A DNA stretch of 64,000 nt, taken from Geothrix sp. 21YS21S-2 (GTDB taxonomy: Bacteria > Acidobacteriota > Holophagae > Holophagales > Holophagaceae). The stretch's first letter is position 1; every line of letters begins with the position of its first letter. The stretch spans positions 2,514,001 to 2,578,000 of the forward strand of contig NZ_CP132910.1 in NCBI RefSeq assembly GCF_030846775.1, given 5' to 3'. Positions 1 through 64,000 of the stretch are shown piece by piece. The notes below the pieces were generated by a model. That model did no database searches. It saw only the letters and a program-made list of their open reading frames with translations, and was not told the origin of the DNA. A program made the position numbers and the translations under genes.

Positions 1-306
1 TACTCCCCCCCCGGCCAGCCCGTCGAGATCAAGTCCTGGGCCACCGACCGGGCCCTGACGATCTGCGTTTCCGACCATGGCCCCGGCATCCCCGAGGAGC
101 AGGAGGAACGGATCTTCGAGAAGCTGGTGCGCTTCCAGCAGGGCGAATCGAGGCTGGGCGCCGGCCTGGGCCTGGCCATCTGCAAGGGCGTCATGGACGC
201 CCATGGCGGGAAGATCCAGGCCAGCAACCGGCCTCAGGGCGGGGCGAGCTTCAGGATCAGCCTGCCGCTGGAAGGGAAGGCACCGGCCCGGGCCTCCGAG
301 GAGTGA
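1..306 (+). CDS. Sensor histidine kinase, C-terminal fragment (KdpD-like)
   Basis: The gene enters from the left edge; only the last 101 residues are visible, ending at TGA 304-306. They form the ATP-binding end of a HATPase_c domain: a G1-box (DHGPGIP), an F-box-like stretch (ERIFEKLVRF) and a G2-box (GAGLGLAICKGVMDAHGG), then NRPQGGASFRISLPL. The IFEKLVRFQQGES and GLGLAICKG wording resembles KdpD, the potassium/osmotic sensor kinase, but the sensor half is missing, so the KdpD assignment is inference and no symbol is given. It converges on the methyltransferase that follows. Confidence 0.8.
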   Translation, partial: YSPPGQPVEIKSWATDRALTICVSDHGPGIPEEQEERIFEKLVRFQQGESRLGAGLGLAICKGVMDAHGGKIQASNRPQGGASFRISLPLEGKAPARASEE

Positions 307-341
307 GCAGGGAGCCGGTCAGCGCAACCGGAGGCCCCCGG

Positions 342-1226
342 TTACGAAGCCGGACGCATCGGCTTCCGGACGACGAGGTTGCAGCCCTTGACCCGGAGGT
401 CCTCTTCCGTCAGCCCCCGGAATTCGCGGCAGCGGTGCCGGGCGGCCTCGGGACAGGTCTCGAACAGTTCGACGCGGTCCTTGATGATCTCGAACCCGGC
501 GGCCCTGAACCCGCCGACCAGTTCGGAATGGCGGAGGCGGTTGGTGTAGAACCCTGAACGGGCGAACCAGTCCCGTTCCCAGAGTCCGGAACCGATGCGC
601 AGGTTGTTCAGGGTGCCCCCCAGCATGTCCCGGAAGTCCACCCGGTGGGAGCCCACGCCGCCCGGGCGGGTGATGCGGAACAGCTCCCTAAGGTAGGCCG
701 GCACCTCGGCGCGCCGGACATGCTGAAGCACGGTGTGGGAAATCACCAGGTCGAACGTGTCCCCGGCCTGGCCGCAAAGGCAGGGCAGGCCTTCGGTCTG
801 GTACCGGACCCTGGATCGGGCCACCTCGGGAGGCAGGGTCACTCCGCACAGGGCCAGGGCTTCGGGCGTGAGGTAGGCCGCGGGCTCGAACAACCGCTGG
901 ACGTCCACCAGGCAGATCGTCTCGAACCCCGCAGCCAGCGCATTGCCGATGGTGAAGCCGCCTTCCCCCGGTCCCAGTTCCAGGAACGCCTTTGTGGGCG
1001 CCCCCTGGCAGTGGACGAGGGCGCCGGCGTGGCTGTCCCAGACTCGGCGGGCATAGGCCGGGTCTTCCATCCGCCCATGTTCGAACAACCCGAGGGCCTT
1101 CCAGTGGCGGTGCGCAATGGGCACACGGCCCAGAGCCACCTTGATGGCGATCCTCAGCCACCAGGGCAAGCCGATCTGGGCGGCGAGCGTTCGAATCTTC
1201 ATGGACATAATGTCCGTTTGTGCCAC
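342..1226 (-). CDS. SAM-dependent methyltransferase (class I)
   Basis: Protein of 294 residues with a class I Rossmann methyltransferase core. Motif I is FLELGPGEGG (about residues 81-90), an acidic residue follows (CLVDVQ), then motif IV-like DLVISHTVLQHV and a post-IV RITRPGG loop. The substrate cannot be told; the fold resembles small-molecule or sugar/lipid methyltransferases (Methyltransf_11/25 type). The start used is GTG 1226 with a weak GAGGG-type site; ATG codons at residues 7 and 9 are possible alternatives. It stands alone, convergent with the kinase fragment; 275 non-coding bases lie upstream. Confidence 0.8.
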   Translation of the reverse strand: MAQTDIMSMKIRTLAAQIGLPWWLRIAIKVALGRVPIAHRHWKALGLFEHGRMEDPAYARRVWDSHAGALVHCQGAPTKAFLELGPGEGGFTIGNALAAGFETICLVDVQRLFEPAAYLTPEALALCGVTLPPEVARSRVRYQTEGLPCLCGQAGDTFDLVISHTVLQHVRRAEVPAYLRELFRITRPGGVGSHRVDFRDMLGGTLNNLRIGSGLWERDWFARSGFYTNRLRHSELVGGFRAAGFEIIKDRVELFETCPEAARHRCREFRGLTEEDLRVKGCNLVVRKPMRPAS

Positions 1227-1501
1227 CGGCAGCCCTCATCATGGCGATCAACCCACCGGGCCACAAGCCCTCTTTCGTGCGCCTTCCCCGCCCCTGCCGG
1301 TCCAAGGCGACCTTGATATGCACGCTCGTCCTCTTGTCCCCCAGCTACTTCAGCGGCCGCTGCGGGGAGGGCCTCTGCCCCCCTCGGGTTCCTGAAGGCC
1401 CCGGCGTCCTGGTTTTTCCGGGGAGGAACCGTGGGAAGGCCCCGCCTCCCGGCCCTGCTCTGCGCAAATTTCTCCACGCAGGCTTGGGTTGCCTTCGGTC
1501 C
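1227..1501. other. Intergenic region without a recognisable gene
   Basis: 275 bases between two minus-strand genes. Open frames here are short, overlap known genes and have no family-like sequence. It should carry the terminator of the pilus ATPase gene and the promoter of the methyltransferase gene, but I see no clear hairpin plus T-run and no convincing -10/-35 pair. Confidence 0.5.
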
Positions 1502-2755
1502 CTACCTCGCCAGCGTGATCTTGATATCCCCTCCCGGCCCCTGGTCCCCCGGCTTGTTCTGGGGGCGGTTCGGGTCGAGCCGCGGGGCCTGGGGGGCCAG
1601 GGGCGCGCCGCCGGCCTCCCGGCCCAGACCGGAGCTGATGGACATGCCCTTGTCCATGTTGGACCGGGACATCTCGGCGGTGGAGGCGATGCCCTCCAGG
1701 CGGAGCTTGAACTCGCCCACGTTGGTGGCGCGCTTCAGGGCCTCCTCGACGGTGATGAGGCCTTCCTGGAGGAGGAAGTAGAGGCTCTGGTCGAAGGTCT
1801 GCATGCCGTACTGGGACGTGCCCTGGGCGATGACGTCCTTGAGGCCCTTGGTCTTGTCCTTGTCCTCGATGCAGGCCTTGACGGTCTCGGTGGCGATGAG
1901 GACCTCCACGGCGGGCACCCGGCCCTGGCCGTCGGCCCGGGGGACGAGGCGCTGGGAGATGACCGCCTTGAGGACCTGGCTCAGCTGGATGCGGATCTGC
2001 TTCTGGTGGTGGGGGGGGAACACGGAGATGACGCGGTTGATGGTCTCGGAGGCGTCCAGGGTGTGGAGGGTGGAGAACACCAGGTGGCCGGTCTCGGCGG
2101 CGTGGATGGCGGTCTCGATGGTCTCGTAGTCGCGCATCTCGCCCACGAGGATGACGTCGGGGTCCTGGCGGAGGGCGGCCCGCAGGGCGGTGGCGAAGCT
2201 CTTGCAGTCGGCCTCCACCTCGCGCTGGTTGATGATGGAGAGGTTGTCCCGGTGGAGATACTCGATGGGGTCCTCGATGGTGAGGATGTGCTCGCTCCGG
2301 GTGGCGTTGATCAGGTCGATCATGGCGGCCAGGGTGGTGGACTTGCCCGAGCCGGTGGTGCCGGTGACCAGGACCAGCCCGCGCTGCTCCTCGCAGATCT
2401 TGTTCAGGGCCCGGGGCAGCATCAGGTCCTCGATGGAGAAGATGCGCCGGGGGATGACGCGCAGGACCATGCCCACGGTGCCCCGCTGGTTGAAGATGTT
2501 GCACCGGAACCGGCCCAGGGCGGGGACCGAGTACGCGAGATCGATATCCATGTTTTCTTTGAACTTAGCCTTCTGGCGGTCCGTGGCCATGATGGAGTAG
2601 GCCATGGCGATGGTGTCCTCCTGGACCAGCTTCTTGAACTGGGTCAGGGGGGTCAGGCGGCCCTTCACCCGGGCGATGGGGTAGTTGCCGACCTTCAGAT
2701 GCAGGTCGGACCCTCCCAGGTCGACGATTGTGGTGAGCAATTCATTGATATGCAT
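1502..2755 (-). CDS. pilT: Type IV pilus retraction ATPase, PilT/PilU family
   Basis: Cytoplasmic hexameric ATPase that powers pilus retraction (twitching). It has the N-terminal PAS-like region (SDLHLKVG), Walker A GTTGSGKST at residues 132-140, an Asp box (ILTIEDPIEY), Walker B with the LVGEMRD segment and the AETGHLVFSTLHT box. At 417 residues it is longer than a typical PilT (about 350-370) because of a Pro/Gly/Arg-rich low-complexity tail after about residue 360. ATG 2755 is preceded by GGAG. No other pil genes are near, and PilT versus PilU cannot be settled without a tree. Confidence 0.9.
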   Translation of the reverse strand: MHINELLTTIVDLGGSDLHLKVGNYPIARVKGRLTPLTQFKKLVQEDTIAMAYSIMATDRQKAKFKENMDIDLAYSVPALGRFRCNIFNQRGTVGMVLRVIPRRIFSIEDLMLPRALNKICEEQRGLVLVTGTTGSGKSTTLAAMIDLINATRSEHILTIEDPIEYLHRDNLSIINQREVEADCKSFATALRAALRQDPDVILVGEMRDYETIETAIHAAETGHLVFSTLHTLDASETINRVISVFPPHHQKQIRIQLSQVLKAVISQRLVPRADGQGRVPAVEVLIATETVKACIEDKDKTKGLKDVIAQGTSQYGMQTFDQSLYFLLQEGLITVEEALKRATNVGEFKLRLEGIASTAEMSRSNMDKGMSISSGLGREAGGAPLAPQAPRLDPNRPQNKPGDQGPGGDIKITLAR

Positions 2756-2854
2756 GACCCGCTCCGCGACTTTTTCCTTGAATCCATGGAAGGTTTCCGC
2801 ACCATCTTAAGCCTTCCGGGCAATTCCGGGATGGGTGAAATGCCTTTTGTCTGT

Positions 2855-2860
2855 TAAAAT
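2855..2860 (+). promoter_or_regulatory. Putative extended -10 element for typA
   Basis: TAAAAT preceded by TGT gives the extended form TGnTAAAAT, 53 bases before the typA ATG in the divergent pilT/typA spacer. No good -35 hexamer lies 17 bases upstream, which fits an extended -10 promoter. Sequence-only prediction. Confidence 0.4.
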
Positions 2861-2912
2861 CGAAGGTTCTGCCGGGACCGCACCCGGCTGCCAGATCTTT
2901 CCAAGGACCCGA

Positions 2913-4739
2913 ATGACCGCCATCGAGAAGATCCGCAACATCGCCATCATCGCCCACGTCGATCATGGCAAGACCACCCTGGTGGACGCCATGTTCAAGG
3001 GCGCCCACATGTTCCGGGACAACCAGAGGGTCCAGGAACGGGCCATGGACAGCAACGACCAGGAACGGGAACGCGGCATCACCATCCTCGCGAAGACCAC
3101 GGCCATGCACTGGGGCGGCTACCGCTTCAACATCGTCGACACCCCCGGCCACGCCGACTTCGGCGGCGAGGTGGAGCGCGTGCTGAGCATGGTGGACTCG
3201 GTCCTCCTGGTGGTGGACGCCTTCGACGGCCCCATGCCCCAGACCAAGTTCGTCACCCGCAAGGCGCTGGCCCTGGGCCTGCGGCCCATCGTGGTCATCA
3301 ACAAGGTGGACCGCCCCGGCGCGCGCCCCCTGTGGAGCCAGGACGCGGTGTTCGAGCTCCTCATCGAGCTGGGCGCCACCGAGGAGCAGCTGGACTTCTG
3401 CTGCGTGTTCGCCAGCGCCAAGCAGGGCTACGCGATGATGGACATCAACGATCCCGCCGACAGCCTCGATCCGCTGTTCGACGCCATCGTCAAGCACTGC
3501 CCGGCCCCCAAGGGCGACCCCGAGGCGCCCCTGCAGATGCTGGTCACCCTCATGGACTACAACGACTTCGTCGGACAGATCGGCATCGGCCGCATCGTCA
3601 ACGGCCGGATCAAGGTGGGCGAGCAGGTCGCGCTCATCAAGCGGGACGGCACCATCCAGAGCCAGAAGGTCTCCATGCTCTACGGCTTCGAGGGCCTGAC
3701 CCGCGTGAACCTCACCGAGGCCTCCTCGGGCGAGATCATCGCCCTGGCCGGCATCCCCGACATCCGGGTGGGCGAGACCATCGCCAGCCTGGAGAGCCCC
3801 CAGGCCCTGGAGTACGTGGACATCGACGAGCCCACCATCTCCATGATGTTCGTCGTGAACAACGGCCCCTTCGCGGGCCAGGACGGCAAGCACACCCAGA
3901 GCCGCCGCATCCGCGAGCGCCTGACCAAGGAGCTCCAGCACAACGTCGCCCTGAGGGTGGAGGACTCCGAGAGCCCCGACAGCTTCAAGGTCTCCGGCCG
4001 CGGCGAGCTGCACCTGGCCGTGCTCATCGAGACCATGCGCCGCGAGGGCTTCGAGCTCTGCGTGAGCCGCCCCGAGGTGATCCTGCACACCGACCCCGTC
4101 ACCGGCGAGAAGCTGGAGCCCTACGAGGACATCACCATCGACGTGCCCGAGGAGTTCATGGGCGTGGTCATGGAGAAGCTGGGTTCCCGCAAGGCCGAGA
4201 TGCAGGACATGGCCAACGAGATGGGCCGCATCCGCCTGCACTTCAAGATCCCCAGCCGCGGCCTCATCGGCTACCGCTCTGAGTTCATGACCGACACCCG
4301 CGGGGAAGGCATCATCCACAGCCTCTTCAGCCACTACGGTCCCTACAAGGGCGAACTGCCCCGGCGCAAGAACGGCGTGCTCATCTCCATGGACCAGACC
4401 GAGGCCGTGGGCTTCGCGCTCATGAGCCTGGAGGACCGCGGCGTCATGTTCGTGCATCCCGGCTTCAAGTGCTACGAGGGCATGATCGTCGGCGAGCACG
4501 CCCGCGAGAACGACCTGGTGGTCAATATCGGCAAGGTCAAGAAGCTCAGCAACATGCGTTCCTCCGGCGCCGACGAGGCCACCCGCATCACCCCGCCCCG
4601 GGACCACACCCTGGAGCAGGCCCTGGAGTACATCGAGAACGACGAGCTGGTGGAGGTCACCCCCAACTTCGTCCGCATGCGCAAGCGCATCCTCTCGGAG
4701 AACGACCGCAAGAAGGCCGACCGCAAGTCCAACAACTAG
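2913..4739 (+). CDS. typA: Ribosome-associated GTPase BipA/TypA
   Basis: Translational GTPase of 608 residues, a normal length for TypA, which binds the ribosome and supports 50S assembly and stress adaptation. G1 is AHVDHGKT (residues 14-21), G2 lies in RERGITI, G3 is DTPGHADF and G4 is NKVD. An EF-G-like domain II, domains III and V ([11 protein letters not shown]) and the TypA-specific C-terminal domain follow. The open frame extends 26 codons upstream, but ATG 2913 has AAGGA in the right place and matches the conserved family N-terminus. A strong hairpin terminator follows the stop. Confidence 0.97.
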
Positions 4740-4749
4740 AATTGACCGA

Positions 4750-4779
4750 GGCGGGCCGGGTCCTGGGACCCGGCCCGCC
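4750..4779 (+). terminator. Terminator hairpin after typA
   Basis: A perfect 13-bp GC stem (4750-4762 with 4767-4779) closes on a four-base CTGG loop, 10 bases after the typA stop. No long T-run follows, so efficiency is unknown. Confidence 0.65.
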
Positions 4780-4963
4780 CGCGTACGCCGATACCGGAAA
4801 ACGATCAATGGCATAGCCAAAAGATATTGGACAGGGCCCCCCATACCCGCCAATGCTTGAGGCTCCGCCTGAATCCGACCGTGGCGCAGGATGCCTCCAG
4901 GAGGATTCCCTCCGTTTCCCGCCTCGCGCCCCGCGGGGCAGCCCCCTTCCCGAGGACTGCGCC

Positions 4964-6553
4964 ATGCTCGATTTCCGGAACCTCCCCGTCAAACGAAAGA
5001 TCCAGCTCGTGGTCGCCACCTTCAGCTTCGTGCTCCTTGCGACCCTGGGGCTGGCCATCAAGGACGTGTGGGCCGCCCAGACCCGGTGCGAGCAGATCTA
5101 CCACGACCAGCTCCTGCCCGTGGGCGACCTCACCACCGTGCGCACCGCCACCCTGCGGGCCCTGGTCCTGGCCAACAACCACCTGCGGGCCTCCACCCCC
5201 GCCGAGAAGGCGGCCATCGAAGCCGACATGGACAAGATGGACGAGAACCTCTCGGCGGCCTGGGAACGCTACAAGGCCTCCCTGACGACCGAGGTCGCCA
5301 TGAAGGTGGGACCCCAGTACCACGCCCTCCTCCTCGAGCAGATGCGGGTCCGGCGGGACCTGGTCCTGCCCGCCTCGCGCAAGGGGGATGCGGAAGGGGG
5401 GCGGCGGATCCTCCGGGACCTGATCGACCCCCTCGACCGCCAGATGGGACCGCTGGGGGCCGCCCTGGTGAAGGACAACGCCCGCCGGGCCTCGGAAGCC
5501 CTGGAGAACGGCCGGGCCCAGTTCCGCCGCGGGACGACCCTGGGCATCAGCTTCGCCTCGCTGGGCATCCTCGCGGGGGCCCTCCTGGGCTGGGTCCTGG
5601 TCAAGCAGGTGAATGATCCCCTCGTCGCCTTCGGCAAGCTCCTGGGCACGGTGGCCGAAGGCGACCTCACCGCCCGGGCGACGCTGGACCGGAAGGACGA
5701 GTTCGGCGAAATGGGCGCGCGCCTGAACGCGATGGTGGACCGCCTCCATGCGGTTCTCACCGACGTTCGCGGCGGCGTGGAGGGCGTGGCCAGCGGCGCC
5801 ATCCAGCTCTCGGCCTCCGCGGACCAGATGGCCACGACGTCCCAGGACATCGCCAAGGCCTCGGAGAACCTGCGCCAGGGCAGCGAGTCCATGTCGGCCT
5901 CCGTGAACGAATTGTCCTACTCCATCGACGCGATGAACGCCGGGGCCCAGTCCTCCCTGAAGCTGCTGGACGAGGCCCTGCGGGCCACGGACCGGGGCCA
6001 GGCGGCGGGCTCCAGCACCCATGCGGCCATGGGCGAGATCGCCGGCACGGCCGGCCAGATCTCGACGGCGGTCGGCGTCATCCAGGAGATCGCCAACCAG
6101 ACCAACCTGCTGTCCCTCAACGCCGCCATCGAGGCCGCCAAGGCCGGCACCCACGGCAAGGGGTTCTCCGTGGTGGCCGAGGAGGTGCGCAAGCTGGCCG
6201 AGCGCAGCGGCTCCTCCGCCAAGGAAGTGAGCGCCCTCATCTCCGCGGCCCGGGAGGCCGTGACCAAGGGCGAGGCCACGGTGGGCACCACGGTGGAGAC
6301 CCTGGAGGCCATCCGCCGGACCCTGAGCGATTTCGCCGACCAGACCCGCTCCGTGGCGGCGGCCACCGTGGAACAGGCCACCGCCGGCGCCGACGTGTCC
6401 CGGCAGGTGGACGCCAGCTCCCAGCAGGCCATCGCGGTGGCTTCCGCGGTGACCCAGATGTCGGCCTCCAATGCGGAGGTGGCCCGCACGGCCCAGGAAC
6501 TGACGAGGCTGTCGGAGGACCTTCAGTCGAAGGTCCGCCATTTCACCCTTTAA
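4964..6553 (+). CDS. Methyl-accepting chemotaxis protein
   Basis: Transmembrane chemoreceptor of 529 residues. TM1 is at about residues 12-32, a periplasmic four-helix-bundle sensor at 33-188, TM2 at 191-213, HAMP at 214-267, and the signalling coiled coil follows. The CheA/CheW-binding tip [20 protein letters not shown] is well conserved. The ligand is unknown. The frame is open 37 codons further upstream, but ATG 4964 gives the canonical short basic cytoplasmic N-terminus (LPVKRKIQ) before TM1. No CheR-tethering pentapeptide is visible at the C-terminus. It is a stand-alone gene ending in a bidirectional terminator shared with the carbamate kinase gene. Confidence 0.93.
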
Positions 6554-6554
6554 G

Positions 6555-6575
6555 AGCCTGTCTTCGGGACAGGCT
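6555..6575. terminator. Bidirectional terminator between chemoreceptor and carbamate kinase genes
   Basis: AGCCTGTC and GACAGGCT form a perfect 8-bp stem around a TTCGG loop. It starts two bases after the chemoreceptor stop and overlaps the stop codon of the convergent arcC gene (6574-6576). Confidence 0.7.
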
Positions 6576-7518
6576 AGGGAACGATCCGGGTGCCCGTCTC
6601 GCCGCGCAGGGCCTGGGCGAGGTGGGCGGGGTCGGTGATGAGGGCCTCCTTGCCGCCCCCCTCGATGAAGGCCACCACGGCCTGGATCTTGGGCAGCATG
6701 CTGCCGGGCTTGAAGTGGCCCTCGGTGATGTACTGCCGGGCCTCGGCCAGGGTCATCTTCGCCAGGGCCCGCTGGGTGGGCTTGCCGAAGTCCAGGCACA
6801 CCTGCTCCACGGCGGTGGAGATGATGAGCAGTTCGGCGCCCAGCTGCTGGGCCATGAGGCTGGAGGCCAGGTCCTTGTCGATGACGGCGGCGGCGCCGGT
6901 GAGGCGGCCTTCGGCGTCCTCCACCACGGGGATGCCCCCGCCGCCCCCGGCCACGACCACGAAGCCGGCGTCCAGGAGGCTCTTGATGGCCTCCAGCTCA
7001 AGGATGACCTTGGGCTTGGGCGAGGCCACCACGCGGCGGAAGCCCCGGCCGGCGTCCTCCACCAGGTCCCAGCCGTCCTTGGCCCGGTGCTCGTCGGCCT
7101 GGGCGGCGCTCATGAAGGAGCCGATGGGCTTGTTGGGCTTGGCGAAGGCGGGGTCGGCGCGGTCCACCAGCACCTGGGTGACCACCGTGGCGGGGGTGCG
7201 GGTCACGCCCCGGCGCTTGAACTCGTTGCGCATGGCTCGCTGCAGGTGGTAGCCCAGGGCGCCCTGGGTGTCGGCCACGCAGGAATCCAGGGGCACCATG
7301 TGCAGTTCCTGGGCGGCCAGTTCGGAGCGGCGCAGGATGAATCCCACCTGGGGGCCGTTGCCGTGGGTCACCACCAGGCGGAGGTCCTCCGCCTTGAGCA
7401 TGGACGCGATATGGACGCAGGTCTCGGCGGCGGCCTCGTACTGGTCGGCCACGGACTGGTGGGAATCGTCCGCGATGAGGGAATTGCCCCCGATGGCGAT
7501 GACTACGGTCCTGGTCAT
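6574..7518 (-). CDS. arcC: Carbamate kinase
   Basis: Amino-acid-kinase fold enzyme of 314 residues that interconverts carbamoyl phosphate plus ADP with carbamate plus ATP. Typical signatures are VVIAIGGNSL at the N-terminus, THGNGPQVG, the substrate lid region beginning PNKPIGSFM, VVAGGGGGIPVV and the DKDLASSLMA nucleotide-site segment. ATG 7518 has a GGAGGAA site. No arginine deiminase or ornithine carbamoyltransferase gene is adjacent, so the source of carbamoyl phosphate is not shown here. Confidence 0.95.
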   Translation of the reverse strand: MTRTVVIAIGGNSLIADDSHQSVADQYEAAAETCVHIASMLKAEDLRLVVTHGNGPQVGFILRRSELAAQELHMVPLDSCVADTQGALGYHLQRAMRNEFKRRGVTRTPATVVTQVLVDRADPAFAKPNKPIGSFMSAAQADEHRAKDGWDLVEDAGRGFRRVVASPKPKVILELEAIKSLLDAGFVVVAGGGGGIPVVEDAEGRLTGAAAVIDKDLASSLMAQQLGAELLIISTAVEQVCLDFGKPTQRALAKMTLAEARQYITEGHFKPGSMLPKIQAVVAFIEGGGKEALITDPAHLAQALRGETGTRIVP

Positions 7519-7534
7519 GGTGTTCCTCCGGTTG

Positions 7535-7620
7535 GATGAAAAATTTTACCTTTCATGGTAAATTTTTTTCAATCGATTTTTTTGACCTCCTGGTCAATTA
7601 TCGATCAAAGGATCATCGAG
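7535..7620. promoter_or_regulatory. AT-rich palindromic control region before the hemerythrin-Nfn gene
   Basis: This AT-rich island in GC-rich DNA lies between the divergent arcC and hemerythrin-Nfn genes. It holds TTTACC-6-GGTAAA and, about 30 bases on, TTGACC-4-GGTCAA, a perfect 6-bp dyad, plus overlapping GATC/ATCGAT motifs. These look like operators for one or both genes. Neither dyad matches the FNR consensus (TTGAT-4-ATCAA), so the regulator is unknown. Confidence 0.4.
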
Positions 7621-7700
7621 TGATGTCGGGCACATTGGGGGCCCCGATTTCCCCGTGAGCTTGGCCGTTGGTGCATATTTAACGAATCCCGGAGATAGCC

Positions 7701-10457
7701 ATGTCCCTTTCCACCTCTTCCATGGTCCACGACGAAACTTCCATGGGTGAATGGCACCTGCTGCACCTGTCGGCCATGACGAAGATGTCCGAGCTGGCCG
7801 CGGCCCTGCTGGCCCAGGACTGGGCCCAGGTGGACCGCGCCTGCCGGTGGGTCTACGAGGTGCTGCGCCCCCACAACGAGGCCGAGGAGCGCGAGCTGCT
7901 GCCGCTCCTGGACGAGCTGGGCGCCGAGGCGCTCATGGACCAGCTCATCGGGGACCACCGGGAGATGTGGGACCTCACCCTCCTCCTGCTGGCGGCCAAC
8001 GCCGGGGGGGTGGTGAAGGAGCCGGGCATCTACCAGGAGCAGGCACGTAGGCTCATGGACCTGATCCGCCAGCACATCGACACCGAGGAGCACGTCATGC
8101 TGCCGCTGCTCAAGGGGAAGTCGCTGTACATGGGCGACGAGGTGAACGCCGACGGCTACCTGATCCTGGAGAAGCGCCTCCTGGCCCCCGAGACCTGGAG
8201 TTTCATCGTCCAAGCCCCCATGGTGGCCCGGGGCCGCAAGCCCGGCCAGTTCCTCATGGTGGCCCCCTTCGAGAAGAGCGAGCGCATCCCCCTGACCCTG
8301 GCCGACGGCGACGCCCGCAAGGGCTGGATCCGCTTCGTCATGGTCGAGGTGGGCGCCACCACCAAGGCCATGGGCAAGCTCAGCCAGGGCGACAAGCTCT
8401 TCGCGGTGGCCGGTCCCATGGGCAAGCCCACGGAGCTGGTGGAGGAGGGCACCGTGGTGCTGGTGGCCGGCGGCTACGGCAGCGCGGCCATCCTCCCCGC
8501 GGCCCAGGCCCTCAAGGCCCGGGGCCAGCGGGTGATCACCGTGCTGGGAGGCCGCTCCCGTGAGCGCGTGCTCCTGGCGGAGGAGCTGGGCGCCGCGTCC
8601 GACGAGCTCATCATCACCACCGACGACGGCACCCTGGGCCGCCAGGGCATCGTCACGCAGCCCCTGGCCGAGATCCTGGAGCGCGAACCCGTGGCCGAGG
8701 TGGTGGCCGTGGGCCCCATGCCCATGATGCAGGCGGTCTCCGAGGCCACCCGGGAGCGCGGCATCTTCACGCTGGTGAGCCTCAACGCCCTCATGGTCGA
8801 CGGCACGGGCATGTGCGGCGGCTGCCGGGTGTCGGTGGGCGGCGAGATGAAGTTCGCGTGCTTCGACGGCCCCGACTTCGACGGCCACAAGGTCGACTTC
8901 AACATGCTCCGCATGCGCCAGAACTGGTACAAGGAGGACGAGACCGCGGCCCAGGACCACGTGTGCAACCTGGGCATGTCCAGCCACCCGGTGACGGACG
9001 CGGACATGCCCTTCATCGCGCCGGTGGCCGACCTGGACTGGCAGAACCTGGACCTGCCCTCCCTCAAGCCCGCCCAGCGCATGAAGATCCCCCGCCAGGT
9101 GGCGGCCTGCCAGGATCCGGCCATCCGCGTGGGCAACTTCTCGGAAGTGACCCTGGCGCTGAACGCCGAGCAGGCCCGGCTGGAGGCCGCGCGCTGCCTG
9201 GACTGCAAGGTGCCCAAGTGCATCGAGGGGTGCCCGGTCAACATCGACATCCCGGCCTTCGTCAAGCGCATCGAGGCCGGCGATCCCCTGGGCGCCGCCC
9301 GCATCCTCAAGCAGTCCTCGAGCCTGCCCGCCGTGTGCGGCCGGGTGTGCCCGCAGGAGAAGCAGTGCGAGGCCAAGTGCGTGGTGGGCATCAAGGGGGA
9401 GGCCGTGGGCATCGGGCGCCTGGAGCGCTTCGCCGCCGACGCGCTGCTGGCCGCCGAGCCCGAGACGCCGCCCATGGCGCCGGCCACGGGCCGCAAGGTG
9501 GCCGTGGTGGGCGCGGGCCCCGCGGGCCTCACCGTCGCCGGCGAGCTGGCCGGGAAGGGCCACGACGTCACGGTCTACGACGCCCTGCACCGCCCCGGAG
9601 GCGTGCTGCTCTACGGCATTCCCGAGTTCCGCCTGCCCAACGCCATCGTGGAGAAGGAAGTGGACACGCTGCGCCGCATGGGCGTGAAGTTCGTCCTGAA
9701 CACCCTGGTGGGCCGCTCCATGACCCTGGCCGAGCTCCGGTCCGAAAACGACGCCGTGTTCATGGGCACCGGCGCGGGCCTGCCCGGCATGCTGGGGATC
9801 CCGGGCGAGGACTTCAAGGGCATCTACACAGCCAACGAGTTCCTCACCCGCATCAACCTCATGCGCGCCGACCTCTTCCCCGAATCCGGCACGCCGGTGA
9901 CGGTCGGCAGGCACGTGGTCATCGTGGGCTGCGGCAACACCGCCATGGACGCCTCCCGCGCCGCGCGGCGCCTGGGCCCCGAATCGGTCTCGATCGTCTA
10001 CCGCCGCACCATCAAGGAATCCACCGCCCGCAAGGAGGAGCTGGAGCACACCGAGGAGGAGGGCGTCCACTTCCACTTCCTCACCAACCCCCTGCGCTGC
10101 ATCGGCAACGACAAGGGCTGGATCACCCACATCGAGTGCGCCGTCATGGAGCTCACCGAACCCGGCCCCGACGGCCGCCGCGGCGTGCGCGCCACCGCCG
10201 AGACCGTGACCCTGCCCTGCGACACCCTGGTGGTGGCCCTGGGCTTCTCCGTGAATCCGCTGATCGCCCAGACCGAGGACCGCCTCAAGACCCTCAAGGG
10301 CGGCGTGGTGCGGGTGGACGAGGCCACCGGGGAGACCACGGTGCCGGGCGTCTTCGCCGGCGGCGACGTCATCACGGGCGGGGCGACGGTGATCCTGGCC
10401 ATGGGACAGGGAAGGCGGGCCGCGGAAGCGATGCACAAGCAGCTGATGGGAATCTAG
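7701..10457 (+). CDS. Hemerythrin-NfnA-NfnB fusion: NAD(P)H/ferredoxin transhydrogenase-like flavoprotein
   Basis: One 918-residue protein with three parts. Residues about 15-140 are a hemerythrin/HHE helical bundle with iron-ligand candidates (H58, E62-E63, H86, H125, E129-E130, H131). Residues about 150-400 match NfnA: a ferredoxin-NADP reductase-like FAD/NAD module, then a [2Fe-2S] site with D367, C372, C375 and C387, the Asp-plus-three-Cys pattern of Nfn. From about 440 on it matches NfnB/GltD: Cys clusters for two [4Fe-4S] centres (CLDCKVPKC..., CGRVCPQEKQC), an FAD-binding VVGAGPAGLT and an NADP-binding VIVGCGNTAMDA. Nfn catalyses flavin-based electron bifurcation between NADPH, NADH and ferredoxin. 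The extra hemerythrin is unusual and may sense or scavenge O2. ATG 7701 has a GGAG site. Confidence 0.9.
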   Translation: MSLSTSSMVHDETSMGEWHLLHLSAMTKMSELAAALLAQDWAQVDRACRWVYEVLRPHNEAEERELLPLLDELGAEALMDQLIGDHREMWDLTLLLLAANAGGVVKEPGIYQEQARRLMDLIRQHIDTEEHVMLPLLKGKSLYMGDEVNADGYLILEKRLLAPETWSFIVQAPMVARGRKPGQFLMVAPFEKSERIPLTLADGDARKGWIRFVMVEVGATTKAMGKLSQGDKLFAVAGPMGKPTELVEEGTVVLVAGGYGSAAILPAAQALKARGQRVITVLGGRSRERVLLAEELGAASDELIITTDDGTLGRQGIVTQPLAEILEREPVAEVVAVGPMPMMQAVSEATRERGIFTLVSLNALMVDGTGMCGGCRVSVGGEMKFACFDGPDFDGHKVDFNMLRMRQNWYKEDETAAQDHVCNLGMSSHPVTDADMPFIAPVADLDWQNLDLPSLKPAQRMKIPRQVAACQDPAIRVGNFSEVTLALNAEQARLEAARCLDCKVPKCIEGCPVNIDIPAFVKRIEAGDPLGAARILKQSSSLPAVCGRVCPQEKQCEAKCVVGIKGEAVGIGRLERFAADALLAAEPETPPMAPATGRKVAVVGAGPAGLTVAGELAGKGHDVTVYDALHRPGGVLLYGIPEFRLPNAIVEKEVDTLRRMGVKFVLNTLVGRSMTLAELRSENDAVFMGTGAGLPGMLGIPGEDFKGIYTANEFLTRINLMRADLFPESGTPVTVGRHVVIVGCGNTAMDASRAARRLGPESVSIVYRRTIKESTARKEELEHTEEEGVHFHFLTNPLRCIGNDKGWITHIECAVMELTEPGPDGRRGVRATAETVTLPCDTLVVALGFSVNPLIAQTEDRLKTLKGGVVRVDEATGETTVPGVFAGGDVITGGATVILAMGQGRRAAEAMHKQLMGI

Positions 10458-10553
10458 AGGCCGTGGACGCGATCCCCAGCCGGGGCCGCCGACGATAGCC
10501 TTCCTGCCGACGCGTGCCAGGGCTCCTGAAACCCCTTGTATATTATCTTTTTT

Positions 10554-10591
10554 CATCCCCGGCAAATTAAACGCTGAATTTGCCAGGGATG
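10554..10591. repeat. Large inverted repeat between the Nfn fusion and the Crp/Fnr gene
   Basis: Two 15-base arms (10554-10568 and 10577-10591), complementary except for one C/A mismatch, enclose an 8-base loop between convergent genes. The T-run lies on the far side of the stem for either direction, so a simple intrinsic terminator is not obvious. It may still stop transcription from both sides. Confidence 0.55.
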
Positions 10592-10629
10592 AACGGGGAT
10601 GGGAAAGGATAAAAAAGATCCTTGTCTGC

Positions 10630-11304
10630 TCAGCCCCGGGCGTACCGCTGCAGTTTCTGGATGTCCAGGATCCTCACGACCGGGAACGTGCTCTGGATGA
10701 GCCCCAGGTCGGCCAGCAGCCGCAGCGCCCTGCTGAAGGCCTCCCGGCTCGCGCCGATGCACTGGGCCAAGTCCTCCTGGGTCTCCTTGAATTCCACGAG
10801 GGCCCGGCCGGGGTTGCGGCCCTGGTATTCCAGGATCAGCTGGCCCACCCGCTCGGGGACGCTGTGGAGGCTGAGGGTCTCCACCAGGCTGATGAGGTGG
10901 CGGACCTTGCCGGCGAAGTGCTGGATCATGCACATGGCCACGGCGTTGTTCTTGGTGGCCATGATGCGCAGGGCGCCGGCGGGCACCAGCCAGCACTCGG
11001 TGTCCCCGTGGGCCTCGGCGCCGCTGGCGGCCACGCCGCCGTCGAACACCTGGACCTCGCCCACGCAGGTGCCGGGCTGGAGGATGTCGATGACCTGGAT
11101 CTTGCCGCGGCCGTCGGTGCGGAACACCTTCAGGGCGCCCTGCACCACCACGAAGACGCCGGGCATGGCCTCACCCTGGGTGAAGACGGGGCTGCCGTTG
11201 GGATACCGCCGCAGCTCGCTGACGGTGGCCAACTCCTCGGCTTCCGCCGCAGGCAGTCCTGCCAGGTAGTCGATGCGTCTCAGATTCACGATGGCCTGCC
11301 CCAT
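10630..11304 (-). CDS. Crp/Fnr-family transcriptional regulator
   Basis: Cytoplasmic regulator of 224 residues: an N-terminal cyclic-nucleotide-binding beta-barrel (GSPVFTQGEAMPGVFVVVQG, then GTCVGEVQVFDGG) and a C-terminal winged helix (TQEDLAQCIGASREAFSRALRLL). No N-terminal Cys cluster like that of FNR is visible, so oxygen sensing through 4Fe-4S is unlikely; the effector is unknown. The frame opens 12 codons earlier (11340), but ATG 11304 has a GGGGTG site and is preferred. A 14-bp palindrome 19 bases upstream suggests autoregulation. Its convergent neighbour is the hemerythrin-Nfn gene, a possible target. Confidence 0.88.
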   Translation of the reverse strand: MGQAIVNLRRIDYLAGLPAAEAEELATVSELRRYPNGSPVFTQGEAMPGVFVVVQGALKVFRTDGRGKIQVIDILQPGTCVGEVQVFDGGVAASGAEAHGDTECWLVPAGALRIMATKNNAVAMCMIQHFAGKVRHLISLVETLSLHSVPERVGQLILEYQGRNPGRALVEFKETQEDLAQCIGASREAFSRALRLLADLGLIQSTFPVVRILDIQKLQRYARG

Positions 11305-11322
11305 GAGCACCCCAATTGCACA

Positions 11323-11336
11323 GTGATTTGTATCAC
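11323..11336. promoter_or_regulatory. Crp/Fnr-type operator in the regulator's own leader
   Basis: GTGAT-TTGT-ATCAC is a perfect dyad with the half-site and 4-base spacing of the Crp/Fnr family. It lies 19-32 bases upstream of the regulator's ATG, a classic place for autoregulation. Confidence 0.6.
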
Positions 11337-11498
11337 ACAACGAGGGCGACCGTGAATCTCTGTGCGGGTCTATAGCAGACCACCCGGTAGGAAATTGGAC
11401 TTTTCCGCACGCGCAATCTTCCCAACCTTTGGGAACGGGGAAGGCCGGCGGGAATCAAACCCTTGCACGGAAATGCAAAAACCTTCGAAGGACAGGGG

Positions 11499-12953
11499 AT
11501 GTACACATCTCGCGGGTTCAGGGAGTGGGAGATCGGGGACATCGACGTCATCCGGCGGGGGAAGCTCTTCCACCTCTTCCACCTGGTGCTGCCCAACCAC
11601 GACTACATCGCCCACGCGGTGAGCCCGGACGGCATGAACTGGTCGCGCACCCGCAACGCCATCTTCACGGGGGAGCCGGGAACCTGGGACGACGACATGC
11701 TCTGGACCATGCACGTGAGCCACAACCCGGAACGCAAGCTCTACGAGATGTTCTACACGGGCCTGCACCGGGCGGAGAACGGCTACTTCCAGCGCATCGG
11801 GCGGGCCGTTTCCCGGGACCTGGTGGCCTGGCGCAAGGAGAACGAGAAGAACCTTCCGCTCCTTCCCACGGGCAGCCACTACGAGGGGCCGGGCTACTCG
11901 GAACGGGGCTGGGTGTCCTTCCGGGACCCCTACCTCTGGCGGAGCGCCGGGCAGGAGTGGCTCCTCCTTTGCGCCCGGGTGATCGGTGGACCGGTCAGCC
12001 GGCGAGGCTGCGTGGGTCTGGTTCGGCGGGCGGAGGAGGGCTACCTCATCGAGCCGCCCCTCTTCTTCCCCCGGATGTACGACGACATCGAGTGCCCCTG
12101 CCTGGTGGAGCTGGAGGGGACGTACTACCTCATCGGTTCCATCCGGGAGGATGTGGAGGTGCACTACTGGTGGTGCGACACCTTCCAGGGGGAGTACCGG
12201 GCCTTCAACAACAACGTCCTGCTCCCCAAGGGCAACTATGCGGCCCGGGCCATGCGGGACGGCGACCGCACCCTCATCTACTCGTTCTACATCGACGGGA
12301 TCAACGTGGAGAGCGGGGCCCGGAGCCTGCCCCCGCCCAAGGAGCTGCGCCGGCGCGGGGACGGCAGGCTGGAGCTCGTGAGCTATCACCGCTGGGCGGA
12401 CAAGGTCCGGGGGATGGCCCCCTTCCTGCGGGACGCCTTCAAGCCCTGCCTGGAGAACCCCACCGCCAGCTGCGATGTGGACGGCGAGCGCATCCGCTTC
12501 GCCTGCCGCAGCGGGTTCGAGCTCTTCACCGTGCCGGCCGCGGAGGGGTCCTGGATCTGGGAGCTGGAGTGGCAGACCCTTCGCCAGGGCGACTGCGGCC
12601 TGGTCTTCGGGCTGGACGACCTGCTCAACGGCTACTTCATCTCCCTGGACACGGAGCGGGGCAAGGCCCAGATCCGCGCCTGGGGCAACCGGCTGGAGCG
12701 GGTGTTCCAGAACTACATCTACGAGAGCCTGCAGGTGGGGGAGTTCACGCCCATCGCCGACCGGCGCTACTCCCTCCGGCTCATCCGGTGGGCGGGCTAC
12801 ATCGAGCTCTCGGTCAACGGGGTGGTGCGCCTGTCCCTGGTGGACACCCGGTTCTCGGGGCGCAGCCTGGGCATCTACCTGGAGAGCGCCGAGGTCAGCC
12901 TATCCATGCCAGCCCTTCGGATTCTCGAACCTCCAGGGCGGGACCTGAACTGA
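11499..12953 (+). CDS. GH32/GH43-like glycoside hydrolase (putative beta-fructosidase)
   Basis: Protein of 484 residues with an N-terminal five-bladed beta-propeller and a C-terminal beta-sandwich, as in GH32. Seen in the sequence are FRDP (141-144), matching the RDP motif, and IECP (197-200), matching the ECP motif that holds the acid/base Glu. The first-blade WMNDPNG nucleophile motif is not in its usual form (here LPNHDYIAHAVS), so the substrate and even activity are uncertain. There is no signal peptide, so it is likely cytosolic. ATG 11499 has AAGGA upstream; a TTG at 11463 is an alternative. Its neighbour makes sucrose, which supports a sucrose or fructan role. The 3' end overlaps that gene by 59 bases. 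Confidence 0.72.
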   Translation: MYTSRGFREWEIGDIDVIRRGKLFHLFHLVLPNHDYIAHAVSPDGMNWSRTRNAIFTGEPGTWDDDMLWTMHVSHNPERKLYEMFYTGLHRAENGYFQRIGRAVSRDLVAWRKENEKNLPLLPTGSHYEGPGYSERGWVSFRDPYLWRSAGQEWLLLCARVIGGPVSRRGCVGLVRRAEEGYLIEPPLFFPRMYDDIECPCLVELEGTYYLIGSIREDVEVHYWWCDTFQGEYRAFNNNVLLPKGNYAARAMRDGDRTLIYSFYIDGINVESGARSLPPPKELRRRGDGRLELVSYHRWADKVRGMAPFLRDAFKPCLENPTASCDVDGERIRFACRSGFELFTVPAAEGSWIWELEWQTLRQGDCGLVFGLDDLLNGYFISLDTERGKAQIRAWGNRLERVFQNYIYESLQVGEFTPIADRRYSLRLIRWAGYIELSVNGVVRLSLVDTRFSGRSLGIYLESAEVSLSMPALRILEPPGRDLN

Positions 12954-15108
12954 AGACGAAGGGGAGGGGGAACCGGAGGCTGTAGTGGCGGATCCCCTCG
13001 AGGATCCCCGCGGCGCAGGGCTGGTTGGCGAAGTACACCCGGGCCCGCCCGCGCAGCTCGCCCAGTTCGGGGCTGTGGTTGCCCACCACGATGCCCAGCA
13101 TGTCGCCCAGGAGCATGTCCCGGTCGTTGCCGGAATCCCCGGCCACCAGGAAGCGGTCCGGGGGGATGCCCCACTTGAAGGCGAGGTAGCGCACCGCGTG
13201 GCCCTTGGAGGCGCAGCGGGGCAGCACGTCCAGGTTCCGGGACTCGGAGTACACGAGGTTGGCCTGGAGGCCGGCGCGGTGGAGGTTGGCCACCAGGGTC
13301 TCCAGGGGCGGCATGCGGCTGGGCTTGACGTTGTAGCTGAGCTTGTAGGGCCCCTGCTTGCGGTGGTTCTGGAGCCGGAGCCCCGGCACGTCCTTGAGCG
13401 CGGACGCCAGGTCCTCCCGCCTCCAGCCCTGGCGGATGTGGTTCTCCCAGGCCTGGTCGTGGGCGCGGTTGAAGCCGTAGCGGATCTCGGTGCCGATGCC
13501 GCTGATGATCACGTCGGGCTCGGGCACGCCCCAGGTCTTGAGGGCCCACAGGGCGTTGTCCAGCTTGCGGCCCGTGGCCACCCCGAAGGCCAGGGCGCCG
13601 CGCTGCTCCCGGATCCAGGCCAGGAGCTGGTCCAGGGACTCCCGGTCGCCCAGCAGGGTGCCGTCCAGGTCGCAGATGAGCGCGGCCCTCGCGTGGAGGA
13701 AGGGGGAGGTGCCCGGGGCCGGGTCCAGGTCGGCCCGCTCCCTACGGGCCTGCTTCCGGCCGCGCTTGAGGAGCCGCTGGAGCACCTTCAGGTACTTCCC
13801 GACGTGGGCGTCCCAGCTGTAGGTGTCGCGCACCCGCCGCAGGCCGTTGCGGGCCCATGCCGCCCACCGCGACGGATCCTCCAGGGCGTCCCGGATGGCC
13901 GCGGAAAGCGCCGCGGGCTCGCGGGATTCCACCACGGTGCCGTTGCGGCAGTTGGCCACGATGTCCCGGGGGCCGCCGCAGTCGGTGGTCACCACGGGAA
14001 GCCCCGTGGCGGCGGCCTCGATGAGGGTGAGCCCGAAGCTCTCCTGGACCGAGGGGTTCACGTAGACGCCCCGGCGCTGCACCGCCAGCCGGTAGAAGCC
14101 GGGGACGTCCTCCGCGCGGTGGGTGCGGGGGAAGGCCACGGACCCGAAGAGGTCGAAGCGGTCCAGGGCGAGCAGCAGCTCCTCCCAGGTGCGGCGGCCC
14201 TCCTCGTCCATGTCCCGGATGTCCTCGTGGTGGCCGGCCACCAGGAGCAGGTTGGCCTGGGCCCGCAGGCGCGCGTCGAGACCGTAGGCCTCCACCAGGC
14301 CCAGGATGTTCTTGGAGGGCACGGGGCGGCCGATGCACAGCACCAGGGGCTTGCGGGGGCGCGCCAGGAAGCGGTCCACGAGGGCCGCCATGGCGGGTTC
14401 GGGGTGCCGGGAGGCCGGCGGCGTGAAGCGCCCCAGGTCCGTGCCCGGAGGGATCACCACGGCCCTGCGCGGGTCGAAGTGGGGGTAGAGGCCGTACTGC
14501 TCGGCCACCTCCTGCCGGGTGCTGGCCACCACCCGCGCGGCGTGGCGCAGCACCTCGTCCTCGGCCCGGATGCGGCGCTCGAAATGGAACGTCCGCTCGA
14601 GAGCGGCCTCCTTGCCTCCGGCCTGCAGGAGGCGGTCCCGCTTGCACCGGCCCAGGGAATGCCCGGTGTGCAGGAAGGGGATGCCCAGAAGCGCGGAAAG
14701 GCGCTGGGCCACCAGGCCCGCGTCCCCGTAGTGGCTGTGGAGCACGTCCGGCAGGCGGGGGAGCTCACGGGCGTACACGAGGAAGCGGTCGACCAGCTGG
14801 TCGAGGTGGTCCCAGAGCAGCTCCTTGCGCACGTAGCGCCGCGGGCCGAAGGGCAGCCGGATGATCCGGGCGTGGGGCCCCAGGGCCTCCTCCGGCTGGG
14901 CATAGTCCGCGGGCAGCGCGGGGTCCTGCACCAGGCGCGTGAGCAGGTCCACCTGGGCCACGTCCGGCTGGCGGCCCAGGGCCTTGGCCAACTCCAGCAC
15001 GTAGAGCACCTGCCCGCCCGTATCCGGGTCCCGGCCCAGTTCCGGCGCGGTGCCCCGGATCAGTCCGTGGACGCTGATCATCAGGATGTAGATGCCGCTT
15101 TCCCTCAC
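12895..15108 (-). CDS. Sucrose-phosphate synthase fused to sucrose-phosphate phosphatase
   Basis: Bifunctional protein of 737 residues. Residues 1 to about 450 are a GT4 glycosyltransferase of the sucrose synthase/SPS group: RDPDTGGQVLYVLELAKAL near the N-terminus, VIPPGTDLGRF, LCIGRPVPSKN and NPSVQESFGLTLIEAAATG with the donor-site Glu residues. Residues about 480-737 are a HAD-type sucrose phosphatase (ALICDLDGTLL, SGIGTEIRYG, VAGDSGNDRDML). Together they would turn UDP-glucose plus fructose-6-phosphate into sucrose. GTG 15108 has GGAG upstream. The domain order matches known SPS-SPP proteins. Sucrose may act as an osmolyte or reserve, with the convergent GH32-like enzyme breaking it down. 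Confidence 0.92.
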   Translation of the reverse strand: MRESGIYILMISVHGLIRGTAPELGRDPDTGGQVLYVLELAKALGRQPDVAQVDLLTRLVQDPALPADYAQPEEALGPHARIIRLPFGPRRYVRKELLWDHLDQLVDRFLVYARELPRLPDVLHSHYGDAGLVAQRLSALLGIPFLHTGHSLGRCKRDRLLQAGGKEAALERTFHFERRIRAEDEVLRHAARVVASTRQEVAEQYGLYPHFDPRRAVVIPPGTDLGRFTPPASRHPEPAMAALVDRFLARPRKPLVLCIGRPVPSKNILGLVEAYGLDARLRAQANLLLVAGHHEDIRDMDEEGRRTWEELLLALDRFDLFGSVAFPRTHRAEDVPGFYRLAVQRRGVYVNPSVQESFGLTLIEAAATGLPVVTTDCGGPRDIVANCRNGTVVESREPAALSAAIRDALEDPSRWAAWARNGLRRVRDTYSWDAHVGKYLKVLQRLLKRGRKQARRERADLDPAPGTSPFLHARAALICDLDGTLLGDRESLDQLLAWIREQRGALAFGVATGRKLDNALWALKTWGVPEPDVIISGIGTEIRYGFNRAHDQAWENHIRQGWRREDLASALKDVPGLRLQNHRKQGPYKLSYNVKPSRMPPLETLVANLHRAGLQANLVYSESRNLDVLPRCASKGHAVRYLAFKWGIPPDRFLVAGDSGNDRDMLLGDMLGIVVGNHSPELGELRGRARVYFANQPCAAGILEGIRHYSLRFPLPFVFSSGPALEVRESEGLAWIG

Positions 15109-15168
15109 TTGGTTCTCCGGAACAGGACGTTCCGTTGAGATGCCGGCCGGGGGCCGCAGGTTCCAGGT

Positions 15169-15205
15169 ACGCGAAAAGGCCCCGGAATCCGGGGCCTTTT
15201 CGCGT
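15169..15205 (-). terminator. Strong terminator after efp
   Basis: A perfect 17-bp stem (15169-15185 with 15189-15205) closes on a three-base loop, 11 bases past the efp stop. The stem contains a TTTT/AAAA tract followed by CGCG, so it can form from either strand. Confidence 0.8.
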
Positions 15206-15216
15206 ATGAGGCGCTG

Positions 15217-15783
15217 CTACTTGACGCGTTCCATGAAGGAGCGGTCCACGGTGTTCACGCGGATCTTCTCGCCCGCTTCCATGTAGGGGGGGACGTTCAC
15301 GATGACGCCGTTCTCCATTTTCGCGGGCTTGTAGGAGCCGGTGGCGTTGGCGTTCTTCATGACGGGCTCGGTCTCGACGATCTCGAGCACGACGCTGGGA
15401 GGAAGGGTGATGCTCAGCGCCTTCTCTTCGTAGAACTCCACTTCCACGACCATGTTGGGCTGGAGGAAGACGGCGTCGTCGCCCATGAACTCCTTGGGGA
15501 TCTCCAGCTGCTCGTAGGTCTCGCCGTTCATGAGCACGATGTTGTCGCCGTCCTCGTAGAGGAACTCCATCATGTGCTGCTCGAGGCTCGCCTTGTCCAC
15601 CTTCTCGGCGGAACCGAAGCGGTTCTCGCGGTTGAGGCCGTCCTTGAGACGCTTCATCTTGGTGGCGATGCGGGCCGGGAGGTTGCCGGGGGTCTGGTGC
15701 TCGACGAAGGTCACCCGGCAGAGTTCGTTCTCGAAATTGACGATCATCCCGACGCGGAGCTGGACGGCGTTGATGAAGGGCAT
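15217..15783 (-). CDS. efp: Translation elongation factor P (Asn34 type)
   Basis: EF-P of 188 residues, the normal length, with three beta-barrel domains. It enters the ribosomal E site and helps peptide-bond formation at proline stretches. Domain I's tip loop reads TPGNLPARI, so the position of E. coli Lys34 is Asn34, within a P-G-N-L-P loop. This excludes lysylation by EpmA at this site and suggests an unmodified EF-P. The C-terminal domain ends SYKPAKMENGVIVNVPPYME...RVNTVDRSF as expected. Start ATG 15783 has GAGGTGA; 15 upstream codons of open frame are not used. Confidence 0.95.
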   Translation of the reverse strand: MPFINAVQLRVGMIVNFENELCRVTFVEHQTPGNLPARIATKMKRLKDGLNRENRFGSAEKVDKASLEQHMMEFLYEDGDNIVLMNGETYEQLEIPKEFMGDDAVFLQPNMVVEVEFYEEKALSITLPPSVVLEIVETEPVMKNANATGSYKPAKMENGVIVNVPPYMEAGEKIRVNTVDRSFMERVK

Positions 15784-15867
15784 GGAATCACCTCGTGGAG
15801 TCCCGGTTGCTGATTTTGTGACTTCCAATCAGATGGCCCCCGGTTTCACCCAGGGGCCATTTGTCGG

Positions 15868-15942
15868 TGGTGGGCATATCAGGATTCGAACCTGAGACTT
15901 CTACCGTGTGAAGGTAGCACTCTACCGCTGAGTTATACGCCC
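15868..15942 (-). tRNA. tRNA-Val (anticodon CAC)
   Basis: 75 bases including an encoded CCA (15868-15870). The acceptor stem GGGCGTA/TATGCCC has one G-T wobble, the anticodon stem CTACC/GGTAG encloses the loop TTCACAC with anticodon CAC (plus-strand 15908-15910), and the T-arm is GGTTCGAATCC. It reads GUG codons. Confidence 0.95.
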
Positions 15943-15982
15943 GCGGTCCATCAGAGTAGCACCTCGGAGGGATTTGTCCAGA

Positions 15983-17815
15983 TCAGAATCGCCTGCGCAC
16001 CTCCACCCGGATGGCCTGGGGGTCGGCGGCCTTCAGATGCCGGTCCGCCACCGCCTCCCCGTCCGGGAAGCGGGAGGCGTAGTGGTACTGGTAGTTGTAT
16101 TTCTTCCAATTGAAGGCATTGATTACCTCCACCCCGAAGGACCAGCGGTCCAGGTCGACCTGGGCCTTCAGCTCCAGGGCGTCCTGGCGCCCGGCGGTGA
16201 CCGCCCCGTCCCCGGTGAGGGGCCGGACCCCCGTGCGCCGGACCCTGGCCTCCAGGCCCAGGCCCCGGTCCGACCAGCCCACGCCCAGGTACCCGGTGAG
16301 CGGGACCGAGCCCGGCACGTGGTCCAGGCCGTGGGCGGGCTCCTTGAAGGCGGCCCGGTTCCAGCCCCAGGCCAGCTCCGCGCGCCAGGGGCCGGTGCGG
16401 ACCTCGTTGTAGAGCTCGACGCCCTCGTGGCGGGCCGGGCCCCGGGCCGTGAAGGCGTTTTTCCCGGGATCGAAGAGGACCTCCGCCTCCAGGTCCAGGC
16501 GCCAGACCGTCAGGCTCGCCACCCAGGGGGCCAGGGGCCGGGTCTGGGCGCTCACCTCGGCGCTGGTGGTGCGGACCATGGGACGGGTGTCGCGGAAGGC
16601 GTCGCCGATGCGAAACCCCCGGCCGGCGCTGGCCGAGAAGACCGTGCCCTCCGCGGGCGAAAACGAGAGGCCGGCCCGGGGGCTCCCCAGGACCTGGCCG
16701 CGGTCCTGGGGCGACCAGGGTCCGGCCAGGGCGCTGACGCGGTTCCTGTGGGCGTCCAGGCGCATGCCCAGGAAGGCCTCCCACCCGCGGCCCAGGCGCA
16801 GGGCGCTCTGGCCGTGCAGGGTGCCGTGGTAGAGCCCCCCCCGCGCGGCCAGCCTGGGCGCGGGCGACGCCCCCAGGCGCTCCCGGTCCGCGGTGGGGGT
16901 CACTTCCGCGGTCACGCGGTCCGCGCGGGCCTGGAGGCCCAGGGTGTGCGTCCAGGCGCCCCGGTCCCAGGTCCGCTCGGAATCCATCCCCACGAAGGCC
17001 CTGCGGTCGACCTGCTCGGTCTGGTCCCCGTTCACGGGGTCCCGGAGGAAGAAGGTCCAGTTGTTCCAGATCCGCTGGTGATGGGCGCCGGCGTAGACGC
17101 GGACCCGGCCCGTCCGGCCCGGGCCCTCCCGGGCGGCAAGGCGCCAGCCCAGGAGCACGCGCTGGTTCCGGGTGCCGTCCCCCGCCCTGGCGTCGTCGGG
17201 AGTGCCGTCCCCGGTCCAGGGGCGCACGGGACTGGCGCCGCCGGCGTCGGTCCTGTCGTCCGAGCCCAGGAGGGTGAGGCTCCACCGGCCCCGGGGTCCT
17301 TCGCCGTCCTTGCGGAAGGCGGCGTTGAGGCGCGCCGACCCCGTGAGGTCGTCCCAGGGCCGCTCGTTGCGGGTGAGGTCCAGGGCGTACGTGACGCTGG
17401 ACGGGAGGGTCTCGGTCCACAGGAAGCGCGCGAAGCGGTCCGTGCGGGCCCCGCCGTGCGTGAACGAGAGGAAGGGCTCGCGCAGCGCGGGGACCAGCTC
17501 CATCGAGGCCCGCCCCGCCACGGCGGTCTGGGCCGAGCGGTAGGGGCCCTTGGCGTACTGGAAGCCCTCCACCACCTCGGGGATCACCAGGGCCTGGTCC
17601 AGGAAGCCGGGGCCGTGCACGTGGGAGGGCGTGTTGAGGGGGATGCCCCCCAGCTCCACCTCGAAATCGGTGCCGAATTCCAGCTCGAAGCCCCGGGCGA
17701 AGAACTGCGAGGACTCGGCGCCCGCCTGGGGAGGGCGGCGTCCCTCCGCCCCCTGGAGGCCGTGGCCCAGAAATGTCACATACAACATGCCTTCCAACAG
17801 CCGGTGCCTGGCCAT
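15983..17815 (-). CDS. TonB-dependent outer-membrane receptor, short form
   Basis: Protein of 610 residues made mostly of alternating beta strands and ending in Phe (VEVRRRF), the C-terminal signal for outer-membrane barrel insertion. The N-terminal third resembles the end of a TonB plug (QALVIPEVVEGFQYAKGPY), then 18-22 barrel strands are predictable by eye. The plug is shorter than usual and no TonB box, carboxypeptidase-like or STN domain is seen; only a weak signal peptide (residues 1-25) is present. ATG 17815 has GGAGG. The substrate is unknown, and no TonB/ExbB genes are nearby. Confidence 0.75.
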   Translation of the reverse strand: MARHRLLEGMLYVTFLGHGLQGAEGRRPPQAGAESSQFFARGFELEFGTDFEVELGGIPLNTPSHVHGPGFLDQALVIPEVVEGFQYAKGPYRSAQTAVAGRASMELVPALREPFLSFTHGGARTDRFARFLWTETLPSSVTYALDLTRNERPWDDLTGSARLNAAFRKDGEGPRGRWSLTLLGSDDRTDAGGASPVRPWTGDGTPDDARAGDGTRNQRVLLGWRLAAREGPGRTGRVRVYAGAHHQRIWNNWTFFLRDPVNGDQTEQVDRRAFVGMDSERTWDRGAWTHTLGLQARADRVTAEVTPTADRERLGASPAPRLAARGGLYHGTLHGQSALRLGRGWEAFLGMRLDAHRNRVSALAGPWSPQDRGQVLGSPRAGLSFSPAEGTVFSASAGRGFRIGDAFRDTRPMVRTTSAEVSAQTRPLAPWVASLTVWRLDLEAEVLFDPGKNAFTARGPARHEGVELYNEVRTGPWRAELAWGWNRAAFKEPAHGLDHVPGSVPLTGYLGVGWSDRGLGLEARVRRTGVRPLTGDGAVTAGRQDALELKAQVDLDRWSFGVEVINAFNWKKYNYQYHYASRFPDGEAVADRHLKAADPQAIRVEVRRRF

Positions 17816-17841
17816 TCCTCCCTCCGTTCGAAAAGCCGGCA

Positions 17842-17865
17842 GTTGGGCAACTAATCAAGCCCAAC
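17842..17865. promoter_or_regulatory. Inverted repeat upstream of the TonB receptor
   Basis: GTTGGGC (17842-17848) and GCCCAAC (17859-17865) flank a 10-base AT-rich centre, 27 bases before the receptor start. Position suggests an operator or 5' leader hairpin; the regulator is unknown. Confidence 0.3.
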
Positions 17866-17925
17866 GAAGGTGCCGGGTTTCCCCTGTGTGCGAGGAAAGG
17901 GGTCCTGGTTCAATGATTAATATAT

Positions 17926-17954
17926 GCAAGCCTCCGCCGGAGCCGGAGGCTTGC
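17926..17954. repeat. Hairpin between the receptor and carbonic-anhydrase genes
   Basis: A perfect 11-bp stem (17926-17936 with 17944-17954) with a 7-base loop lies in a divergent intergenic region, just before the carbonic-anhydrase start. With no converging gene it is not an obvious terminator; it could be a leader hairpin of the downstream gene. Confidence 0.45.
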
Positions 17955-17986
17955 GGTTCCGGGTATCGTGGGTTTCGAGGTGCACC

Positions 17987-18568
17987 GTGATTCTTCCTTT
18001 CCAAGGCATGGCTCCGCGCATCGGCGAACGGGTCCTGGTGGCCCCCAGCGCCACGGTCCTGGGGGACGTCGCCCTGGGCGACGACACGTCGGTGTGGTTC
18101 AACTGCGTCCTGCGGGGGGACGTGAACGCCATCGCCATCGGCCGCCGCGTGAACATCCAGGACTTCTGCTGCCTCCACGTCACCAACGGCAGGTGGTCGC
18201 TCACCCTGGAGGACGAGGTGAGCGTCGCCCACAACGTCATGCTCCACGGCTGCACCGTGCGCCGGGGCGCCCTGGTGGGCATGAGCACGACGATCATGGA
18301 CGGCGCGGAGGTGGGCGAGGGCTGCCTGGTGGCGGCCGGATCGCTCCTCAAGGAGGGCTTCAAGGCGCCGCCGGGAACCCTGGTGGCGGGGTGGCCCGCC
18401 ACGGTCAAGGGGCCCCTCTCGCCCGCGCAGCGCGAGCTGGTGGCCGGGATCTGGCCGCGCTACGTGCGCTACAAGGAGGCCTACTTCAAGGACGGCTGGC
18501 CCGTGGCGGTCTCCCCCGCAGCGGCCTTTCCGGAACCCGGGTTCCGGGAGGGGCATCTTTTCCCCTAG
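17987..18568 (+). CDS. Gamma-class carbonic anhydrase-like hexapeptide-repeat protein
   Basis: Protein of 193 residues with a left-handed beta-helix. The N-terminus MILPFQGMAPRIGERVLVAP is typical of the YrdA/CaiE/gamma-CA family. The metal ligands are visible as CCLHV, then SVAHNVMLHGC (three His in the usual spacing). Family members hydrate CO2 or are inactive homologues; activity is not certain. Start GTG 17987 follows GAGGTG and matches family N-termini; an ORF start 21 codons earlier runs through a hairpin and is rejected. Confidence 0.88.
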   Translation: MILPFQGMAPRIGERVLVAPSATVLGDVALGDDTSVWFNCVLRGDVNAIAIGRRVNIQDFCCLHVTNGRWSLTLEDEVSVAHNVMLHGCTVRRGALVGMSTTIMDGAEVGEGCLVAAGSLLKEGFKAPPGTLVAGWPATVKGPLSPAQRELVAGIWPRYVRYKEAYFKDGWPVAVSPAAAFPEPGFREGHLFP

Positions 18569-18622
18569 GGGGAGAAGGCCGATTTACGGCTAGACTTTCT
18601 TCCATTGAAACCCCAGAGCCCC

Positions 18623-19717
18623 ATGAGCCCCCTCCTCGTCCTCCGCGTCCACACCGATCTCCGCCTTGGCTTCGGGCACCTCGCCCGGGCCCTGGTGCTC
18701 CAGGAACACTGGCGCAGCCTGGGCGGCGCCGCCTGCATCGCCGTCTCCGGCGACGCCCGGGCCCGCATGGCGGGCCAGGGCCAGCACCCCTTCGACGGCC
18801 GGCCCCTGCCCTGCCGCGTCGTGGACCTGGGGGAGGACCTCCACGCGGGCCTGCCCGAGGCCCTCAAGGCCGAGGCGGACGTGGTGCTGGTGGACCTGTG
18901 GGACGCCACCCAGGCCGACGTGGCCGGCGCGCGGCCCCTGAAGGTCGCGCTCCTGGAGGACGAGGGCGACGCCCACGAGGTGGCGGACCTGCTCTTCCAG
19001 CCCTACCTGGAGGGCGTGAGCTGGCCGGCGTCCCCCCTGAAGGTCGTCAACGGCCGCAAGGTGCGCCCCCTGGAAACGACCCGCGGCGCCTGCCGCATCC
19101 TCCGGGGTTCCCACTACATCGTGGTGGATCCCCAGGCGCTGGCGCTGCGGCCCCGGCGCGAACCGCTCCAGCCCCTGGCGGTGCACAAGCTCCTCGTGAC
19201 CTTCGGCGGCACCGACGGCCCCGGGCTCGCGGCCCGCGCCCTCGAAGTGCTGCGGAGCCTGGCGGCCTCGGGGCGCTGGACCGGCGCCTGCACCCTGCTG
19301 GCCCCCCAGGGCCTGGAAGCCCCGCCCTTCCCGGGCTGCCGCATCCTCAAGAGCCTGCCCTCCCTCACCCGGCACCTCCAGGAGTTCGACGCCCTGTGGT
19401 GCGCCGGCGGCCTCACCCTCGCCGAGGCCCTGTGCATGGGCGTGCCCGCGGCCACCTGGGGCCAGAACGACCGGCAGCAGGTCATGCTCTCGGACATCGC
19501 GCGGGTCGGCGGCTGCCTCGACCTGGGCCTGGGCACCGACGCCGACCCCGAGGCCACCCGGGACGCCCTGGAGCAGTGGCTGGGTCCCGAGGGCCAGGAG
19601 ACGCGCCAGGAGCAGGTGCGCGACGGCATGGCCCTGATCGACGGCATGGGCGCCAGCCGCCTGGCCCAGGAGCTCTGGAGCCTCGCTTCATCTTCAAAAG
19701 AGTCCTTGACCCCTTAG
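18623..19717 (+). CDS. PseG/SpsG-like nucleotide-sugar hydrolase or GT-B glycosyltransferase
   Basis: Protein of about 364 residues. The N-terminus LVLRVHTDLRLGFGHLARAL matches the PseG/SpsG pattern (RVDxxxxxGxGHxxRxxxLA). The C-terminal half has VTFGGTDGPGLAARALEVL and CAGGLTLAEALCMGVPAATW, as in the PseG and MurG-like GT-B fold. PseG removes UDP in pseudaminic acid synthesis, but no other pse or flagellin genes are in the window, so the true substrate is unknown. ATG 18623 is preferred over TTG 18605; neither has a strong ribosome site. Confidence 0.7.
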   Translation: MSPLLVLRVHTDLRLGFGHLARALVLQEHWRSLGGAACIAVSGDARARMAGQGQHPFDGRPLPCRVVDLGEDLHAGLPEALKAEADVVLVDLWDATQADVAGARPLKVALLEDEGDAHEVADLLFQPYLEGVSWPASPLKVVNGRKVRPLETTRGACRILRGSHYIVVDPQALALRPRREPLQPLAVHKLLVTFGGTDGPGLAARALEVLRSLAASGRWTGACTLLAPQGLEAPPFPGCRILKSLPSLTRHLQEFDALWCAGGLTLAEALCMGVPAATWGQNDRQQVMLSDIARVGGCLDLGLGTDADPEATRDALEQWLGPEGQETRQEQVRDGMALIDGMGASRLAQELWSLASSSKESLTP

Positions 19718-19811
19718 GGGATCAACGATAAAGTTGTTGTTCTGCGCATCACTAGATGGGCAGCTTGACGATGGATTTCACATCGAATTCGTAGGTTTTC
19801 GGAGTTCGGCC

Positions 19812-20249
19812 ATGAGCACCTATTTCCCCAAGGGTCAAGACCTAGTCAATCGCAAGTGGTTCGTCGTCGACGCCACCGGGCTGCCCGTGGGCCGCCTGAG
19901 CACCGTCGTCGCGGACGTCCTCTCGGGCAAGAGCAAGCCGACCTGGACCCCCTTCATCGACACGGGCGACCATGTGGTGGTGATCAACGCCGCCAAGGCC
20001 GTCTTCACCGGCAAGAAGGCCACCCAGAAGTTCTACCGCCGCACGAGCACCCAGCCCGGCAGCATGGTCGAGGTCCGGGCCGACGTCATGAAGATCACCT
20101 TCCCCGGCCGCATCATCGAGAGCGCCGTGAAGGGCATGCTTCCCAAGGGCCCCCTGGGCCGCGCGATGTATCGCAAGCTCAAGGTCTACGACGGCGCCGA
20201 GCACCAGCAGCAGTCGCAGCAGCCCGAAACCCTGGCTATCAAGCTCTAA
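19812..20249 (+). CDS. rplM: 50S ribosomal protein L13
   Basis: 145 residues with the L13 core: WFVVDATGLPVGRLST, VVINAAKAVFTGKKA, and MLPKGPLGRAMYRKLKVYDGAEH. It is an early-assembly protein of the large subunit. ATG 19812 has GGAG upstream; the 26-codon upstream extension is not homologous and is dropped. First gene of an rplM-rpsI pair, with rpsI 15 bases downstream. Confidence 0.97.
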   Translation: MSTYFPKGQDLVNRKWFVVDATGLPVGRLSTVVADVLSGKSKPTWTPFIDTGDHVVVINAAKAVFTGKKATQKFYRRTSTQPGSMVEVRADVMKITFPGRIIESAVKGMLPKGPLGRAMYRKLKVYDGAEHQQQSQQPETLAIKL

Positions 20250-20264
20250 TCTACCGAGGCACAC

Positions 20265-20657
20265 ATGGCGATTTCCCAGAACTACGGAACCGGCCGGCGC
20301 AAGTCCTGCACCGCTCGCGTCTTCATGCGCCCCGGCACCGGCAAGGTCACCGTGAACGGCCGCACCGAGGAGAACTACTTCCCCAACGCCGTGCTCCGCA
20401 TGGTGGTGCACCAGCCGCTCGTGCTGGCCGAGATGGACGGCAAGTTCGACCTGATCGTCTCCGTCTCCGGCGGCGGCCCCGCCGGCCAGGCTTCGGCCAT
20501 CCGCATGGGCCTCTCCCGCGCCCTGCTCGGCTACAACGACCAGCTCAAGGGCATGCTCCGGCAGGCCGGCCTGCTGACCCGCGATCCTCGCATGAAGGAG
20601 CGCAAGAAGCCCGGTCAGATGGGCGCCCGCCGCCGCTTCCAGTTCTCGAAGCGCTAG
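20265..20657 (+). CDS. rpsI: 30S ribosomal protein S9
   Basis: 130 residues: [20 protein letters not shown] at the start, [19 protein letters not shown] in the middle, and the basic tail [11 protein letters not shown] that reaches the P-site tRNA. It is translated from the same transcript as rplM. A 10-bp hairpin follows. Confidence 0.97.
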
Positions 20658-20679
20658 TCTTTGGCAATGCGTATCAAGG

Positions 20680-20702
20680 ACGGGGAGATTCGATCTCCCC
20701 GT
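20680..20702 (+). terminator. Hairpin after rpsI
   Basis: A perfect 10-bp stem (ACGGGGAGAT with ATCTCCCCGT) with a TCG loop, 22 bases past the rpsI stop, followed by a T/G-rich stretch. It is a likely terminator or attenuator between rpsI and rpsB. Confidence 0.6.
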
Positions 20703-20716
20703 TCGTGTGTCTGACG

Positions 20717-20736
20717 GATTCCTCTCCGGAGGAATC
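20717..20736 (+). promoter_or_regulatory. Second hairpin in the rpsB leader
   Basis: GATTCCTC and GAGGAATC form an 8-bp stem with a TCCG loop, 71 bases before the rpsB start. Ribosomal operons are often controlled by protein binding to leader hairpins (S2 in this case); this one is a candidate only. Confidence 0.35.
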
Positions 20737-20807
20737 GATTCGGGCGGAGATTTCCCCTTCGCCCTCCATCCCCCGCGGCATCCGCCGCTCTCCCAGGGAG
20801 GCCTTCC

Positions 20808-21566
20808 ATGGCTGCCATTCAAATGAAGGAACTGCTTGAAGCCGGTGTGCACTTCGGCCACCAGACCAAGCGCTGGAACCCCAAGATGAAGAAGTACATC
20901 TTCGGCGCCCGGAACAGCATCTACATCATCGACCTGCAGAAGACGCTCCGCCTCTGGAACACGGCCGCCAACTTCCTCACCAAGGCCGCCAGCGAAGGCA
21001 AGAACTTCCTCTTCGTCGCCACCAAGCCCCAGGCCCAGGAGCTCATCGCCGAGCAGGCCCAGCGCTGCGGCGCCTACTACGTGAACAACCGCTGGCTGGG
21101 CGGCATGCTCACCAACTTCGCGACCATCAAGAAGTCCCTGGACAAGCTCAAGGAGATCGAGGCCACCCTCAACGATCCCGCGCGCACGGCCATGCTGACC
21201 AAGAAGGAGATCCTGACCCTGACCCGCTCCAAGGAGAAGCTCGAAGCCTCCTTCGCCGGAATCCGGGACATGCGTTCGGTTCCCGACGTCATCTTCGTCA
21301 TCGATCCGCACCGCGAGGACATCGCCATCACCGAGGCCGCCAAGCTGGGCCTGAAGATCGTCGGCCTGGTCGACACCAACTGCGACCCCGACAAGATCAA
21401 CTACGTCATCCCCGCCAACGACGACGCGATCCGCTCCATCCTCCTCTTCTCCGAGCGCGTGGCCGACTCCATCCTCGAAGGCCGCCAGTCCTTCCAGGAC
21501 AAGGGCGACAACGACAACATGAAGGCCATGATGGCCGAGAAGATGAACGAAGGCGGCGAGGCCTAG
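20808..21566 (+). CDS. rpsB: 30S ribosomal protein S2
   Basis: 252 residues with the family signatures LLEAGVHFGHQTKRWNPKM, NNRWLGGMLTNF, PDVIFVIDPHREDIAITEA and GLVDTNCDP. It is a late-binding small-subunit protein. Its own 150-base leader holds two hairpins. tsf follows 87 bases downstream, the usual rpsB-tsf order. Confidence 0.97.
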   Translation: MAAIQMKELLEAGVHFGHQTKRWNPKMKKYIFGARNSIYIIDLQKTLRLWNTAANFLTKAASEGKNFLFVATKPQAQELIAEQAQRCGAYYVNNRWLGGMLTNFATIKKSLDKLKEIEATLNDPARTAMLTKKEILTLTRSKEKLEASFAGIRDMRSVPDVIFVIDPHREDIAITEAAKLGLKIVGLVDTNCDPDKINYVIPANDDAIRSILLFSERVADSILEGRQSFQDKGDNDNMKAMMAEKMNEGGEA

Positions 21567-21653
21567 GCTTGGCTTTGAAGCGGTCGGTTGCCGGCTTCGA
21601 GCCCGGCGGCTGACCGCTCAGTTCTTACCACCGAATTTTCACAGGAGTTCGCA

Positions 21654-22316
21654 ATGGCATACACGGCCCTAGATGTGAAGGCCCTCCGGGACAAGACCGG
21701 CCTGGGCATGATGGACTGCAAGAAGGCCCTGGAAGAGAACGGCGGGGACATGGAAAAGGCCATGGACTACCTCCGCAAGAAGGGCCTGGCCTCCTCCGCC
21801 GCCAAGGCCGGCCGCATCGCCGCCGAGGGCATCGTCGAGTCCTACATCCACCCCGGCGGCCGCGTCGGCGTGCTCATCGAGCTGAACTGCGAGACCGATT
21901 TCGTGGCCCGCACCGAGAACTTCACCCGCCTCGTGCGCGAAGTGGCCATGCACATCGCGGCCCACGATCCCGCGCCCCAGTTCGTGACGAAGGAGGAGGT
22001 CACCCAGTCCTTCCTGGACAAGGAGAAGGAGATCGCCACCTCCCAGGCCCTGGCCACCGGCAAGCCCGCCGCCGTCGTCGAGAAGATCGTCGAAGGCAAG
22101 ATGAACAAGATCTACGAGGAAGTCTGCCTCCTGGAGCAGAAGTTCATCATGAACGGCGACCTCACCGTCGCCCAGCACCTCTCCGCCAAGACCGCCGAGA
22201 TCGGCGAGAAGCTCAGCATCCGCCGCTTCACGAAGTACGTGATGGGCGAAGGTCTCGAGAAGCGCAACGACGACTTCGCGGCGGAAGTCGCCGCCCAGGC
22301 CGCCGCCGCCAAGTAG
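21654..22316 (+). CDS. tsf: Elongation factor Ts
   Basis: 220 residues, a shorter form than the E. coli protein (283). The N-terminal UBA-like segment ([24 protein letters not shown]) and the [10 protein letters not shown] motif are clear; a single short core replaces the two-subdomain core. It is the nucleotide exchange factor for EF-Tu. ATG 21654 has AGGAG; 22 codons of upstream open frame are ignored. The Ala-rich tail ends before a strong terminator. Confidence 0.96.
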
Positions 22317-22339
22317 GATTCCACCCTGTCCCATTGAGC

Positions 22340-22367
22340 GAGAAGGCGGCCCCTGTGCCGCCTTCTC
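22340..22367 (+). terminator. Terminator after tsf
   Basis: A perfect 11-bp stem (GAGAAGGCGGC with GCCGCCTTCTC) around a six-base loop, 23 bases past the tsf stop, followed by CATTTACGG. It separates the ribosomal block from fabD. Confidence 0.7.
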
Positions 22368-22384
22368 CATTTACGGAGGTACTT

Positions 22385-23323
22385 ATGAGCAAGACCGCGT
22401 GGCTGTTCCCGGGCCAGGGTTCCCAGGCCGTGGGCATGGGCGTTGCGCTGGCCGAGGCGGAACCCGCCGCCAGGGCCGTCCTCCAGGAGGCCGACAGCGC
22501 GCTCGGCTTCGACCTCTCCTCCCTCATGGCCCAGGGCCCCGAGGAGCAGCTCAAGCTCACCGAGCACACCCAGCCCGCCATCCTCACCCACAGCACCATG
22601 GTGGTCCGCGCCTACGGCGCGCGCCTGCCCAAGCCCGACTTCGTGGCCGGGCACTCCCTGGGCGAGTACAGCGCCCTGGTGGCCAACGGCTCGCTGCGCT
22701 TCGGCGACGCCGTGCGCACCGTGCGCGAGCGCGGCCGCGCCATGCAGGTGGCCGTGCCCGTGGGCGTGGGCGCCATGGCCGCCATCCTCGGCTCCACGGT
22801 GGCCGATGTGGAGGCCGCCTGCGCCGAGGCCCAGGCCCAGACCGGCCTGGTGGCCGTCCCCGCCAACTTCAACGGCCCCGGCCAGATCGTCATCGCCGGC
22901 CACGTCGAGGGCGTGGAGGCCGCCATGGAGATCCTCAAGGCCAAGGGCGTGCGCAAGATGATGAAGCTCCCCGTGAGCGCGCCCTTCCACAGCCCCCTCA
23001 TGGAGCCCGCCAAGGTGCACATGCAGCAGCTCCTGGGCGCCACGGTCTTCGCCATGCCCAGCTGCCCCCTGGCCAACAACGTGGACGCCGCCCTGGTGAC
23101 CGACCCCGCGGCCCTGCGGGACGGCCTGGTGCGCCAGATCCCGGGCGCCGTGCGCTGGGAGGCCCTCACCGCCCTGCTGCTCCAGGAGGGGGTCACCTCC
23201 TTCTTCGAGCTGGGCCCCGGCAAGGTGCTCAGCGGCCTCGTGAAGCGCCAGGCCAAGGAGGCCGGCATCGAGGTGACCGCCATCTCCATCGGCGCCCCCG
23301 AGGACCTGCAGGCCCTTGCCTAG
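22385..23323 (+). CDS. fabD: Malonyl-CoA:ACP transacylase
   Basis: 312 residues. It loads malonyl units onto ACP for type II fatty acid synthesis. Seen: [12 protein letters not shown], the nucleophile motif GHSLGE with Ser91, and His202 in [14 protein letters not shown] lies upstream of ATG 22385; the TTG-initiated extension across the tsf terminator is rejected. The aryl-polyene cluster has no malonyl transacylase of its own, so this copy may serve both pathways (inference). Confidence 0.96.
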
Positions 23324-23981
23324 CCTGGTCTACCTCCACGGCTTCGCCTCCGGTCCCCGCGGATCCAAGGGCGAGCACTGCCGGCTCTGGGCGGCGGCGC
23401 GGAACATCCCCTTCCTCGCCCCCGACCTGAACCTGCCGACCTTCGAGGCCCTCACCGTCTCCGCCCAGGTGGAGGCGGTGGAGGCCCTCCTGCGCACCCT
23501 GCCGCAACCCCCGGTGGTGGTGGGCAGCAGCCTGGGGGGCCTGGTCGCCGCCGCCGTGGCCCACCGCGGCGCGGCCCTGGCCGGGCTCATCCTCCTGGCC
23601 CCCGCCTTCGGCTTCGCCTCCCGCCGCCTGGAGGGGCCGCGGTGGGCCGGCTACCGGCGCCGCGGGAGCATCCCCATCTTCCACCACGCCCGCAACGCCT
23701 GGACCCGCCTGGGGCCCGAACTCCTGGCGGACCTGCCGGCGTGGGCGGACGACGGGAGGTGGCGGGTCGGGGCGCCCCTGGCGATCCTCCACGGGACCCG
23801 GGACGAATCGGTGCCGGTCCAGGTGAGCCGGGCATTCGCGGGCCGGCACGGCGGGGCCGATCTGCGGGAACTGGACGACGACCACGGCCTGCTGGGAACG
23901 GCCAGCCTGGAGGTGCTGGATGACCTCCTGGCCCGGATGTGCCAGGCCGCCCGCAGCGGGTCCGCATCGACAGGTCCCTGA
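23316..23981 (+). CDS. Alpha/beta-hydrolase, YqiA-like esterase
   Basis: 221 residues starting with TTG 23316, eight bases inside fabD, which implies translational coupling. Alpha/beta-hydrolase hallmarks: an oxyanion/HG motif (YLHGFASGP), nucleophile elbow GSSLGG, a late Asp (HGTRDESVP) and a His (DDDHGLLG). The small size and the N-terminal pattern resemble the YqiA/UPF0227 esterase group. The substrate is unknown; a role in acyl-thioester clean-up next to fabD is only a guess. Confidence 0.8.
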
Positions 23982-24035
23982 CGACACGGGCCGCGGCGCA
24001 CGGTTCATCGGCCAGGTGAACCCTCCGGTTCAGGA

Positions 24036-24051
24036 CCTCCCGGCCGGGAGG
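24036..24051. terminator. GC palindrome between convergent genes
   Basis: The perfect 16-base palindrome CCTCCCGGCCGGGAGG lies just before the stop of the minus-strand hydrolase gene and after the plus-strand esterase gene. It is a candidate bidirectional terminator, without a T-run. Confidence 0.35.
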
Positions 24052-24055
24052 GCCT

Positions 24056-24622
24056 TCAGAACGGGCTCTCCGGCACCGCCTCCGAAAGCGTCGGCGCCAG
24101 CCGCGCCTGCCTCGCCAGCCGGGACCAGGCCGCCAGGACCAGGGCCGGGAGGCCGATCCAGAACAGTTCCGTCCACAGGCTGTGCAGGAAGTGCCACGTG
24201 TGCTCCCGCCCCAGGGGCAGGGGCGCGACCCTTCCGGGCTGCCACACGCAGGCCCAGCGGGTCTCGGAGAAGGGCATGAAGAGGGCCACGCCCACGCCGC
24301 CCGAGGTCAGGGCGTCCAGGAGCCCGTGGGACAGCGCGGCGATGGTCAGGCAGAGCCAGACGGCGCCACGGCGCTGGTCCCTTCGGTAGGCCAGGAGGAA
24401 GACGGCGGCGGCGATGAGCACGGCCGCGAAGAGGGAGTGGGCCGCCCCCCGGTGGTTGAGCACGTGGCCGCGGTGCATGTCCAGGAGGCTCACGAACCAG
24501 TCCAGGTCGGGCGCCATGGCGCAGCACGCGGCCAGGGCCCAGGTCCGCCGCGGGAGCTTGTCCCCGTGGAAGGCGGTGGTGATGGCGAGGCCGGCGGCGG
24601 CGTGGCCGAGAAGGGAGGGCAT
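24056..24622 (-). CDS. YdjM/DUF457-type membrane-bound metal-dependent hydrolase
   Basis: 188 residues with four to five hydrophobic helices. The pattern matches the family: N-terminal MPSLLGHAAAGL, APDLDW, NHRGAAHSLFAA and LSHGLLDALTSGG, giving conserved His/Asp residues for metal binding near the membrane surface. Family members are called LexA-regulated membrane hydrolases in E. coli; no biochemical function is established. ATG 24622 has a GGGAGGG site. Confidence 0.85.
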   Translation of the reverse strand: MPSLLGHAAAGLAITTAFHGDKLPRRTWALAACCAMAPDLDWFVSLLDMHRGHVLNHRGAAHSLFAAVLIAAAVFLLAYRRDQRRGAVWLCLTIAALSHGLLDALTSGGVGVALFMPFSETRWACVWQPGRVAPLPLGREHTWHFLHSLWTELFWIGLPALVLAAWSRLARQARLAPTLSEAVPESPF

Positions 24623-24709
24623 GGTGAACCTCGGGCGGGGTCCGGCAGCGCTCCGCCGGATCCACCATGCTAGGGAATCCCGGCGCCCGCCCTGCCACGG
24701 CGGTGTGAC

Positions 24710-25009
24710 TTACTCGCCCTTCACGGCCTTCTTGACGCCATGGCCCACGTCCTTGGCCCCGTCCCGGAAGCCGTGGCCCACCTTTTTCGCGCCCTCGCCG
24801 ACGGCCTTGCCGGCGGTCTTCGCGCCCCTGCCCACGGCCTTGCCGCCCTCCCTGGCTGCGTGGCCCACGGCCTTGGCGCCCTTCTTCACGGCGTGGCCGA
24901 CCTCCTTGCCCGCCTCCTTCACGCCTTCCACGACCCCGGGCTTCTCCTCCTGGGCCCGCACTGCGCCGCCGGTCAGGATCAGGGCCGTCACGGTCAATCG
25001 CTTCAGCAT
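24710..25009 (-). CDS. Secreted protein of 11-residue repeats (LEA-like)
   Basis: 99 residues: signal peptide (about 1-19, MLKRLTVTALILTGGAVRAQ) and then five or six imperfect 11-residue repeats of the type G-H-A-x-K-x-G-K-A-V, for example GHAVKKGAKAV, GHAAREGGKAV and GRGAKTAGKAV. Small hydrophobic residues recur with a period typical of amphipathic alpha-helices in LEA group 3 proteins; the protein is very Lys- and Gly-rich. It would be an exported, highly basic, probably disordered or membrane-lying helix. Function unknown. ATG 25009 has GGAGG. Confidence 0.7.
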   Translation of the reverse strand: MLKRLTVTALILTGGAVRAQEEKPGVVEGVKEAGKEVGHAVKKGAKAVGHAAREGGKAVGRGAKTAGKAVGEGAKKVGHGFRDGAKDVGHGVKKAVKGE

Positions 25010-25095
25010 GGCCGCCTCCGGCCTCCATTCTACCCCGGGCGCCCAGGGGCGCCGGATTGTAAGAAGCGCCCGGAATGGCATACTTACAGGTCCCC

Positions 25096-25887
25096 ATGAC
25101 GGCCACCCGATCCCTCCTGCCCCCGCGCCTCCGCCAAGCCGGCAAGGTCCTCACCAGCGGAATCCTCTTCACCCTCCTGGGCGTGGGAGGCTGCGTGTGC
25201 ACCCTGCTCATCCGGCCCGTCCTGGCCGTGCTGCCGGGGGGCCGGGAAGCGCGCCGGCGGCGGGCGGCGCGCATCATCCGGCGCTTCTTCAGGCTCTTCG
25301 TCTTCGGGCTGGAGGCTTCGGGGATCCTGCAGGTGGAGACGGACGGGATGCCCCAGGGGCTCAAGGGCGCCCTCATCCTGGCGAACCACCCCTCGTACCT
25401 GGACATCGTGATCCTCATCGCCCTGCTGCCGGACACGGTGTGCGTGGTGAAGGAGGCGGTCTGGAACAACCTCTTCTTCGGTCCGCTGGTGCGGGCCGCG
25501 GGCTTCATCAACAACCAGGGGCCGGATGAGGTGCTGGAGCACTGCGGCCTCGCCCTCGCCTCGGGGCAGAACCTCGTGATCTTCCCGGAAGGGGGCCGCA
25601 CCCGCCCGGGCCCGCCCCTGAGGTTCAAGCGGGGAGCGGCCCACCTGGCCCTGAGGACAGGCGCCCCCATCCTGCCGGTGCGCGTATCCGTGGACCCGCC
25701 CCTCCTGGCCAAGGGGGACCGCTGGTACATGGTCCCGGCGCCCACCTGCAGGTTCCGCTTCGCCTTCGGCGACTGGGTCCACGCCCCGGCGGCGGCGGAG
25801 GCGGACCACCCCCGGGAGGCCCGGATCCTCACGCGGATCCTGGAGAGCCGCTTCAACGAGGAGAGCCATGGCTCCCACGCCCTTTGA
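25096..25887 (+). CDS. 1-acylglycerol-3-phosphate acyltransferase-like (PlsC family)
   Basis: 263 residues. An N-terminal membrane helix is followed by the acyltransferase motifs NHPSYLD (catalytic His-x4-Asp) and FPEGGRTR. It would move an acyl group from ACP or CoA to a lipid or sugar. The next gene, an ACP, overlaps its end by 20 bases, so the pair is translationally coupled: this enzyme may take its acyl chain from that ACP. PlsC-like enzymes occur in aryl-polyene clusters, where they attach the polyene to a lipid. ATG 25096 is preferred over 25075. Confidence 0.85.
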   Translation: MTATRSLLPPRLRQAGKVLTSGILFTLLGVGGCVCTLLIRPVLAVLPGGREARRRRAARIIRRFFRLFVFGLEASGILQVETDGMPQGLKGALILANHPSYLDIVILIALLPDTVCVVKEAVWNNLFFGPLVRAAGFINNQGPDEVLEHCGLALASGQNLVIFPEGGRTRPGPPLRFKRGAAHLALRTGAPILPVRVSVDPPLLAKGDRWYMVPAPTCRFRFAFGDWVHAPAAAEADHPREARILTRILESRFNEESHGSHAL

Positions 25888-26131
25888 GCTGAAGGTCTTC
25901 ATCATCGAGGCCCTGGACCTGGAGGACCTCCGTCCCGGGGACATCGGCGACGACCAGCCCCTGTTCAAGGGGGGCCTGGGGCTGGATTCCGTGGACGCCC
26001 TGGAGCTGGCCATGGCCCTGAAGCGCCGTTTCGGCGCCACGGTCGAGGAGGCCGGATCCCTCCAGGGACGCCTGGGCACCGTGCGGGCCCTGGCCGCATG
26101 GCTCGCCGAGGGGGGCGGAAAAACCGGGTGA
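25868..26131 (+). CDS. Acyl carrier protein, polyene cluster (first)
   Basis: 87 residues, four-helix ACP fold with GLDSVDALEL; Ser41 is the 4'-phosphopantetheine site. It starts inside the acyltransferase gene after GAGGAGAG. Its helix II lacks the extended acidic motif of primary-metabolism AcpP, so it looks specialised for the cluster. Confidence 0.9.
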   Translation: MAPTPFELKVFIIEALDLEDLRPGDIGDDQPLFKGGLGLDSVDALELAMALKRRFGATVEEAGSLQGRLGTVRALAAWLAEGGGKTG

Positions 26132-26190
26132 AACCGGGCGGACGAGAGGTCTACACTTGTTTTATCCAAACCTGCCCCCGGGAGTGAACC

Positions 26191-26637
26191 ATGAAGCCTG
26201 CGGTCGTACTCGCCACCATCGCCATCCTGCTGGGAGCGCCCGCGCTCGAGGCCGGCACCAAGCTCTCCCGGGCCGTGGTGGACGGCAATCTCCAGCTGGC
26301 CAAGAACCTCGTGGAGACCGGGGAGAAGGTCAACGACGTGGACAAGTGGGGCTGGACGCCCCTGGCCTGGGCGGCCTACTACGGGCACCCGGTCATCGTG
26401 AAGTGGCTCCTGGAACAGGGAGCGGATCCCAACATCCTGACCTTCAAGGAATACGGACGCTACAAGCCGGGCGTGTCGCCGCTGCTCCTGGCCGCCTACT
26501 ACGGGTACGAGGAGATCGTGGCCGACCTGCTCAAGGCCAAGGCCGACCCCGACATCGCGGACGTCTCCGGCAGGAAGCCCGTGGACTACGCCCGGGATTT
26601 CGGGTTCACCAGGTGCGTGGAGCTGCTTTCCCGGTAG
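26191..26637 (+). CDS. Periplasmic ankyrin-repeat protein
   Basis: 148 residues: signal peptide (1-21) followed by three to four ankyrin repeats (DKWGWTPLAWAAYYG, then PLLLAAYYGYEEIV, then a SGRKPVDYA unit). The protein is closely similar to the C-terminal ankyrin part of the caspase-like protein at 51300-52871, sharing DKWGW-PL-WA-YYG, RGADPN/QGADPN and AAYYGYE/AAYFGYE. It would bind protein partners in the periplasm. It lies in the polyene cluster by position, but no direct role is seen. Its 3' end overlaps the convergent glycosyltransferase gene by 32 bases. Confidence 0.85.
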   Translation: MKPAVVLATIAILLGAPALEAGTKLSRAVVDGNLQLAKNLVETGEKVNDVDKWGWTPLAWAAYYGHPVIVKWLLEQGADPNILTFKEYGRYKPGVSPLLLAAYYGYEEIVADLLKAKADPDIADVSGRKPVDYARDFGFTRCVELLSR

Positions 26638-27769
26638 ACCGGAACCGCCTGATCAGCACGTAGACCGGCAGCGCGAGGAGCAGCCCCAGCAGGGGCCCCA
26701 CCACCAGGGACCCCAGCAGCCACTCCCAGAGCCTCTGGGGGAATTCGGCGACCAGGCCCTGGCGGTTCCAGGCGGTCCACCAGCGCCCGTGGAGGAGCAG
26801 GTGCCCCGCCTGCACGCAGAGGAAGGGCACGAAGGGGGCCACGCAGACGTTGGAGGCGCCCATGCCGGCCAGCTTGTTGAGGTGCAGGCGGTGGTGCACG
26901 AAGGCGATGACCACCAGGCCGAAGGGGATGATGGGCAGGCTGCCCAGGAAGACGCCCAGCCCCGCCGCGGTGGCCAGCGCCGCGGGGCTGTCGTGCTCGG
27001 TGGCAAGGGTCCGCAGGAAGGCCCGGGGCGACGCCAGGGCCCGCCGGGCCTCTCCGGCCAGGGGCGGCCCCTGGCGATGGAACAGGGCGCGCACGACCAG
27101 GAACGTGTGGAGCGCGGTGAGCCGCAGGTTGTCCCGGAAGGCCCGGAAGTGGGAGACGCGCTCGCGGCCGGGCTGGTAGAGGACCCGGATGGGGGCCTCC
27201 ACGATGGCCAGGCCCGCCCAGGCCCCGCGCACCAGGACCTCCACCTCGAAGGCGTAGCGCCGGGAGCGGAACCGGCATCCGGTGAGGAACGCCACGGGGT
27301 AGACCCGGAAGCCGCTCTGGGTGTCGCGCAGGTCGCGCCCGCACTCCAGGCGGACCCAGAAGTTGGAGAAGGCGCGGCCGAAGCGGCTGGACCCGGGCAC
27401 CTCCGGGCCGTCCATGGCGCGCACGCCGATGGCGATGGCGGGCCAGTGCGCCGCGGCGGCGGCGATGAGCGCCGGGGCGTCGGCGGGGTAGTGCTGTCCG
27501 TCGGCGTCGATGGAGAGCAGGGCCCCGAAGCCCTCGGCCGCGGCCGCCCGGGCCCCGGCCAGGAGCGCGGCGCCCTTGCCCTGGTTGGGCTCCAGGCGGA
27601 GGGTGCGCACGGGGAGGTCCGCCACCCGCTCCAGGGCGCCGTCGCGGCTGCCGTCGTCCACCACCAGCACGGGCAGCCCCTGGCCGAGCAGCCCCTCCAC
27701 GACCCCGCGCAGGGTGGCGGCGTGGTCGTACACCGGCACCACCGCCAGGACGCGGGGCGCCTCAGTCAT
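26606..27769 (-). CDS. GT2 glycosyltransferase with DUF2062 membrane domain
   Basis: 387 residues. Residues 1 to about 240 are a GT-A family 2 transferase (VVPVYDHA, VVDDGSRDG, SIDADGQHYP as the DxD site). Residues about 275-375 are a DUF2062 membrane domain (LATAAGLGVFLGSLPIIPFG plus further helices). DUF2062-linked GT2 proteins occur in polyene and lipid-glycan clusters. The enzyme would transfer a sugar to a polyprenyl or polyene lipid at the inner membrane. It overlaps the upstream deacetylase gene by 8 bases, so both are co-translated. Confidence 0.88.
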   Translation of the reverse strand: MTEAPRVLAVVPVYDHAATLRGVVEGLLGQGLPVLVVDDGSRDGALERVADLPVRTLRLEPNQGKGAALLAGARAAAAEGFGALLSIDADGQHYPADAPALIAAAAAHWPAIAIGVRAMDGPEVPGSSRFGRAFSNFWVRLECGRDLRDTQSGFRVYPVAFLTGCRFRSRRYAFEVEVLVRGAWAGLAIVEAPIRVLYQPGRERVSHFRAFRDNLRLTALHTFLVVRALFHRQGPPLAGEARRALASPRAFLRTLATEHDSPAALATAAGLGVFLGSLPIIPFGLVVIAFVHHRLHLNKLAGMGASNVCVAPFVPFLCVQAGHLLLHGRWWTAWNRQGLVAEFPQRLWEWLLGSLVVGPLLGLLLALPVYVLIRRFRSTGKAAPRTW

Positions 27770-29213
27770 GGGAAGGGCCCGGCCAGCGCCCCTCCACTTC
27801 CAGGATCATGCCGCCCCGGCCGAAGAGCTTGAGGAGGTGCCCCTCGGCGCGCACGGTCTCGATGCCCGCCGCGCCCAGGAGCCGGACCACTTCCCGCCGG
27901 GAGCGGGACTTGAGCCAGATGCCCTGGCGCAGCGCGTTGCCCACCTGGGTCCAGAACCGCAGGAAGGACGTGCGCGCGGTGATGAAGTACACGGGGGCGC
28001 CGGGCTCGAGGTGGGGCGCCAGGCGCCGGAAGAAGGCCGGCAGGTCCTGGAAGTACTCGAAGACGAGGAAGGAGAAGACGGCGGCGTAGGGGCCCTCGAA
28101 GGCAAAGGACTCCGCGTCCCCCTCCAGGGCGCGGATGTTCGTGACGCCCGCGGCCGCGGCCTTGCGCTCCAGGTGGCGCAGCATGTTCCCGGAGAGGTCC
28201 ACGGCGTGCACCTCCGCGCAGCGCCGGGCCAGCTCCAGGGTGAAGATGCCCGTGCCCGCGCCCAGTTCCAGCACGGTGCCCCGCCCCCGGAGGAGGTCGG
28301 GGAGGCGCCTGCGGAAGAGCTCGAGTTCCAGGTTCCGGCTCAGGGCCACGGCGGTGCCGAACTGCTCCTGGTCGTAGGTGCCGGCGAGGTCGTCGTAGAA
28401 GCTTTCGGCGGCGCCCTGGGTCTCCAGGCCGCGCTGCATCAGGGCCCGGCCCAGGAGCGCGGACGGGGGCACCACCTCCAGGCCCCGCTCGCCCAGTCCG
28501 CGCACCACGGCCTCCAGCTCCCCCAGCAGCTCGTCCACGGTGGCCCGGGTGGGCCTCACGTCGTGCAGGAGGATCAGGTCCCCGGGCCGGACCTTGTCCA
28601 GGATGCGCCGGGCCAGGCCCGGCACCCGGCGGTTGCCCTGGTCCAGGGCCCGGCAGCTGAAGTTCACGCAGAACATGCCGTGGTCCAGGAGCACCGGCCA
28701 CAGCCGGGAGCTGGTGATCCCCACCGGCGGCCGGAAGGCCCGGGGCAGGATGCCGAAACCCTTGAAGATCTCCTGGGCCCGGGCCACCTCCTCGCGGAGG
28801 ATCTTCTGGCCCCGGAGCATGAGCATCGGGAAGTGGTGCCAGCTGTGGCTGCCGACCTCATGGCCCCGGGCGAGGATGTCGCGCACGAGGTCCGGGTTCG
28901 CCTCGGCCTTGGCGGCCACCAGGAAGAAGGCCGCCTTCAGGCCGTGGCGGTCCAGGAGGTCCAGGACCGCGGGGGTCGCCGCGGGATCCGGCCCGTCGTC
29001 GAAGCTCAGCGCCACGCGGGGCGACCTGCGGCTGCCCCGGGACAGGATGGGCAGGAAGAAGCCGAAGCGCGGCAGGAAGGGGGCCACCCCGCAGAGGAGG
29101 ACGAAGAGGGCCAAGGGCAAAGCGGCCAATCGAACGTCCACGAAAAGCAGGAGGAAAGCCAGCTGGAACGCGGTGAGGGCCGCCAGGTGGGCCACGGTCA
29201 GGGGGAAGCGCAT
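27762..29213 (-). CDS. Fusion of NodB-type polysaccharide deacetylase and SAM methyltransferase
   Basis: 483 residues. Residues 1-45 hold two hydrophobic segments. Residues about 60-250 are a NodB carbohydrate-esterase 4 domain: VALSFDDGPD, HEVGSHSWHHF (metal His pair), FRPPVG and LILLHDV. Residues about 270-475 are a class I methyltransferase (VLELGAGTGIFTLEL, HAVDLSGNML, FSFLVFEYFQDL). One protein could thus N-deacetylate a sugar and methylate the product, or methylate the polyene itself. The gene is divergent from the first radical SAM gene over a 67-base spacer with AT-rich -10-like sequences. Confidence 0.88.
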   Translation of the reverse strand: MRFPLTVAHLAALTAFQLAFLLLFVDVRLAALPLALFVLLCGVAPFLPRFGFFLPILSRGSRRSPRVALSFDDGPDPAATPAVLDLLDRHGLKAAFFLVAAKAEANPDLVRDILARGHEVGSHSWHHFPMLMLRGQKILREEVARAQEIFKGFGILPRAFRPPVGITSSRLWPVLLDHGMFCVNFSCRALDQGNRRVPGLARRILDKVRPGDLILLHDVRPTRATVDELLGELEAVVRGLGERGLEVVPPSALLGRALMQRGLETQGAAESFYDDLAGTYDQEQFGTAVALSRNLELELFRRRLPDLLRGRGTVLELGAGTGIFTLELARRCAEVHAVDLSGNMLRHLERKAAAAGVTNIRALEGDAESFAFEGPYAAVFSFLVFEYFQDLPAFFRRLAPHLEPGAPVYFITARTSFLRFWTQVGNALRQGIWLKSRSRREVVRLLGAAGIETVRAEGHLLKLFGRGGMILEVEGRWPGPSHD

Positions 29214-29280
29214 GTGTGCTATATTACAGAATTACGAACAGGTACGGGCTTTCGGGCATGCCCTCTGATCCTGGGGCCCC
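29214..29280. promoter_or_regulatory. Divergent promoter region of the polyene tailoring genes
   Basis: This 67-base spacer separates divergent starts. The AT-rich stretch CTATATTAC at its left end gives a plausible TAATAT -10 on the minus strand; the plus-strand promoter is not clear. Confidence 0.35.
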
Positions 29281-30630
29281 ATGAGTCGAATCCTCCTAGT
29301 CTCCGCCAATCTGACCCTGGAGCCCTACCCGGTCTACCCCCTGGGGATGGCGGTGGTGGCGGGGTCGCTGGCCGCGCGGGGCCACCTGGTGGAGCAGTTC
29401 GACTTCCTGGCCGCGGGCGCCTCGGCGGCCGCCTTCACGGCGCGCGTGCGCGATTTCGGCCCGGACTTCCTGGGCATCTCCATGCGCAACCTGGACACCT
29501 GCGATTCCCTGGTGGATTCAGACTACCCGGCCGTGGCGCGGCGCCTGGTGGAACTGGCCCGGACCTGCACGGACGCCCCCGTCATCCTGGGGGGCCCGGC
29601 CTTCACGATCCTGCCTGAGGCGATCCTCGCCTACACGGGCGCCGACCACGGCGTCGCCGGCGAAGGGGAGGGCGCGGCGGCGGACCTGGTGGAGGCCCTG
29701 GCCGCGGGCCGGACGATGCCCCGCATCCACCGCAATGCCGGCCTGGCCCCGGAGATGGCGGCCCCGCGCTACGACGAGGCCATCGTGCGCTTCTACCAGG
29801 AGGCCTCGGGTCTCCTGAACATCCAGACCAAGCGGGGCTGCTCCCACCAGTGCGTCTACTGCAACTACCCGGCCCTGGAAGGGTCGGCCTACCGCGCGCG
29901 GGACCCGCGCGCCGTCGTCGACGACCTGGAGGAGGCCCACGCCCGCTTCGGCCAGGCCGACTTCTTCATCGCCGACGCGGTGTTCAACGACCACGGCGGC
30001 CAGCACATGGAGGTGGTCGAGGAGCTGCTGCGCCGCGCGCTGCCCATAAGGTGGTCCTGCTACATGCGCCCCAGCCTGCTGCGCGAAACGGACCTGCGCC
30101 TCATGGCCAGGGCCGGCCTGCGCGCCGCCGAACTGGGCACGGACGCCACCACCGACGCGACCCTGCGGGCCCTGGGCAAGGGCTTCACCTTCGACGAGGC
30201 GGTGGAGGCCAACGAGCTCTTCGTGGCCTGCCGCGTCCCCTGCGCGCACTTCGTGATGTTCGGCGGGCCCGGGGAGACCGAGGCCACGGTCGCCGAGGGC
30301 CTGGCCAACCTGCAGCGGCTGCGCAGAACCGCGGTCTTCGCCTTCTCGGGCATCCGCATCTTCCCCGCCACCGCCCTGCACCGCCTGGCCCTGCTGGAGG
30401 GCAAGGTGGGGCCGGACACCGACCTGCGCGAGCCTGTCTACTACCACGCCGCCGGTGTGGACGTCAGGGCCATGGAGGCCCGCATCGAGGCGGCCTTCCG
30501 GGGCCACAGGGACCGGTTCTTCCCGCCCGAGCGGGGCCGGGAGCGCATGACGGCCCTGCAGGCCATGGGGTTCCGGGGGCTCATCTGGGATTCCCTCATC
30601 CGCTACCCGAAGGATGCGCAGCCGTGCTGA
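29281..30630 (+). CDS. B12-binding radical SAM protein 1
   Basis: 449 residues. Residues 1-150 are a cobalamin-binding Rossmann domain (ILLVSANL at the N-terminus; VILGGPAFTILPEAIL; GVAGEGEGA) without the DxHxxG motif, as is usual in this group. The radical SAM core follows, with C187, C191 and C194 (CSHQCVYC) for the 4Fe-4S cluster. Such enzymes methylate or rearrange unreactive carbons. The overall order resembles the B12-radical SAM proteins of lipid clusters proposed for ladderane formation; that link is a hypothesis. GTG of the next gene lies inside its last codons. Confidence 0.88.
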   Translation: MSRILLVSANLTLEPYPVYPLGMAVVAGSLAARGHLVEQFDFLAAGASAAAFTARVRDFGPDFLGISMRNLDTCDSLVDSDYPAVARRLVELARTCTDAPVILGGPAFTILPEAILAYTGADHGVAGEGEGAAADLVEALAAGRTMPRIHRNAGLAPEMAAPRYDEAIVRFYQEASGLLNIQTKRGCSHQCVYCNYPALEGSAYRARDPRAVVDDLEEAHARFGQADFFIADAVFNDHGGQHMEVVEELLRRALPIRWSCYMRPSLLRETDLRLMARAGLRAAELGTDATTDATLRALGKGFTFDEAVEANELFVACRVPCAHFVMFGGPGETEATVAEGLANLQRLRRTAVFAFSGIRIFPATALHRLALLEGKVGPDTDLREPVYYHAAGVDVRAMEARIEAAFRGHRDRFFPPERGRERMTALQAMGFRGLIWDSLIRYPKDAQPC

Positions 30631-32075
30631 ACTACCGGAAGATCCTCCTCATCCATCCGCTCGGGTACCGCGCCGGCGCCGCCGGGCAGGACATCTCCCG
30701 GGTCGCCAACCTCATGCCGCCCCTGGGGCTGGCGAGCCTGGCGGCGTACCTGGACGCCCGGGGCATGGAAACCGCGATCATCGACTGCTTCGCGAACCCG
30801 GATTCCGACGGCCTCATCGAGGCGCACCTTCGCGCCGAGCGCCCGGGCTTCGTGGGCTTCAGCTGCACCACCTCGAGCTTCCTGGACGGCGTGCGCATCG
30901 CGGAGCTGGCCAAGCGGGCCTGCCCCGGGGTCCTGAGCGTCTTCGGGGGGCCCCACATCTCGGCCCTGAAGGAGCGCCTGCTGCGGGAGTACCCCGCCAT
31001 GGACTTCGCCGTGGCCGGCGAGGGCGAGGAGACCCTGCGCGAGCTGATGGACGGCGGCTTCGAGACGCCGGCCCAGGTGCGGGGCCTCATCTGGCGGGAC
31101 GGCCCGGACGGGGACATCCGCTTCAACGGCTACCGGACCGGGCTGGAGCTGGACAGCCTCCCCTTCCCCGCCTACGGCAAGCTCGCGGGTTTTCCGGGCG
31201 CCTACAAGCTGCCCATCTTCAACTACCCCACCGTCCCCAACACCAGCTGCATCTCCAGCCGGGGCTGCCCCTACGCGTGCTCCTACTGCGACCGGAGCGT
31301 GTTCCAGCGCAGCTTCCGGTCCAACTCGGCGGAGTACCTCTACGACCACATGCGCATGCTGCGCGGGCGCTTCGGCATCCGCCACATCAACTTCTACGAC
31401 GACCAGTTCACCCTGGACCGCCGGCGGGTGGAGCGGCTCACGGACCGGCTCCTGGCCGAACCCCTGGGGATGACCTTCAACTGCGCCGTGCGGGCCGAGC
31501 ACATCGACCCGGACCTGGTGGGCCGCATGAAGCGGGCCGGGTGCTGGATGATGAGCCTGGGTATCGAGACCGGCGACGCCGAGCTCCTGGCCCGGCACCG
31601 CCAGAACCCCGACCTCGAACACCTGGCCGGAAAGATCCGCACCATCAGCGCCGCGGGCATCCGCACCAAGGGCCTGCTCATGATCGGGCTCCCCGGGGAG
31701 ACCGAGGCCAGCATCCGCCGCAGCATGGACTACGTCTTCTCCCTGCCCGTGGACGACTTCAACCTCGCCAAGTTCACGCCCTTCCCCGGTTCGCCCATCT
31801 ACGACGGCATCCGCGAGCTGGGGGACTTCGACGAGGACTGGGAGAAGATGGACTGCATGAACTTCCAGTTCGTGACCCGCGGCATGACCCGGGAGCGGCT
31901 GGAGGAGCTGTTCCGGGAGTTCTACGAGCGGCACTTCAAGCGGCCCAAGGTGCTGTGGGGCTACGTCACCATGCTCTGGCGTTCCCCCGACAGCTGGCTT
32001 CGCTTCCTGGCCGGACTGGGGAGCTTCCTGCGCTTCACCCGCTCCACCCGGCGCATGATGGCACGGGAGGACTAG
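30624..32075 (+). CDS. B12-binding radical SAM protein 2 (BchE-like)
   Basis: 483 residues from GTG 30624, overlapping the upstream gene by 7 bases. A B12-binding domain fills residues 1-165 (NLMPPLGLASLAAYLDARG, VFGGPHIS, VAGEGEETLRELM), then a radical SAM core with C215, C219 and C222 (CPYACSYC), and a DUF4080/BchE-like C-terminal part. Homologues insert methyl groups or do oxidative carbon chemistry. It ends one base into the acyltransferase start (TAG/GTG overlap), so the whole cassette is coupled. Substrate unknown, probably the polyene chain or its lipid anchor. Confidence 0.88.
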   Translation: MLNYRKILLIHPLGYRAGAAGQDISRVANLMPPLGLASLAAYLDARGMETAIIDCFANPDSDGLIEAHLRAERPGFVGFSCTTSSFLDGVRIAELAKRACPGVLSVFGGPHISALKERLLREYPAMDFAVAGEGEETLRELMDGGFETPAQVRGLIWRDGPDGDIRFNGYRTGLELDSLPFPAYGKLAGFPGAYKLPIFNYPTVPNTSCISSRGCPYACSYCDRSVFQRSFRSNSAEYLYDHMRMLRGRFGIRHINFYDDQFTLDRRRVERLTDRLLAEPLGMTFNCAVRAEHIDPDLVGRMKRAGCWMMSLGIETGDAELLARHRQNPDLEHLAGKIRTISAAGIRTKGLLMIGLPGETEASIRRSMDYVFSLPVDDFNLAKFTPFPGSPIYDGIRELGDFDEDWEKMDCMNFQFVTRGMTRERLEELFREFYERHFKRPKVLWGYVTMLWRSPDSWLRFLAGLGSFLRFTRSTRRMMARED

Positions 32076-32989
32076 TGGAGCCCGGCCGGATCGAGTGGCG
32101 GATTCGAGGCATCGGAACCCGGTGGCAGCTGGGCTTCTTCCACGGGCTGATCCGGCTGGCGGGGCGGTCCGTGGCCTACGCCCTGGCGGACCTGGTGAGC
32201 CTCTACTACACCCTCACCCGGCCTTCCATCCGCCATCGGTGCCGGCCGTACCTCGCCCACCGGTTCCCCGGGCGCACCGGGCTCCGGCGCCTGGTGGACA
32301 CCTTCCGCCTGAGCCGCACGTTCGCGCGGCTCATGGTGGACCAGGCCGCCCAGCGGATCCTGGGCCGGGGGGAGTTCATCACCCACCTGCGGGGCCGCGC
32401 GGACCTGGCGGCCCTCCTCGCCGAAGGCCGGGGCCTGGTCATCGTCACCGCCCACGTGGGGGCCTGGCAGCTGGGCATGGCCAACCTCGCCCACCTGGAC
32501 CGCCCCATCTCCGTGCTGGCGCGGTTCGACGCGGGGGACGCCAGCTCCCCCTTCCAGGCCTTCGCCGGCCGCGACTTCCGGATCATCGACCCGGAGGCCT
32601 TCCTGGGCGGCGTCCCGGACATGCTGGGCGCGCTGCAGCGCGGCGAGGTCCTGTGCCTCATGGGGGACCGGGCCTGGGGCGCCAGCGGCGGCACCGTGGC
32701 GGTGGACTTCCTGGGCGGCCCGGTGCCGCTGCCCTTCACCGCCTACAAGCTGGCCTCGGCCACCGGGGCGCCCGTGGCGGTGCTCTTCCCCTTCAAGCCC
32801 GGTCCGGACCAGTACGAGATGCAGCTGGCCGCCGTGGTCCGCGTCCCGCCCGGCCTGGGACGGGCCCCGGAGGCCTACCTCCCCTACGCCGCCGCCTACG
32901 CCCAGGCCCTGGCGGGCTTCCTGGACGCCTATCCCTACCACTTCTTCAACTTCTTCGACCTGTGGGCCGGAGAGACCGGCCCCCGGTGA
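32075..32989 (+). CDS. LpxL/HtrB-like lipid acyltransferase
   Basis: 304 residues from GTG 32075, sharing one base with the stop of the radical SAM gene. Residues 30-55 are hydrophobic; the acyltransferase motif is TAHVGAWQ, with H127 but Gln132 in place of the usual Glu/Asp of the HxxxxE/D motif. Later blocks (LMGDRAWG, DFLGGP) match the LABLAT family. Such enzymes occur in polyene clusters and probably transfer an acyl or aryl-polyene chain to a lipid anchor. The Gln replacement could lower activity or mark a special donor. Confidence 0.82.
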   Translation: MEPGRIEWRIRGIGTRWQLGFFHGLIRLAGRSVAYALADLVSLYYTLTRPSIRHRCRPYLAHRFPGRTGLRRLVDTFRLSRTFARLMVDQAAQRILGRGEFITHLRGRADLAALLAEGRGLVIVTAHVGAWQLGMANLAHLDRPISVLARFDAGDASSPFQAFAGRDFRIIDPEAFLGGVPDMLGALQRGEVLCLMGDRAWGASGGTVAVDFLGGPVPLPFTAYKLASATGAPVAVLFPFKPGPDQYEMQLAAVVRVPPGLGRAPEAYLPYAAAYAQALAGFLDAYPYHFFNFFDLWAGETGPR

Positions 32990-32999
32990 ACGCGACGCC

Positions 33000-34163
33000 A
33001 TGCGCTTCCTGATCCTGCCGGGCAGCAACGCCCTGTCCCACCTCGCCAAGGGCCTGGCCCTGCGGGAGGCCCTCCTGGCCAGGGGCCACGAAGTGGCCTT
33101 CGCCACCACCCCGGCCCGCTCCCCCTTCCTGGCGGAACTGGGCGTGCCCCACCACCTGCTGCCCGACCTGCAGGAGGCCGACCAGGGGTCGGCCCCGGCC
33201 TACGCCTGGTTCCGCCAACCCGAGCGGTTCCTCCGGGTGGTCCAGGCGGAGCGGGCGCTCATGGCCGAGGTGCGGGCCCAGCGGGTCGTGGGCGTCTTCC
33301 GGTTCACGGCCACCACCTCCGCGGCCCTGGCGGGCCTGCCCTGCGACACCCTGGCCTGCGGCTGCATGATCCCGGCCTTCCGGGGCGTCCTGGGGTTCGG
33401 GGAGGGCGAGCCGGGGGCGGCCGAACAGGGGGTGTTCCTGGAGGCCTTCTTCCGCGGGGCGGCCCGCCGGGTGTCCATGGCCCTGGGGGCCCTGGGCCGG
33501 CCGGCCGTGCAGGATGCGCGCGCCCTCCTGCTGGGCGGCCGCACCTTCCTGTGGGACACCCCCGGCTTCCAGCCCCTGGCCGCCTCGGAAGGCCTGGAAC
33601 ACGTGGGCCCCCTGGCCTGGAATCGCTGGCCCCGGGCGGGCGGGGCGGTTCCCGGCGCGCCCCTGGCCGTCCTCTCCATGGGCACGGCCCTGCCCCCGGG
33701 CGCGGGACCCGCCCGACTCCTTGATAGGCTGCTGGCCCTGGGCTACCGGGTCGCCCTGGCCGGCGGGGGCCACCCGGCTCCGGACCGGAACGACCCGCGC
33801 ATCACCGCCTACACCTACGCCCCCATGAACGGCCTGCTGGAGCGGGCCGCCCTCCTCGTCTGCCACGGAGGCCAGCAGACCGTCTTCGAGGCCCTGGCCC
33901 ACGGCGTGCCCGTGGGCGTCTTTCCCTTCCACCCGGAACAGGCCCAGAACGGGCTCTGCCTGGAGCGGCTGGGGGCTGGCGCCCGGCTGGTTCCCCCCAC
34001 GGTCTTCTGGGGGTCCAGCGACGTCTATGCCCGGGCCCTGGAGGCCATGGACGATGCGGAGCTGGACGCCCGCATCCTCGCCCTGCGGGACCTGACCGCC
34101 CGCACCCCGGACCCGGGCCTGGACCGGGGAGCCGAACGTCTGGCGGAACGGCTGGAGACCTGA
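33000..34163 (+). CDS. GT1-family glycosyltransferase
   Basis: 387 residues with GT-B architecture. The N-terminal half begins MRFLILPGSNALSHLAKGLAL; the C-terminal half has APMNGLLERAALLVCHGGQQTVFEALAHG, the UDP-sugar-binding region of UGT/macrolide-type glycosyltransferases (HGG motif). It would glycosylate a hydroxyl of a lipophilic product, here probably the polyene. Its start lies 10 bases after the acyltransferase gene; its stop overlaps the fusion gene by one base. Confidence 0.86.
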   Translation: MRFLILPGSNALSHLAKGLALREALLARGHEVAFATTPARSPFLAELGVPHHLLPDLQEADQGSAPAYAWFRQPERFLRVVQAERALMAEVRAQRVVGVFRFTATTSAALAGLPCDTLACGCMIPAFRGVLGFGEGEPGAAEQGVFLEAFFRGAARRVSMALGALGRPAVQDARALLLGGRTFLWDTPGFQPLAASEGLEHVGPLAWNRWPRAGGAVPGAPLAVLSMGTALPPGAGPARLLDRLLALGYRVALAGGGHPAPDRNDPRITAYTYAPMNGLLERAALLVCHGGQQTVFEALAHGVPVGVFPFHPEQAQNGLCLERLGAGARLVPPTVFWGSSDVYARALEAMDDAELDARILALRDLTARTPDPGLDRGAERLAERLET

Positions 34164-35848
34164 TGCGCATCCTCCTGGTGCACGGCTACACCGGATCCCC
34201 CGCGGATCTCGCGCCCCTGGCCGAGGCGCTGGACGCGGTCCTCGGGCCCGGGCACACCCGGCTGGCGGCCCTCCATCCCCGGTGGCGGGGCGGCCCGCCG
34301 CCGCCCTTCGACCGGGAGGCCTTCCTGGCGCTCCTGAGAGCCGAAGCCGAAGGCGGCCGTCCCCTGGTGGTGATCGGCCACTCCACCGGTGGCACCCTGG
34401 CCCTCCTGGCCCGCCTCGAACCCGACCTCCTGGTCCTCCTGGGCACCCCGCCCCGGGTGGGCCTGGACCACCTGGCGCGCCTCCAGGCCGCCACCCGCCC
34501 CGGAAACGAGGCGCCCGGGCTCCTGGATCTCGCCCGGCTGGTAAAGGCCGTCAACGAGGCCGGCGCCGCGGGTCTTCCGCCCGGGACCCTGGTGGTGCAT
34601 GGGGAGGCCGATCCCCTGGTGCCCCCCGAGGACCTGGCGCACTGGGGCCCGGCGGCGCGGCCGGTAGGGGTGCCGGGGGCCGGGCACCACCTGCCGGCGG
34701 CCCCGGTCCTGGCCGCGATCCTCGAAGCCCTGCCCCCCGCCCTCACCGGCCCCGACCAGGAACGGCTCCGGCTCCTGGAACCCCAGGTGGCCCGCTTTGC
34801 CGATCGGGTGCCCGGGGGCTGGCAGGTCCTGGGCCGGAGTCCTTCGGCCCGGCGGGCCCTGAGGCCCGGGACGGGCCTGCCGCCGGACCTGGGACCGTTG
34901 GCCCCGCCCCCGGTGCTGGCCAACCTCGAGGTCACCACCCGGTGCCCCCACGCCTGCCCCTCCTGCGCCCGGGCCACGGGCGCCCCCCACCGGGGCGACC
35001 TGAACCGGTTCCAGGAGGTCCTGGACCGCCTGCCCCACGCCTCCCGCCTGACCCTGGTGGGCCTGGGGGAGCCCACGCTCCATCCGCGCCTGGCGGAACT
35101 GGTGGCCCTGGCCGCCGGGGAGGGCCGCGGCGTGGGCCTGGTGACCAGCGGCGCGGCCCTGACCCCGGACCTGGCCCGGAGCCTGGTCCAGGCCGGACTC
35201 GGGGGGGCCACCTTCAGCCTGGACGCGGGCGAGGCCGACCTGGCCGGGCGGCTGCGCCCCGGCGTGCCCTTCGCGCGGACCCTCGCCCACCTGACGGAGG
35301 CCGCCCGGATCTTCGGCGACCGGGTGCCCCGGGCGGTGTTCACCGCCGTGGGCACGGCCAACGCCCGGCACCTCGCTCCCGTGGCGGACCTGGCCCTCGC
35401 CCTGGGCGCCCGGGCCTGGATGCTGTCGGACCTGAACTTCGACGCCAACCGGGACCGTTCCCTGGCCGGGGCCGCCACCGGGGAAGACCGGACGGCCATC
35501 CGGGAGGCCGTGGACGGGGCCATGGCCGCTGGTCTGCCCGTTCTGCACGTGCGCGGACTGGAGGAACTGGGCAAGCCCTTCCGTCTGCGGGAGCTGCTCC
35601 TGCGCCCGGTGGACGCGCTTTGGAGCCGAAGCCCCGGCCACGCCAACTGCCTGTCCCCCTGGCAGACCCTCGCCCTGGGCGCCGACGGCACGGTCACGGC
35701 CTGCGATTGCCAACCCGGTGAGGAGGTGGGCAACCTCTTCGAAACGCCGTTCCAGGCCCTGTGGAACGGCCCGGGCATGGTCCGCCTGCGGCAGGAGCTG
35801 CTCGCCGGGACGCCGCGGGCGGCGTGCCGCCACTGCCCCCGGCTCTGA
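34163..35848 (+). CDS. Alpha/beta-hydrolase fused to a radical SAM-SPASM enzyme
   Basis: 561 residues. Residues 1 to about 195 are an alpha/beta-hydrolase (ILLVHGYTGSP; nucleophile elbow GHSTGG with Ser74; Asp150 in GEADP; His175/176 in GAGHHLP). Residues about 250-480 are a radical SAM core with C261, C265 and C268 (CPHACPSC). Residues 490-561 are a SPASM/twitch-type domain with C496, C514, C516, C555 and C558 (NCLSPWQT..., GTVTACDC, CRHC), which holds extra 4Fe-4S clusters. An esterase/thioesterase active site joined to a radical enzyme is unusual. It could release or transfer an acyl product and modify it in one step; substrate unknown. It ends the coupled cassette begun at 29281. Confidence 0.88.
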   Translation: MRILLVHGYTGSPADLAPLAEALDAVLGPGHTRLAALHPRWRGGPPPPFDREAFLALLRAEAEGGRPLVVIGHSTGGTLALLARLEPDLLVLLGTPPRVGLDHLARLQAATRPGNEAPGLLDLARLVKAVNEAGAAGLPPGTLVVHGEADPLVPPEDLAHWGPAARPVGVPGAGHHLPAAPVLAAILEALPPALTGPDQERLRLLEPQVARFADRVPGGWQVLGRSPSARRALRPGTGLPPDLGPLAPPPVLANLEVTTRCPHACPSCARATGAPHRGDLNRFQEVLDRLPHASRLTLVGLGEPTLHPRLAELVALAAGEGRGVGLVTSGAALTPDLARSLVQAGLGGATFSLDAGEADLAGRLRPGVPFARTLAHLTEAARIFGDRVPRAVFTAVGTANARHLAPVADLALALGARAWMLSDLNFDANRDRSLAGAATGEDRTAIREAVDGAMAAGLPVLHVRGLEELGKPFRLRELLLRPVDALWSRSPGHANCLSPWQTLALGADGTVTACDCQPGEEVGNLFETPFQALWNGPGMVRLRQELLAGTPRAACRHCPRL

Positions 35849-35850
35849 TG

Positions 35851-35856
35851 TATACT
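35851..35856 (+). promoter_or_regulatory. Putative -10 element before the ACP-ligase operon
   Basis: TATACT just after the fusion gene's stop, in the only real gap (98 bases) between the tailoring cassette and the core genes. The -35 region is poor. Confidence 0.3.
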
Positions 35857-35946
35857 GGGCATTCCCCTGCCCGGGGCCTTAACGTCTGCCGGAGCGCGCG
35901 TTAGCTACCACAACCGCCGGGCGTCCCCCCAGAGCCGGAGCCCGCC

Positions 35947-36201
35947 ATGCCCCCCAAGACCCAGGAAGAGATTCTCCAGTGGGTCCGCTCCGCCCTGAAG
36001 ACGAACTTCCATCTGGACCCGCGCTCCGTGCGCATGGACTCGAACCTCTTCACCGACCTGGGCCTGGACAGCATCGACGAGGTCGAGCTGGCCCAGCACA
36101 TGCAGGAGTACACCGGGCGCCGCCTGGCGCCGGAGGAGTTCCGGGTGCTGTGCACCGTGGAGGACGTGGTGGTCTCCGTGCAGAAGATGCTGGAAGCCTG
36201 A
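35947..36201 (+). CDS. Acyl carrier protein, polyene cluster (second)
   Basis: 84 residues with FTDLGLDSIDEVELAQHMQE; Ser42 carries the phosphopantetheine arm. It resembles the aryl-polyene ACP pair (ApeE/ApeF type). It is followed after 5 bases by the AMP-ligase gene, which may load its aryl starter onto this ACP. Confidence 0.92.
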   Translation: MPPKTQEEILQWVRSALKTNFHLDPRSVRMDSNLFTDLGLDSIDEVELAQHMQEYTGRRLAPEEFRVLCTVEDVVVSVQKMLEA

Positions 36202-36206
36202 GCGCC

Positions 36207-37511
36207 ATGGGGCGCCTTGCGGGCCTTTTCGCGGAGGACCGGCCGCAGGCCTCGGTGGTGGCCCTCACGGGCCAGGGACCCCGCACCTTCGGGGAGCTGG
36301 CCCGGGGCGCCGCGACGGCGGCCGGGAAGGCCGCGGCGGGGGGCCGCTGGCTGCTGGCCTGCGAGGACCCCTTCGCCTTCGCGGCGGGCTTCCTGGGCCT
36401 GGTCCAGGCCGGGTGCGTGCCCGTTCTTCCCCCCAACCTGCTGCCGGGAACCCTGGAGGCCCTGAAGGCCGACGGCCTCCTCCGGGACGCGGACCTGGCC
36501 GCGCCCGCGGACGCCCTGCCGCCGCCCCGCGTCCTGGCGGACGTGCCGGTGGAGTTCTGGACGTCCGGGAGCACCGGCGCCCCCAAGCAGGTCCTGCGGC
36601 GCTTCCAGGATCTGGACCGGGAGGTGGAGATCCTGGAAGGGCTCTTCGGCCCGCTCCCGGGAACGGTGGCCGGCACGGTGCCCCACCTGCACATCTACGG
36701 CTGCCTGTTCCGGGTCTTCTGGCCCCTGGCCACGGGGCGGCCGTTCCTGTCGGAGCCCTGCGGGGATCCGGCCCGGTTCCTGGCCGTGATGGCCTCCCGG
36801 CCGGTGCTCGTGAGCAGCCCCGCGCACCTCGCCCGGCTGCCCAGGCTGCTGGATCTGGGCGGCCTGGACCTGCCGGCGGTGTTCTCCTCCGGGGGCGCCC
36901 TGGGCCGGGAGGACGCCCTGGCCTGGCGGGCCGCGGCCCCCGGCGGGGTGGTGGAGGTGTACGGCAGCACCGAGAGCGGCGGCATCGCCTGGCGGAACCC
37001 CGGGCCCGATCCCGCCTCCTCGCGGTGGACCCCCTTCCCCGACATGGCCCTGGCCGCCGCGGAGGACGGCGCCCTGCTCCTGCGCTCGCCACGGGTGGAA
37101 GCCGGGGGCCTGCGCATGGAGGACGCCGTTTCCCTGGAGGCCGACGGCCGGTTCACCCTGCTGGGGCGCCTGGACCGCGTGGTGAAGATCGAGGAGAAGC
37201 GGGTCTCGCTGCCCCAGGTGGAGGAGGCCCTCAAGGCCCATCCGCTGGTGCGGGACGCGGCGGTGGTGGTGCTGGAGGGCCGGCGCCGGATGCTCGGGGC
37301 GGCCGTGGTTCTGGCCGGAGCGGCGGACCTGGAGGACCCGGCGGCGCGCCGCGCGCTGTCCGATCGCCTAGGCGCCCATCTGGCGGGCACGCTCGAGGGG
37401 CCTGCCCTTCCCCGGCGGTGGCGCTTCGTGGCGGAACTGCCCAGGGACGCGCGGGGCAAACTGCGGGCCGAGGACCTGGCCGGCCTTTTCACCCCCTCGG
37501 GTAATGCCTGA
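36207..37511 (+). CDS. AMP-dependent acyl/aryl-ACP ligase
   Basis: 434 residues, short for the ANL superfamily but with all key blocks: P-loop TSGSTGAPK (119-127), YGSTESGGIAW, the hinge LGRLDRVVKIEEKRV and a C-terminal ARGKLR with the catalytic Lys. It would activate an aromatic acid with ATP and pass it to an ACP, as the ligase of aryl-polyene clusters does. ATG 36207 lies 5 bases after the ACP stop; a longer reading frame overlapping the ACP is rejected. Confidence 0.9.
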   Translation: MGRLAGLFAEDRPQASVVALTGQGPRTFGELARGAATAAGKAAAGGRWLLACEDPFAFAAGFLGLVQAGCVPVLPPNLLPGTLEALKADGLLRDADLAAPADALPPPRVLADVPVEFWTSGSTGAPKQVLRRFQDLDREVEILEGLFGPLPGTVAGTVPHLHIYGCLFRVFWPLATGRPFLSEPCGDPARFLAVMASRPVLVSSPAHLARLPRLLDLGGLDLPAVFSSGGALGREDALAWRAAAPGGVVEVYGSTESGGIAWRNPGPDPASSRWTPFPDMALAAAEDGALLLRSPRVEAGGLRMEDAVSLEADGRFTLLGRLDRVVKIEEKRVSLPQVEEALKAHPLVRDAAVVVLEGRRRMLGAAVVLAGAADLEDPAARRALSDRLGAHLAGTLEGPALPRRWRFVAELPRDARGKLRAEDLAGLFTPSGNA

Positions 37512-37573
37512 AATATGATGACGCCTGCATTAAGATGGGTTTCCAGCCCTGAAGCCAACCGGAGATTCCACCC

Positions 37574-37837
37574 ATGACCACCGTCAATCCCACCCGGGAC
37601 GAGATCCTCACGCAGCTGAGGACCATCCTCGCCAGTTCCTTCGACCTGGCCCCGGAGCGCATCACCCTGGAGGCGCATCTTTTCACCGACCTCGATCTGG
37701 ACAGCATCGACGCCGTGGAGCTCGCCATCCAGCTGCAGGAGATCACCGGGCGGCGGGTGAAGGCGGAGGAGTTCAAGCACGTGCGCACGGTCGCGGACGT
37801 GGTGGAAGCGGTCCACCAGATGCTCCAGGTCAAATGA
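37574..37837 (+). CDS. Acyl carrier protein, polyene cluster (third)
   Basis: 87 residues with FTDLDLDSIDAVELAIQLQE, Ser44. It is closely similar to the second ACP, suggesting duplication, and together they form the starter/extender ACP pair typical of aryl-polyene clusters. Its stop overlaps the dehydratase start by 4 bases (ATGA). Confidence 0.92.
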   Translation: MTTVNPTRDEILTQLRTILASSFDLAPERITLEAHLFTDLDLDSIDAVELAIQLQEITGRRVKAEEFKHVRTVADVVEAVHQMLQVK

Positions 37838-38187
37838 GGTTCCCCGGAAGCGCCCGGGCCATGCCAGCCGGGCCCGACGGCAGCATCACCTTCGCCCTGG
37901 ACCTGGACCCCGGCCTGCTGGGCTTCCAGGGGCACTTCCCGGGGAACCCGATCCTCCCCGGCGTCGTGCAGGTGGACTGGGCCGTGCATTTCGGGATGGA
38001 GGCCTTCGGCCCCCTGGGCGCGTTCCGGGGCGTCGAGCACCTGAAGTTCATGAACGTCATCCGGCCCGGCGAGGACCTCACGCTCACCCTCGCCCTGGAC
38101 CCCGCGCGGGAAAACCTCAAGTTCAGCTTCCAGGACGGTGCCGGCCGGAAGGCCGCCGGCATCCTCCGCTTCCAGGGAAACGCCTAG
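37834..38187 (+). CDS. Hotdog dehydratase, FabZ/ApeI-like
   Basis: 117 residues with the FabZ/FabA-like helix motif GFQGHFPGNPILPGVVQVDW, in which His34 is the expected base. It would dehydrate 3-hydroxyacyl-ACP intermediates during polyene chain growth. Coupled to the ACP upstream; the ammonia-lyase gene starts immediately after its stop. Confidence 0.85.
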   Translation: MRFPGSARAMPAGPDGSITFALDLDPGLLGFQGHFPGNPILPGVVQVDWAVHFGMEAFGPLGAFRGVEHLKFMNVIRPGEDLTLTLALDPARENLKFSFQDGAGRKAAGILRFQGNA

Positions 38188-39717
38188 ATGGGCGCCGTCA
38201 CCGTGGGCCTCGCGCCGCTGCGCATCGAGGACGTGGTGGACGTCGCCACGGGGTCCCGGTCCCTGGCCCTGGCCCCGGATCCGGCCTTTCGCGCGCGCAT
38301 CCAGGCCGGGGCGGCCATCCTGGCCGGCCTGCTGGAAGGCGGCACCGAGGTCTACGGCGTCACCACCGGCTACGGGGACTCCTGCACCACCGCCGTGCCG
38401 GCTTCGCTGGTCCCGGAGCTGCCCACCCACCTCACCCGGTACCACGGCTGCGGCCTGGGCCGGATCCTCGACGAGGACGAGACCCTGGCCGTCCTCGTGG
38501 CGCGCCTCAATTCCCTGGCCCAGGGCTTTTCCGGCGTCCGGTGGGAGCTGCTGGAGGCCCTGGAGGGCCTCGTGGCGCACCGGGTGCTGCCCCGGATCCC
38601 CGCCGAGGGCTCCGTGGGCGCCAGCGGCGACCTGACCCCCCTCTCCTACGTGGCGGCCACCCTCATCGGCGAACGGGAGGCCACCTTCCGCGGCGAGGCG
38701 CGGCCCGCCCGGGAGGCCCTGGCCGAGGCGGGCCTGGCCCCCCTGCGCCTGGCCCCCAAGGAGGGCCTGGCCCTCATGAACGGCACAGCGGTCATGACCG
38801 GGCTGGCCTGCCTCGCCTTCCACCGGGCCTCGTACCTGGAGCGCTTCTGCTGCCGGCTCACGTCCCTGGCCGTGGCGGCCCTGCGGGGCAACCGGGACCA
38901 CTTCCACCCCCGGCTCTTCGCGCTCAAGCCCCACGCGGGGCCCCAGGCCGCCGCAGCCCGGATCCACGCCGACCTGGGCGGACCCGCCGAGGACCAGGCG
39001 GTGCGCCTCCAGGACCGCTACTCCATCCGCTGCGCGCCCCACGTCATCGGCGTCCTGGGCGACGCCCTCGCCTGGATCCGCCGGGACGTGGAGAACGAGC
39101 TCAACAGCGCCAACGACAACCCCCTGCTGGATCCCGGCGACGGGCTCCTGCTTCACGGCGGGCACTTCTACGGCGGGCACATCGCGTTCGCCATGGACGG
39201 CCTCAAGACCGCCGTGGCCAACCTGTCGGACCTCATGGACCGCCAGCTGGCGCTGCTGGTGGACGCCCGCTACAACAACGGCCTCCCCCAGAACCTCTCG
39301 GGGTCCCTGGGCCCCCGGGCCGCCATCAACCACGGCCTCAAGGCGGTGCAGATCGGCGCCAGCGCCTGGACCGCCGAGGCCCTCAAGCTCACGATGCCCG
39401 CCTCGGTCTTCTCCCGTTCCACGGAGTGCCACAACCAGGACAAGGTGAGCATGGGCACCATCTCCGCCAGGGACGCCCTGCGGGTGCTCGAACTGACGGA
39501 GCAGGTGGCCGCGGCCCTCGCGCTGGCCGTGGTGCAGGGCCTGCGCCTGCGGGAGCGCCAGGGCGACGCGGCGGTGGAACGGCTCGGGCCGGGCGCGAAA
39601 TCCTTCCTGGAGTCCTTCGCCTGGCTCCCCTTCCTGGACGAGGACATCGCCCTGGACACCACCCTGCGGTCCCTCATCGCCGCCATCCGGAACCAAGCCT
39701 GGAGCCTCTACCCATGA
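38188..39717 (+). CDS. MIO-dependent aromatic amino acid ammonia-lyase
   Basis: 509 residues, the length of bacterial HAL/TAL. The MIO prosthetic group forms from A145-S146-G147 in GSVGASGDLTPLSY. The catalytic Tyr56 lies in YGVTTGYGDS, a variant of the HutH form YGINTGFG; NSANDNPL and QDKVSMGT are also present. The substrate-selectivity pair is Tyr85-His86 (RYHGCGLG), unlike HutH (Ser-His) or R. sphaeroides TAL (His-Leu). No hut genes are near, and the gene sits between dehydratase and thioesterase genes, as in flexirubin clusters. It most likely makes cinnamate or 4-coumarate as the polyene starter. Tyr versus Phe is undecided. Confidence 0.9.
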   Translation: MGAVTVGLAPLRIEDVVDVATGSRSLALAPDPAFRARIQAGAAILAGLLEGGTEVYGVTTGYGDSCTTAVPASLVPELPTHLTRYHGCGLGRILDEDETLAVLVARLNSLAQGFSGVRWELLEALEGLVAHRVLPRIPAEGSVGASGDLTPLSYVAATLIGEREATFRGEARPAREALAEAGLAPLRLAPKEGLALMNGTAVMTGLACLAFHRASYLERFCCRLTSLAVAALRGNRDHFHPRLFALKPHAGPQAAAARIHADLGGPAEDQAVRLQDRYSIRCAPHVIGVLGDALAWIRRDVENELNSANDNPLLDPGDGLLLHGGHFYGGHIAFAMDGLKTAVANLSDLMDRQLALLVDARYNNGLPQNLSGSLGPRAAINHGLKAVQIGASAWTAEALKLTMPASVFSRSTECHNQDKVSMGTISARDALRVLELTEQVAAALALAVVQGLRLRERQGDAAVERLGPGAKSFLESFAWLPFLDEDIALDTTLRSLIAAIRNQAWSLYP

Positions 39718-40133
39718 AACCCATCCTCACCGGCGAGACCGTCCTCGAGGTGCCCTTCCACGACGTGGACGCCATGGGCGTCGCGTGGCACGGCCACTAC
39801 GTCAAGTACCTGGAGATCGCCCGCACCGCCATGATGCGCCAGGTGGGCCTGGACTGGCAGCAGATGAAGGACTGGGGCGTCATCTGGCCCGTGGTCACCT
39901 GCAACCTGAAGTACATCCGCCCCCTGAAGTACGGCCAGAGCGTGCGCGTCCAGTGCAGCCTCCTGGAGTACCAGCAGCGGATCCGCATCACCTACCTGCT
40001 CTCCGACGCCCTCACAGGCGAGCGCGTCAACAAGGCCGAGACCGTCCAGCTGGCGGTGGATTCGGCCACCGGCGAGCTGCTGTTCGAATGCCCCAGGGTG
40101 CTCACCGAGGCCCTGGAAGGGGCCCAGGCATGA
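39714..40133 (+). CDS. Hotdog acyl thioesterase (4HBT type)
   Basis: 139 residues with the 4-hydroxybenzoyl-CoA thioesterase pattern FHDVDAMGVAWHGHYVKYLE, the first Asp region being catalytic. It starts on ATGA overlapping the lyase stop and ends on ATGA into the LolA-like gene. It may release or edit acyl chains from the ACPs, as ApeL-type proteins do. Confidence 0.88.
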   Translation: MKPILTGETVLEVPFHDVDAMGVAWHGHYVKYLEIARTAMMRQVGLDWQQMKDWGVIWPVVTCNLKYIRPLKYGQSVRVQCSLLEYQQRIRITYLLSDALTGERVNKAETVQLAVDSATGELLFECPRVLTEALEGAQA

Positions 40134-40726
40134 GGCGCGCCGCCTGGCTCGTCCTTGCCCCCGCCCTGTGCGCCCAGACGGTGCCCGAGGCGCTCACGGC
40201 CCACCTGAAGGCCACCTCGATCCTGCACGCGGACTTCACCCAGACCCGCAGGCTCGCCGCGCTCTCGCGCCCCCTGAAATCCTCCGGCAGCCTCGTGGTC
40301 TCGCGGGAGCTTGGCGTGCTGTGGCGCATGGCCAGGCCCCTGCCGCTGACCGTGGCCGCCGGTCCCAAGGGCGTCCTGGAAGTGGACGGCGCGGGCCGGA
40401 GGACGCTCCGGACCGCCAAGGACACCCCCATGGTGGCCCGCATGGGCGAGATCATGAAGTCGCTCCTCGAGGGCCGGTGGAGCGCCCTGGACGGGCTCTT
40501 CACCGTCAAGGGCGAGTCCGGCAAGGACGGCGCCTGGACCATCCTGCTGACCCCCGCGCCCCAGACCGCGGCCTTCATCAAGGCCGTGCGCATCCGCGGC
40601 GCCGCCTTCATCGAGACCATCCACGTGGATGAGCCCTCGGGCGATTCCATGGACCTGACCTTCCTCAATTTCCGCCCCGAGGTACCGCTCACGGCCGAGG
40701 AACGGCGCCTCCTGGCGTTCGAGTAG
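40130..40726 (+). CDS. LolA-like outer-membrane lipoprotein carrier
   Basis: 198 residues with a short signal peptide (LAPALCAQ) and a LolA-type beta-half-barrel (LKATSILHADFTQTRRL, GVLWRMARPLPL). Aryl-polyene clusters carry such a protein next to the MMPL exporter, probably to carry the lipid product across the periplasm. It is 3 bases from the exporter gene. Confidence 0.85.
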   Translation: MRRAAWLVLAPALCAQTVPEALTAHLKATSILHADFTQTRRLAALSRPLKSSGSLVVSRELGVLWRMARPLPLTVAAGPKGVLEVDGAGRRTLRTAKDTPMVARMGEIMKSLLEGRWSALDGLFTVKGESGKDGAWTILLTPAPQTAAFIKAVRIRGAAFIETIHVDEPSGDSMDLTFLNFRPEVPLTAEERRLLAFE

Positions 40727-40729
40727 CCG

Positions 40730-42994
40730 GTGCGCGCCCGCGGCTGGATCTGGATGGCGCTGCTGGCGGGCCTGGCGGTCTTCGCCGGCCTGCGCCTGGC
40801 CTCGGGCCGGGCCATGGAGACCGACCTCCTGGCCATGCTCCCGGAGACCGAGAAGAACCCCGTGGCCGAACAGGCCATCCAGACCCTGACCCGCACCACC
40901 CAGGAGCGCATCGTCCTCCTGGTGCGCGGCGCGGACCCCGCCGACAGCAGGGCCGCCGCCCTGGCCCTGGCCCGGGACCTGGAGGCCGCCCGGGTCTTCC
41001 AGGACGTCTCCTGTGAGCTGCCCCCCATCGACCCCGGCGAGCTGGTGCGCTTCTACGCCCCCTACCGGTACCGCCTGGCGGCCCCGGAACTCCCCTCCGG
41101 GGATCTCGCCCCCGCCATCCAGGCCCGCCTGGTCTCCCCCATCTTCTCCGGCATGCCGCCGCACCTGGATCCCCTGGGGGCCTTCGGGGGCTTCCTCTCG
41201 AGCCTGCCCTTCCAGTCCACGGGCCTCGAGCTCCGGGACGGGCTCCTGGCCGTGACGGCCCCCGACGGCCTCCACGTGATGGTCACCGCCGGCCTGCGGG
41301 GCTCGGCCTTCGACCCCGCGGTCCAGGCCCGCAGCCTGCGCGCCGTGGACGCGGCCGCCGCGCGCATGGCCCGCCCGGGCCGCCAGCTCCTGCGCACCGG
41401 CGTCATGTTCTACGCGGCCGACGCGCGCCTCAGCGCCGAGCGGGAGATGAACCTCATCAGCCTCCTGTCCACCCTGGGCATCGTCGGCCTCTTCGCCCTG
41501 ACCTTCCGCTCCGTGCGCCACCTGGCCCTGGGCCTGCTCTGCGTGGCCGCGGGGCTCGTGTCGGCGGTCGCCGTCTGCCTCCTGATCTTCGGCAAGCTCT
41601 TCCTCCTGACCCTGGTCGTCGGCTGCACCGTCATGGGCGTGGCGGTGGACTACGCGTTCCTGTACTTCGCCCACCACCTGGGCGCGGGGGAGGCCTGGGA
41701 ACCCGGGCCGGCCCTGCGGCGCATCCTCCCCGCCCTGCTCCTGGGACTGGTCACCAGCCTCCTGGGCTACGCGGCGCTCCTGGCCGCGCCCTTCCCGGGC
41801 CTGCGCCAGATCGCGGTGTTCTCCATGGTGGCGCTGGCGGGTTCCTTCCTCACGGTCCTGCTCGTCCTGCCCTCCCGGCTCGCGGCGCCCATGCCCCCCC
41901 GGCCCGCCCTGGGGGCCGCCCTGGCCCGCGTCCTGGCGCGGATCCAGGCCTGGTCCGGGCACCGCCGCACGCCCCTGGCCGTGGCCGCGGCCGTCCTGGT
42001 GCTGGGCGCCGGCGCGTCCCTGTCCCGGGTGGACGACGACGTGCGGGGCCTCATCCTGCCGTCCCAGGCCCTTCGCCGGGACGAGGCCCGCATCCAGGAG
42101 CTGCTGAAGATCTCCACCGCCGGGGCGTTCTTCCTGGTGGAAGGCGCCGACGAAGGCCAGGTGCTGGCCCGGGAGGAGGCCCTTCGCGCGCGCCTGCCCA
42201 TCCCCGGGGTGGCGGGCCTCATGGCCGTCTCGGCCTTCGTGCCCTCCCCGGCGAGCCAGGAAGCCGCCCTCGCCCGCAACCGGGAGGTCCGGCCCGCCCT
42301 GGCCAGGGGCATGCTGGACGCGGGCTTCCGGCCCGAGGCGGTCGCGTCGGCCCAGGAGGCCCTGGGAACGGGCCCCCTGACCGTGGAGGCCTACCTGGCC
42401 ACGCCCTTCTCCATCCCCCTGCGGCAGTTCTGGCTGGGCCGCACCCGACACGGGTACGCCTCGGTGGTCCTGCCCACCGGCGCCCCCGAGTCCGCCGCCC
42501 TGTCCCGGGCCTGCGTGGGCCTGCCGGGCGTGACGCTGGTGGACAAGGCGTCAAGCGTCACCGGCCTGCTGGCCCACTACCGCCGGGTGGCCGCCTGGGC
42601 CCTGGCCGGCGCGGTCCTCCTGGTGGGCCTGCTCCTGGGCGCCTGGTACGGCGCCGCGACGAGCCTGCGGCTCCTGGCGCCGGCCCTCCTGGGGATGCTG
42701 GCCGCCCTGGCCGCGGGGGCGGCCCTGGGCTTCCCCTTGAACCTCTTCACGATCATGGCGCTCATCCTGAGCCTGGGCCTGGGGGTGGACTACACCGTCT
42801 TCCTGCGGGAGCGCGACGCCGCGGGGACCTCCGCCCTGCTGGGCGTGGTCCTGGCCAGCGGCAGCACCCTGATATCGTTCGGCCTCCTCGCCATAAGCCA
42901 CACCCCCAGCCTGCGCGCCTTCGGCGTCACCCTGGCCATGGCGGTGCTGGTGGCCACGCTCACGTCCTTCCTGGCCCTGGGGGAGCGCGCATGA
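40730..42994 (+). CDS. MMPL/RND-type lipid exporter
   Basis: 754 residues from GTG 40730. About twelve membrane helices are arranged as two halves, each with a periplasmic loop between TM1 and TM2 (RASGRAMETDLLAMLPETE-like start; VVGCTVMGVAVDYAFLYFAHH and LSLGLGVDYTVFLRERD in the TM4 regions hold the proton-relay Asp residues). It would move the finished polyene lipid across the inner membrane by proton motive force. Coupled to the lipoprotein gene by ATGA. Confidence 0.93.
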   Translation: MRARGWIWMALLAGLAVFAGLRLASGRAMETDLLAMLPETEKNPVAEQAIQTLTRTTQERIVLLVRGADPADSRAAALALARDLEAARVFQDVSCELPPIDPGELVRFYAPYRYRLAAPELPSGDLAPAIQARLVSPIFSGMPPHLDPLGAFGGFLSSLPFQSTGLELRDGLLAVTAPDGLHVMVTAGLRGSAFDPAVQARSLRAVDAAAARMARPGRQLLRTGVMFYAADARLSAEREMNLISLLSTLGIVGLFALTFRSVRHLALGLLCVAAGLVSAVAVCLLIFGKLFLLTLVVGCTVMGVAVDYAFLYFAHHLGAGEAWEPGPALRRILPALLLGLVTSLLGYAALLAAPFPGLRQIAVFSMVALAGSFLTVLLVLPSRLAAPMPPRPALGAALARVLARIQAWSGHRRTPLAVAAAVLVLGAGASLSRVDDDVRGLILPSQALRRDEARIQELLKISTAGAFFLVEGADEGQVLAREEALRARLPIPGVAGLMAVSAFVPSPASQEAALARNREVRPALARGMLDAGFRPEAVASAQEALGTGPLTVEAYLATPFSIPLRQFWLGRTRHGYASVVLPTGAPESAALSRACVGLPGVTLVDKASSVTGLLAHYRRVAAWALAGAVLLVGLLLGAWYGAATSLRLLAPALLGMLAALAAGAALGFPLNLFTIMALILSLGLGVDYTVFLRERDAAGTSALLGVVLASGSTLISFGLLAISHTPSLRAFGVTLAMAVLVATLTSFLALGERA

Positions 42995-43515
42995 GACTCG
43001 CCCTGCTGCTGGCCCTCGTCCTGACGGGCTGCGCCTTCAAGCCCTCCCTGCCCTACACGCTCCAGCCCGCGGCCACGGGGCCGGCCTACTTCGCGAACCA
43101 GGAGGTGGTGTTCCGCCGGCCCGGCGCCAGCCCCGAGCGGCTCCTCACCGCGGTGGAGAACGACGGCCGCCGCCTCTCCGTCGTCGCCTCCTCCCCCATG
43201 GGCCAGACCCTCTTCGTCCTCACGGTGGAAGGCGGCCCCGCGGTCCTGGACGCCCGCGTGCCCCTGCCGGCCTCGTTCGACCCCAACCTCCTCCCCGCCC
43301 TCATCCAGCTCAGCGACTGGCCCCTGGAGGAAGCCCGCAAGGGCCTGGCTCCGGGCATGGAGCTGCGGGAGGCCGGCCCCCTGCGCACCCTCCTGCGCAG
43401 GGGCAGGCCCCTGCTCACCCTGGACCGGCAGGGCCCCGCGCCCCCGTACCGCACCATCGAGCTGCGGGTGCCCCCCATGGACCTGGAAGCCACCATCACC
43501 ACCCTGGACGACTGA
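42991..43515 (+). CDS. DUF3261 outer-membrane lipoprotein
   Basis: 174 residues with a lipobox LTGC (Cys14) in the signal peptide and a small beta-rich domain. This family (DUF3261) is a marker of aryl-polyene clusters and is thought to receive the product at the outer membrane. Starts 4 bases inside the exporter gene and ends one base into the next. Confidence 0.85.
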   Translation: MRLALLLALVLTGCAFKPSLPYTLQPAATGPAYFANQEVVFRRPGASPERLLTAVENDGRRLSVVASSPMGQTLFVLTVEGGPAVLDARVPLPASFDPNLLPALIQLSDWPLEEARKGLAPGMELREAGPLRTLLRRGRPLLTLDRQGPAPPYRTIELRVPPMDLEATITTLDD

Positions 43516-43940
43516 TGATGCGACCCGCCGAGGACCTCCTGGTCCACCGCCCCCCCATGCTCCTCCTGGACGCCGTCCTGGACCACGGGCACGACTGGAT
43601 CCTGGCCCGGGCCCGGGTGGACCCCGGCGCCTGGTACGCCGACGGGGAGGGCGCCATGCCGGCCTGGTTCGGACTGGAGCTCATGGCCCAGGCCATCGGG
43701 GCCTACGGCGGCCTGGAGAAGCGGGCGCTGGGAGGGGAGCCCCGCCTGGGCTACCTCCTGGGGACCCGGGCCTACGCGTGCACCCGTCCCTCGTTCCCCG
43801 CGGGCTGCGAGCTGAGGATCCATGCGAAACTGAAGTACCTTGACGATGCGGGCCTGTCGGCCTTCCAGTGCGGCATCACGCTGGAAGGCGAGGAAGTCGC
43901 GACGGCCATCCTGAAGACCTTCGAGGGGGAGCGACCGTGA
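43515..43940 (+). CDS. Hotdog dehydratase, ApeP-like
   Basis: 141 residues beginning MMRPAEDLLVHRPPMLLLDA, the typical N-terminus of the ApeP/FabA-like 3-hydroxyacyl-ACP dehydratase of aryl-polyene clusters, with AWFGLELMAQAIGAYGG as the central helix. With the first dehydratase it may form a heteromeric pair. Confidence 0.85.
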   Translation: MMRPAEDLLVHRPPMLLLDAVLDHGHDWILARARVDPGAWYADGEGAMPAWFGLELMAQAIGAYGGLEKRALGGEPRLGYLLGTRAYACTRPSFPAGCELRIHAKLKYLDDAGLSAFQCGITLEGEEVATAILKTFEGERP

Positions 43941-44674
43941 TCCAGACCCCACCCCAGCGCGTGCTCGTCACCGGCGCCAGCGGCCGCATCGGCCGGGCCA
44001 TCGCCCTGCGCCTGGCGCGGGACGGCTTCCACGTCACCGCCCACGCCCGCAGCCGGGGCGCGGAGGCCGAGGCCCTGGCCGCCGAGATCATCCGGGCCGG
44101 AGGCTCGGCCGACGTGACGGTCTTCGACGTCACGGACCGCGAAGGCGCGCGCAGCGCCCTGGAGGCCAAGGTGGAGGCCTTCGGCCCCTACTACGGCATC
44201 GTCTGCAACGCGGGGATCACCCGGGACAACGCCTTCCCGGCCCTGTCGGAGGAGGACTGGGACCTGGTGCTGCGCACCAGCCTGGACGGGTTCTTCAACG
44301 TGGTGCACCCGCTGACCATGCCCATGATCCGTCTGCGCGCGGGGGGCCGCATCGTCTGCATCGCCTCGGTGTCGGGCGTCATCGGGAACCGCGGGCAGGT
44401 GAACTACAGCGCCGCCAAGGCCGGCCTCATCGGCGCCGCCAAGGCCCTGGCCGTGGAGCTGGCCGGCAGGGCCATCACCGTGAACTGCATCGCCCCGGGC
44501 CTCATCGCCTCCGAGATGCTCGCCGAGGTGGACATGAGCTACGCCATGGCGGCGGTGCCCATGAAGCGCGTGGGCCAGCCCGAGGACGTGGCGGACCTGG
44601 CGGGGTTCCTGTTCTCGCCCTCGGCGGGCTACATCACCCGGCAGGTCATCGGCGTCAACGGCGGGATGATCTGA
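43937..44674 (+). CDS. 3-ketoacyl-ACP reductase, FabG-like
   Basis: 245 residues, SDR fold: TGASGRIG cofactor site, NAG at 91-93, and the catalytic triad Ser144, Tyr157 and Lys161 (CIASVSG, NYSAAKAG). It reduces the 3-keto group in each polyene round. GTG 43937 overlaps the dehydratase stop. The 3' end overlaps the convergent ketosynthase-like gene by 20 bases. Confidence 0.93.
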   Translation: MIQTPPQRVLVTGASGRIGRAIALRLARDGFHVTAHARSRGAEAEALAAEIIRAGGSADVTVFDVTDREGARSALEAKVEAFGPYYGIVCNAGITRDNAFPALSEEDWDLVLRTSLDGFFNVVHPLTMPMIRLRAGGRIVCIASVSGVIGNRGQVNYSAAKAGLIGAAKALAVELAGRAITVNCIAPGLIASEMLAEVDMSYAMAAVPMKRVGQPEDVADLAGFLFSPSAGYITRQVIGVNGGMI

Positions 44675-45425
44675 GCCTGGCCGCCGCGGCGGCCAGGGCG
44701 AAGGCGGGGGCGCCGGGCTGGGCGCCCCAGGGCCAGGGGCCGGCCGCGGCCCCGGCCTCCTCCAGGGTGCAGCAGCCCGGGCCGTCCTCCTCCCGGGCCG
44801 AGAGCAGGAGGAAGGCCGCGCCCTCCCCGGCCACGGGGCCCGGCCCGCTCCGCGCCCAGAGGTAGGCCATGAGCTCGGAGAACTCGTCCACCGCGCCCAC
44901 CAGCACGCGCTCCGCCCGTCCCTCCTGGAGGAGGAGCCGCGCCGCCATGAGCGCCGAGGGCACCATGCCCTCGAAGCCGCTGAGGGTGAGGCAGGGGCCG
45001 GTGATCCCCATGAGGATGCCGATGTGGGCCGCGGGCGTGTTGTGCAGGGAGGCCGCGAAGTGGATGGGGGAGGTGCACGGGTCCCCGTCCTGGATCATGG
45101 AGTCGATGAGGCTGAAGGTGGTGGCGGTGGGGCCGTACCCGCTGGCCACCACCAGGGCCAGGCCCTCCGGGGTGCGGCCCGCGTCCTCCAGGGCCAGGTA
45201 GGCGCCCAGGAGCGCCATGCGGGAGAAGTGGTCCACCCGGCGCAGGGCGCGCCGAGGCACGAAGCGCTCCAGGGGATCGGTGGCGGCCAGGAAGGCCGGG
45301 ATCTCGCGTGTTCCCTCCCCCCAGGGGATGGCCAGCGCGCCCGGCGCGCCGGGGGCCAGGGCCAGGTTCTCCGCGCCGCAGCCGAAGCCGCCCACCGCGC
45401 CGATGCCCTGCACCGTGACGTTCAC
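44655..45425 (-). CDS. Chain-length-factor-like ketosynthase fragment (Cys-less)
   Basis: 256 residues, covering only the N-terminal ketosynthase half (the Ketoacyl-synt_2 type seen in aryl-polyene clusters, ApeC-like). Where active KS enzymes have TACSSG, this reads TLSGFEGMV, with Phe151-Glu152 in place of the Cys. Like type II PKS chain-length factors, it is probably a non-catalytic partner of the ketosynthase upstream, which overlaps it by 4 bases (GTG 45425 inside TGA). No His residues of the C-terminal half are present. Confidence 0.82.
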   Translation of the reverse strand: MNVTVQGIGAVGGFGCGAENLALAPGAPGALAIPWGEGTREIPAFLAATDPLERFVPRRALRRVDHFSRMALLGAYLALEDAGRTPEGLALVVASGYGPTATTFSLIDSMIQDGDPCTSPIHFAASLHNTPAAHIGILMGITGPCLTLSGFEGMVPSALMAARLLLQEGRAERVLVGAVDEFSELMAYLWARSGPGPVAGEGAAFLLLSAREEDGPGCCTLEEAGAAAGPWPWGAQPGAPAFALAAAAARLRSSRR

Positions 45426-46570
45426 CTCGGGCCTCCGAACGCCAGCACCGCGTTGTTCCCGCCGAAGGCCAGGGACGAGGACAGGGCCACCCCGCCCGTG
45501 AAGGACGTGGCCTCCCGCACGGGCTCGGCGCCGCCCAGGGCGGGGTCGGGGGTGCGAAAGCCCGCGCTGGCCGGGATCCGGCCCGCCTCCAGGCAGGCCA
45601 CGGTGAAGGCCGCCTCGATGGCGCCCGCGGCGCCCAGGGTGTGGCCGGTGCAGCCCTTGGTGGAGAGGAAGGGGACGCCGGGAAGGACGTCCCGCAGCAC
45701 CAGGGCCTCCACGCGGTCGTTGTCGGGGGTGGCCGTGCCGTGCGCGTTGACGAAGGCCACTTCGGCGGGGGCGATCCCCCCCATGGCCCCGGCCAGGGCC
45801 CTGCGCAGGCCGGCGCCGTCGGGGCTGGGGGCGGTGGGGTGGTAGGCGTCGCAGGAGGAGCCGTAGCCCAGCACGAAGGAGCGGGCCCGGCGGCGCGTGC
45901 CCGGGGCCTCCAGCACCAGGAGGGCGGCGCCCTCGCCCAGGTTCAGCCCCTGGCGGTCCCGGTCGAAGGGGCGGCAGGCCTCCTCCGAGGTGATCTTCAG
46001 GGAGATGAAGCCGTTGAAGGTGATCCGGCTCAGCTCGTCCGCGCCCCCGGCCAGCACCACGTCGCAGAGGCCCGCGCGGATCCAGGAGGCGCCCAGCCCG
46101 ATGGCGTCCGTGCCCGAGGAGCACGCGTTCACCACGGTCTGGCAGGGGCCCGCAAGGCCCAGCTCCAGGGCGAGCGCCTCGGCGGGATTGCTGCGGAAGA
46201 TGCGCTCCATGGGCTCCAGCCCGGGGTGGCCCCCGGCGCGGTAGGCCCGGCAGAAGGCCTCGTCGTTCAGGGCGCAGCCCACGGTGGTGCCGATGATCAC
46301 GCCCGTGCGCGCCCGGGGCAGGTCCTCCGGCGCCAGCCCCGCGTCAAGGAGGGCCTCCCGCGCGGCGTGGAGCAGCAGGCCGCTGGTGCGCAGGCGGCGG
46401 GGATCGCTTTCGAAGTCCAGGACCTCGAAGACGGGATAGCTGGCGGGATGGCCGCTGGCGAACCGCGTGGCCGGGGCCGGGCCCGGACCGCCCGCGAACA
46501 GGGCCCCGAGGCACGCGGGAAGACTCTTGCCGGCCGCGCAGATGCATCCCAGGCCGGTGACCGGGATCAT
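45422..46570 (-). CDS. Beta-ketoacyl-ACP synthase (polyene elongation, first)
   Basis: 382 residues with the full Cys-His-His triad: Cys150 (VVNACSSG), His276 (NAHGTATPDND) and His309 (GCTGHTLGAAGAIEA). It belongs to the FabF/FabB-like KS of aryl-polyene clusters and would elongate the chain with malonyl-ACP as the active partner of the Cys-less neighbour. It is co-translated with an ACP upstream. Confidence 0.93.
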   Translation of the reverse strand: MIPVTGLGCICAAGKSLPACLGALFAGGPGPAPATRFASGHPASYPVFEVLDFESDPRRLRTSGLLLHAAREALLDAGLAPEDLPRARTGVIIGTTVGCALNDEAFCRAYRAGGHPGLEPMERIFRSNPAEALALELGLAGPCQTVVNACSSGTDAIGLGASWIRAGLCDVVLAGGADELSRITFNGFISLKITSEEACRPFDRDRQGLNLGEGAALLVLEAPGTRRRARSFVLGYGSSCDAYHPTAPSPDGAGLRRALAGAMGGIAPAEVAFVNAHGTATPDNDRVEALVLRDVLPGVPFLSTKGCTGHTLGAAGAIEAAFTVACLEAGRIPASAGFRTPDPALGGAEPVREATSFTGGVALSSSLAFGGNNAVLAFGGPR

Positions 46571-46821
46571 GCGTGGAGGCGCCCGTCGATGAAGGCGGCC
46601 AGGGCGTTGATGGACTGGAAGGCGGGCTTGCTCTCCTCCATGCTCTTGAGCTCGATGCCGAAGTGCTTCTTGAGCAGCATGACGATCTCGACGGCATCCA
46701 GGGAATCCAGGCCCAGGCCCTCCCGGAAGAGGGGGGCGTCGTCCTGGATGTCCTCGGGGCTCATCCCCTCCAGGTTCAACTCTTCGATCATGACCTTCTT
46801 GAGCTGGTCCTTGATTTCCAT
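46567..46821 (-). CDS. Acyl carrier protein, polyene cluster (fourth)
   Basis: 84 residues with FREGLGLDSLDAVEIVMLLKKHF; Ser40 is the phosphopantetheine site. It begins the minus-strand KS-CLF operon and overlaps the KS gene by 4 bases. It is more AcpP-like than the other three. Confidence 0.92.
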   Translation of the reverse strand: MEIKDQLKKVMIEELNLEGMSPEDIQDDAPLFREGLGLDSLDAVEIVMLLKKHFGIELKSMEESKPAFQSINALAAFIDGRLHA

Positions 46822-46929
46822 TCGGCTTTCCTATCGGTCAGGGGGTTTCCCAGGGTCCTGCATCCCAGGCTATCATCGAACTCCCGATCAGCCATGGCCT
46901 GGAACCCGGCTGGCTCATGGAGGCAAGGT
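46822..46929. promoter_or_regulatory. Divergent spacer between the ACP-KS operon and the second ketosynthase
   Basis: This 108-base region separates two oppositely transcribed cluster operons and must hold both promoters. No strong -10/-35 pair is visible. Confidence 0.4.
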
Positions 46930-48159
46930 TTGGAACGACGCGTGGTAGTCACAGGAATGGGAGCCGTCACCGCCCTGGGCAACGACTGGGGCACGGTGGA
47001 GGCGCGCCTGCGCGAAGGCCGGAGCGCGGTGGTCGCCATGCCGGAGTGGGACGTCTACCCGGCCCTGCAGACCCGCCTGGGCGCCCCCATCGCCGACTTC
47101 GCCACCCCCGCCCACTACCCCCGCAAGCTCAGCCGGTCCATGGGCCGGGTGGCCATGCTGGGGGTGCGGGCCACGGAGCTGGCCATGGAGGACGCGGGCC
47201 TGAAGGGGGACCCCATCGTCACCGGCGGCCGCATGGGCGTGGCCTACGGCTCCTCCTCGGGCAGCCTCGAGCCGATCCTCTCGCTGGGCTCGGCCCTGAC
47301 GGCCGCAGGATCCTCCAACATCAGCGCCACCGGCTACATCCAGTTCATGAGCCACACCGCCGCGGTGAACATCGGGCTCTTCTTCGGCTTCACGGGCCGC
47401 GTGATCCCCACGAGCAGCGCCTGCACCTCGGGAAGCCAGGGGCTGGGCTACGCCTACGAGTCCATCAAGTACGGCATGCAGGACGCCATGGTCGCCGGCG
47501 GCTCCGACGAGCTCACCTTCTGCAGCGCGGCGGTCTTCGACACGCTGTTCGCCACCAGCCTGCGCAACGGGGAGCCCCACCTCACCCCCCGGCCCTTCGA
47601 CCGGGACCGGGACGGGCTGGTGCTGGGCGAGGGCGCCTGCACCTTCGTGCTGGAGGAGCGCGAGCGGGCCCTGGCCCGGGGAGCCCGCATCCACGCCGAG
47701 ATCCTGGGCTTCGGCACCAACTCCGACGGCGCCCACATCACCCAGCCCCAGATGCCCACCATGGCCGCCACCATGGCCACGGCCCTGCGGGACGCCGGGC
47801 TCGACCCGGAGGCGGTGGACTGGGTCAACGCCCACGGCACCGCCACCGAGCACGGCGACATCGCCGAGAGCCGGGCCACCTGGGAGACCTTCCGCCGGGC
47901 GGTGCCCATCACCTCCTTCAAGAGCTACCTGGGCCACACCCTGGGCGCCTGCGGCGCCATCGAGGCCTGGCTGGGCATCCACATGACCCGCACCGGCTGG
48001 GTGGCGCCCACCCTCAACCTGGTGGACGTGGACGAGCGCTGCGGCCCCCTGGACTACCTCCAGGGCGCGGGCCGCGCCCCCCGCGGCCCCATCTTCATGA
48101 ACAACAATTTCGCCTTTGGCGGAATCAACACCAGCCTCATCATCCGCTGCGAACCCTAG
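46930..48159 (+). CDS. Beta-ketoacyl-ACP synthase (polyene elongation, second)
   Basis: 409 residues, FabF-like, with Cys165 (SSACTSGSQG), His302 (NAHGTATEHGD) and His336 (SYLGHTLGACGAIEA). It is probably the ApeR-like ketosynthase used for chain initiation or extension. TTG 46930 is chosen because GGAGG lies 7 bases upstream and the protein then begins MERRVVVTGMGAVTALG as usual; longer frames reach into the ACP gene. Confidence 0.93.
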   Translation: MERRVVVTGMGAVTALGNDWGTVEARLREGRSAVVAMPEWDVYPALQTRLGAPIADFATPAHYPRKLSRSMGRVAMLGVRATELAMEDAGLKGDPIVTGGRMGVAYGSSSGSLEPILSLGSALTAAGSSNISATGYIQFMSHTAAVNIGLFFGFTGRVIPTSSACTSGSQGLGYAYESIKYGMQDAMVAGGSDELTFCSAAVFDTLFATSLRNGEPHLTPRPFDRDRDGLVLGEGACTFVLEERERALARGARIHAEILGFGTNSDGAHITQPQMPTMAATMATALRDAGLDPEAVDWVNAHGTATEHGDIAESRATWETFRRAVPITSFKSYLGHTLGACGAIEAWLGIHMTRTGWVAPTLNLVDVDERCGPLDYLQGAGRAPRGPIFMNNNFAFGGINTSLIIRCEP

Positions 48160-48187
48160 ACAAAACCCCCACCCCAGGGAAAGTACA

Positions 48188-48197
48188 TTAATATTTT
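48188..48197 (+). promoter_or_regulatory. AT-rich -10-like element
   Basis: TTAATATTTT in GC-rich DNA, 40-49 bases upstream of the HEAT-protein start; a plausible -10 region, without a clear -35. Confidence 0.3.
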
Positions 48198-48236
48198 ACT
48201 ACCCACCTCTGGGGATCGTCCGTCTACGGGGAGGCC

Positions 48237-50783
48237 ATGCCCGCTCCAAAGTCGCTAACCCGTCTCATCGAGCTCCTCCACCAGGCCCTCCGGGCCCAGC
48301 TCCACCATGCCCCGGACCACCCCCTGGCCCTGAAGAGCCAGGCGGACCTGGAGGACTACCTGCCCGCGCTCCTGGCCGAGTTCGGGACCATCCGCCTGGT
48401 GACCAGCGGCGTGGGCTTCTCCTGCCAGGACGAGCCCGTCACCGGGGCGCCCAACGCGGCCATGGCCCTGGCCCGGGAGATGGACGCCCGGGAGATCGGC
48501 GGAATCGAGCTGGTGCCGGGCCTGGACCCCGAGGAGATCCGGACCCTGCTCTTCATCCTGCAGATGCGCCCCCAGCGCGTGTCGGAGATGGGCGGCGCCG
48601 CCACCCTCCTGCCCGACGACGGCCTGCTGCGGGTGCTGCCCAAGGTGGAGCTGCCGCCCCCCCGCGTCGCCACCCCGCTGCGGGCCTCGGACGTGGAGCT
48701 GGACTGGGAGAAGATGTTCGCCGCCCCGGAGCGGAGCGTGCCCCAAACCATCCCGGATTCCTTCGACCCCATCCCCTGGGTATCGGGCAGCCCCGCCGGG
48801 GATTCCGGCCCGCTGCCGCCCACGGTCCCCCTCGCCTTCCCGGAACCCGCCCCCCTGACCCCGGAGGAGCTGGCCCGGGTCCAGGTGCCCCATGAGGTGG
48901 AGGAGCTGGTCGAGCTTCCCGAGGAGGCCGCCCCGGCTCCCCTCCCCGCGGGCAGGCCGGAGCCCGCCGCCCCCCTTCCGCCCTCCCCGGCGGCCCTGCG
49001 GGACGAGCTGTCCAGCCTCTTCCGGTCCGCGCTGTCGGCCACCACGCCCGTGGACAAGGCCGGGCCCCGGTCCCCCTGGGGCGTCGACCACCGGGACTCC
49101 CTCAAGCGCTTCGGGTTCACCATGCCCAGCTACGCCTGCATGGCGGGAGCCGGCGCCCGGCTCATGCTGGAGGCCATGGACCCCGGAACGATCCGGGACG
49201 CCCTGCGCAAGGCCTTCTCCGAATTCGAGCCAGCGGACCAGGGGAACATCCTCCTGGGCGTCCCCGGCTTCCCTCCCGGGGAGCACGCGCTGCGGCGCGC
49301 CCTGGACTTCCTGGCCCCGGAGCTCCTGGCCCAGGCCGTGGCCCACACCCACGTGGCGCACCGGCCCTCCATGTTCGACCTGGCGCTGCTCACCGTGGCC
49401 CTCATGCAGTGCGTGCCGGACCGCGAGCTCTCCCTGGACGCCATCCGCGGCCGGCTCCAGTTCGAGGGCTGGGGCATGCAGGAGGTGGAGGACTTCAAGG
49501 AAGCCATCCAGTGGGAATGCCAGGGCACCGACACCAAGCTCCACATGAGCCTGGAGCGCCACGCCATCCACAAGCTCGATCCCCACCTCGTCATGACCCT
49601 GGGACGCCAGCTCATCCGGGGCAAGCGTGTGGACGACATCCGTTCCATGCTCGCGCAGCTGGAGGAGGAGTTCAGCAGCCCCCAGGAGTCCGTGCGCCGC
49701 CACGGCACCGAGATCCTGGCGAACCTGGCCGAGGGGCTCCCGGAGACCGGGCTGCCCCTGGACCTGGAGAACCGCATGCTGGCCTCGGCGCGCTACCGCC
49801 TGTCGGCGGAGAACGACCAGCTGGTGGCCCAGTGGTGCGCCCAGACCGTGGAGGCCATCCTCAACCGGTGGATCCCCGCGGGGAACTTCACGGCCCTGCA
49901 CAACGAGATGCGCAACCTGGGCGACCTGGCCTACCCCAGCGTGGGCGCGGCGTCCTGGAAGCCCCAGCTGATGCGGGACCTCCTGGCGCGCCTGGGCTCG
50001 TCGGCCAACATCGCGCTCCTCGTGCCCCTGCTCTTCCAGAAGGGCGCGGGGCTCCCGATCCCCCAGGTCCATTCCATCCTCGCCCTCATCGGCACCCCCG
50101 CCGCGGCCCACCTCGCCGTGAGCCTGGAGATCGAGGAGGACCCCAGCCACCGCACCCACCTGGTGGAGGCCCTGCGGGCCATCGGCAGGCGCGCCGTGCC
50201 CGTGCTCCAGGAACAGCTTGCCTCCTCGCACTGGCACATGGTGGACGCGGCCCTGATGCTCCTGGCCCAGGCCGGCGACAAGGCCGTCCTGCCCGACATG
50301 CTGCTGGCCGTCAGCCACCAGGACATGCGCGTGCGCCGCACCGCCGTCACCGCCGTGGCCGCCCTGGCCGGAAAGCCCGCCGCCGCCATGGCCCTGGCGG
50401 AGACCCTGGCGGACTCCGACGTGGCCGCGCAGCTGGAGACCCTCAACCTCATCGGCGACCTGGGCGAGCCCGCCGCCCTCCCCGCCGTCCTGCGGATGCT
50501 CAACCCGGACAAGGCGTCCGGCGACGACGCCCAGCGGCTGCGCCTGCGCGCCGTGGAGGTGCTGGGCCGAATCCCCGGCAACGACTCCGTCAGGCCCCTG
50601 CAGGAGCTCTTCCAGAAGAAGGGCCTGTTCAAGGGCCGGGAGCCCGTGGGCATCCGCATCGCCGCCGCCAAGGCCCTGGCCGCCATGAACAGCCAGGAGG
50701 CCCGCGAGGCCATGGCCATGGCCATGGAGAACGAGCCCACCGAGGAGGTGAAGGCGGTGTTGAGGCAGTACCTCATCCGCTAG
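48237..50783 (+). CDS. HEAT-repeat protein of unknown function
   Basis: 848 residues, cytosolic (no signal or membrane segment). Residues 1-150 form a compact domain, residues 165-290 are a Pro-rich linker (many PP/EEAAP stretches), and residues about 560-848 contain helical HEAT-like repeats ([64 protein letters not shown]). HEAT repeats suggest a protein-binding scaffold. ATG 48237 has GGGGAGG. It stands between the polyene cluster and metabolic genes and is not clearly part of the cluster. Confidence 0.75.
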
Positions 50784-50815
50784 TAAGCTGTCGGGTGCCG
50801 CCCAGGAGGCCTGCC

Positions 50816-51298
50816 ATGACGCGCACCCCCGACCCCGATCTCGACCTTGTCCTCGAACGGATCGTGCCCGTGAACCGGGCCCTCATCTGGCGGGCCTGGA
50901 CCACCCCCGCCCTCGCCCTGAAGTGGTTCACCCCGGCCCCCTGGAAGACGGTGGCCTGCGAGATCGACCTCCAGCCCGGCGGCATCCTCCACGTCGTGAT
51001 GCAGTCGCCCGAGGGGGAGGACTTCCCCATGACCGGCACCTGGCTTGAAGTGGTCCCCCACGAGCGGCTCGTCTGGACCAACGCCCTGGCGCCCGGCTTC
51101 CGCCCCGCGGACCCCGGCCCCCACGGCCCCACCATGACCGCCGTCGTCACCCTGGAGGCCCACGGCGCGGGCACCCTGTACCGCGCCGTCGCCATGCACC
51201 GCAACGCCGCCGACCGGGAGGCCCACGCCGCCATGGGCTTCCATGAAGGCTGGGGCAAGGCCCTGGACCAGCTGATGGAGGCGGTGAAGGGCCTCTAG
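50816..51298 (+). CDS. SRPBCC/AHSA1-domain protein
   Basis: 160 residues of the START/AHSA1 fold: [31 protein letters not shown] at the N-terminus is typical of the Aha1-like/polyketide-cyclase superfamily (quoted here in part), with [13 protein letters not shown] at the end. The cavity may bind a small hydrophobic ligand; function unknown. ATG 50816 has AGGAGG. The HEAT gene ends 32 bases upstream. Confidence 0.85.
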
Positions 51299-51299
51299 C

Positions 51300-52871
51300 C
51301 TATTTCTTCCGGAGCAGGGCCGCGCAGGCGTCGAAGCGGAACTGGACGGCGTAGTCCAGGGCGCTCTTGCCGTCGGCGTCGGCGAGGCGCGGATCGGCCC
51401 GGTGCTTCATCAGCGCGGCAAGGGAGCCCTCGTACCCGAAGTAGGCCGCCACCACCAGGGGCGTGCATCCGGCCTTGCAGTTCCGGTAGGACTTGGCGGC
51501 CTTCAGGTTGGGGTCCGCGCCCCGGTCCAGGAGGAGGGCCAGGGTCTCGGCCTTGCCGTAGTACACGGCCCAGTGCAGGGGGGACCAGCCCCACTTGTCC
51601 AGCGCCGAAGGGTTGGCGCCCGCGTCCAGGAGGGTCCGCACCTTGGCGGCGTCCCCCTTCATGGCGGCCTCGGACAGGGCGGTGCCGTCGGGAGCCGCCC
51701 CGCTCTTGGAACCCGATCCGATCCAGGTGGCGGGATTGAGCTTCGACCAGATCGTCCGGGGCGCCTCGGCGGGCGCCTGGCCGCCGCGGGAGAGCACGAG
51801 CTTGGCCTGGGTCCACTGACCCTCCCGGATCTCCAGCACCTGGGTGCGGGGCGGGTAGCCGTCGGCTTCCGCCTTCACCGAGACGTTTCCGATGGGCAGG
51901 TCGCGCAGGTTCAAGGCCTCGGTGGGCGAGGCGGTGCCCTTCAGCACGCCGTCCACATAGATCTTGGCGCCCGGGATGTTGGCCGACACCTGCAGGCCGC
52001 CCAGCAGGGAGGCCGCCGTGGGCGGCGCCCCCAGGGTGGAGGCCGCCGGGGGCGGAGCCGGGGCCGGCGCCTCCGAGGCGGGCCGCCCGCTGGCGGGGAA
52101 GAAGTAGAACTCGCCCAGCGCCTGATCGTAGAGCGCGGGCACCTGCTCCTGCCCGGCGGCCTGGGACAGCTTGACGACCTCGTCCCGCACGTTGCGGAGC
52201 ACCTTGTCCACGGGGATTCCCGGCTTGTCCATCTCCTTGAGCAGCACGCGGGTGAACAGGCCGTTGGGGCTCCTGTCCCTGGGGCCCAGGGAATCCAGGG
52301 CCTGCTGCCCCGCCCCGGCGGAGAAGAGGACCATCTGGCCCGTGGCGGCGGACGTGACCGCCAGCCCCCGGCCGCCCAGGGCCCGGCCCCGGTGCTGGAA
52401 GGGGTTGTTCCGGCAGGCGTCGATGATGGCCAGGGAGAACCGGGCCTTCTGCTCCTGCAGGTCGTCCAGAACGCGCTGCAGGGGCACGGCCTCGTCCTTG
52501 ACCTGGTCCTCGGAATCGCTGCGGATGTCCACGGGAAGGAGGTAGTTGGCACCCCCCAGCTGCACCCCGTGGCCGGAGAAGTAGAAGACGGCCACGTCGC
52601 CTCCCGCCACCTGGCCCTTGAAGGTCCGGATGGCCTCCTTCATGCCCTTCTCGTTCACGTCCAGCCGGAGGTTCACCGTGAACCCCGCCCGCTCCAGCTC
52701 CCGGGCGATGGCCCGGGCGTCCATCCGGGCGTTCTTCAGGGAAGGAACGTTCTGGTAGGAATCATTGCCGACGACCAGCGCCACCCGGTTCTGGGCGGCG
52801 GCGGACAGCGGCGCGGGGCCCGCGCAGAAAAGGAGCATGCAGGCGAGAAGCCATCGGGCTGGTGGGCGCAT
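51300..52871 (-). CDS. Caspase-like peptidase with PEGA and ankyrin domains
   Basis: 523 residues. Signal peptide (1-25); a C14-family caspase-like domain (about 27-255) with His101 (YFSGHGVQ) and Cys153 (IIDACRNNPF); a Pro/Ala linker; a PEGA surface domain (about 295-365, SANIPGAKIYVDG); and three or four ankyrin repeats (about 400-523). All parts would lie in the periplasm or on the surface. The ankyrin part is closely related to the small secreted protein at 26191-26637. It could be a metacaspase of envelope stress or of self/non-self killing; this is inference. Confidence 0.88.
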   Translation of the reverse strand: MRPPARWLLACMLLFCAGPAPLSAAAQNRVALVVGNDSYQNVPSLKNARMDARAIARELERAGFTVNLRLDVNEKGMKEAIRTFKGQVAGGDVAVFYFSGHGVQLGGANYLLPVDIRSDSEDQVKDEAVPLQRVLDDLQEQKARFSLAIIDACRNNPFQHRGRALGGRGLAVTSAATGQMVLFSAGAGQQALDSLGPRDRSPNGLFTRVLLKEMDKPGIPVDKVLRNVRDEVVKLSQAAGQEQVPALYDQALGEFYFFPASGRPASEAPAPAPPPAASTLGAPPTAASLLGGLQVSANIPGAKIYVDGVLKGTASPTEALNLRDLPIGNVSVKAEADGYPPRTQVLEIREGQWTQAKLVLSRGGQAPAEAPRTIWSKLNPATWIGSGSKSGAAPDGTALSEAAMKGDAAKVRTLLDAGANPSALDKWGWSPLHWAVYYGKAETLALLLDRGADPNLKAAKSYRNCKAGCTPLVVAAYFGYEGSLAALMKHRADPRLADADGKSALDYAVQFRFDACAALLRKK

Positions 52872-52916
52872 GGGGGACTCCCGGGTTTGGGAAATCCCAG
52901 GATATACCCGGAACGG

Positions 52917-53927
52917 TCAGATGGCCGTCTGGAGCACCGTGAGGATCACCGTGTTGACGATGTCCTCCGCCGTGCAGCCGCGGCTCAGGTCGTTGCCGGG
53001 CTTCAGGAGGCCCTGCAGGAAGGGGCCGTTGGCGGATGCGCCGCCGAAGCGCTCGGCGATCTTGTAGCCGATGTTGCCCGCGTTCAGGTCGGGGAAGACC
53101 AGGACGTTGGCCTTGCCGGCCACGGCCGAGCCCGGGAACTTCTTCTGGCCGATGGCGGGGATCATGGCGGCGTCGAACTGGATCTCGCCGTCCACCTGGA
53201 GCCCGGTGCGGCGCTCCCGCACGTTGGCGAGGGCGGCGCGGACCTTGTCCACCAGGGGGTGCTCGGCGCTGCCGGCGGTGCTGAAGGAGAGCATGGCCAC
53301 CTTGGGCTCCACGCCCAGCATGGCCTTGGCGCTGTCGGCGGACGCGATGGCGACCTCGGCCAGCTGCTCGGCGTCGGGATCGGGCAGCACGGCGCAGTCG
53401 CCGAACATCATGGCCCCGCGCTCGCCGAAGGCGGGATCGGGGTGGATCATGAGGAAGGCGGAGGACACGGTCTTGATGCCCTTGGCGCAGCCGATGGTGA
53501 GCAGGCAGGCCCGCACGGTCTCGCCGGTGGTGTTCAGGGCGCCGGCCACGAAGCCGTCGGCCTTGCCCAGCTTGACCATCATTCCGCCGAAGTAGAGGGG
53601 CATCCGGATGGTGTCCAGGGCCTTGGCCTCGGTCATGCCCTTGTGCTTGCGGGCCTCGAAGAAGGCCCCGGCCAGTTCGGGGGTCTCGGGGTCGGTGGCG
53701 GGGTCGCGCAGGTCCGCGCCCTGGAGGGAGAGGCCCAGCTCGGCGGCCCGGGCCGTCATGCGCGCGGGGTCGCCCAGCACGGTGACGCGGCAGATGCCGT
53801 CCTGGAGCAGGCTGTGGGCGGCCTTGAGGGTGCGGTCGTCGACGCCCTCGGGGAGGACGATGTGCCGGGACAGGCCCTTGGCGCGCTTCCGGAACTCGGT
53901 GAACCAGGTCTCGTGATTGGCGTTCAT
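52917..53927 (-). CDS. pta: Phosphate acetyltransferase
   Basis: 336 residues, the short form without the regulatory N-terminal domains of E. coli Pta. Signatures: [19 protein letters not shown] (in part), [21 protein letters not shown] and [24 protein letters not shown] near the end. It interconverts acetyl-CoA and acetyl phosphate. No ackA is adjacent. It starts 2 bases after the bacteriohemerythrin stop, so the two share an operon. Confidence 0.95.
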
Positions 53928-53929
53928 TG

Positions 53930-54349
53930 CTACCCTCTCGTCTGCGCTTCCGCGCGGCTCAGGAATTCCGCCAGCCGGAAATCCTCCTCCCGGATGTGTC
54001 TCTGCAGCCAGTCATCCAGATACTCCAGGGTAACCGGACTGAGCTCGTTCTCGCCCCTGCGGAAACCGTCCACGATCCCCTCCAGGTCCCGGGCCAGCTC
54101 CGAGTGGAGGCGCCGGTGCTCGGCCTCGAAGGGGTAGCCGTGGCGCGCCATGAGTTCCTGTTCCAGTTCCAGGTGCACCAGGGTGAAGTCCCGGAGGAAG
54201 ATCAGGCACCCCTCCAACTCGTCCCGGTTCCGCTCCGCGCGGCCCGCCAGGGCGCACAGGCGGTTGAAGGTGTCGATGAGGGTCCGGTGCTGCTCGTCCA
54301 GCCCGGCGCACCCCGTCTCCAGTCGTTGGTCCCAGATGATCGCGGCCAT
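53930..54349 (-). CDS. Bacteriohemerythrin
   Basis: 139 residues with the full hemerythrin iron pattern: His in [16 protein letters not shown] (His-x3-Glu), HRRLH (His-x3-His) and HIREED (His-x4-Asp). It would bind O2 at a di-iron centre. It forms a coupled pair with pta. This is the second hemerythrin in the window (see the fused one at 7701). Confidence 0.93.
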
Positions 54350-54432
54350 TGAGCCCTCCTGGAAAAAGCCGGGGCCGGAGACGGATCTCCTGCCGGGGGA
54401 TGTGGGTGTTTAGGCAGAAAGCTTAGCCGGGT

Positions 54433-55233
54433 TCAGCGCGGGAGGGGATGGGAATCCAGCCAAATTCTGGCCCCGGGCGCCAGCACGTCCCGGTGCATGC
54501 GGTCCGGGTCCCCGAAGAAGGCCCGGCCCAGGTCCCCGTCCACCATGTGGGTGGCCAGGAGCTTCAGGGCCTCCCGCGGGTCCCACTTCTCCTCGGCGAA
54601 CACCAGCCGCCCCCCTTCCCGGGCCTCCCCCAGGAGCCGGGTGAAGAACTGCCAGCCCACCTCCCCCTCCCGGGCCATGTGGGAGCCGATCACCACCACC
54701 CGCACGCGGTCCCAGTCCGCCGCCAGCAGATCCCGGCGCCAGGCCCGCACCTCCCGTTCCATGGCCTCCAGCTCCAGGGCCGCCGCCTCCCGGGCCAGGG
54801 CCTCCAGGGGCCCCCGCATGGCCGCGCAGTAGGCATCCAGGCCGGAGACCTCCCCGCGCGCCAGCGCCCCGTCCAGGAAGGCCAGGGAGGGCGCCCGCAC
54901 CCCGTCCGTCCCCGGCTCCAGGGCCGCGAGGTTCTCCCGGAGGGAGGCGAGCCGCCCCCGGTCCCCCGCCGCGAGCCGGATCGCCAGCGGAACGTGGCTG
55001 AGGCCCTTGAGCCGGTGGTAGCGCGGCGGCCGGATGACGGCCTCGGCCGCCAGGGTCCCGCCCCGGTACAGCTGCAGCGAATCCCCCGACACCACCAGCA
55101 CCGGCCCCTGCCGCGCCAGGGCCCCCGCCCTCGCCTCCGCGTAGGCCCGATGGAAGGCCGCGTCGATCTCCAGCAGCGGGTCCGCGGCCGCGGCGAGGCA
55201 GCACGTCGTGATCAGGAGGTATCTCAGGAGCAT
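54433..55233 (-). CDS. Secreted protein of unknown function
   Basis: 266 residues: a signal peptide (MLLRYLLITTCCLAAAADP) and then a Leu/Ala/Glu-rich helical domain with no family I recognise; VVVIGSHMAREGEVGWQFF and ARIWLDSHPLPR are its most distinctive segments. The open frame extends 69 codons upstream across a tRNA gene, which is spurious. ATG 55233 is the likely start. The small helical core suggests an envelope protein; nothing more can be said. Confidence 0.75.
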   Translation of the reverse strand: MLLRYLLITTCCLAAAADPLLEIDAAFHRAYAEARAGALARQGPVLVVSGDSLQLYRGGTLAAEAVIRPPRYHRLKGLSHVPLAIRLAAGDRGRLASLRENLAALEPGTDGVRAPSLAFLDGALARGEVSGLDAYCAAMRGPLEALAREAAALELEAMEREVRAWRRDLLAADWDRVRVVVIGSHMAREGEVGWQFFTRLLGEAREGGRLVFAEEKWDPREALKLLATHMVDGDLGRAFFGDPDRMHRDVLAPGARIWLDSHPLPR

Positions 55234-55295
55234 GGCGGCCTCCGGGCTGGAGGCGAGTCTGACCGGGCTCCGTTCCGGACGGAAGGGGCCCAGGC

Positions 55296-55301
55296 TATAC
55301 T
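55296..55301 (+). promoter_or_regulatory. -10 element of the tRNA-Thr promoter
   Basis: TATACT 10 bases before the tRNA 5' end, the usual distance for a tRNA gene. The -35 region (TTCCGG at 55273-55278, 17-base spacing) is weak. Confidence 0.45.
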
Positions 55302-55310
55302 GGCTGCCCA

Positions 55311-55385
55311 GCCGCCTTAGCTCAGGGGTAGAGCACTCGCCTTGTAAGCGAAAGGTCGTCGGTTCAAATCCGACAGGCGGCTCCA
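55311..55385 (+). tRNA. tRNA-Thr (anticodon TGT)
   Basis: 75 bases with encoded CCA. The acceptor stem GCCGCCT/AGGCGGC is perfect, the anticodon loop is CTTGTAA with TGT (55343-55345), and the T-arm is GTCGGTTCAAATCCGAC. It reads ACA codons. The first base pair of the anticodon stem is a C-A mismatch. Confidence 0.96.
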
Positions 55386-55420
55386 GGATCCGGGGCATGC
55401 GTACCCCAGGGGAGGCGACC

Positions 55421-56590
55421 ATGACCCAAGGCATGACCACGGACGAACTGGTGGCGCTGGTGCGCCGGGTGTTCGCGCCCGGCCCCGGGGACCGGGGGCT
55501 GGCGGTGCTGGTGGACCTGCCGGACGGCCAGGTGCCGGACCAGCCGGAATGGCGGGAGCGGCGGGCCCTGGCGGCGGCCTGGGTCGAGGCCCTGGCCGCG
55601 CGCAGCGGGGACCTGGGCTTCCCCGTGCACCTCGTGGCCTACCCCAACGTGCACACCAACAACGGCGACCTGCCCGGCAGCGCCTGGATCCACCGCGGCG
55701 GGGCCCCGCCCCAGCATGCCGGGGACCTGGACCCGGCCGCGGCGGTGCCCTTTCCGCAGATCTACGCGGACCATTCCATCCTCATCGCCCTCACCACCTT
55801 CTCGGCCACCGCGCCCCTCAAGGTGGCGGCGCGCCAGCACCCCATCCGGGCCGCCACCATGCCCGGCTTCACCGCCGCCATGCTCCCCAGCCTGCGCCTG
55901 GACTACCAGGAGGTGAACCGCCGGGTGGAGCTCCTGAAGGGCCTGCTGGACCGGGCCACGGGGGCCGACCTGCGCTTCCGGCATCCCGGCGGCGAGGCCC
56001 GGCTCCACCTGGACCTGCGCCACCGCGCCGCCCACGCCAGCGGCGGCCTCCTGCCCCGGCCCGGCACCGCCGGCAACCTGCCCTCCGGCGAAGCCTACAT
56101 CGTGCCGTACGAAGGGGAGCGGGACGGCGTTCCCAGCCTCAGCGAAGGCACCCTGCCCGTGCAGTTCGGCCCCGAGGTGGTGTGCTACCGCATCCAGGGC
56201 AACGTGGCGGTCGGCGTGGCCCCGGGAGGCCCCGAGGCCGCCCGGGAAGCGGCGCTGCTCAAGGCGGAGCCGGCCTACGGCAACCTGGCCGAACTGGGCC
56301 TGGGCGTGCTGGCCGCCTTCGGGGTCAAGCCCGTGGGCACGGTGCTGCTGGACGAGAAGCTCGGCCTGCACATCGCCTTCGGCCGCAGCGAGCACTTCGG
56401 AGGCCAGGTGGGGCCCGCCGCCTTCAGCCGGCCCGAGGCCGTGGTGCACATCGACCGCGTCTACGTTCCCGAAACCCAGCCGGACGTGGCGGTGGCCGAC
56501 GTGACCCTGGCGCTGGAGGGCGGGGAGGCCTTCCCCCTCATGCGCGAAGGGGATTACGTGCCCGGACTCTTCGCCGGGGGCGGCCTGTAG
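55421..56590 (+). CDS. M29-like aminopeptidase family protein
   Basis: 389 residues. Recognised from GNLPSGEAYIVPYEG and LDEKLGLHIAFGRSEHFGGQ, which match the metal-binding segments of the M29 peptidase/dihydroxypyridine dioxygenase-like fold (Glu and His ligands). The N-terminal half is less typical. It would be a cytosolic metalloenzyme; peptidase activity is probable but not certain. ATG 55421 has GGGGAGG and lies 36 bases after the tRNA. Confidence 0.78.
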   Translation: MTQGMTTDELVALVRRVFAPGPGDRGLAVLVDLPDGQVPDQPEWRERRALAAAWVEALAARSGDLGFPVHLVAYPNVHTNNGDLPGSAWIHRGGAPPQHAGDLDPAAAVPFPQIYADHSILIALTTFSATAPLKVAARQHPIRAATMPGFTAAMLPSLRLDYQEVNRRVELLKGLLDRATGADLRFRHPGGEARLHLDLRHRAAHASGGLLPRPGTAGNLPSGEAYIVPYEGERDGVPSLSEGTLPVQFGPEVVCYRIQGNVAVGVAPGGPEAAREAALLKAEPAYGNLAELGLGVLAAFGVKPVGTVLLDEKLGLHIAFGRSEHFGGQVGPAAFSRPEAVVHIDRVYVPETQPDVAVADVTLALEGGEAFPLMREGDYVPGLFAGGGL

Positions 56591-56656
56591 AAACCGCCAT
56601 GGGACCTCGCCTGCCTCACCCGGTGGACCGTGCGGCGCCTGGGAGGGTGCCCGGCC

Positions 56657-57532
56657 TTACGGGCGCCGGTGCCCCAGGAGGGTGCCGTAGGCCACCCCCC
56701 CGACCGTGAGCAGCACGCCCGCCAGCCCGAAGCCCGTGACCGGCTCCCCCAGCACCGGCAGCGCGATGAGGTAGGTGGCGATGGGGGTCAGTTGCAGCCA
56801 CACGGCAGCCTCGGAGATGGACAGGGAACCGTAGGCTTCGGCCATGAGCAGCTGCGCCAGGAAGGCCATGAAGCTCATGAGGAGGCCCAGCAGCCAGGGT
56901 AGCGGCTCCCGGGGCCAGGGGGCCAGGGCGAAGGGGGCCACCACGGGCAGGCCCACCAGGCTGAAGAAGAAGAAGATGGTGGTGGCGTTGTTGGTGGGGC
57001 GGGCGGCACGGATGGCGATGGCGCTGGTGGCGGCGAAGAAGGCCGCGGCCAGGGCCGCGAGCTGCCCCCGGCCGAAGCCCAGGGCCAGCGTGCCCTGCCC
57101 GAGCACCAGCACCACCCCCGCCGAGGCCGCGGCAACGGCCAGGAGCAGGTGCACCGTGGGGCGCTCCCGGAAGAAATGGAGCGACAGGGCCGTGGCGATG
57201 ACGGGGAAGAGGTTGTAGATGATCCCCGCCTGCCCGGCCGGGATGTGCGCCAGGGCGTAGAAGTAGAGCACCACCACGAGACCCCCGGTGATGCCCCGGG
57301 AGACGAGGACGCCGTAGCCGTGGGGGGCGTACAGCTTCGGGCGGATCCGGAAGGCGGCCAGGCAGAGGAGGATGCCCACGACGAACCGGAGCACCGACAG
57401 GTGCCCCGGCGTGAACCCCATTCCGGGCTGGGTCAGCTTGCGGGCCAGGACCGCCATGAGCCCGAAGCAGGCCGCGGACCCCGCCAGGGCGGCGCGGGCC
57501 AGGGTGGCCCGGGGCGGGGGTCCGCCGGCCAC
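56657..57532 (-). CDS. EamA/DMT-family transporter
   Basis: 291 residues with ten predicted membrane helices in two EamA repeats (SRGITGGLVVVLYFYALAHI and GGVAYGTLLGHRRP near the ends of the repeats). Such permeases export amino acids or metabolites; the substrate is unknown. GTG 57532 overlaps the space after the hypA stop with GGAG upstream, so it is translated with hypA. Confidence 0.88.
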   Translation of the reverse strand: MAGGPPPRATLARAALAGSAACFGLMAVLARKLTQPGMGFTPGHLSVLRFVVGILLCLAAFRIRPKLYAPHGYGVLVSRGITGGLVVVLYFYALAHIPAGQAGIIYNLFPVIATALSLHFFRERPTVHLLLAVAAASAGVVLVLGQGTLALGFGRGQLAALAAAFFAATSAIAIRAARPTNNATTIFFFFSLVGLPVVAPFALAPWPREPLPWLLGLLMSFMAFLAQLLMAEAYGSLSISEAAVWLQLTPIATYLIALPVLGEPVTGFGLAGVLLTVGGVAYGTLLGHRRP

Positions 57533-57534
57533 GC

Positions 57535-57876
57535 CTACTCCACGTCCAGCGCGACGATCCGCATCTCCCGGCCCCGGAGGATCTCCATGGGAAAGCCTCC
57601 GCAGGCCGGGCAGGGGTCGTAGAAGGCCTCGAGGGGCGACTCGGCCCGGCATTCCGGACACCGGGCCAGGCACGGGGTCTCCAGGAGGTCCAGCTCCGCG
57701 CCTTCGGCCACGGAGCCGCGGGTGCCCACGTCGAAGGCGAAGCGCATGGCCTCGGGCTCGACCCCCGAGAGCCGGCCGATCTCCAGGACCACCCGGACCA
57801 CCCGGGTGAAGCCGTCGAGCTCCGCCCGCTCCTCGATGATTCCCAGCATGCCCGCCATGAGGCTCATCTCGTGCAC
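57535..57876 (-). CDS. hypA: Hydrogenase/urease nickel-insertion protein HypA
   Basis: 113 residues. MHE at the N-terminus is the nickel-binding site, and the zinc loop has Cys pairs (CPEC, CPAC). It delivers nickel to [NiFe]-hydrogenase or other Ni enzymes. No hydrogenase gene or other hyp gene is in the window. It lies between mtgA and the EamA gene in a tight operon (4-base gap and 2-base gap). Confidence 0.95.
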   Translation of the reverse strand: MHEMSLMAGMLGIIEERAELDGFTRVVRVVLEIGRLSGVEPEAMRFAFDVGTRGSVAEGAELDLLETPCLARCPECRAESPLEAFYDPCPACGGFPMEILRGREMRIVALDVE

Positions 57877-57880
57877 GCGG

Positions 57881-58591
57881 TCACCCCAGCGCCTTCACGA
57901 CCTGGGTTCCCCCCAGCATCCGCATCTGGTTGAGGATCCATTCCTGGCGGCCCCTCACGTAGGCGCTGGGCGCGTCGGCGCGGTACTTGAGCGGGGAGGG
58001 CAGGACCGCAGCCAGCAGCGCGGCCTCGGAGGGGGTCAGCGACCTGGCGTGCTTGCCGAAGTACTTCGAGGCGGCCGCCTCGACCCCGTAGATCCCGTCG
58101 CCGAACTCCACGATGTTGAGGTAGACCTCCAGGATCCGGCGCTTGGACCAGCCGGCCTCGAGCAGGAGCGTGAAGTACACTTCGAAGCCCTTGCGCACCC
58201 AGGAGCGGCTCTCCCACAGGAAGAGGTTCTTGGCGGTCTGCTGGGAGACGGTGGACGCGCCGCGCTTTTTCCGGCTTCGCTCGTTGTGGGCCACGGCCTT
58301 CTCGATGGCCTTCCAGTCGAAGCCGAAGTGGTCGGGGAAGTTCTGGTCCTCGGCGGCGATGACGGCCACGCCCATGGCCGGGGCGATGTCCTCCAGGGGG
58401 ACCCAGACGTGGCGCGGGCGGTACGGCTTGTCCCGGCCGAGGGACAGGATCCGGCGCTCGGCCATGAGCGCGGAGCCGGGCACGGGCACGAAGCGGAAGA
58501 GCAGCACGGCGACAATGCTGGCGGCCACGCAGGCCAGGAGGCCGAAGCCCAGCCAGCGCAGGAGGCGCTTCCACACGGGTCGATTCTTCAT
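57881..58591 (-). CDS. mtgA: Monofunctional peptidoglycan glycosyltransferase
   Basis: 236 residues: an N-terminal membrane anchor (about 10-32) and a GT51 domain with [19 protein letters not shown] (the catalytic Glu), [32 protein letters not shown] and [16 protein letters not shown]. It polymerises lipid II into glycan strands without a transpeptidase part. ATG 58591 is chosen; a longer 17-codon extension is dropped. First gene of the mtgA-hypA-EamA operon. Confidence 0.95.
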
Positions 58592-58598
58592 TGGGCAA

Positions 58599-60062
58599 TT
58601 ATGCCCTAAGACGGCGGGCCTTGGCCTTGCGCTTGGCTTCATACATCCGCCGGTCGGCCTCGTCCACCAGGCTGCCGGGCACGTCGTCCGGGGTGGGGCA
58701 GACGGCGGCCACGCCCAGGCTCGCGGTCACGTGCGGGGCCACGTCCGAACCTGCATGGGGAAGGCCCAGGTCCGCCAGGGCCGCGGTGATCTGCTCGGCA
58801 ACCGCCTGTGCGCCTGCCTCGTCGGTGTCGGGAAGGAGGCACACGAACTCCTCGCCTCCAAAGCGGGCGGCCATGTCCCCGGGCCGGCGCAGGGCCGCGG
58901 CGAAGACCGCCGCCACGGCCTTCAGGCAGGCGTCGCCCTCCACGTGGCCGTAGGTGTCGTTGAAGTTCTTGAAGCAGTCCACATCGCCCAGGATCAGGGC
59001 CAGGGGGCTGCCCTCGCGGCGGCAGCGCTGCCACTCCCGGGCCAGGACCTGGTCGAAGTGGCGCCGGTTGGACAGCGACGTGAGCCCGTCCTGCACCGCG
59101 AGCGCCAGGAGCCTGTCCTTGGAACGCTTGAGCTCGATGTGGTTGCGCACCCGGGCCAGCACCGTGGCGGCGTTGATGGGCTTCTGGATGAAGTCGATGG
59201 CCCCGGCCTCCAGGGCCCGGATCTCGTCCACCTCCCCGTTCAGGGCCGTGAGGAAGAGCACCGGGATCTCCCCGGTGCGGGCGTCGGCCTTGAGGCGCTC
59301 GCAGGCCGTGAAGCCGTCCATGCCGGGCATGAGCGCGTCCAGGAGGATCAGGTCGGGCCGCGCCTCCAGGGCGAGGGCCAGGGCCGCATCGCCGTCCTCG
59401 GCCGCCAGCACCCGGAATTCCCTGCCGAGGACCGCGGCCAGCAGCCTGCGGACCATCGTGGAATCATCCACCACCAGCACTTTGGGGGCCGACCCGAGGT
59501 GCGTGCGCACCGCGGCCTCCGCCTCGCACCGGGGCGCTTCCCCCTGCTCCAGCGCGCGGGCTCCCGGGACCTCCCTGCGCCGGTCCAGGGCCAGGCGCGG
59601 GACCACCACTTCCCGGTAGATTCCCAGGGCCGTCTCCCAAAGGTCCGGGCCCTCCCCGCCCCACCGGGGGGCGAGGGTCCCCAGGAGCTCGTGGAGGAAG
59701 ATCATCTCCAGCTCCTCGCGCCGTTCCTGGCCGCGCGCATCCTCGAAGACCCACAGGTGCGGTCCGCCTCCCAGGGGCAGGGGCGCGCCGCAGAGGCGGT
59801 AGCCCCGGGAGGCCGCGCGGGTGCGGGCCAGGAGGGGCACGATGTCCGGACCCCCGGGCCCCGCGCCCAGCCCCAGGGCCGCGGGGGCGCCCGGGTCGAA
59901 GGCCAGCAGACGCAGGTCCAGGTCCAGGATGAAGGCGTGGCAGCCCATGGCTTCCAGCAGGGCCGTCACCACGGGGCCGTCGAGGAGGCCCGCGGAAACC
60001 GGAAGCGGCGCGAAGGGGTTGGCGTCTAGGTTTTTCATGATAAATTCATTCAGCCAAGCCAT
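58599..60062 (-). CDS. Response regulator with GGDEF diguanylate cyclase
   Basis: 487 residues. Residues 1 to about 130 are a PAS-like input region, residues 194-310 a receiver (phosphorylation Asp242 in [11 protein letters not shown], Lys294), and residues 325-485 a GGDEF domain with active-site GGEEF (402-406) and an I-site RxxD (393-396) five residues before it. It would make cyclic di-GMP when phosphorylated, with product inhibition. Start ATG 60062 or 60038 is uncertain. It is divergent from murJ; a 14-bp palindrome lies in the spacer. Confidence 0.9.
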
Positions 60063-60100
60063 CCCATCAAGCTCTGGAACCCAAATTACGATCAGCGTCC

Positions 60101-60114
60101 TTCATTGCAATGAA
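60101..60114. promoter_or_regulatory. 14-bp palindrome in the GGDEF/murJ spacer
   Basis: TTCATTGCAATGAA is a perfect palindrome followed by a T/A-rich stretch, in the 144-base divergent region. A likely operator; regulator unknown. Confidence 0.4.
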
Positions 60115-60206
60115 TTTTTTATTGCTTGAATTCGGCACGTCCAACGCGGCGGTCCGACATTTTGCTAAAGTGATCCGTCCACCCCTTCCAATCCAAGGAG
60201 TCCTCC

Positions 60207-61886
60207 ATCACCCCGCCCCAAGCCAAGACCGGGAAACCGGGCGCCTCCCTGCTCCGGTCCGCCGGAGTCGTGGGTTCGCTCACGCTCCTTTCGCGCATCA
60301 CCGGCATGCTCCAGAGCCGGGTGGTGGCGTACTACCTGGGGGCGGGCCCCGCGGCCGACGCGTTCCTGGTGGCCTTCCGCATCCCCAACCTCCTGCGCCG
60401 GTTCACGGCGGAGGGGACGATGACCTCGGCCTTCCTCCCCACCGTGGGCGAGGTGGAGGCGGCCCGGGGCGAGGAGGCCGCAAGGGACCTGGTGGCGCGG
60501 TTCCTGGGGACCCTGGCCCTGCTCCTGACCTGCCTGTGCGCCCTGGGCATCCCCGCCATGGGGCTGCTGGCGGGCCTCCAGGTGATGGGGAGGCTGGCGC
60601 CCGGCGCGGGCTGGGGGCACCAGGCCGGGCTGCTGTGGGACATCGTCCTGGGCCTGCAGCCGGGGCCGCCGGAGTATCTCCTCACCACCACCCTGGCCCG
60701 CATCATGTTCCCCTACCTGGCGCTGGTGAGCGTCACCGCGGGGCTGTCGGCGGTCCTGAACCTGAAGGGGCGCTTCGGCCTGCCCGCCTCGGTGTCCACG
60801 TTCTGGAACGCCGCCTTCATCGGCATCACCCTGGCCTGCCTCGCCTGGGGGCCCAGGGCCTGGCGGGCCCCGGAACGGGCCGCGGTGGTCATGGCGGTGG
60901 CGGTGCTGGCCGGGGGCCTGGTCCAGCTCTTCATCCTCTGGCCGGCCTTCCGGGGCCTGGGCTACGGGATCCGCTGGGGCCTCCACCTCGAGGACCCCGG
61001 GGTGCGCACGGCCCTCCGGCGCATGGCGCCGGGGATCCTGGGCACGGGCATCCACCCCATCAACGTCCTGATCTCGACCACCCTGGCTTCGCAGCTGGCC
61101 GTGGGCGCCCAGGCGGTGCTCTTCAACGCGAACATGATGGGCGAGATGGTCCTGGGGGTCTTCGCGGCCAGCGTGGCCACGGTGAGCCTGCCGGCCATGA
61201 GCCGCCTGGTGGACGCCGGGGACGCTCCGGGCCTGCGCGCGAGCCTGGCCTCGGCCCTGCGGGGCACCGCGGTGCTGGCCATCCCGGGGGCGGTGGGCAT
61301 GGCGGTCCTGGCCCGGCCCATCATCGCCCTCATCTTCCAGACGGGGCGCTACTCGGCCCGCGACGTGGAGTGGACCGCCACCACCCTGGCCTTCCAGGCC
61401 GTGGGCATCCTGTTCGTGGCCACGGGCCGCATCACCGCCCAGTGCCTCTACGCCCTGAAGGACTACCGCCGTCCCGCCTACGCCGCCCTCCTCGGGATGG
61501 GGGTGAACGTCGTGCTCTCCTACATCCTCATGAAGCCCCTGGGCACCGGAGGCATCGCCCTGGCCAACGGGCTCGCCAGCATCGCGGGCCTGGGCTTCAT
61601 GGTGGCCGGACTGCGCCGGCGCATGCCGGACCTCCCCGTGCGGGAGGTGGTGGGCGGGTGGCTCTCCATGGGGCTGGCGGCGGGCCTCATGGGACTCCTG
61701 GCGTGGCTGGGGGCCAGGCTCCTGGGACTTTCGTCCTTCCAGGGGCTGGGGGGCACCGGCGCCCGGCTCTTCCCCCTCATCGGTCTGTGCGGGCTCTCCT
61801 ACGGGGCCCTCCTGTTGCTGTTCCGGGTGCCCGAGGGGGCCTCCCTGGCCGCTCTGCTGGCCCGCAAACTGGGCCGGAAAACGTGA
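60207..61886 (+). CDS. murJ: Lipid II flippase MurJ
   Basis: About 559 residues with 14 membrane helices of the MOP/MviN fold; conserved SRITGMLQSRVVAYYLGAG, DAFLVAFRIPNLLRR and FTAEGTMTSAFLP. It moves lipid II across the inner membrane for peptidoglycan synthesis. Frame note: the only ATG/GTG/TTG start in this frame is GTG 60270, but the conserved N-terminal helix (LLRSAGVVGSL) begins earlier. An AAGGAG site lies 6 bases before an in-frame ATC at 60207, with a TGA stop at 60171. So the true start may be a non-standard ATC (or CTG 60249). The start is given as 60207 with that doubt. Confidence 0.88.
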   Translation: MTPPQAKTGKPGASLLRSAGVVGSLTLLSRITGMLQSRVVAYYLGAGPAADAFLVAFRIPNLLRRFTAEGTMTSAFLPTVGEVEAARGEEAARDLVARFLGTLALLLTCLCALGIPAMGLLAGLQVMGRLAPGAGWGHQAGLLWDIVLGLQPGPPEYLLTTTLARIMFPYLALVSVTAGLSAVLNLKGRFGLPASVSTFWNAAFIGITLACLAWGPRAWRAPERAAVVMAVAVLAGGLVQLFILWPAFRGLGYGIRWGLHLEDPGVRTALRRMAPGILGTGIHPINVLISTTLASQLAVGAQAVLFNANMMGEMVLGVFAASVATVSLPAMSRLVDAGDAPGLRASLASALRGTAVLAIPGAVGMAVLARPIIALIFQTGRYSARDVEWTATTLAFQAVGILFVATGRITAQCLYALKDYRRPAYAALLGMGVNVVLSYILMKPLGTGGIALANGLASIAGLGFMVAGLRRRMPDLPVREVVGGWLSMGLAAGLMGLLAWLGARLLGLSSFQGLGGTGARLFPLIGLCGLSYGALLLLFRVPEGASLAALLARKLGRKT

Positions 61887-61893
61887 CGCGGAC

Positions 61894-61931
61894 CCCAATT
61901 GGGTGCGGGCGGCCGCCGGCACTGGCATAAT
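61894..61931 (+). promoter_or_regulatory. Putative promoter and palindrome before the aminotransferase
   Basis: CCCAATTGGG (61894-61903) is a perfect palindrome; CATAAT (61926-61931) preceded by TGG gives an extended -10, 23 bases before the ATG of the aminotransferase gene. A good -35 is not seen. Confidence 0.4.
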
Positions 61932-61953
61932 CTAGGAATTCACAGGAGTTTCC

Positions 61954-63081
61954 ATGTCCGTGCCCATGCTCGAACTCGCGCCCCAGAACGCTTCGGTCAA
62001 GGAGAAGATCCTCCAGGGGCTGTCCAGCATCATCGACCGCTCCAGCTTCGTCCTGGGCGAGAACGTCAAGGGCCTGGAGGCCGAGCTGGCCGAGTATTCG
62101 GGCGCCAAATACGCGGTGGGCATGTCCAGCGGCACCGACGCGCTGCTGGTGGCGCTCATGGCGCTGGACATCAAGCACGGGGACGAGGTGATCCTCCCCT
62201 CCTTCACCTTCTTCGCCACCGCGGGCGTCGTGTCCCGCCTGGGGGCCACGCCGGTCTTCATCGACCTGGACCCCGAAACCTTCAACGTCACCGGCGCCCT
62301 GGTGGAGGCGGCCATCACGCCCCGCACCAAGGCCATCATCCCCGTGCACCTCTTCGGCCAGCTGGCCGAGATGCCCGCCATAATGGCGGTTGCGGACAAG
62401 CACGGCATCCCCGTGCTGGAAGACGCCTGCCAGTCCCTGGGCGCCAAGGGCTGGGGCCTCTCCGCGGGCCAGTTCGGCCAGATGACGGGGTGCAGCTTCT
62501 ATCCCACCAAGAACCTGGGCGCCTTCGGGGACGCCGGAATGACCCTGATCCGGGACGACGAGGCCCTGGCCGCCAAGGTCCGCCGCCTGCGCGTCCACGG
62601 CATGGAGCCCGTCTACGTCCACCACGAGATCGGCATGAACGGCCGTATCGACGAGTTCCAGGGCCTGGTGCTCCGCGCCAAGCTGCCCATGCTGGAGGGC
62701 TGGCACGAAGGTCGGCGCCGGCACGCGGCGTGGTACATCGAGCGCCTGGCCGCCATCACCCCCGACCAGATGGTCCTGCCCCTGGAAAAGGTCCCCGATG
62801 GCCGGCACATTTATAACCAGTTCACGATCCGCGTGAAGGGCGGGCGCCGGGACGCCCTCATGGCCCACCTGCGCGGCCTGGGCATCGGCTGCGCCGTCTA
62901 CTACCCGATCTGCCTGCACGAACAGCCCTGTTTCGAATACCTGGGCTACAAGAAGGGCCGACTGGCCGAATCCGAGCTGGCCAGCCAGGAAGTGCTCAGC
63001 CTGCCCGTCTACCCCGAAATGACCCCGGCGATGCTCGAAGAAGTGGCCCAGGGGCTGCTGAGCTTCTTCGGCGCCAGGTAG
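61954..63081 (+). CDS. DegT/DnrJ/EryC1-family sugar aminotransferase
   Basis: 375 residues, PLP-dependent. Signatures: GMSSGTDALLVALMAL, ILPSFTFFATAGVV, VLEDACQSLGA and the PLP Lys in SFYPTKNLGAFGDAG. It would add an amino group to a keto-sugar nucleotide (for example UDP-4-keto sugars), for envelope glycans. AGGAGT lies upstream of ATG 61954. No nucleotide-sugar partner genes are adjacent, so the exact substrate is unknown. Confidence 0.92.
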   Translation: MSVPMLELAPQNASVKEKILQGLSSIIDRSSFVLGENVKGLEAELAEYSGAKYAVGMSSGTDALLVALMALDIKHGDEVILPSFTFFATAGVVSRLGATPVFIDLDPETFNVTGALVEAAITPRTKAIIPVHLFGQLAEMPAIMAVADKHGIPVLEDACQSLGAKGWGLSAGQFGQMTGCSFYPTKNLGAFGDAGMTLIRDDEALAAKVRRLRVHGMEPVYVHHEIGMNGRIDEFQGLVLRAKLPMLEGWHEGRRRHAAWYIERLAAITPDQMVLPLEKVPDGRHIYNQFTIRVKGGRRDALMAHLRGLGIGCAVYYPICLHEQPCFEYLGYKKGRLAESELASQEVLSLPVYPEMTPAMLEEVAQGLLSFFGAR

Positions 63082-63167
63082 GCCGGAAATTTAAGACTTC
63101 ATCGCCAGCTTCCGATTAGTCCATAGAACCCAGGGAGAATCCGCCCCTTTGGTTTCGTGGGGCCCCC

Positions 63168-64000
63168 GTGAAGATCCGCCGTCCAGCCTGGCTCGATAGC
63201 CTGACCGTCACGGTCGTGATCACCATGCTCCTGGCCCTGGGGTTCCAGACCTGGATGCTCGTGCAGGGACGCCGGCGGGACCTCGAGATCATCTCCACCC
63301 GGGCCGCGAACCGGGCCCAGGCCACCGCCCACCGGGTCCAGGAGATCTTCAAGGAAGTGGACCTCCTCCTCCTGGACATCCGGGAGCACCTGGACCCGGA
63401 GGACCTCCTCCGGGGCCCCAGGGCCCTCTCCCCGGCGCGGGACGCGGCCATGCGCGCCTACCTCCGCCGCCAGGCCGCGAAGGTTCCGCAAGTCCTGCTG
63501 CTTCACGTGGTAGGCCCGGATGGCCGCTACGTCTTCTCCTCCACCGAGGTGCTCCCGGACGTTAACATCGCGGACCGCAACTACTTCCAGGAACAGCGGG
63601 ATGCCATCGCCGACGAGATGCGGGTTTCCGACCCGTTCCTGGGCAGGGTCTCCGGGCGCTGGGGCATCTTCCCATCCCGGCGCGTCACGGACGCCGGTGG
63701 GCGATTCGCCGGGCTCGTCATAGCGACGCTGGACACCGAGGCCCTCGGCACGGTCATGGTGGCCGTGGACCAGGCCCAGTGGGTCCTGTCCCTGCACGCC
63801 ATGGACCATCAGCTCATCGCGCGGTCGCCCGCGGGCCCCATCGGCACACGGCTGGTGGAGCCCCGGATGGATTCCATCTGGAAGGGCCCCATCGCCTTCG
63901 AGGGGGCGTCCATGGGCGAACAGGAGCCGCACATCTGGGCCGGATGGCAGGTTCCGGGGACCACCCTCTACACCGTGGCGGGCTACCGGAAGGCCCGCGC
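63168..64000 (+). CDS. Double-Cache sensor protein, N-terminal part (runs off the window)
   Basis: A plus-strand reading frame from GTG 63168 continues past the right edge; 277 residues are visible. TM1 is at about residues 12-29, then a periplasmic dCache-type sensor with IADRNYFQEQRD and VSDPFLGRVSGRWGIFPSRR (in part), a pattern common in membrane-bound histidine kinases and diguanylate cyclases. The effector domain is beyond the window. A minus-strand ORF at 63099-63932 is its shadow. No clear Shine-Dalgarno is seen before GTG. Confidence 0.75.
   Translation, partial: MKIRRPAWLDSLTVTVVITMLLALGFQTWMLVQGRRRDLEIISTRAANRAQATAHRVQEIFKEVDLLLLDIREHLDPEDLLRGPRALSPARDAAMRAYLRRQAAKVPQVLLLHVVGPDGRYVFSSTEVLPDVNIADRNYFQEQRDAIADEMRVSDPFLGRVSGRWGIFPSRRVTDAGGRFAGLVIATLDTEALGTVMVAVDQAQWVLSLHAMDHQLIARSPAGPIGTRLVEPRMDSIWKGPIAFEGASMGEQEPHIWAGWQVPGTTLYTVAGYRKAR

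Follow-up and report, generated by a model that had tools for sequence, protein, structure and literature searches.

A rare fusion of an alpha/beta hydrolase with a radical SAM enzyme, paired with a glycosyltransferase in an aryl-polyene/ladderane-type gene cluster of Holophagaceae

The window analysed here, a stretch of 64,000 nucleotides from the complete, single-contig genome (5.25 Mb) of Geothrix sp. 21YS21S-2, a member of the Holophagaceae (Acidobacteriota), encodes a protein in which a small alpha/beta hydrolase is joined through a linker to a radical SAM core that precedes a C-terminal SPASM-type domain. This fusion is real and rare, and constitutes a new domain architecture that is made of known enzyme kinds and is located in a known kind of gene cluster. 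We propose, with middling confidence, that it is a bifunctional tailoring enzyme which, together with the GT1-type glycosyltransferase whose gene overlaps its own, forms a two-gene module that is optional to the aryl-polyene/ladderane-type cluster in which it lies. Few products of bacterial gene clusters are as widespread as aryl polyenes, whose tailoring and anchoring are poorly known.

Results

Architecture of the fusion protein

The gene at 34163-35848 (+) is a single uninterrupted open reading frame encoding 561 amino acids, with the start, stop and frame given by the initial annotation, which had proposed that a hydrolase is joined here to a radical SAM-SPASM enzyme in an order outside the standard families. 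The joining was borne out by Pfam, by the continuous frame and by the occurrence of the same fusion in three genomes, while the hydrolase-radical SAM-SPASM order appeared neither in the Pfam and NCBIfam results nor in any paper found. The Pfam matches for the radical SAM core (E 5.8e-13; 49.8 bits against a cut-off of 29.5) and for the SPASM domain (E 1.9e-9; 38.1 bits against 21.5) are above threshold, whereas that to Abhydrolase_6 over residues 3-178 (E 3.4e-5) falls narrowly below its gathering cut-off (25.1 against 26.3 bits). The motif contexts of the hydrolase are all consistent, as Ser74 lies in the nucleophile elbow GHSTGG (codon 34382-34384), Asp150 in GEADPLVPP (codon 34610-34612) and His175 in GAGHH (codon 34685-34687). 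The CxxxCxxC motif of the radical SAM core is represented by C261, C265 and C268 (codons 34943-34966), and five cysteines (496, 514, 516, 555 and 558) are found towards the C-terminus; a full two-cluster SPASM domain has seven, and the reduced or twitch-like set present here would be compatible with one auxiliary cluster rather than two. Since there are only five, we class the protein as a radical SAM enzyme with a SPASM-type domain and not as a full two-cluster SPASM enzyme. An AlphaFold model based on a two-sequence alignment (three fused sequences exist) had a mean pLDDT of 47.7 and gave no usable domain contacts; its secondary-structure order, with pLDDT of about 35-60 in the hydrolase region, would be in keeping with a radical SAM barrel preceded by an alpha/beta hydrolase. 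About 10 kb upstream the window also encodes a standalone alpha/beta hydrolase (UPF0227/Abhydrolase_6; 23316-23981, +), which is not close kin of the hydrolase half; recent duplication of this gene as the origin of that half was rejected, their similarity being confined to the nucleophile elbow.

Table 1. Features of the fusion gene and of the surrounding cluster
Feature	Position	Strand	Basis or remark
GT2-DUF2062 gene and polysaccharide deacetylase-methyltransferase fusion	26606-29213	-	Cluster-adjacent in G001, G002, G005, G021
B12-binding radical SAM, TIGR04072 ('ladder' lipid biosynthesis)	29281-30630	+	592.7 bits vs cut-off 360
Second B12-binding radical SAM enzyme	30624-32075	+	Pfam; AprD4 nearest solved
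Lipid A-type acyltransferase (ApeD/ApeJ-like anchoring enzyme)	32072-32989	+	PF03279 E 3.2e-9
GT1/MGT-like glycosyltransferase, obligate partner	33000-34163	+	Pfam UDPGT, Glyco_tran_28_C; MGT 3.2e-14
Fusion: alpha/beta hydrolase domain, N-terminal, residues 1-190	34163-34732	+	Pfam Abhydrolase_6; triad invariant in three homologues
Fusion: linker, residues 191-249	34733-34909	+	Lowest conservation of all segments
Fusion: radical SAM core, residues 256-383	34928-35311	+	PF04055; GLGEPTLHP motif; PqqE/BlsE/BtrN relatives
Fusion: SPASM domain, residues 496-559	35648-35839	+	PF13186; five Cys, invariant in homologues
Acyl carrier protein 1	35947-36201	+	PF00550
AMP-dependent aryl-acyl ligase	36207-37511	+	PF00501/PF13193; 4-coumarate-CoA ligase family 3.3e-36
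Acyl carrier protein 2	37574-37837	+	PF00550
ApeI-like dehydratase	37834-38187	+	PF22818 E 5.9e-14, above cut-off
Aromatic amino acid ammonia-lyase (starter supply)	38188-39717	+	PF00221 E 3.2e-154
ApeK-like 4HBT thioesterase	39714-40133	+	PF13279 E 3.1e-16
LolA-like, MMPL exporter, DUF3261 (three genes; outer-membrane delivery)	40130-43515	+	PF03548, PF11659; PF03176 E 3e-12
ApeP-like dehydratase, FabG-like ketoreductase (two genes)	43515-44674	+	PF22817 E 2.9e-23 (above cut-off); PF13561
Ketosynthase genes	44655-46570	-	PF13723, PF00109
Ketosynthase	46894-48159	+	PF00109/PF02801

Conservation and rarity of the fusion

Full-length fused homologues were identified in two other Holophagaceae, namely G001, of the same genus (64% identity), and G021 (45-47%), which was treated as the same record as JAFNAB010000056.1, a Holophagaceae MAG with an identical fusion protein, and counted once; the three fused sequences known in total thus belong to one family. 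Ser74, Asp150, His175, the three cysteines of the CxxxCxxC motif and the five C-terminal cysteines are invariant across all three, and neither active site has been lost in G001 or G021. The catalytic residues had been put forward as Ser74-Asp150-His175/176, and here the homologues discriminate: the serine, the aspartate and the first histidine stand, while His176 is replaced by Glu in one of the three, leaving His175 as the catalytic candidate. A comparison of codons across the three genomes established that every segment changes most at third positions. Conservation of the frame and of each half across these genomes, together with the greater variability of third positions, excludes chance or assembly error, and as G001 and G021 carry the same fusion with intact catalytic residues, frameshift and decay are both excluded; the concern raised initially, that two genes had been joined by a frameshift or assembly error, accordingly fails on the single reading frame, the complete genome, the three genomes and the codon-position pattern.

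The long linker is poorly conserved (58% identity to G001 and 33% to G021, against 48-65% in the domains), and fusions of operon neighbours are common, both of which would suit an explanation in which the fusion serves only the co-expression or stoichiometry of two pathway enzymes whose active sites take different intermediates and do not cooperate. Even at about 47% identity, however, the halves remain joined, and 396 Acidobacteriota genomes yielded no split version, an observation that fits either reading, and we regard mere co-expression as unlikely.

No further fused relatives were detected in 77 Holophagaceae, 93 genomes of the class or the 396 Acidobacteriota, where the other matches were standalone radical SAM proteins, nor in the viral contigs and plasmids scanned, and the hydrolase half alone had no other relative at E 1e-15 among the 396 genomes. 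When about 85,000 species were scanned with peptide patterns, the Holophagaceae MAG alone was returned; since this approach is limited to close relatives, more distant fusions may exist in other phyla. The closest standalone radical SAM-SPASM relatives (L075, at 8740-13922, L076 and L077) come from one genus of another Acidobacteriota family. The relative in L075 adjoins an arsenosugar-type glycosyltransferase of the TIGR04282 family, a GT2-like gene and a methyltransferase, and in the surroundings of these relatives glycosyltransferase-like genes, and no hydrolase, were recognised.

The surrounding cluster

The genes at about 26.6-48.2 kb include those expected of an aryl polyene cluster (ApeI/ApeP-like dehydratases, ligase, carrier proteins, ketosynthases and MMPL/LolA/DUF3261 export) as well as the TIGR04072 B12-radical SAM protein of ladderane-type clusters; phytoene-desaturase-like genes, a further ladderane-type trait, were not recognised among the cluster genes scanned in this interval. 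Because both sets of marker genes are present, the product is best described, from the genes alone, as an aryl-polyene/ladderane-type molecule. The location of a TIGR04072 protein amid ApeI/ApeP-like genes points to an apparent overlap of the two cluster types in Holophagaceae. At the edge of the cluster, the gene at 27762-29213 (-) is itself an unusual fusion, in one open reading frame, of a polysaccharide deacetylase (PF01522) and a class I methyltransferase (PF13649), and is kept beside the cluster in G001, G002, G005, G017 and G021. A large HEAT-repeat protein is encoded immediately after the last ketosynthase gene (48237-50783, +).

The glycosyltransferase-fusion pair

The glycosyltransferase encoded directly upstream of the fusion is nearest to YjiC and to oleandomycin-glycosyltransferase-type enzymes, and its stop codon overlaps the start of the fusion gene as TGATG in all three genomes. 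In G021 the pair sits elsewhere in the cluster, away from the ligase and carrier-protein region, and has kept the overlap, from which it follows that the two genes move as a unit. The glycosyltransferase is present in just four of the 77 Holophagaceae and the fusion in three of these four, while the remaining genome, G005, has a contig that breaks off within the glycosyltransferase gene; the chance that all three fusion genomes would fall among the four is 5e-5 by simple counting that ignores kinship. No ApeP-positive genome without the glycosyltransferase carries the fusion.

G002, a close relative, has kept the cluster, with genes 77-94% identical, and is without the glycosyltransferase, the fusion and the second B12-radical SAM enzyme. 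Its empty site between the acyltransferase and carrier-protein genes retains CTCTGATGTATACT, which corresponds to the end of the fusion gene and the bases that follow it. Loss in G002 is the simplest reading, as the more distant G001 has the full gene order; alternatively, some of the matching bases may represent an element upstream of the carrier-protein gene that has been conserved. All genomes that carry the glycosyltransferase also have the second B12-radical SAM enzyme, whose nearest solved relative, AprD4, is a sugar-directed enzyme; this second enzyme occurs, too, in the absence of the pair, in G004, G017 and G026, in two of which (G017 and G026) it lies within an uninterrupted run of the two radical SAM, acyltransferase and ketosynthase genes. 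A strict three-gene module is weakened by these three genomes, and the strict module is therefore taken to be the glycosyltransferase and the fusion.

This distribution also bears on an explanation in which the radical half modifies the ring or chain of the aryl-polyene aglycone and the hydrolase serves as a thioesterase that edits or releases the carrier-bound polyene, with the glycosyltransferase acting later and independently. In two genomes the fusion gene is directly followed by one for an acyl carrier protein (35947), its hydrolase belongs to the esterase/thioesterase superfamily, and the cluster has other radical SAM enzymes, one of them from a lipid-biosynthesis family, all of which would suit such a role. 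The cluster already possesses a dedicated 4HBT thioesterase, however, and both the relocated pair of G021 and the ApeP-positive genomes tie the fusion to the glycosyltransferase and not to the carrier protein, for which reasons we consider action on the aglycone somewhat unlikely.

Discussion

The initial annotation suggested that the hydrolase may release an acyl or ester product for the radical domain to modify, which would couple two steps. A two-step tailoring enzyme is plausible in light of the aryl-polyene cluster and the obligate glycosyltransferase partner, but the genomic context points to a glycosylated polyene as its substrate, a candidate which that annotation did not name. In the mechanism that we favour, an ammonia-lyase-primed aryl polyene would be assembled by the cluster on its acyl carrier proteins, and the glycosyltransferase would attach a sugar either to this polyene or to the lipid that anchors it. 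With the C-terminal auxiliary Fe-S cluster as a putative electron relay, the radical SAM half would employ a 5'-deoxyadenosyl radical to bring about oxidation or remodelling at a C-H position; the sugar is the likeliest site, by analogy with BlsE and with BtrN, the latter of which oxidises an aminocyclitol. The esterase-like half would cleave or transfer an ester of that molecule, such as a polyene acyl ester. More tentatively, and on balance doubtfully, the esterase and radical SAM-SPASM halves may work successively on a single glycosylated aryl-polyene or polyene-lipid substrate, perhaps with direct hand-over between the domains, so as to yield a radical-remodelled glycosyl aryl polyene, a type of product which to our knowledge occurs in no characterised aryl-polyene pathway.

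The relatives of each half inform this assignment to different degrees. The nearest solved relatives of the hydrolase half by sequence are the Bacillus-type monoacylglycerol lipase and Est30, which makes an acyl ester its likeliest target; as this half scores just below the Pfam cut-offs, its ester specificity is a guess. For the radical half the nearest solved structures are PqqE (E 6e-11), BlsE (E 9e-11) and BtrN. Kinship with BlsE and BtrN and the coupling to a glycosyltransferase suggest that the radical target is a sugar, an argument that is weak because PqqE, a peptide enzyme, matches as well as BlsE does; a sugar substrate is thus weakly supported, mainly by the glycosyltransferase partner. 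The same nearness of PqqE, along with the best NCBIfam matches of the radical half, the putative metalloenzyme maturases TIGR04311 and TIGR04317, might indicate an enzyme that matures a protein or peptide by introducing a crosslink or cofactor. We consider this highly improbable, given that the fusion protein reaches the NCBIfam cut-off of no named SPASM equivalog (at best 67.3 of 400 bits, for TIGR04311) and all maturase scores fall far short, that scanning of the cluster genes, unsystematic for small open reading frames, revealed no candidate precursor peptide or metalloenzyme, and that the gene is fixed within the polyene cluster.

The fusion adds a domain architecture that the searched databases and papers did not contain, and with its glycosyltransferase it provides a compact, testable two-gene module for the glycosyl and radical tailoring of a polyene. 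The module suggests an extra finishing step for an aryl-polyene pigment or lipid, and G002, as a sister species without the pair, offers a natural control for a comparison of products.

Among known enzymes, the cytosylglucuronate decarboxylases BlsE/MilG resemble the window protein in their radical SAM core and C-terminal Cys-rich auxiliary-cluster region, and in its own pathway BlsE acts after a glycosyltransferase-type enzyme, CGA synthase, decarboxylating the glucuronide which that synthase produces (PMC3715490). BlsE, however, belongs to a nucleoside antibiotic pathway and has no hydrolase domain, and the window protein attains only 34.2 of the 400 bits required for TIGR04466. The radical SAM and SPASM layout is shared by PqqE and other SPASM enzymes, which are equally near in sequence, whereas PqqE acts on a peptide without a hydrolase domain and the window protein scores 43 of the 381 bits for TIGR02109. 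The thermostable monoacylglycerol lipase and Est30 have in common with the hydrolase half the LLVHGxTGxP motif and the Ser nucleophile elbow, yet they are unfused, the window domain is shorter (about 190 amino acids) and the similarity is only distant. At the level of the cluster, the apeA-R genes of E. coli CFT073 likewise specify ApeI/ApeP, a ligase, carrier proteins, ketosynthases, a ketoreductase and a thioesterase, in addition to LolA-like, RND/MMPL and DUF3261 proteins, although a radical SAM enzyme and an ammonia-lyase are absent from that gene table and the sole glycosyltransferase is the ApeJ glycosyltransferase/acyltransferase, which is not described as GT1-type (PMC8253772). For the ladderane-type clusters of anammox bacteria and Desulfotalea, the available part of the published account does not mention a hydrolase-radical SAM-SPASM fusion, but it does describe B12-radical SAM, polysaccharide-deacetylase-like and glycosyltransferase genes such as those which accompany the fusion in the present cluster (PMC2649909).
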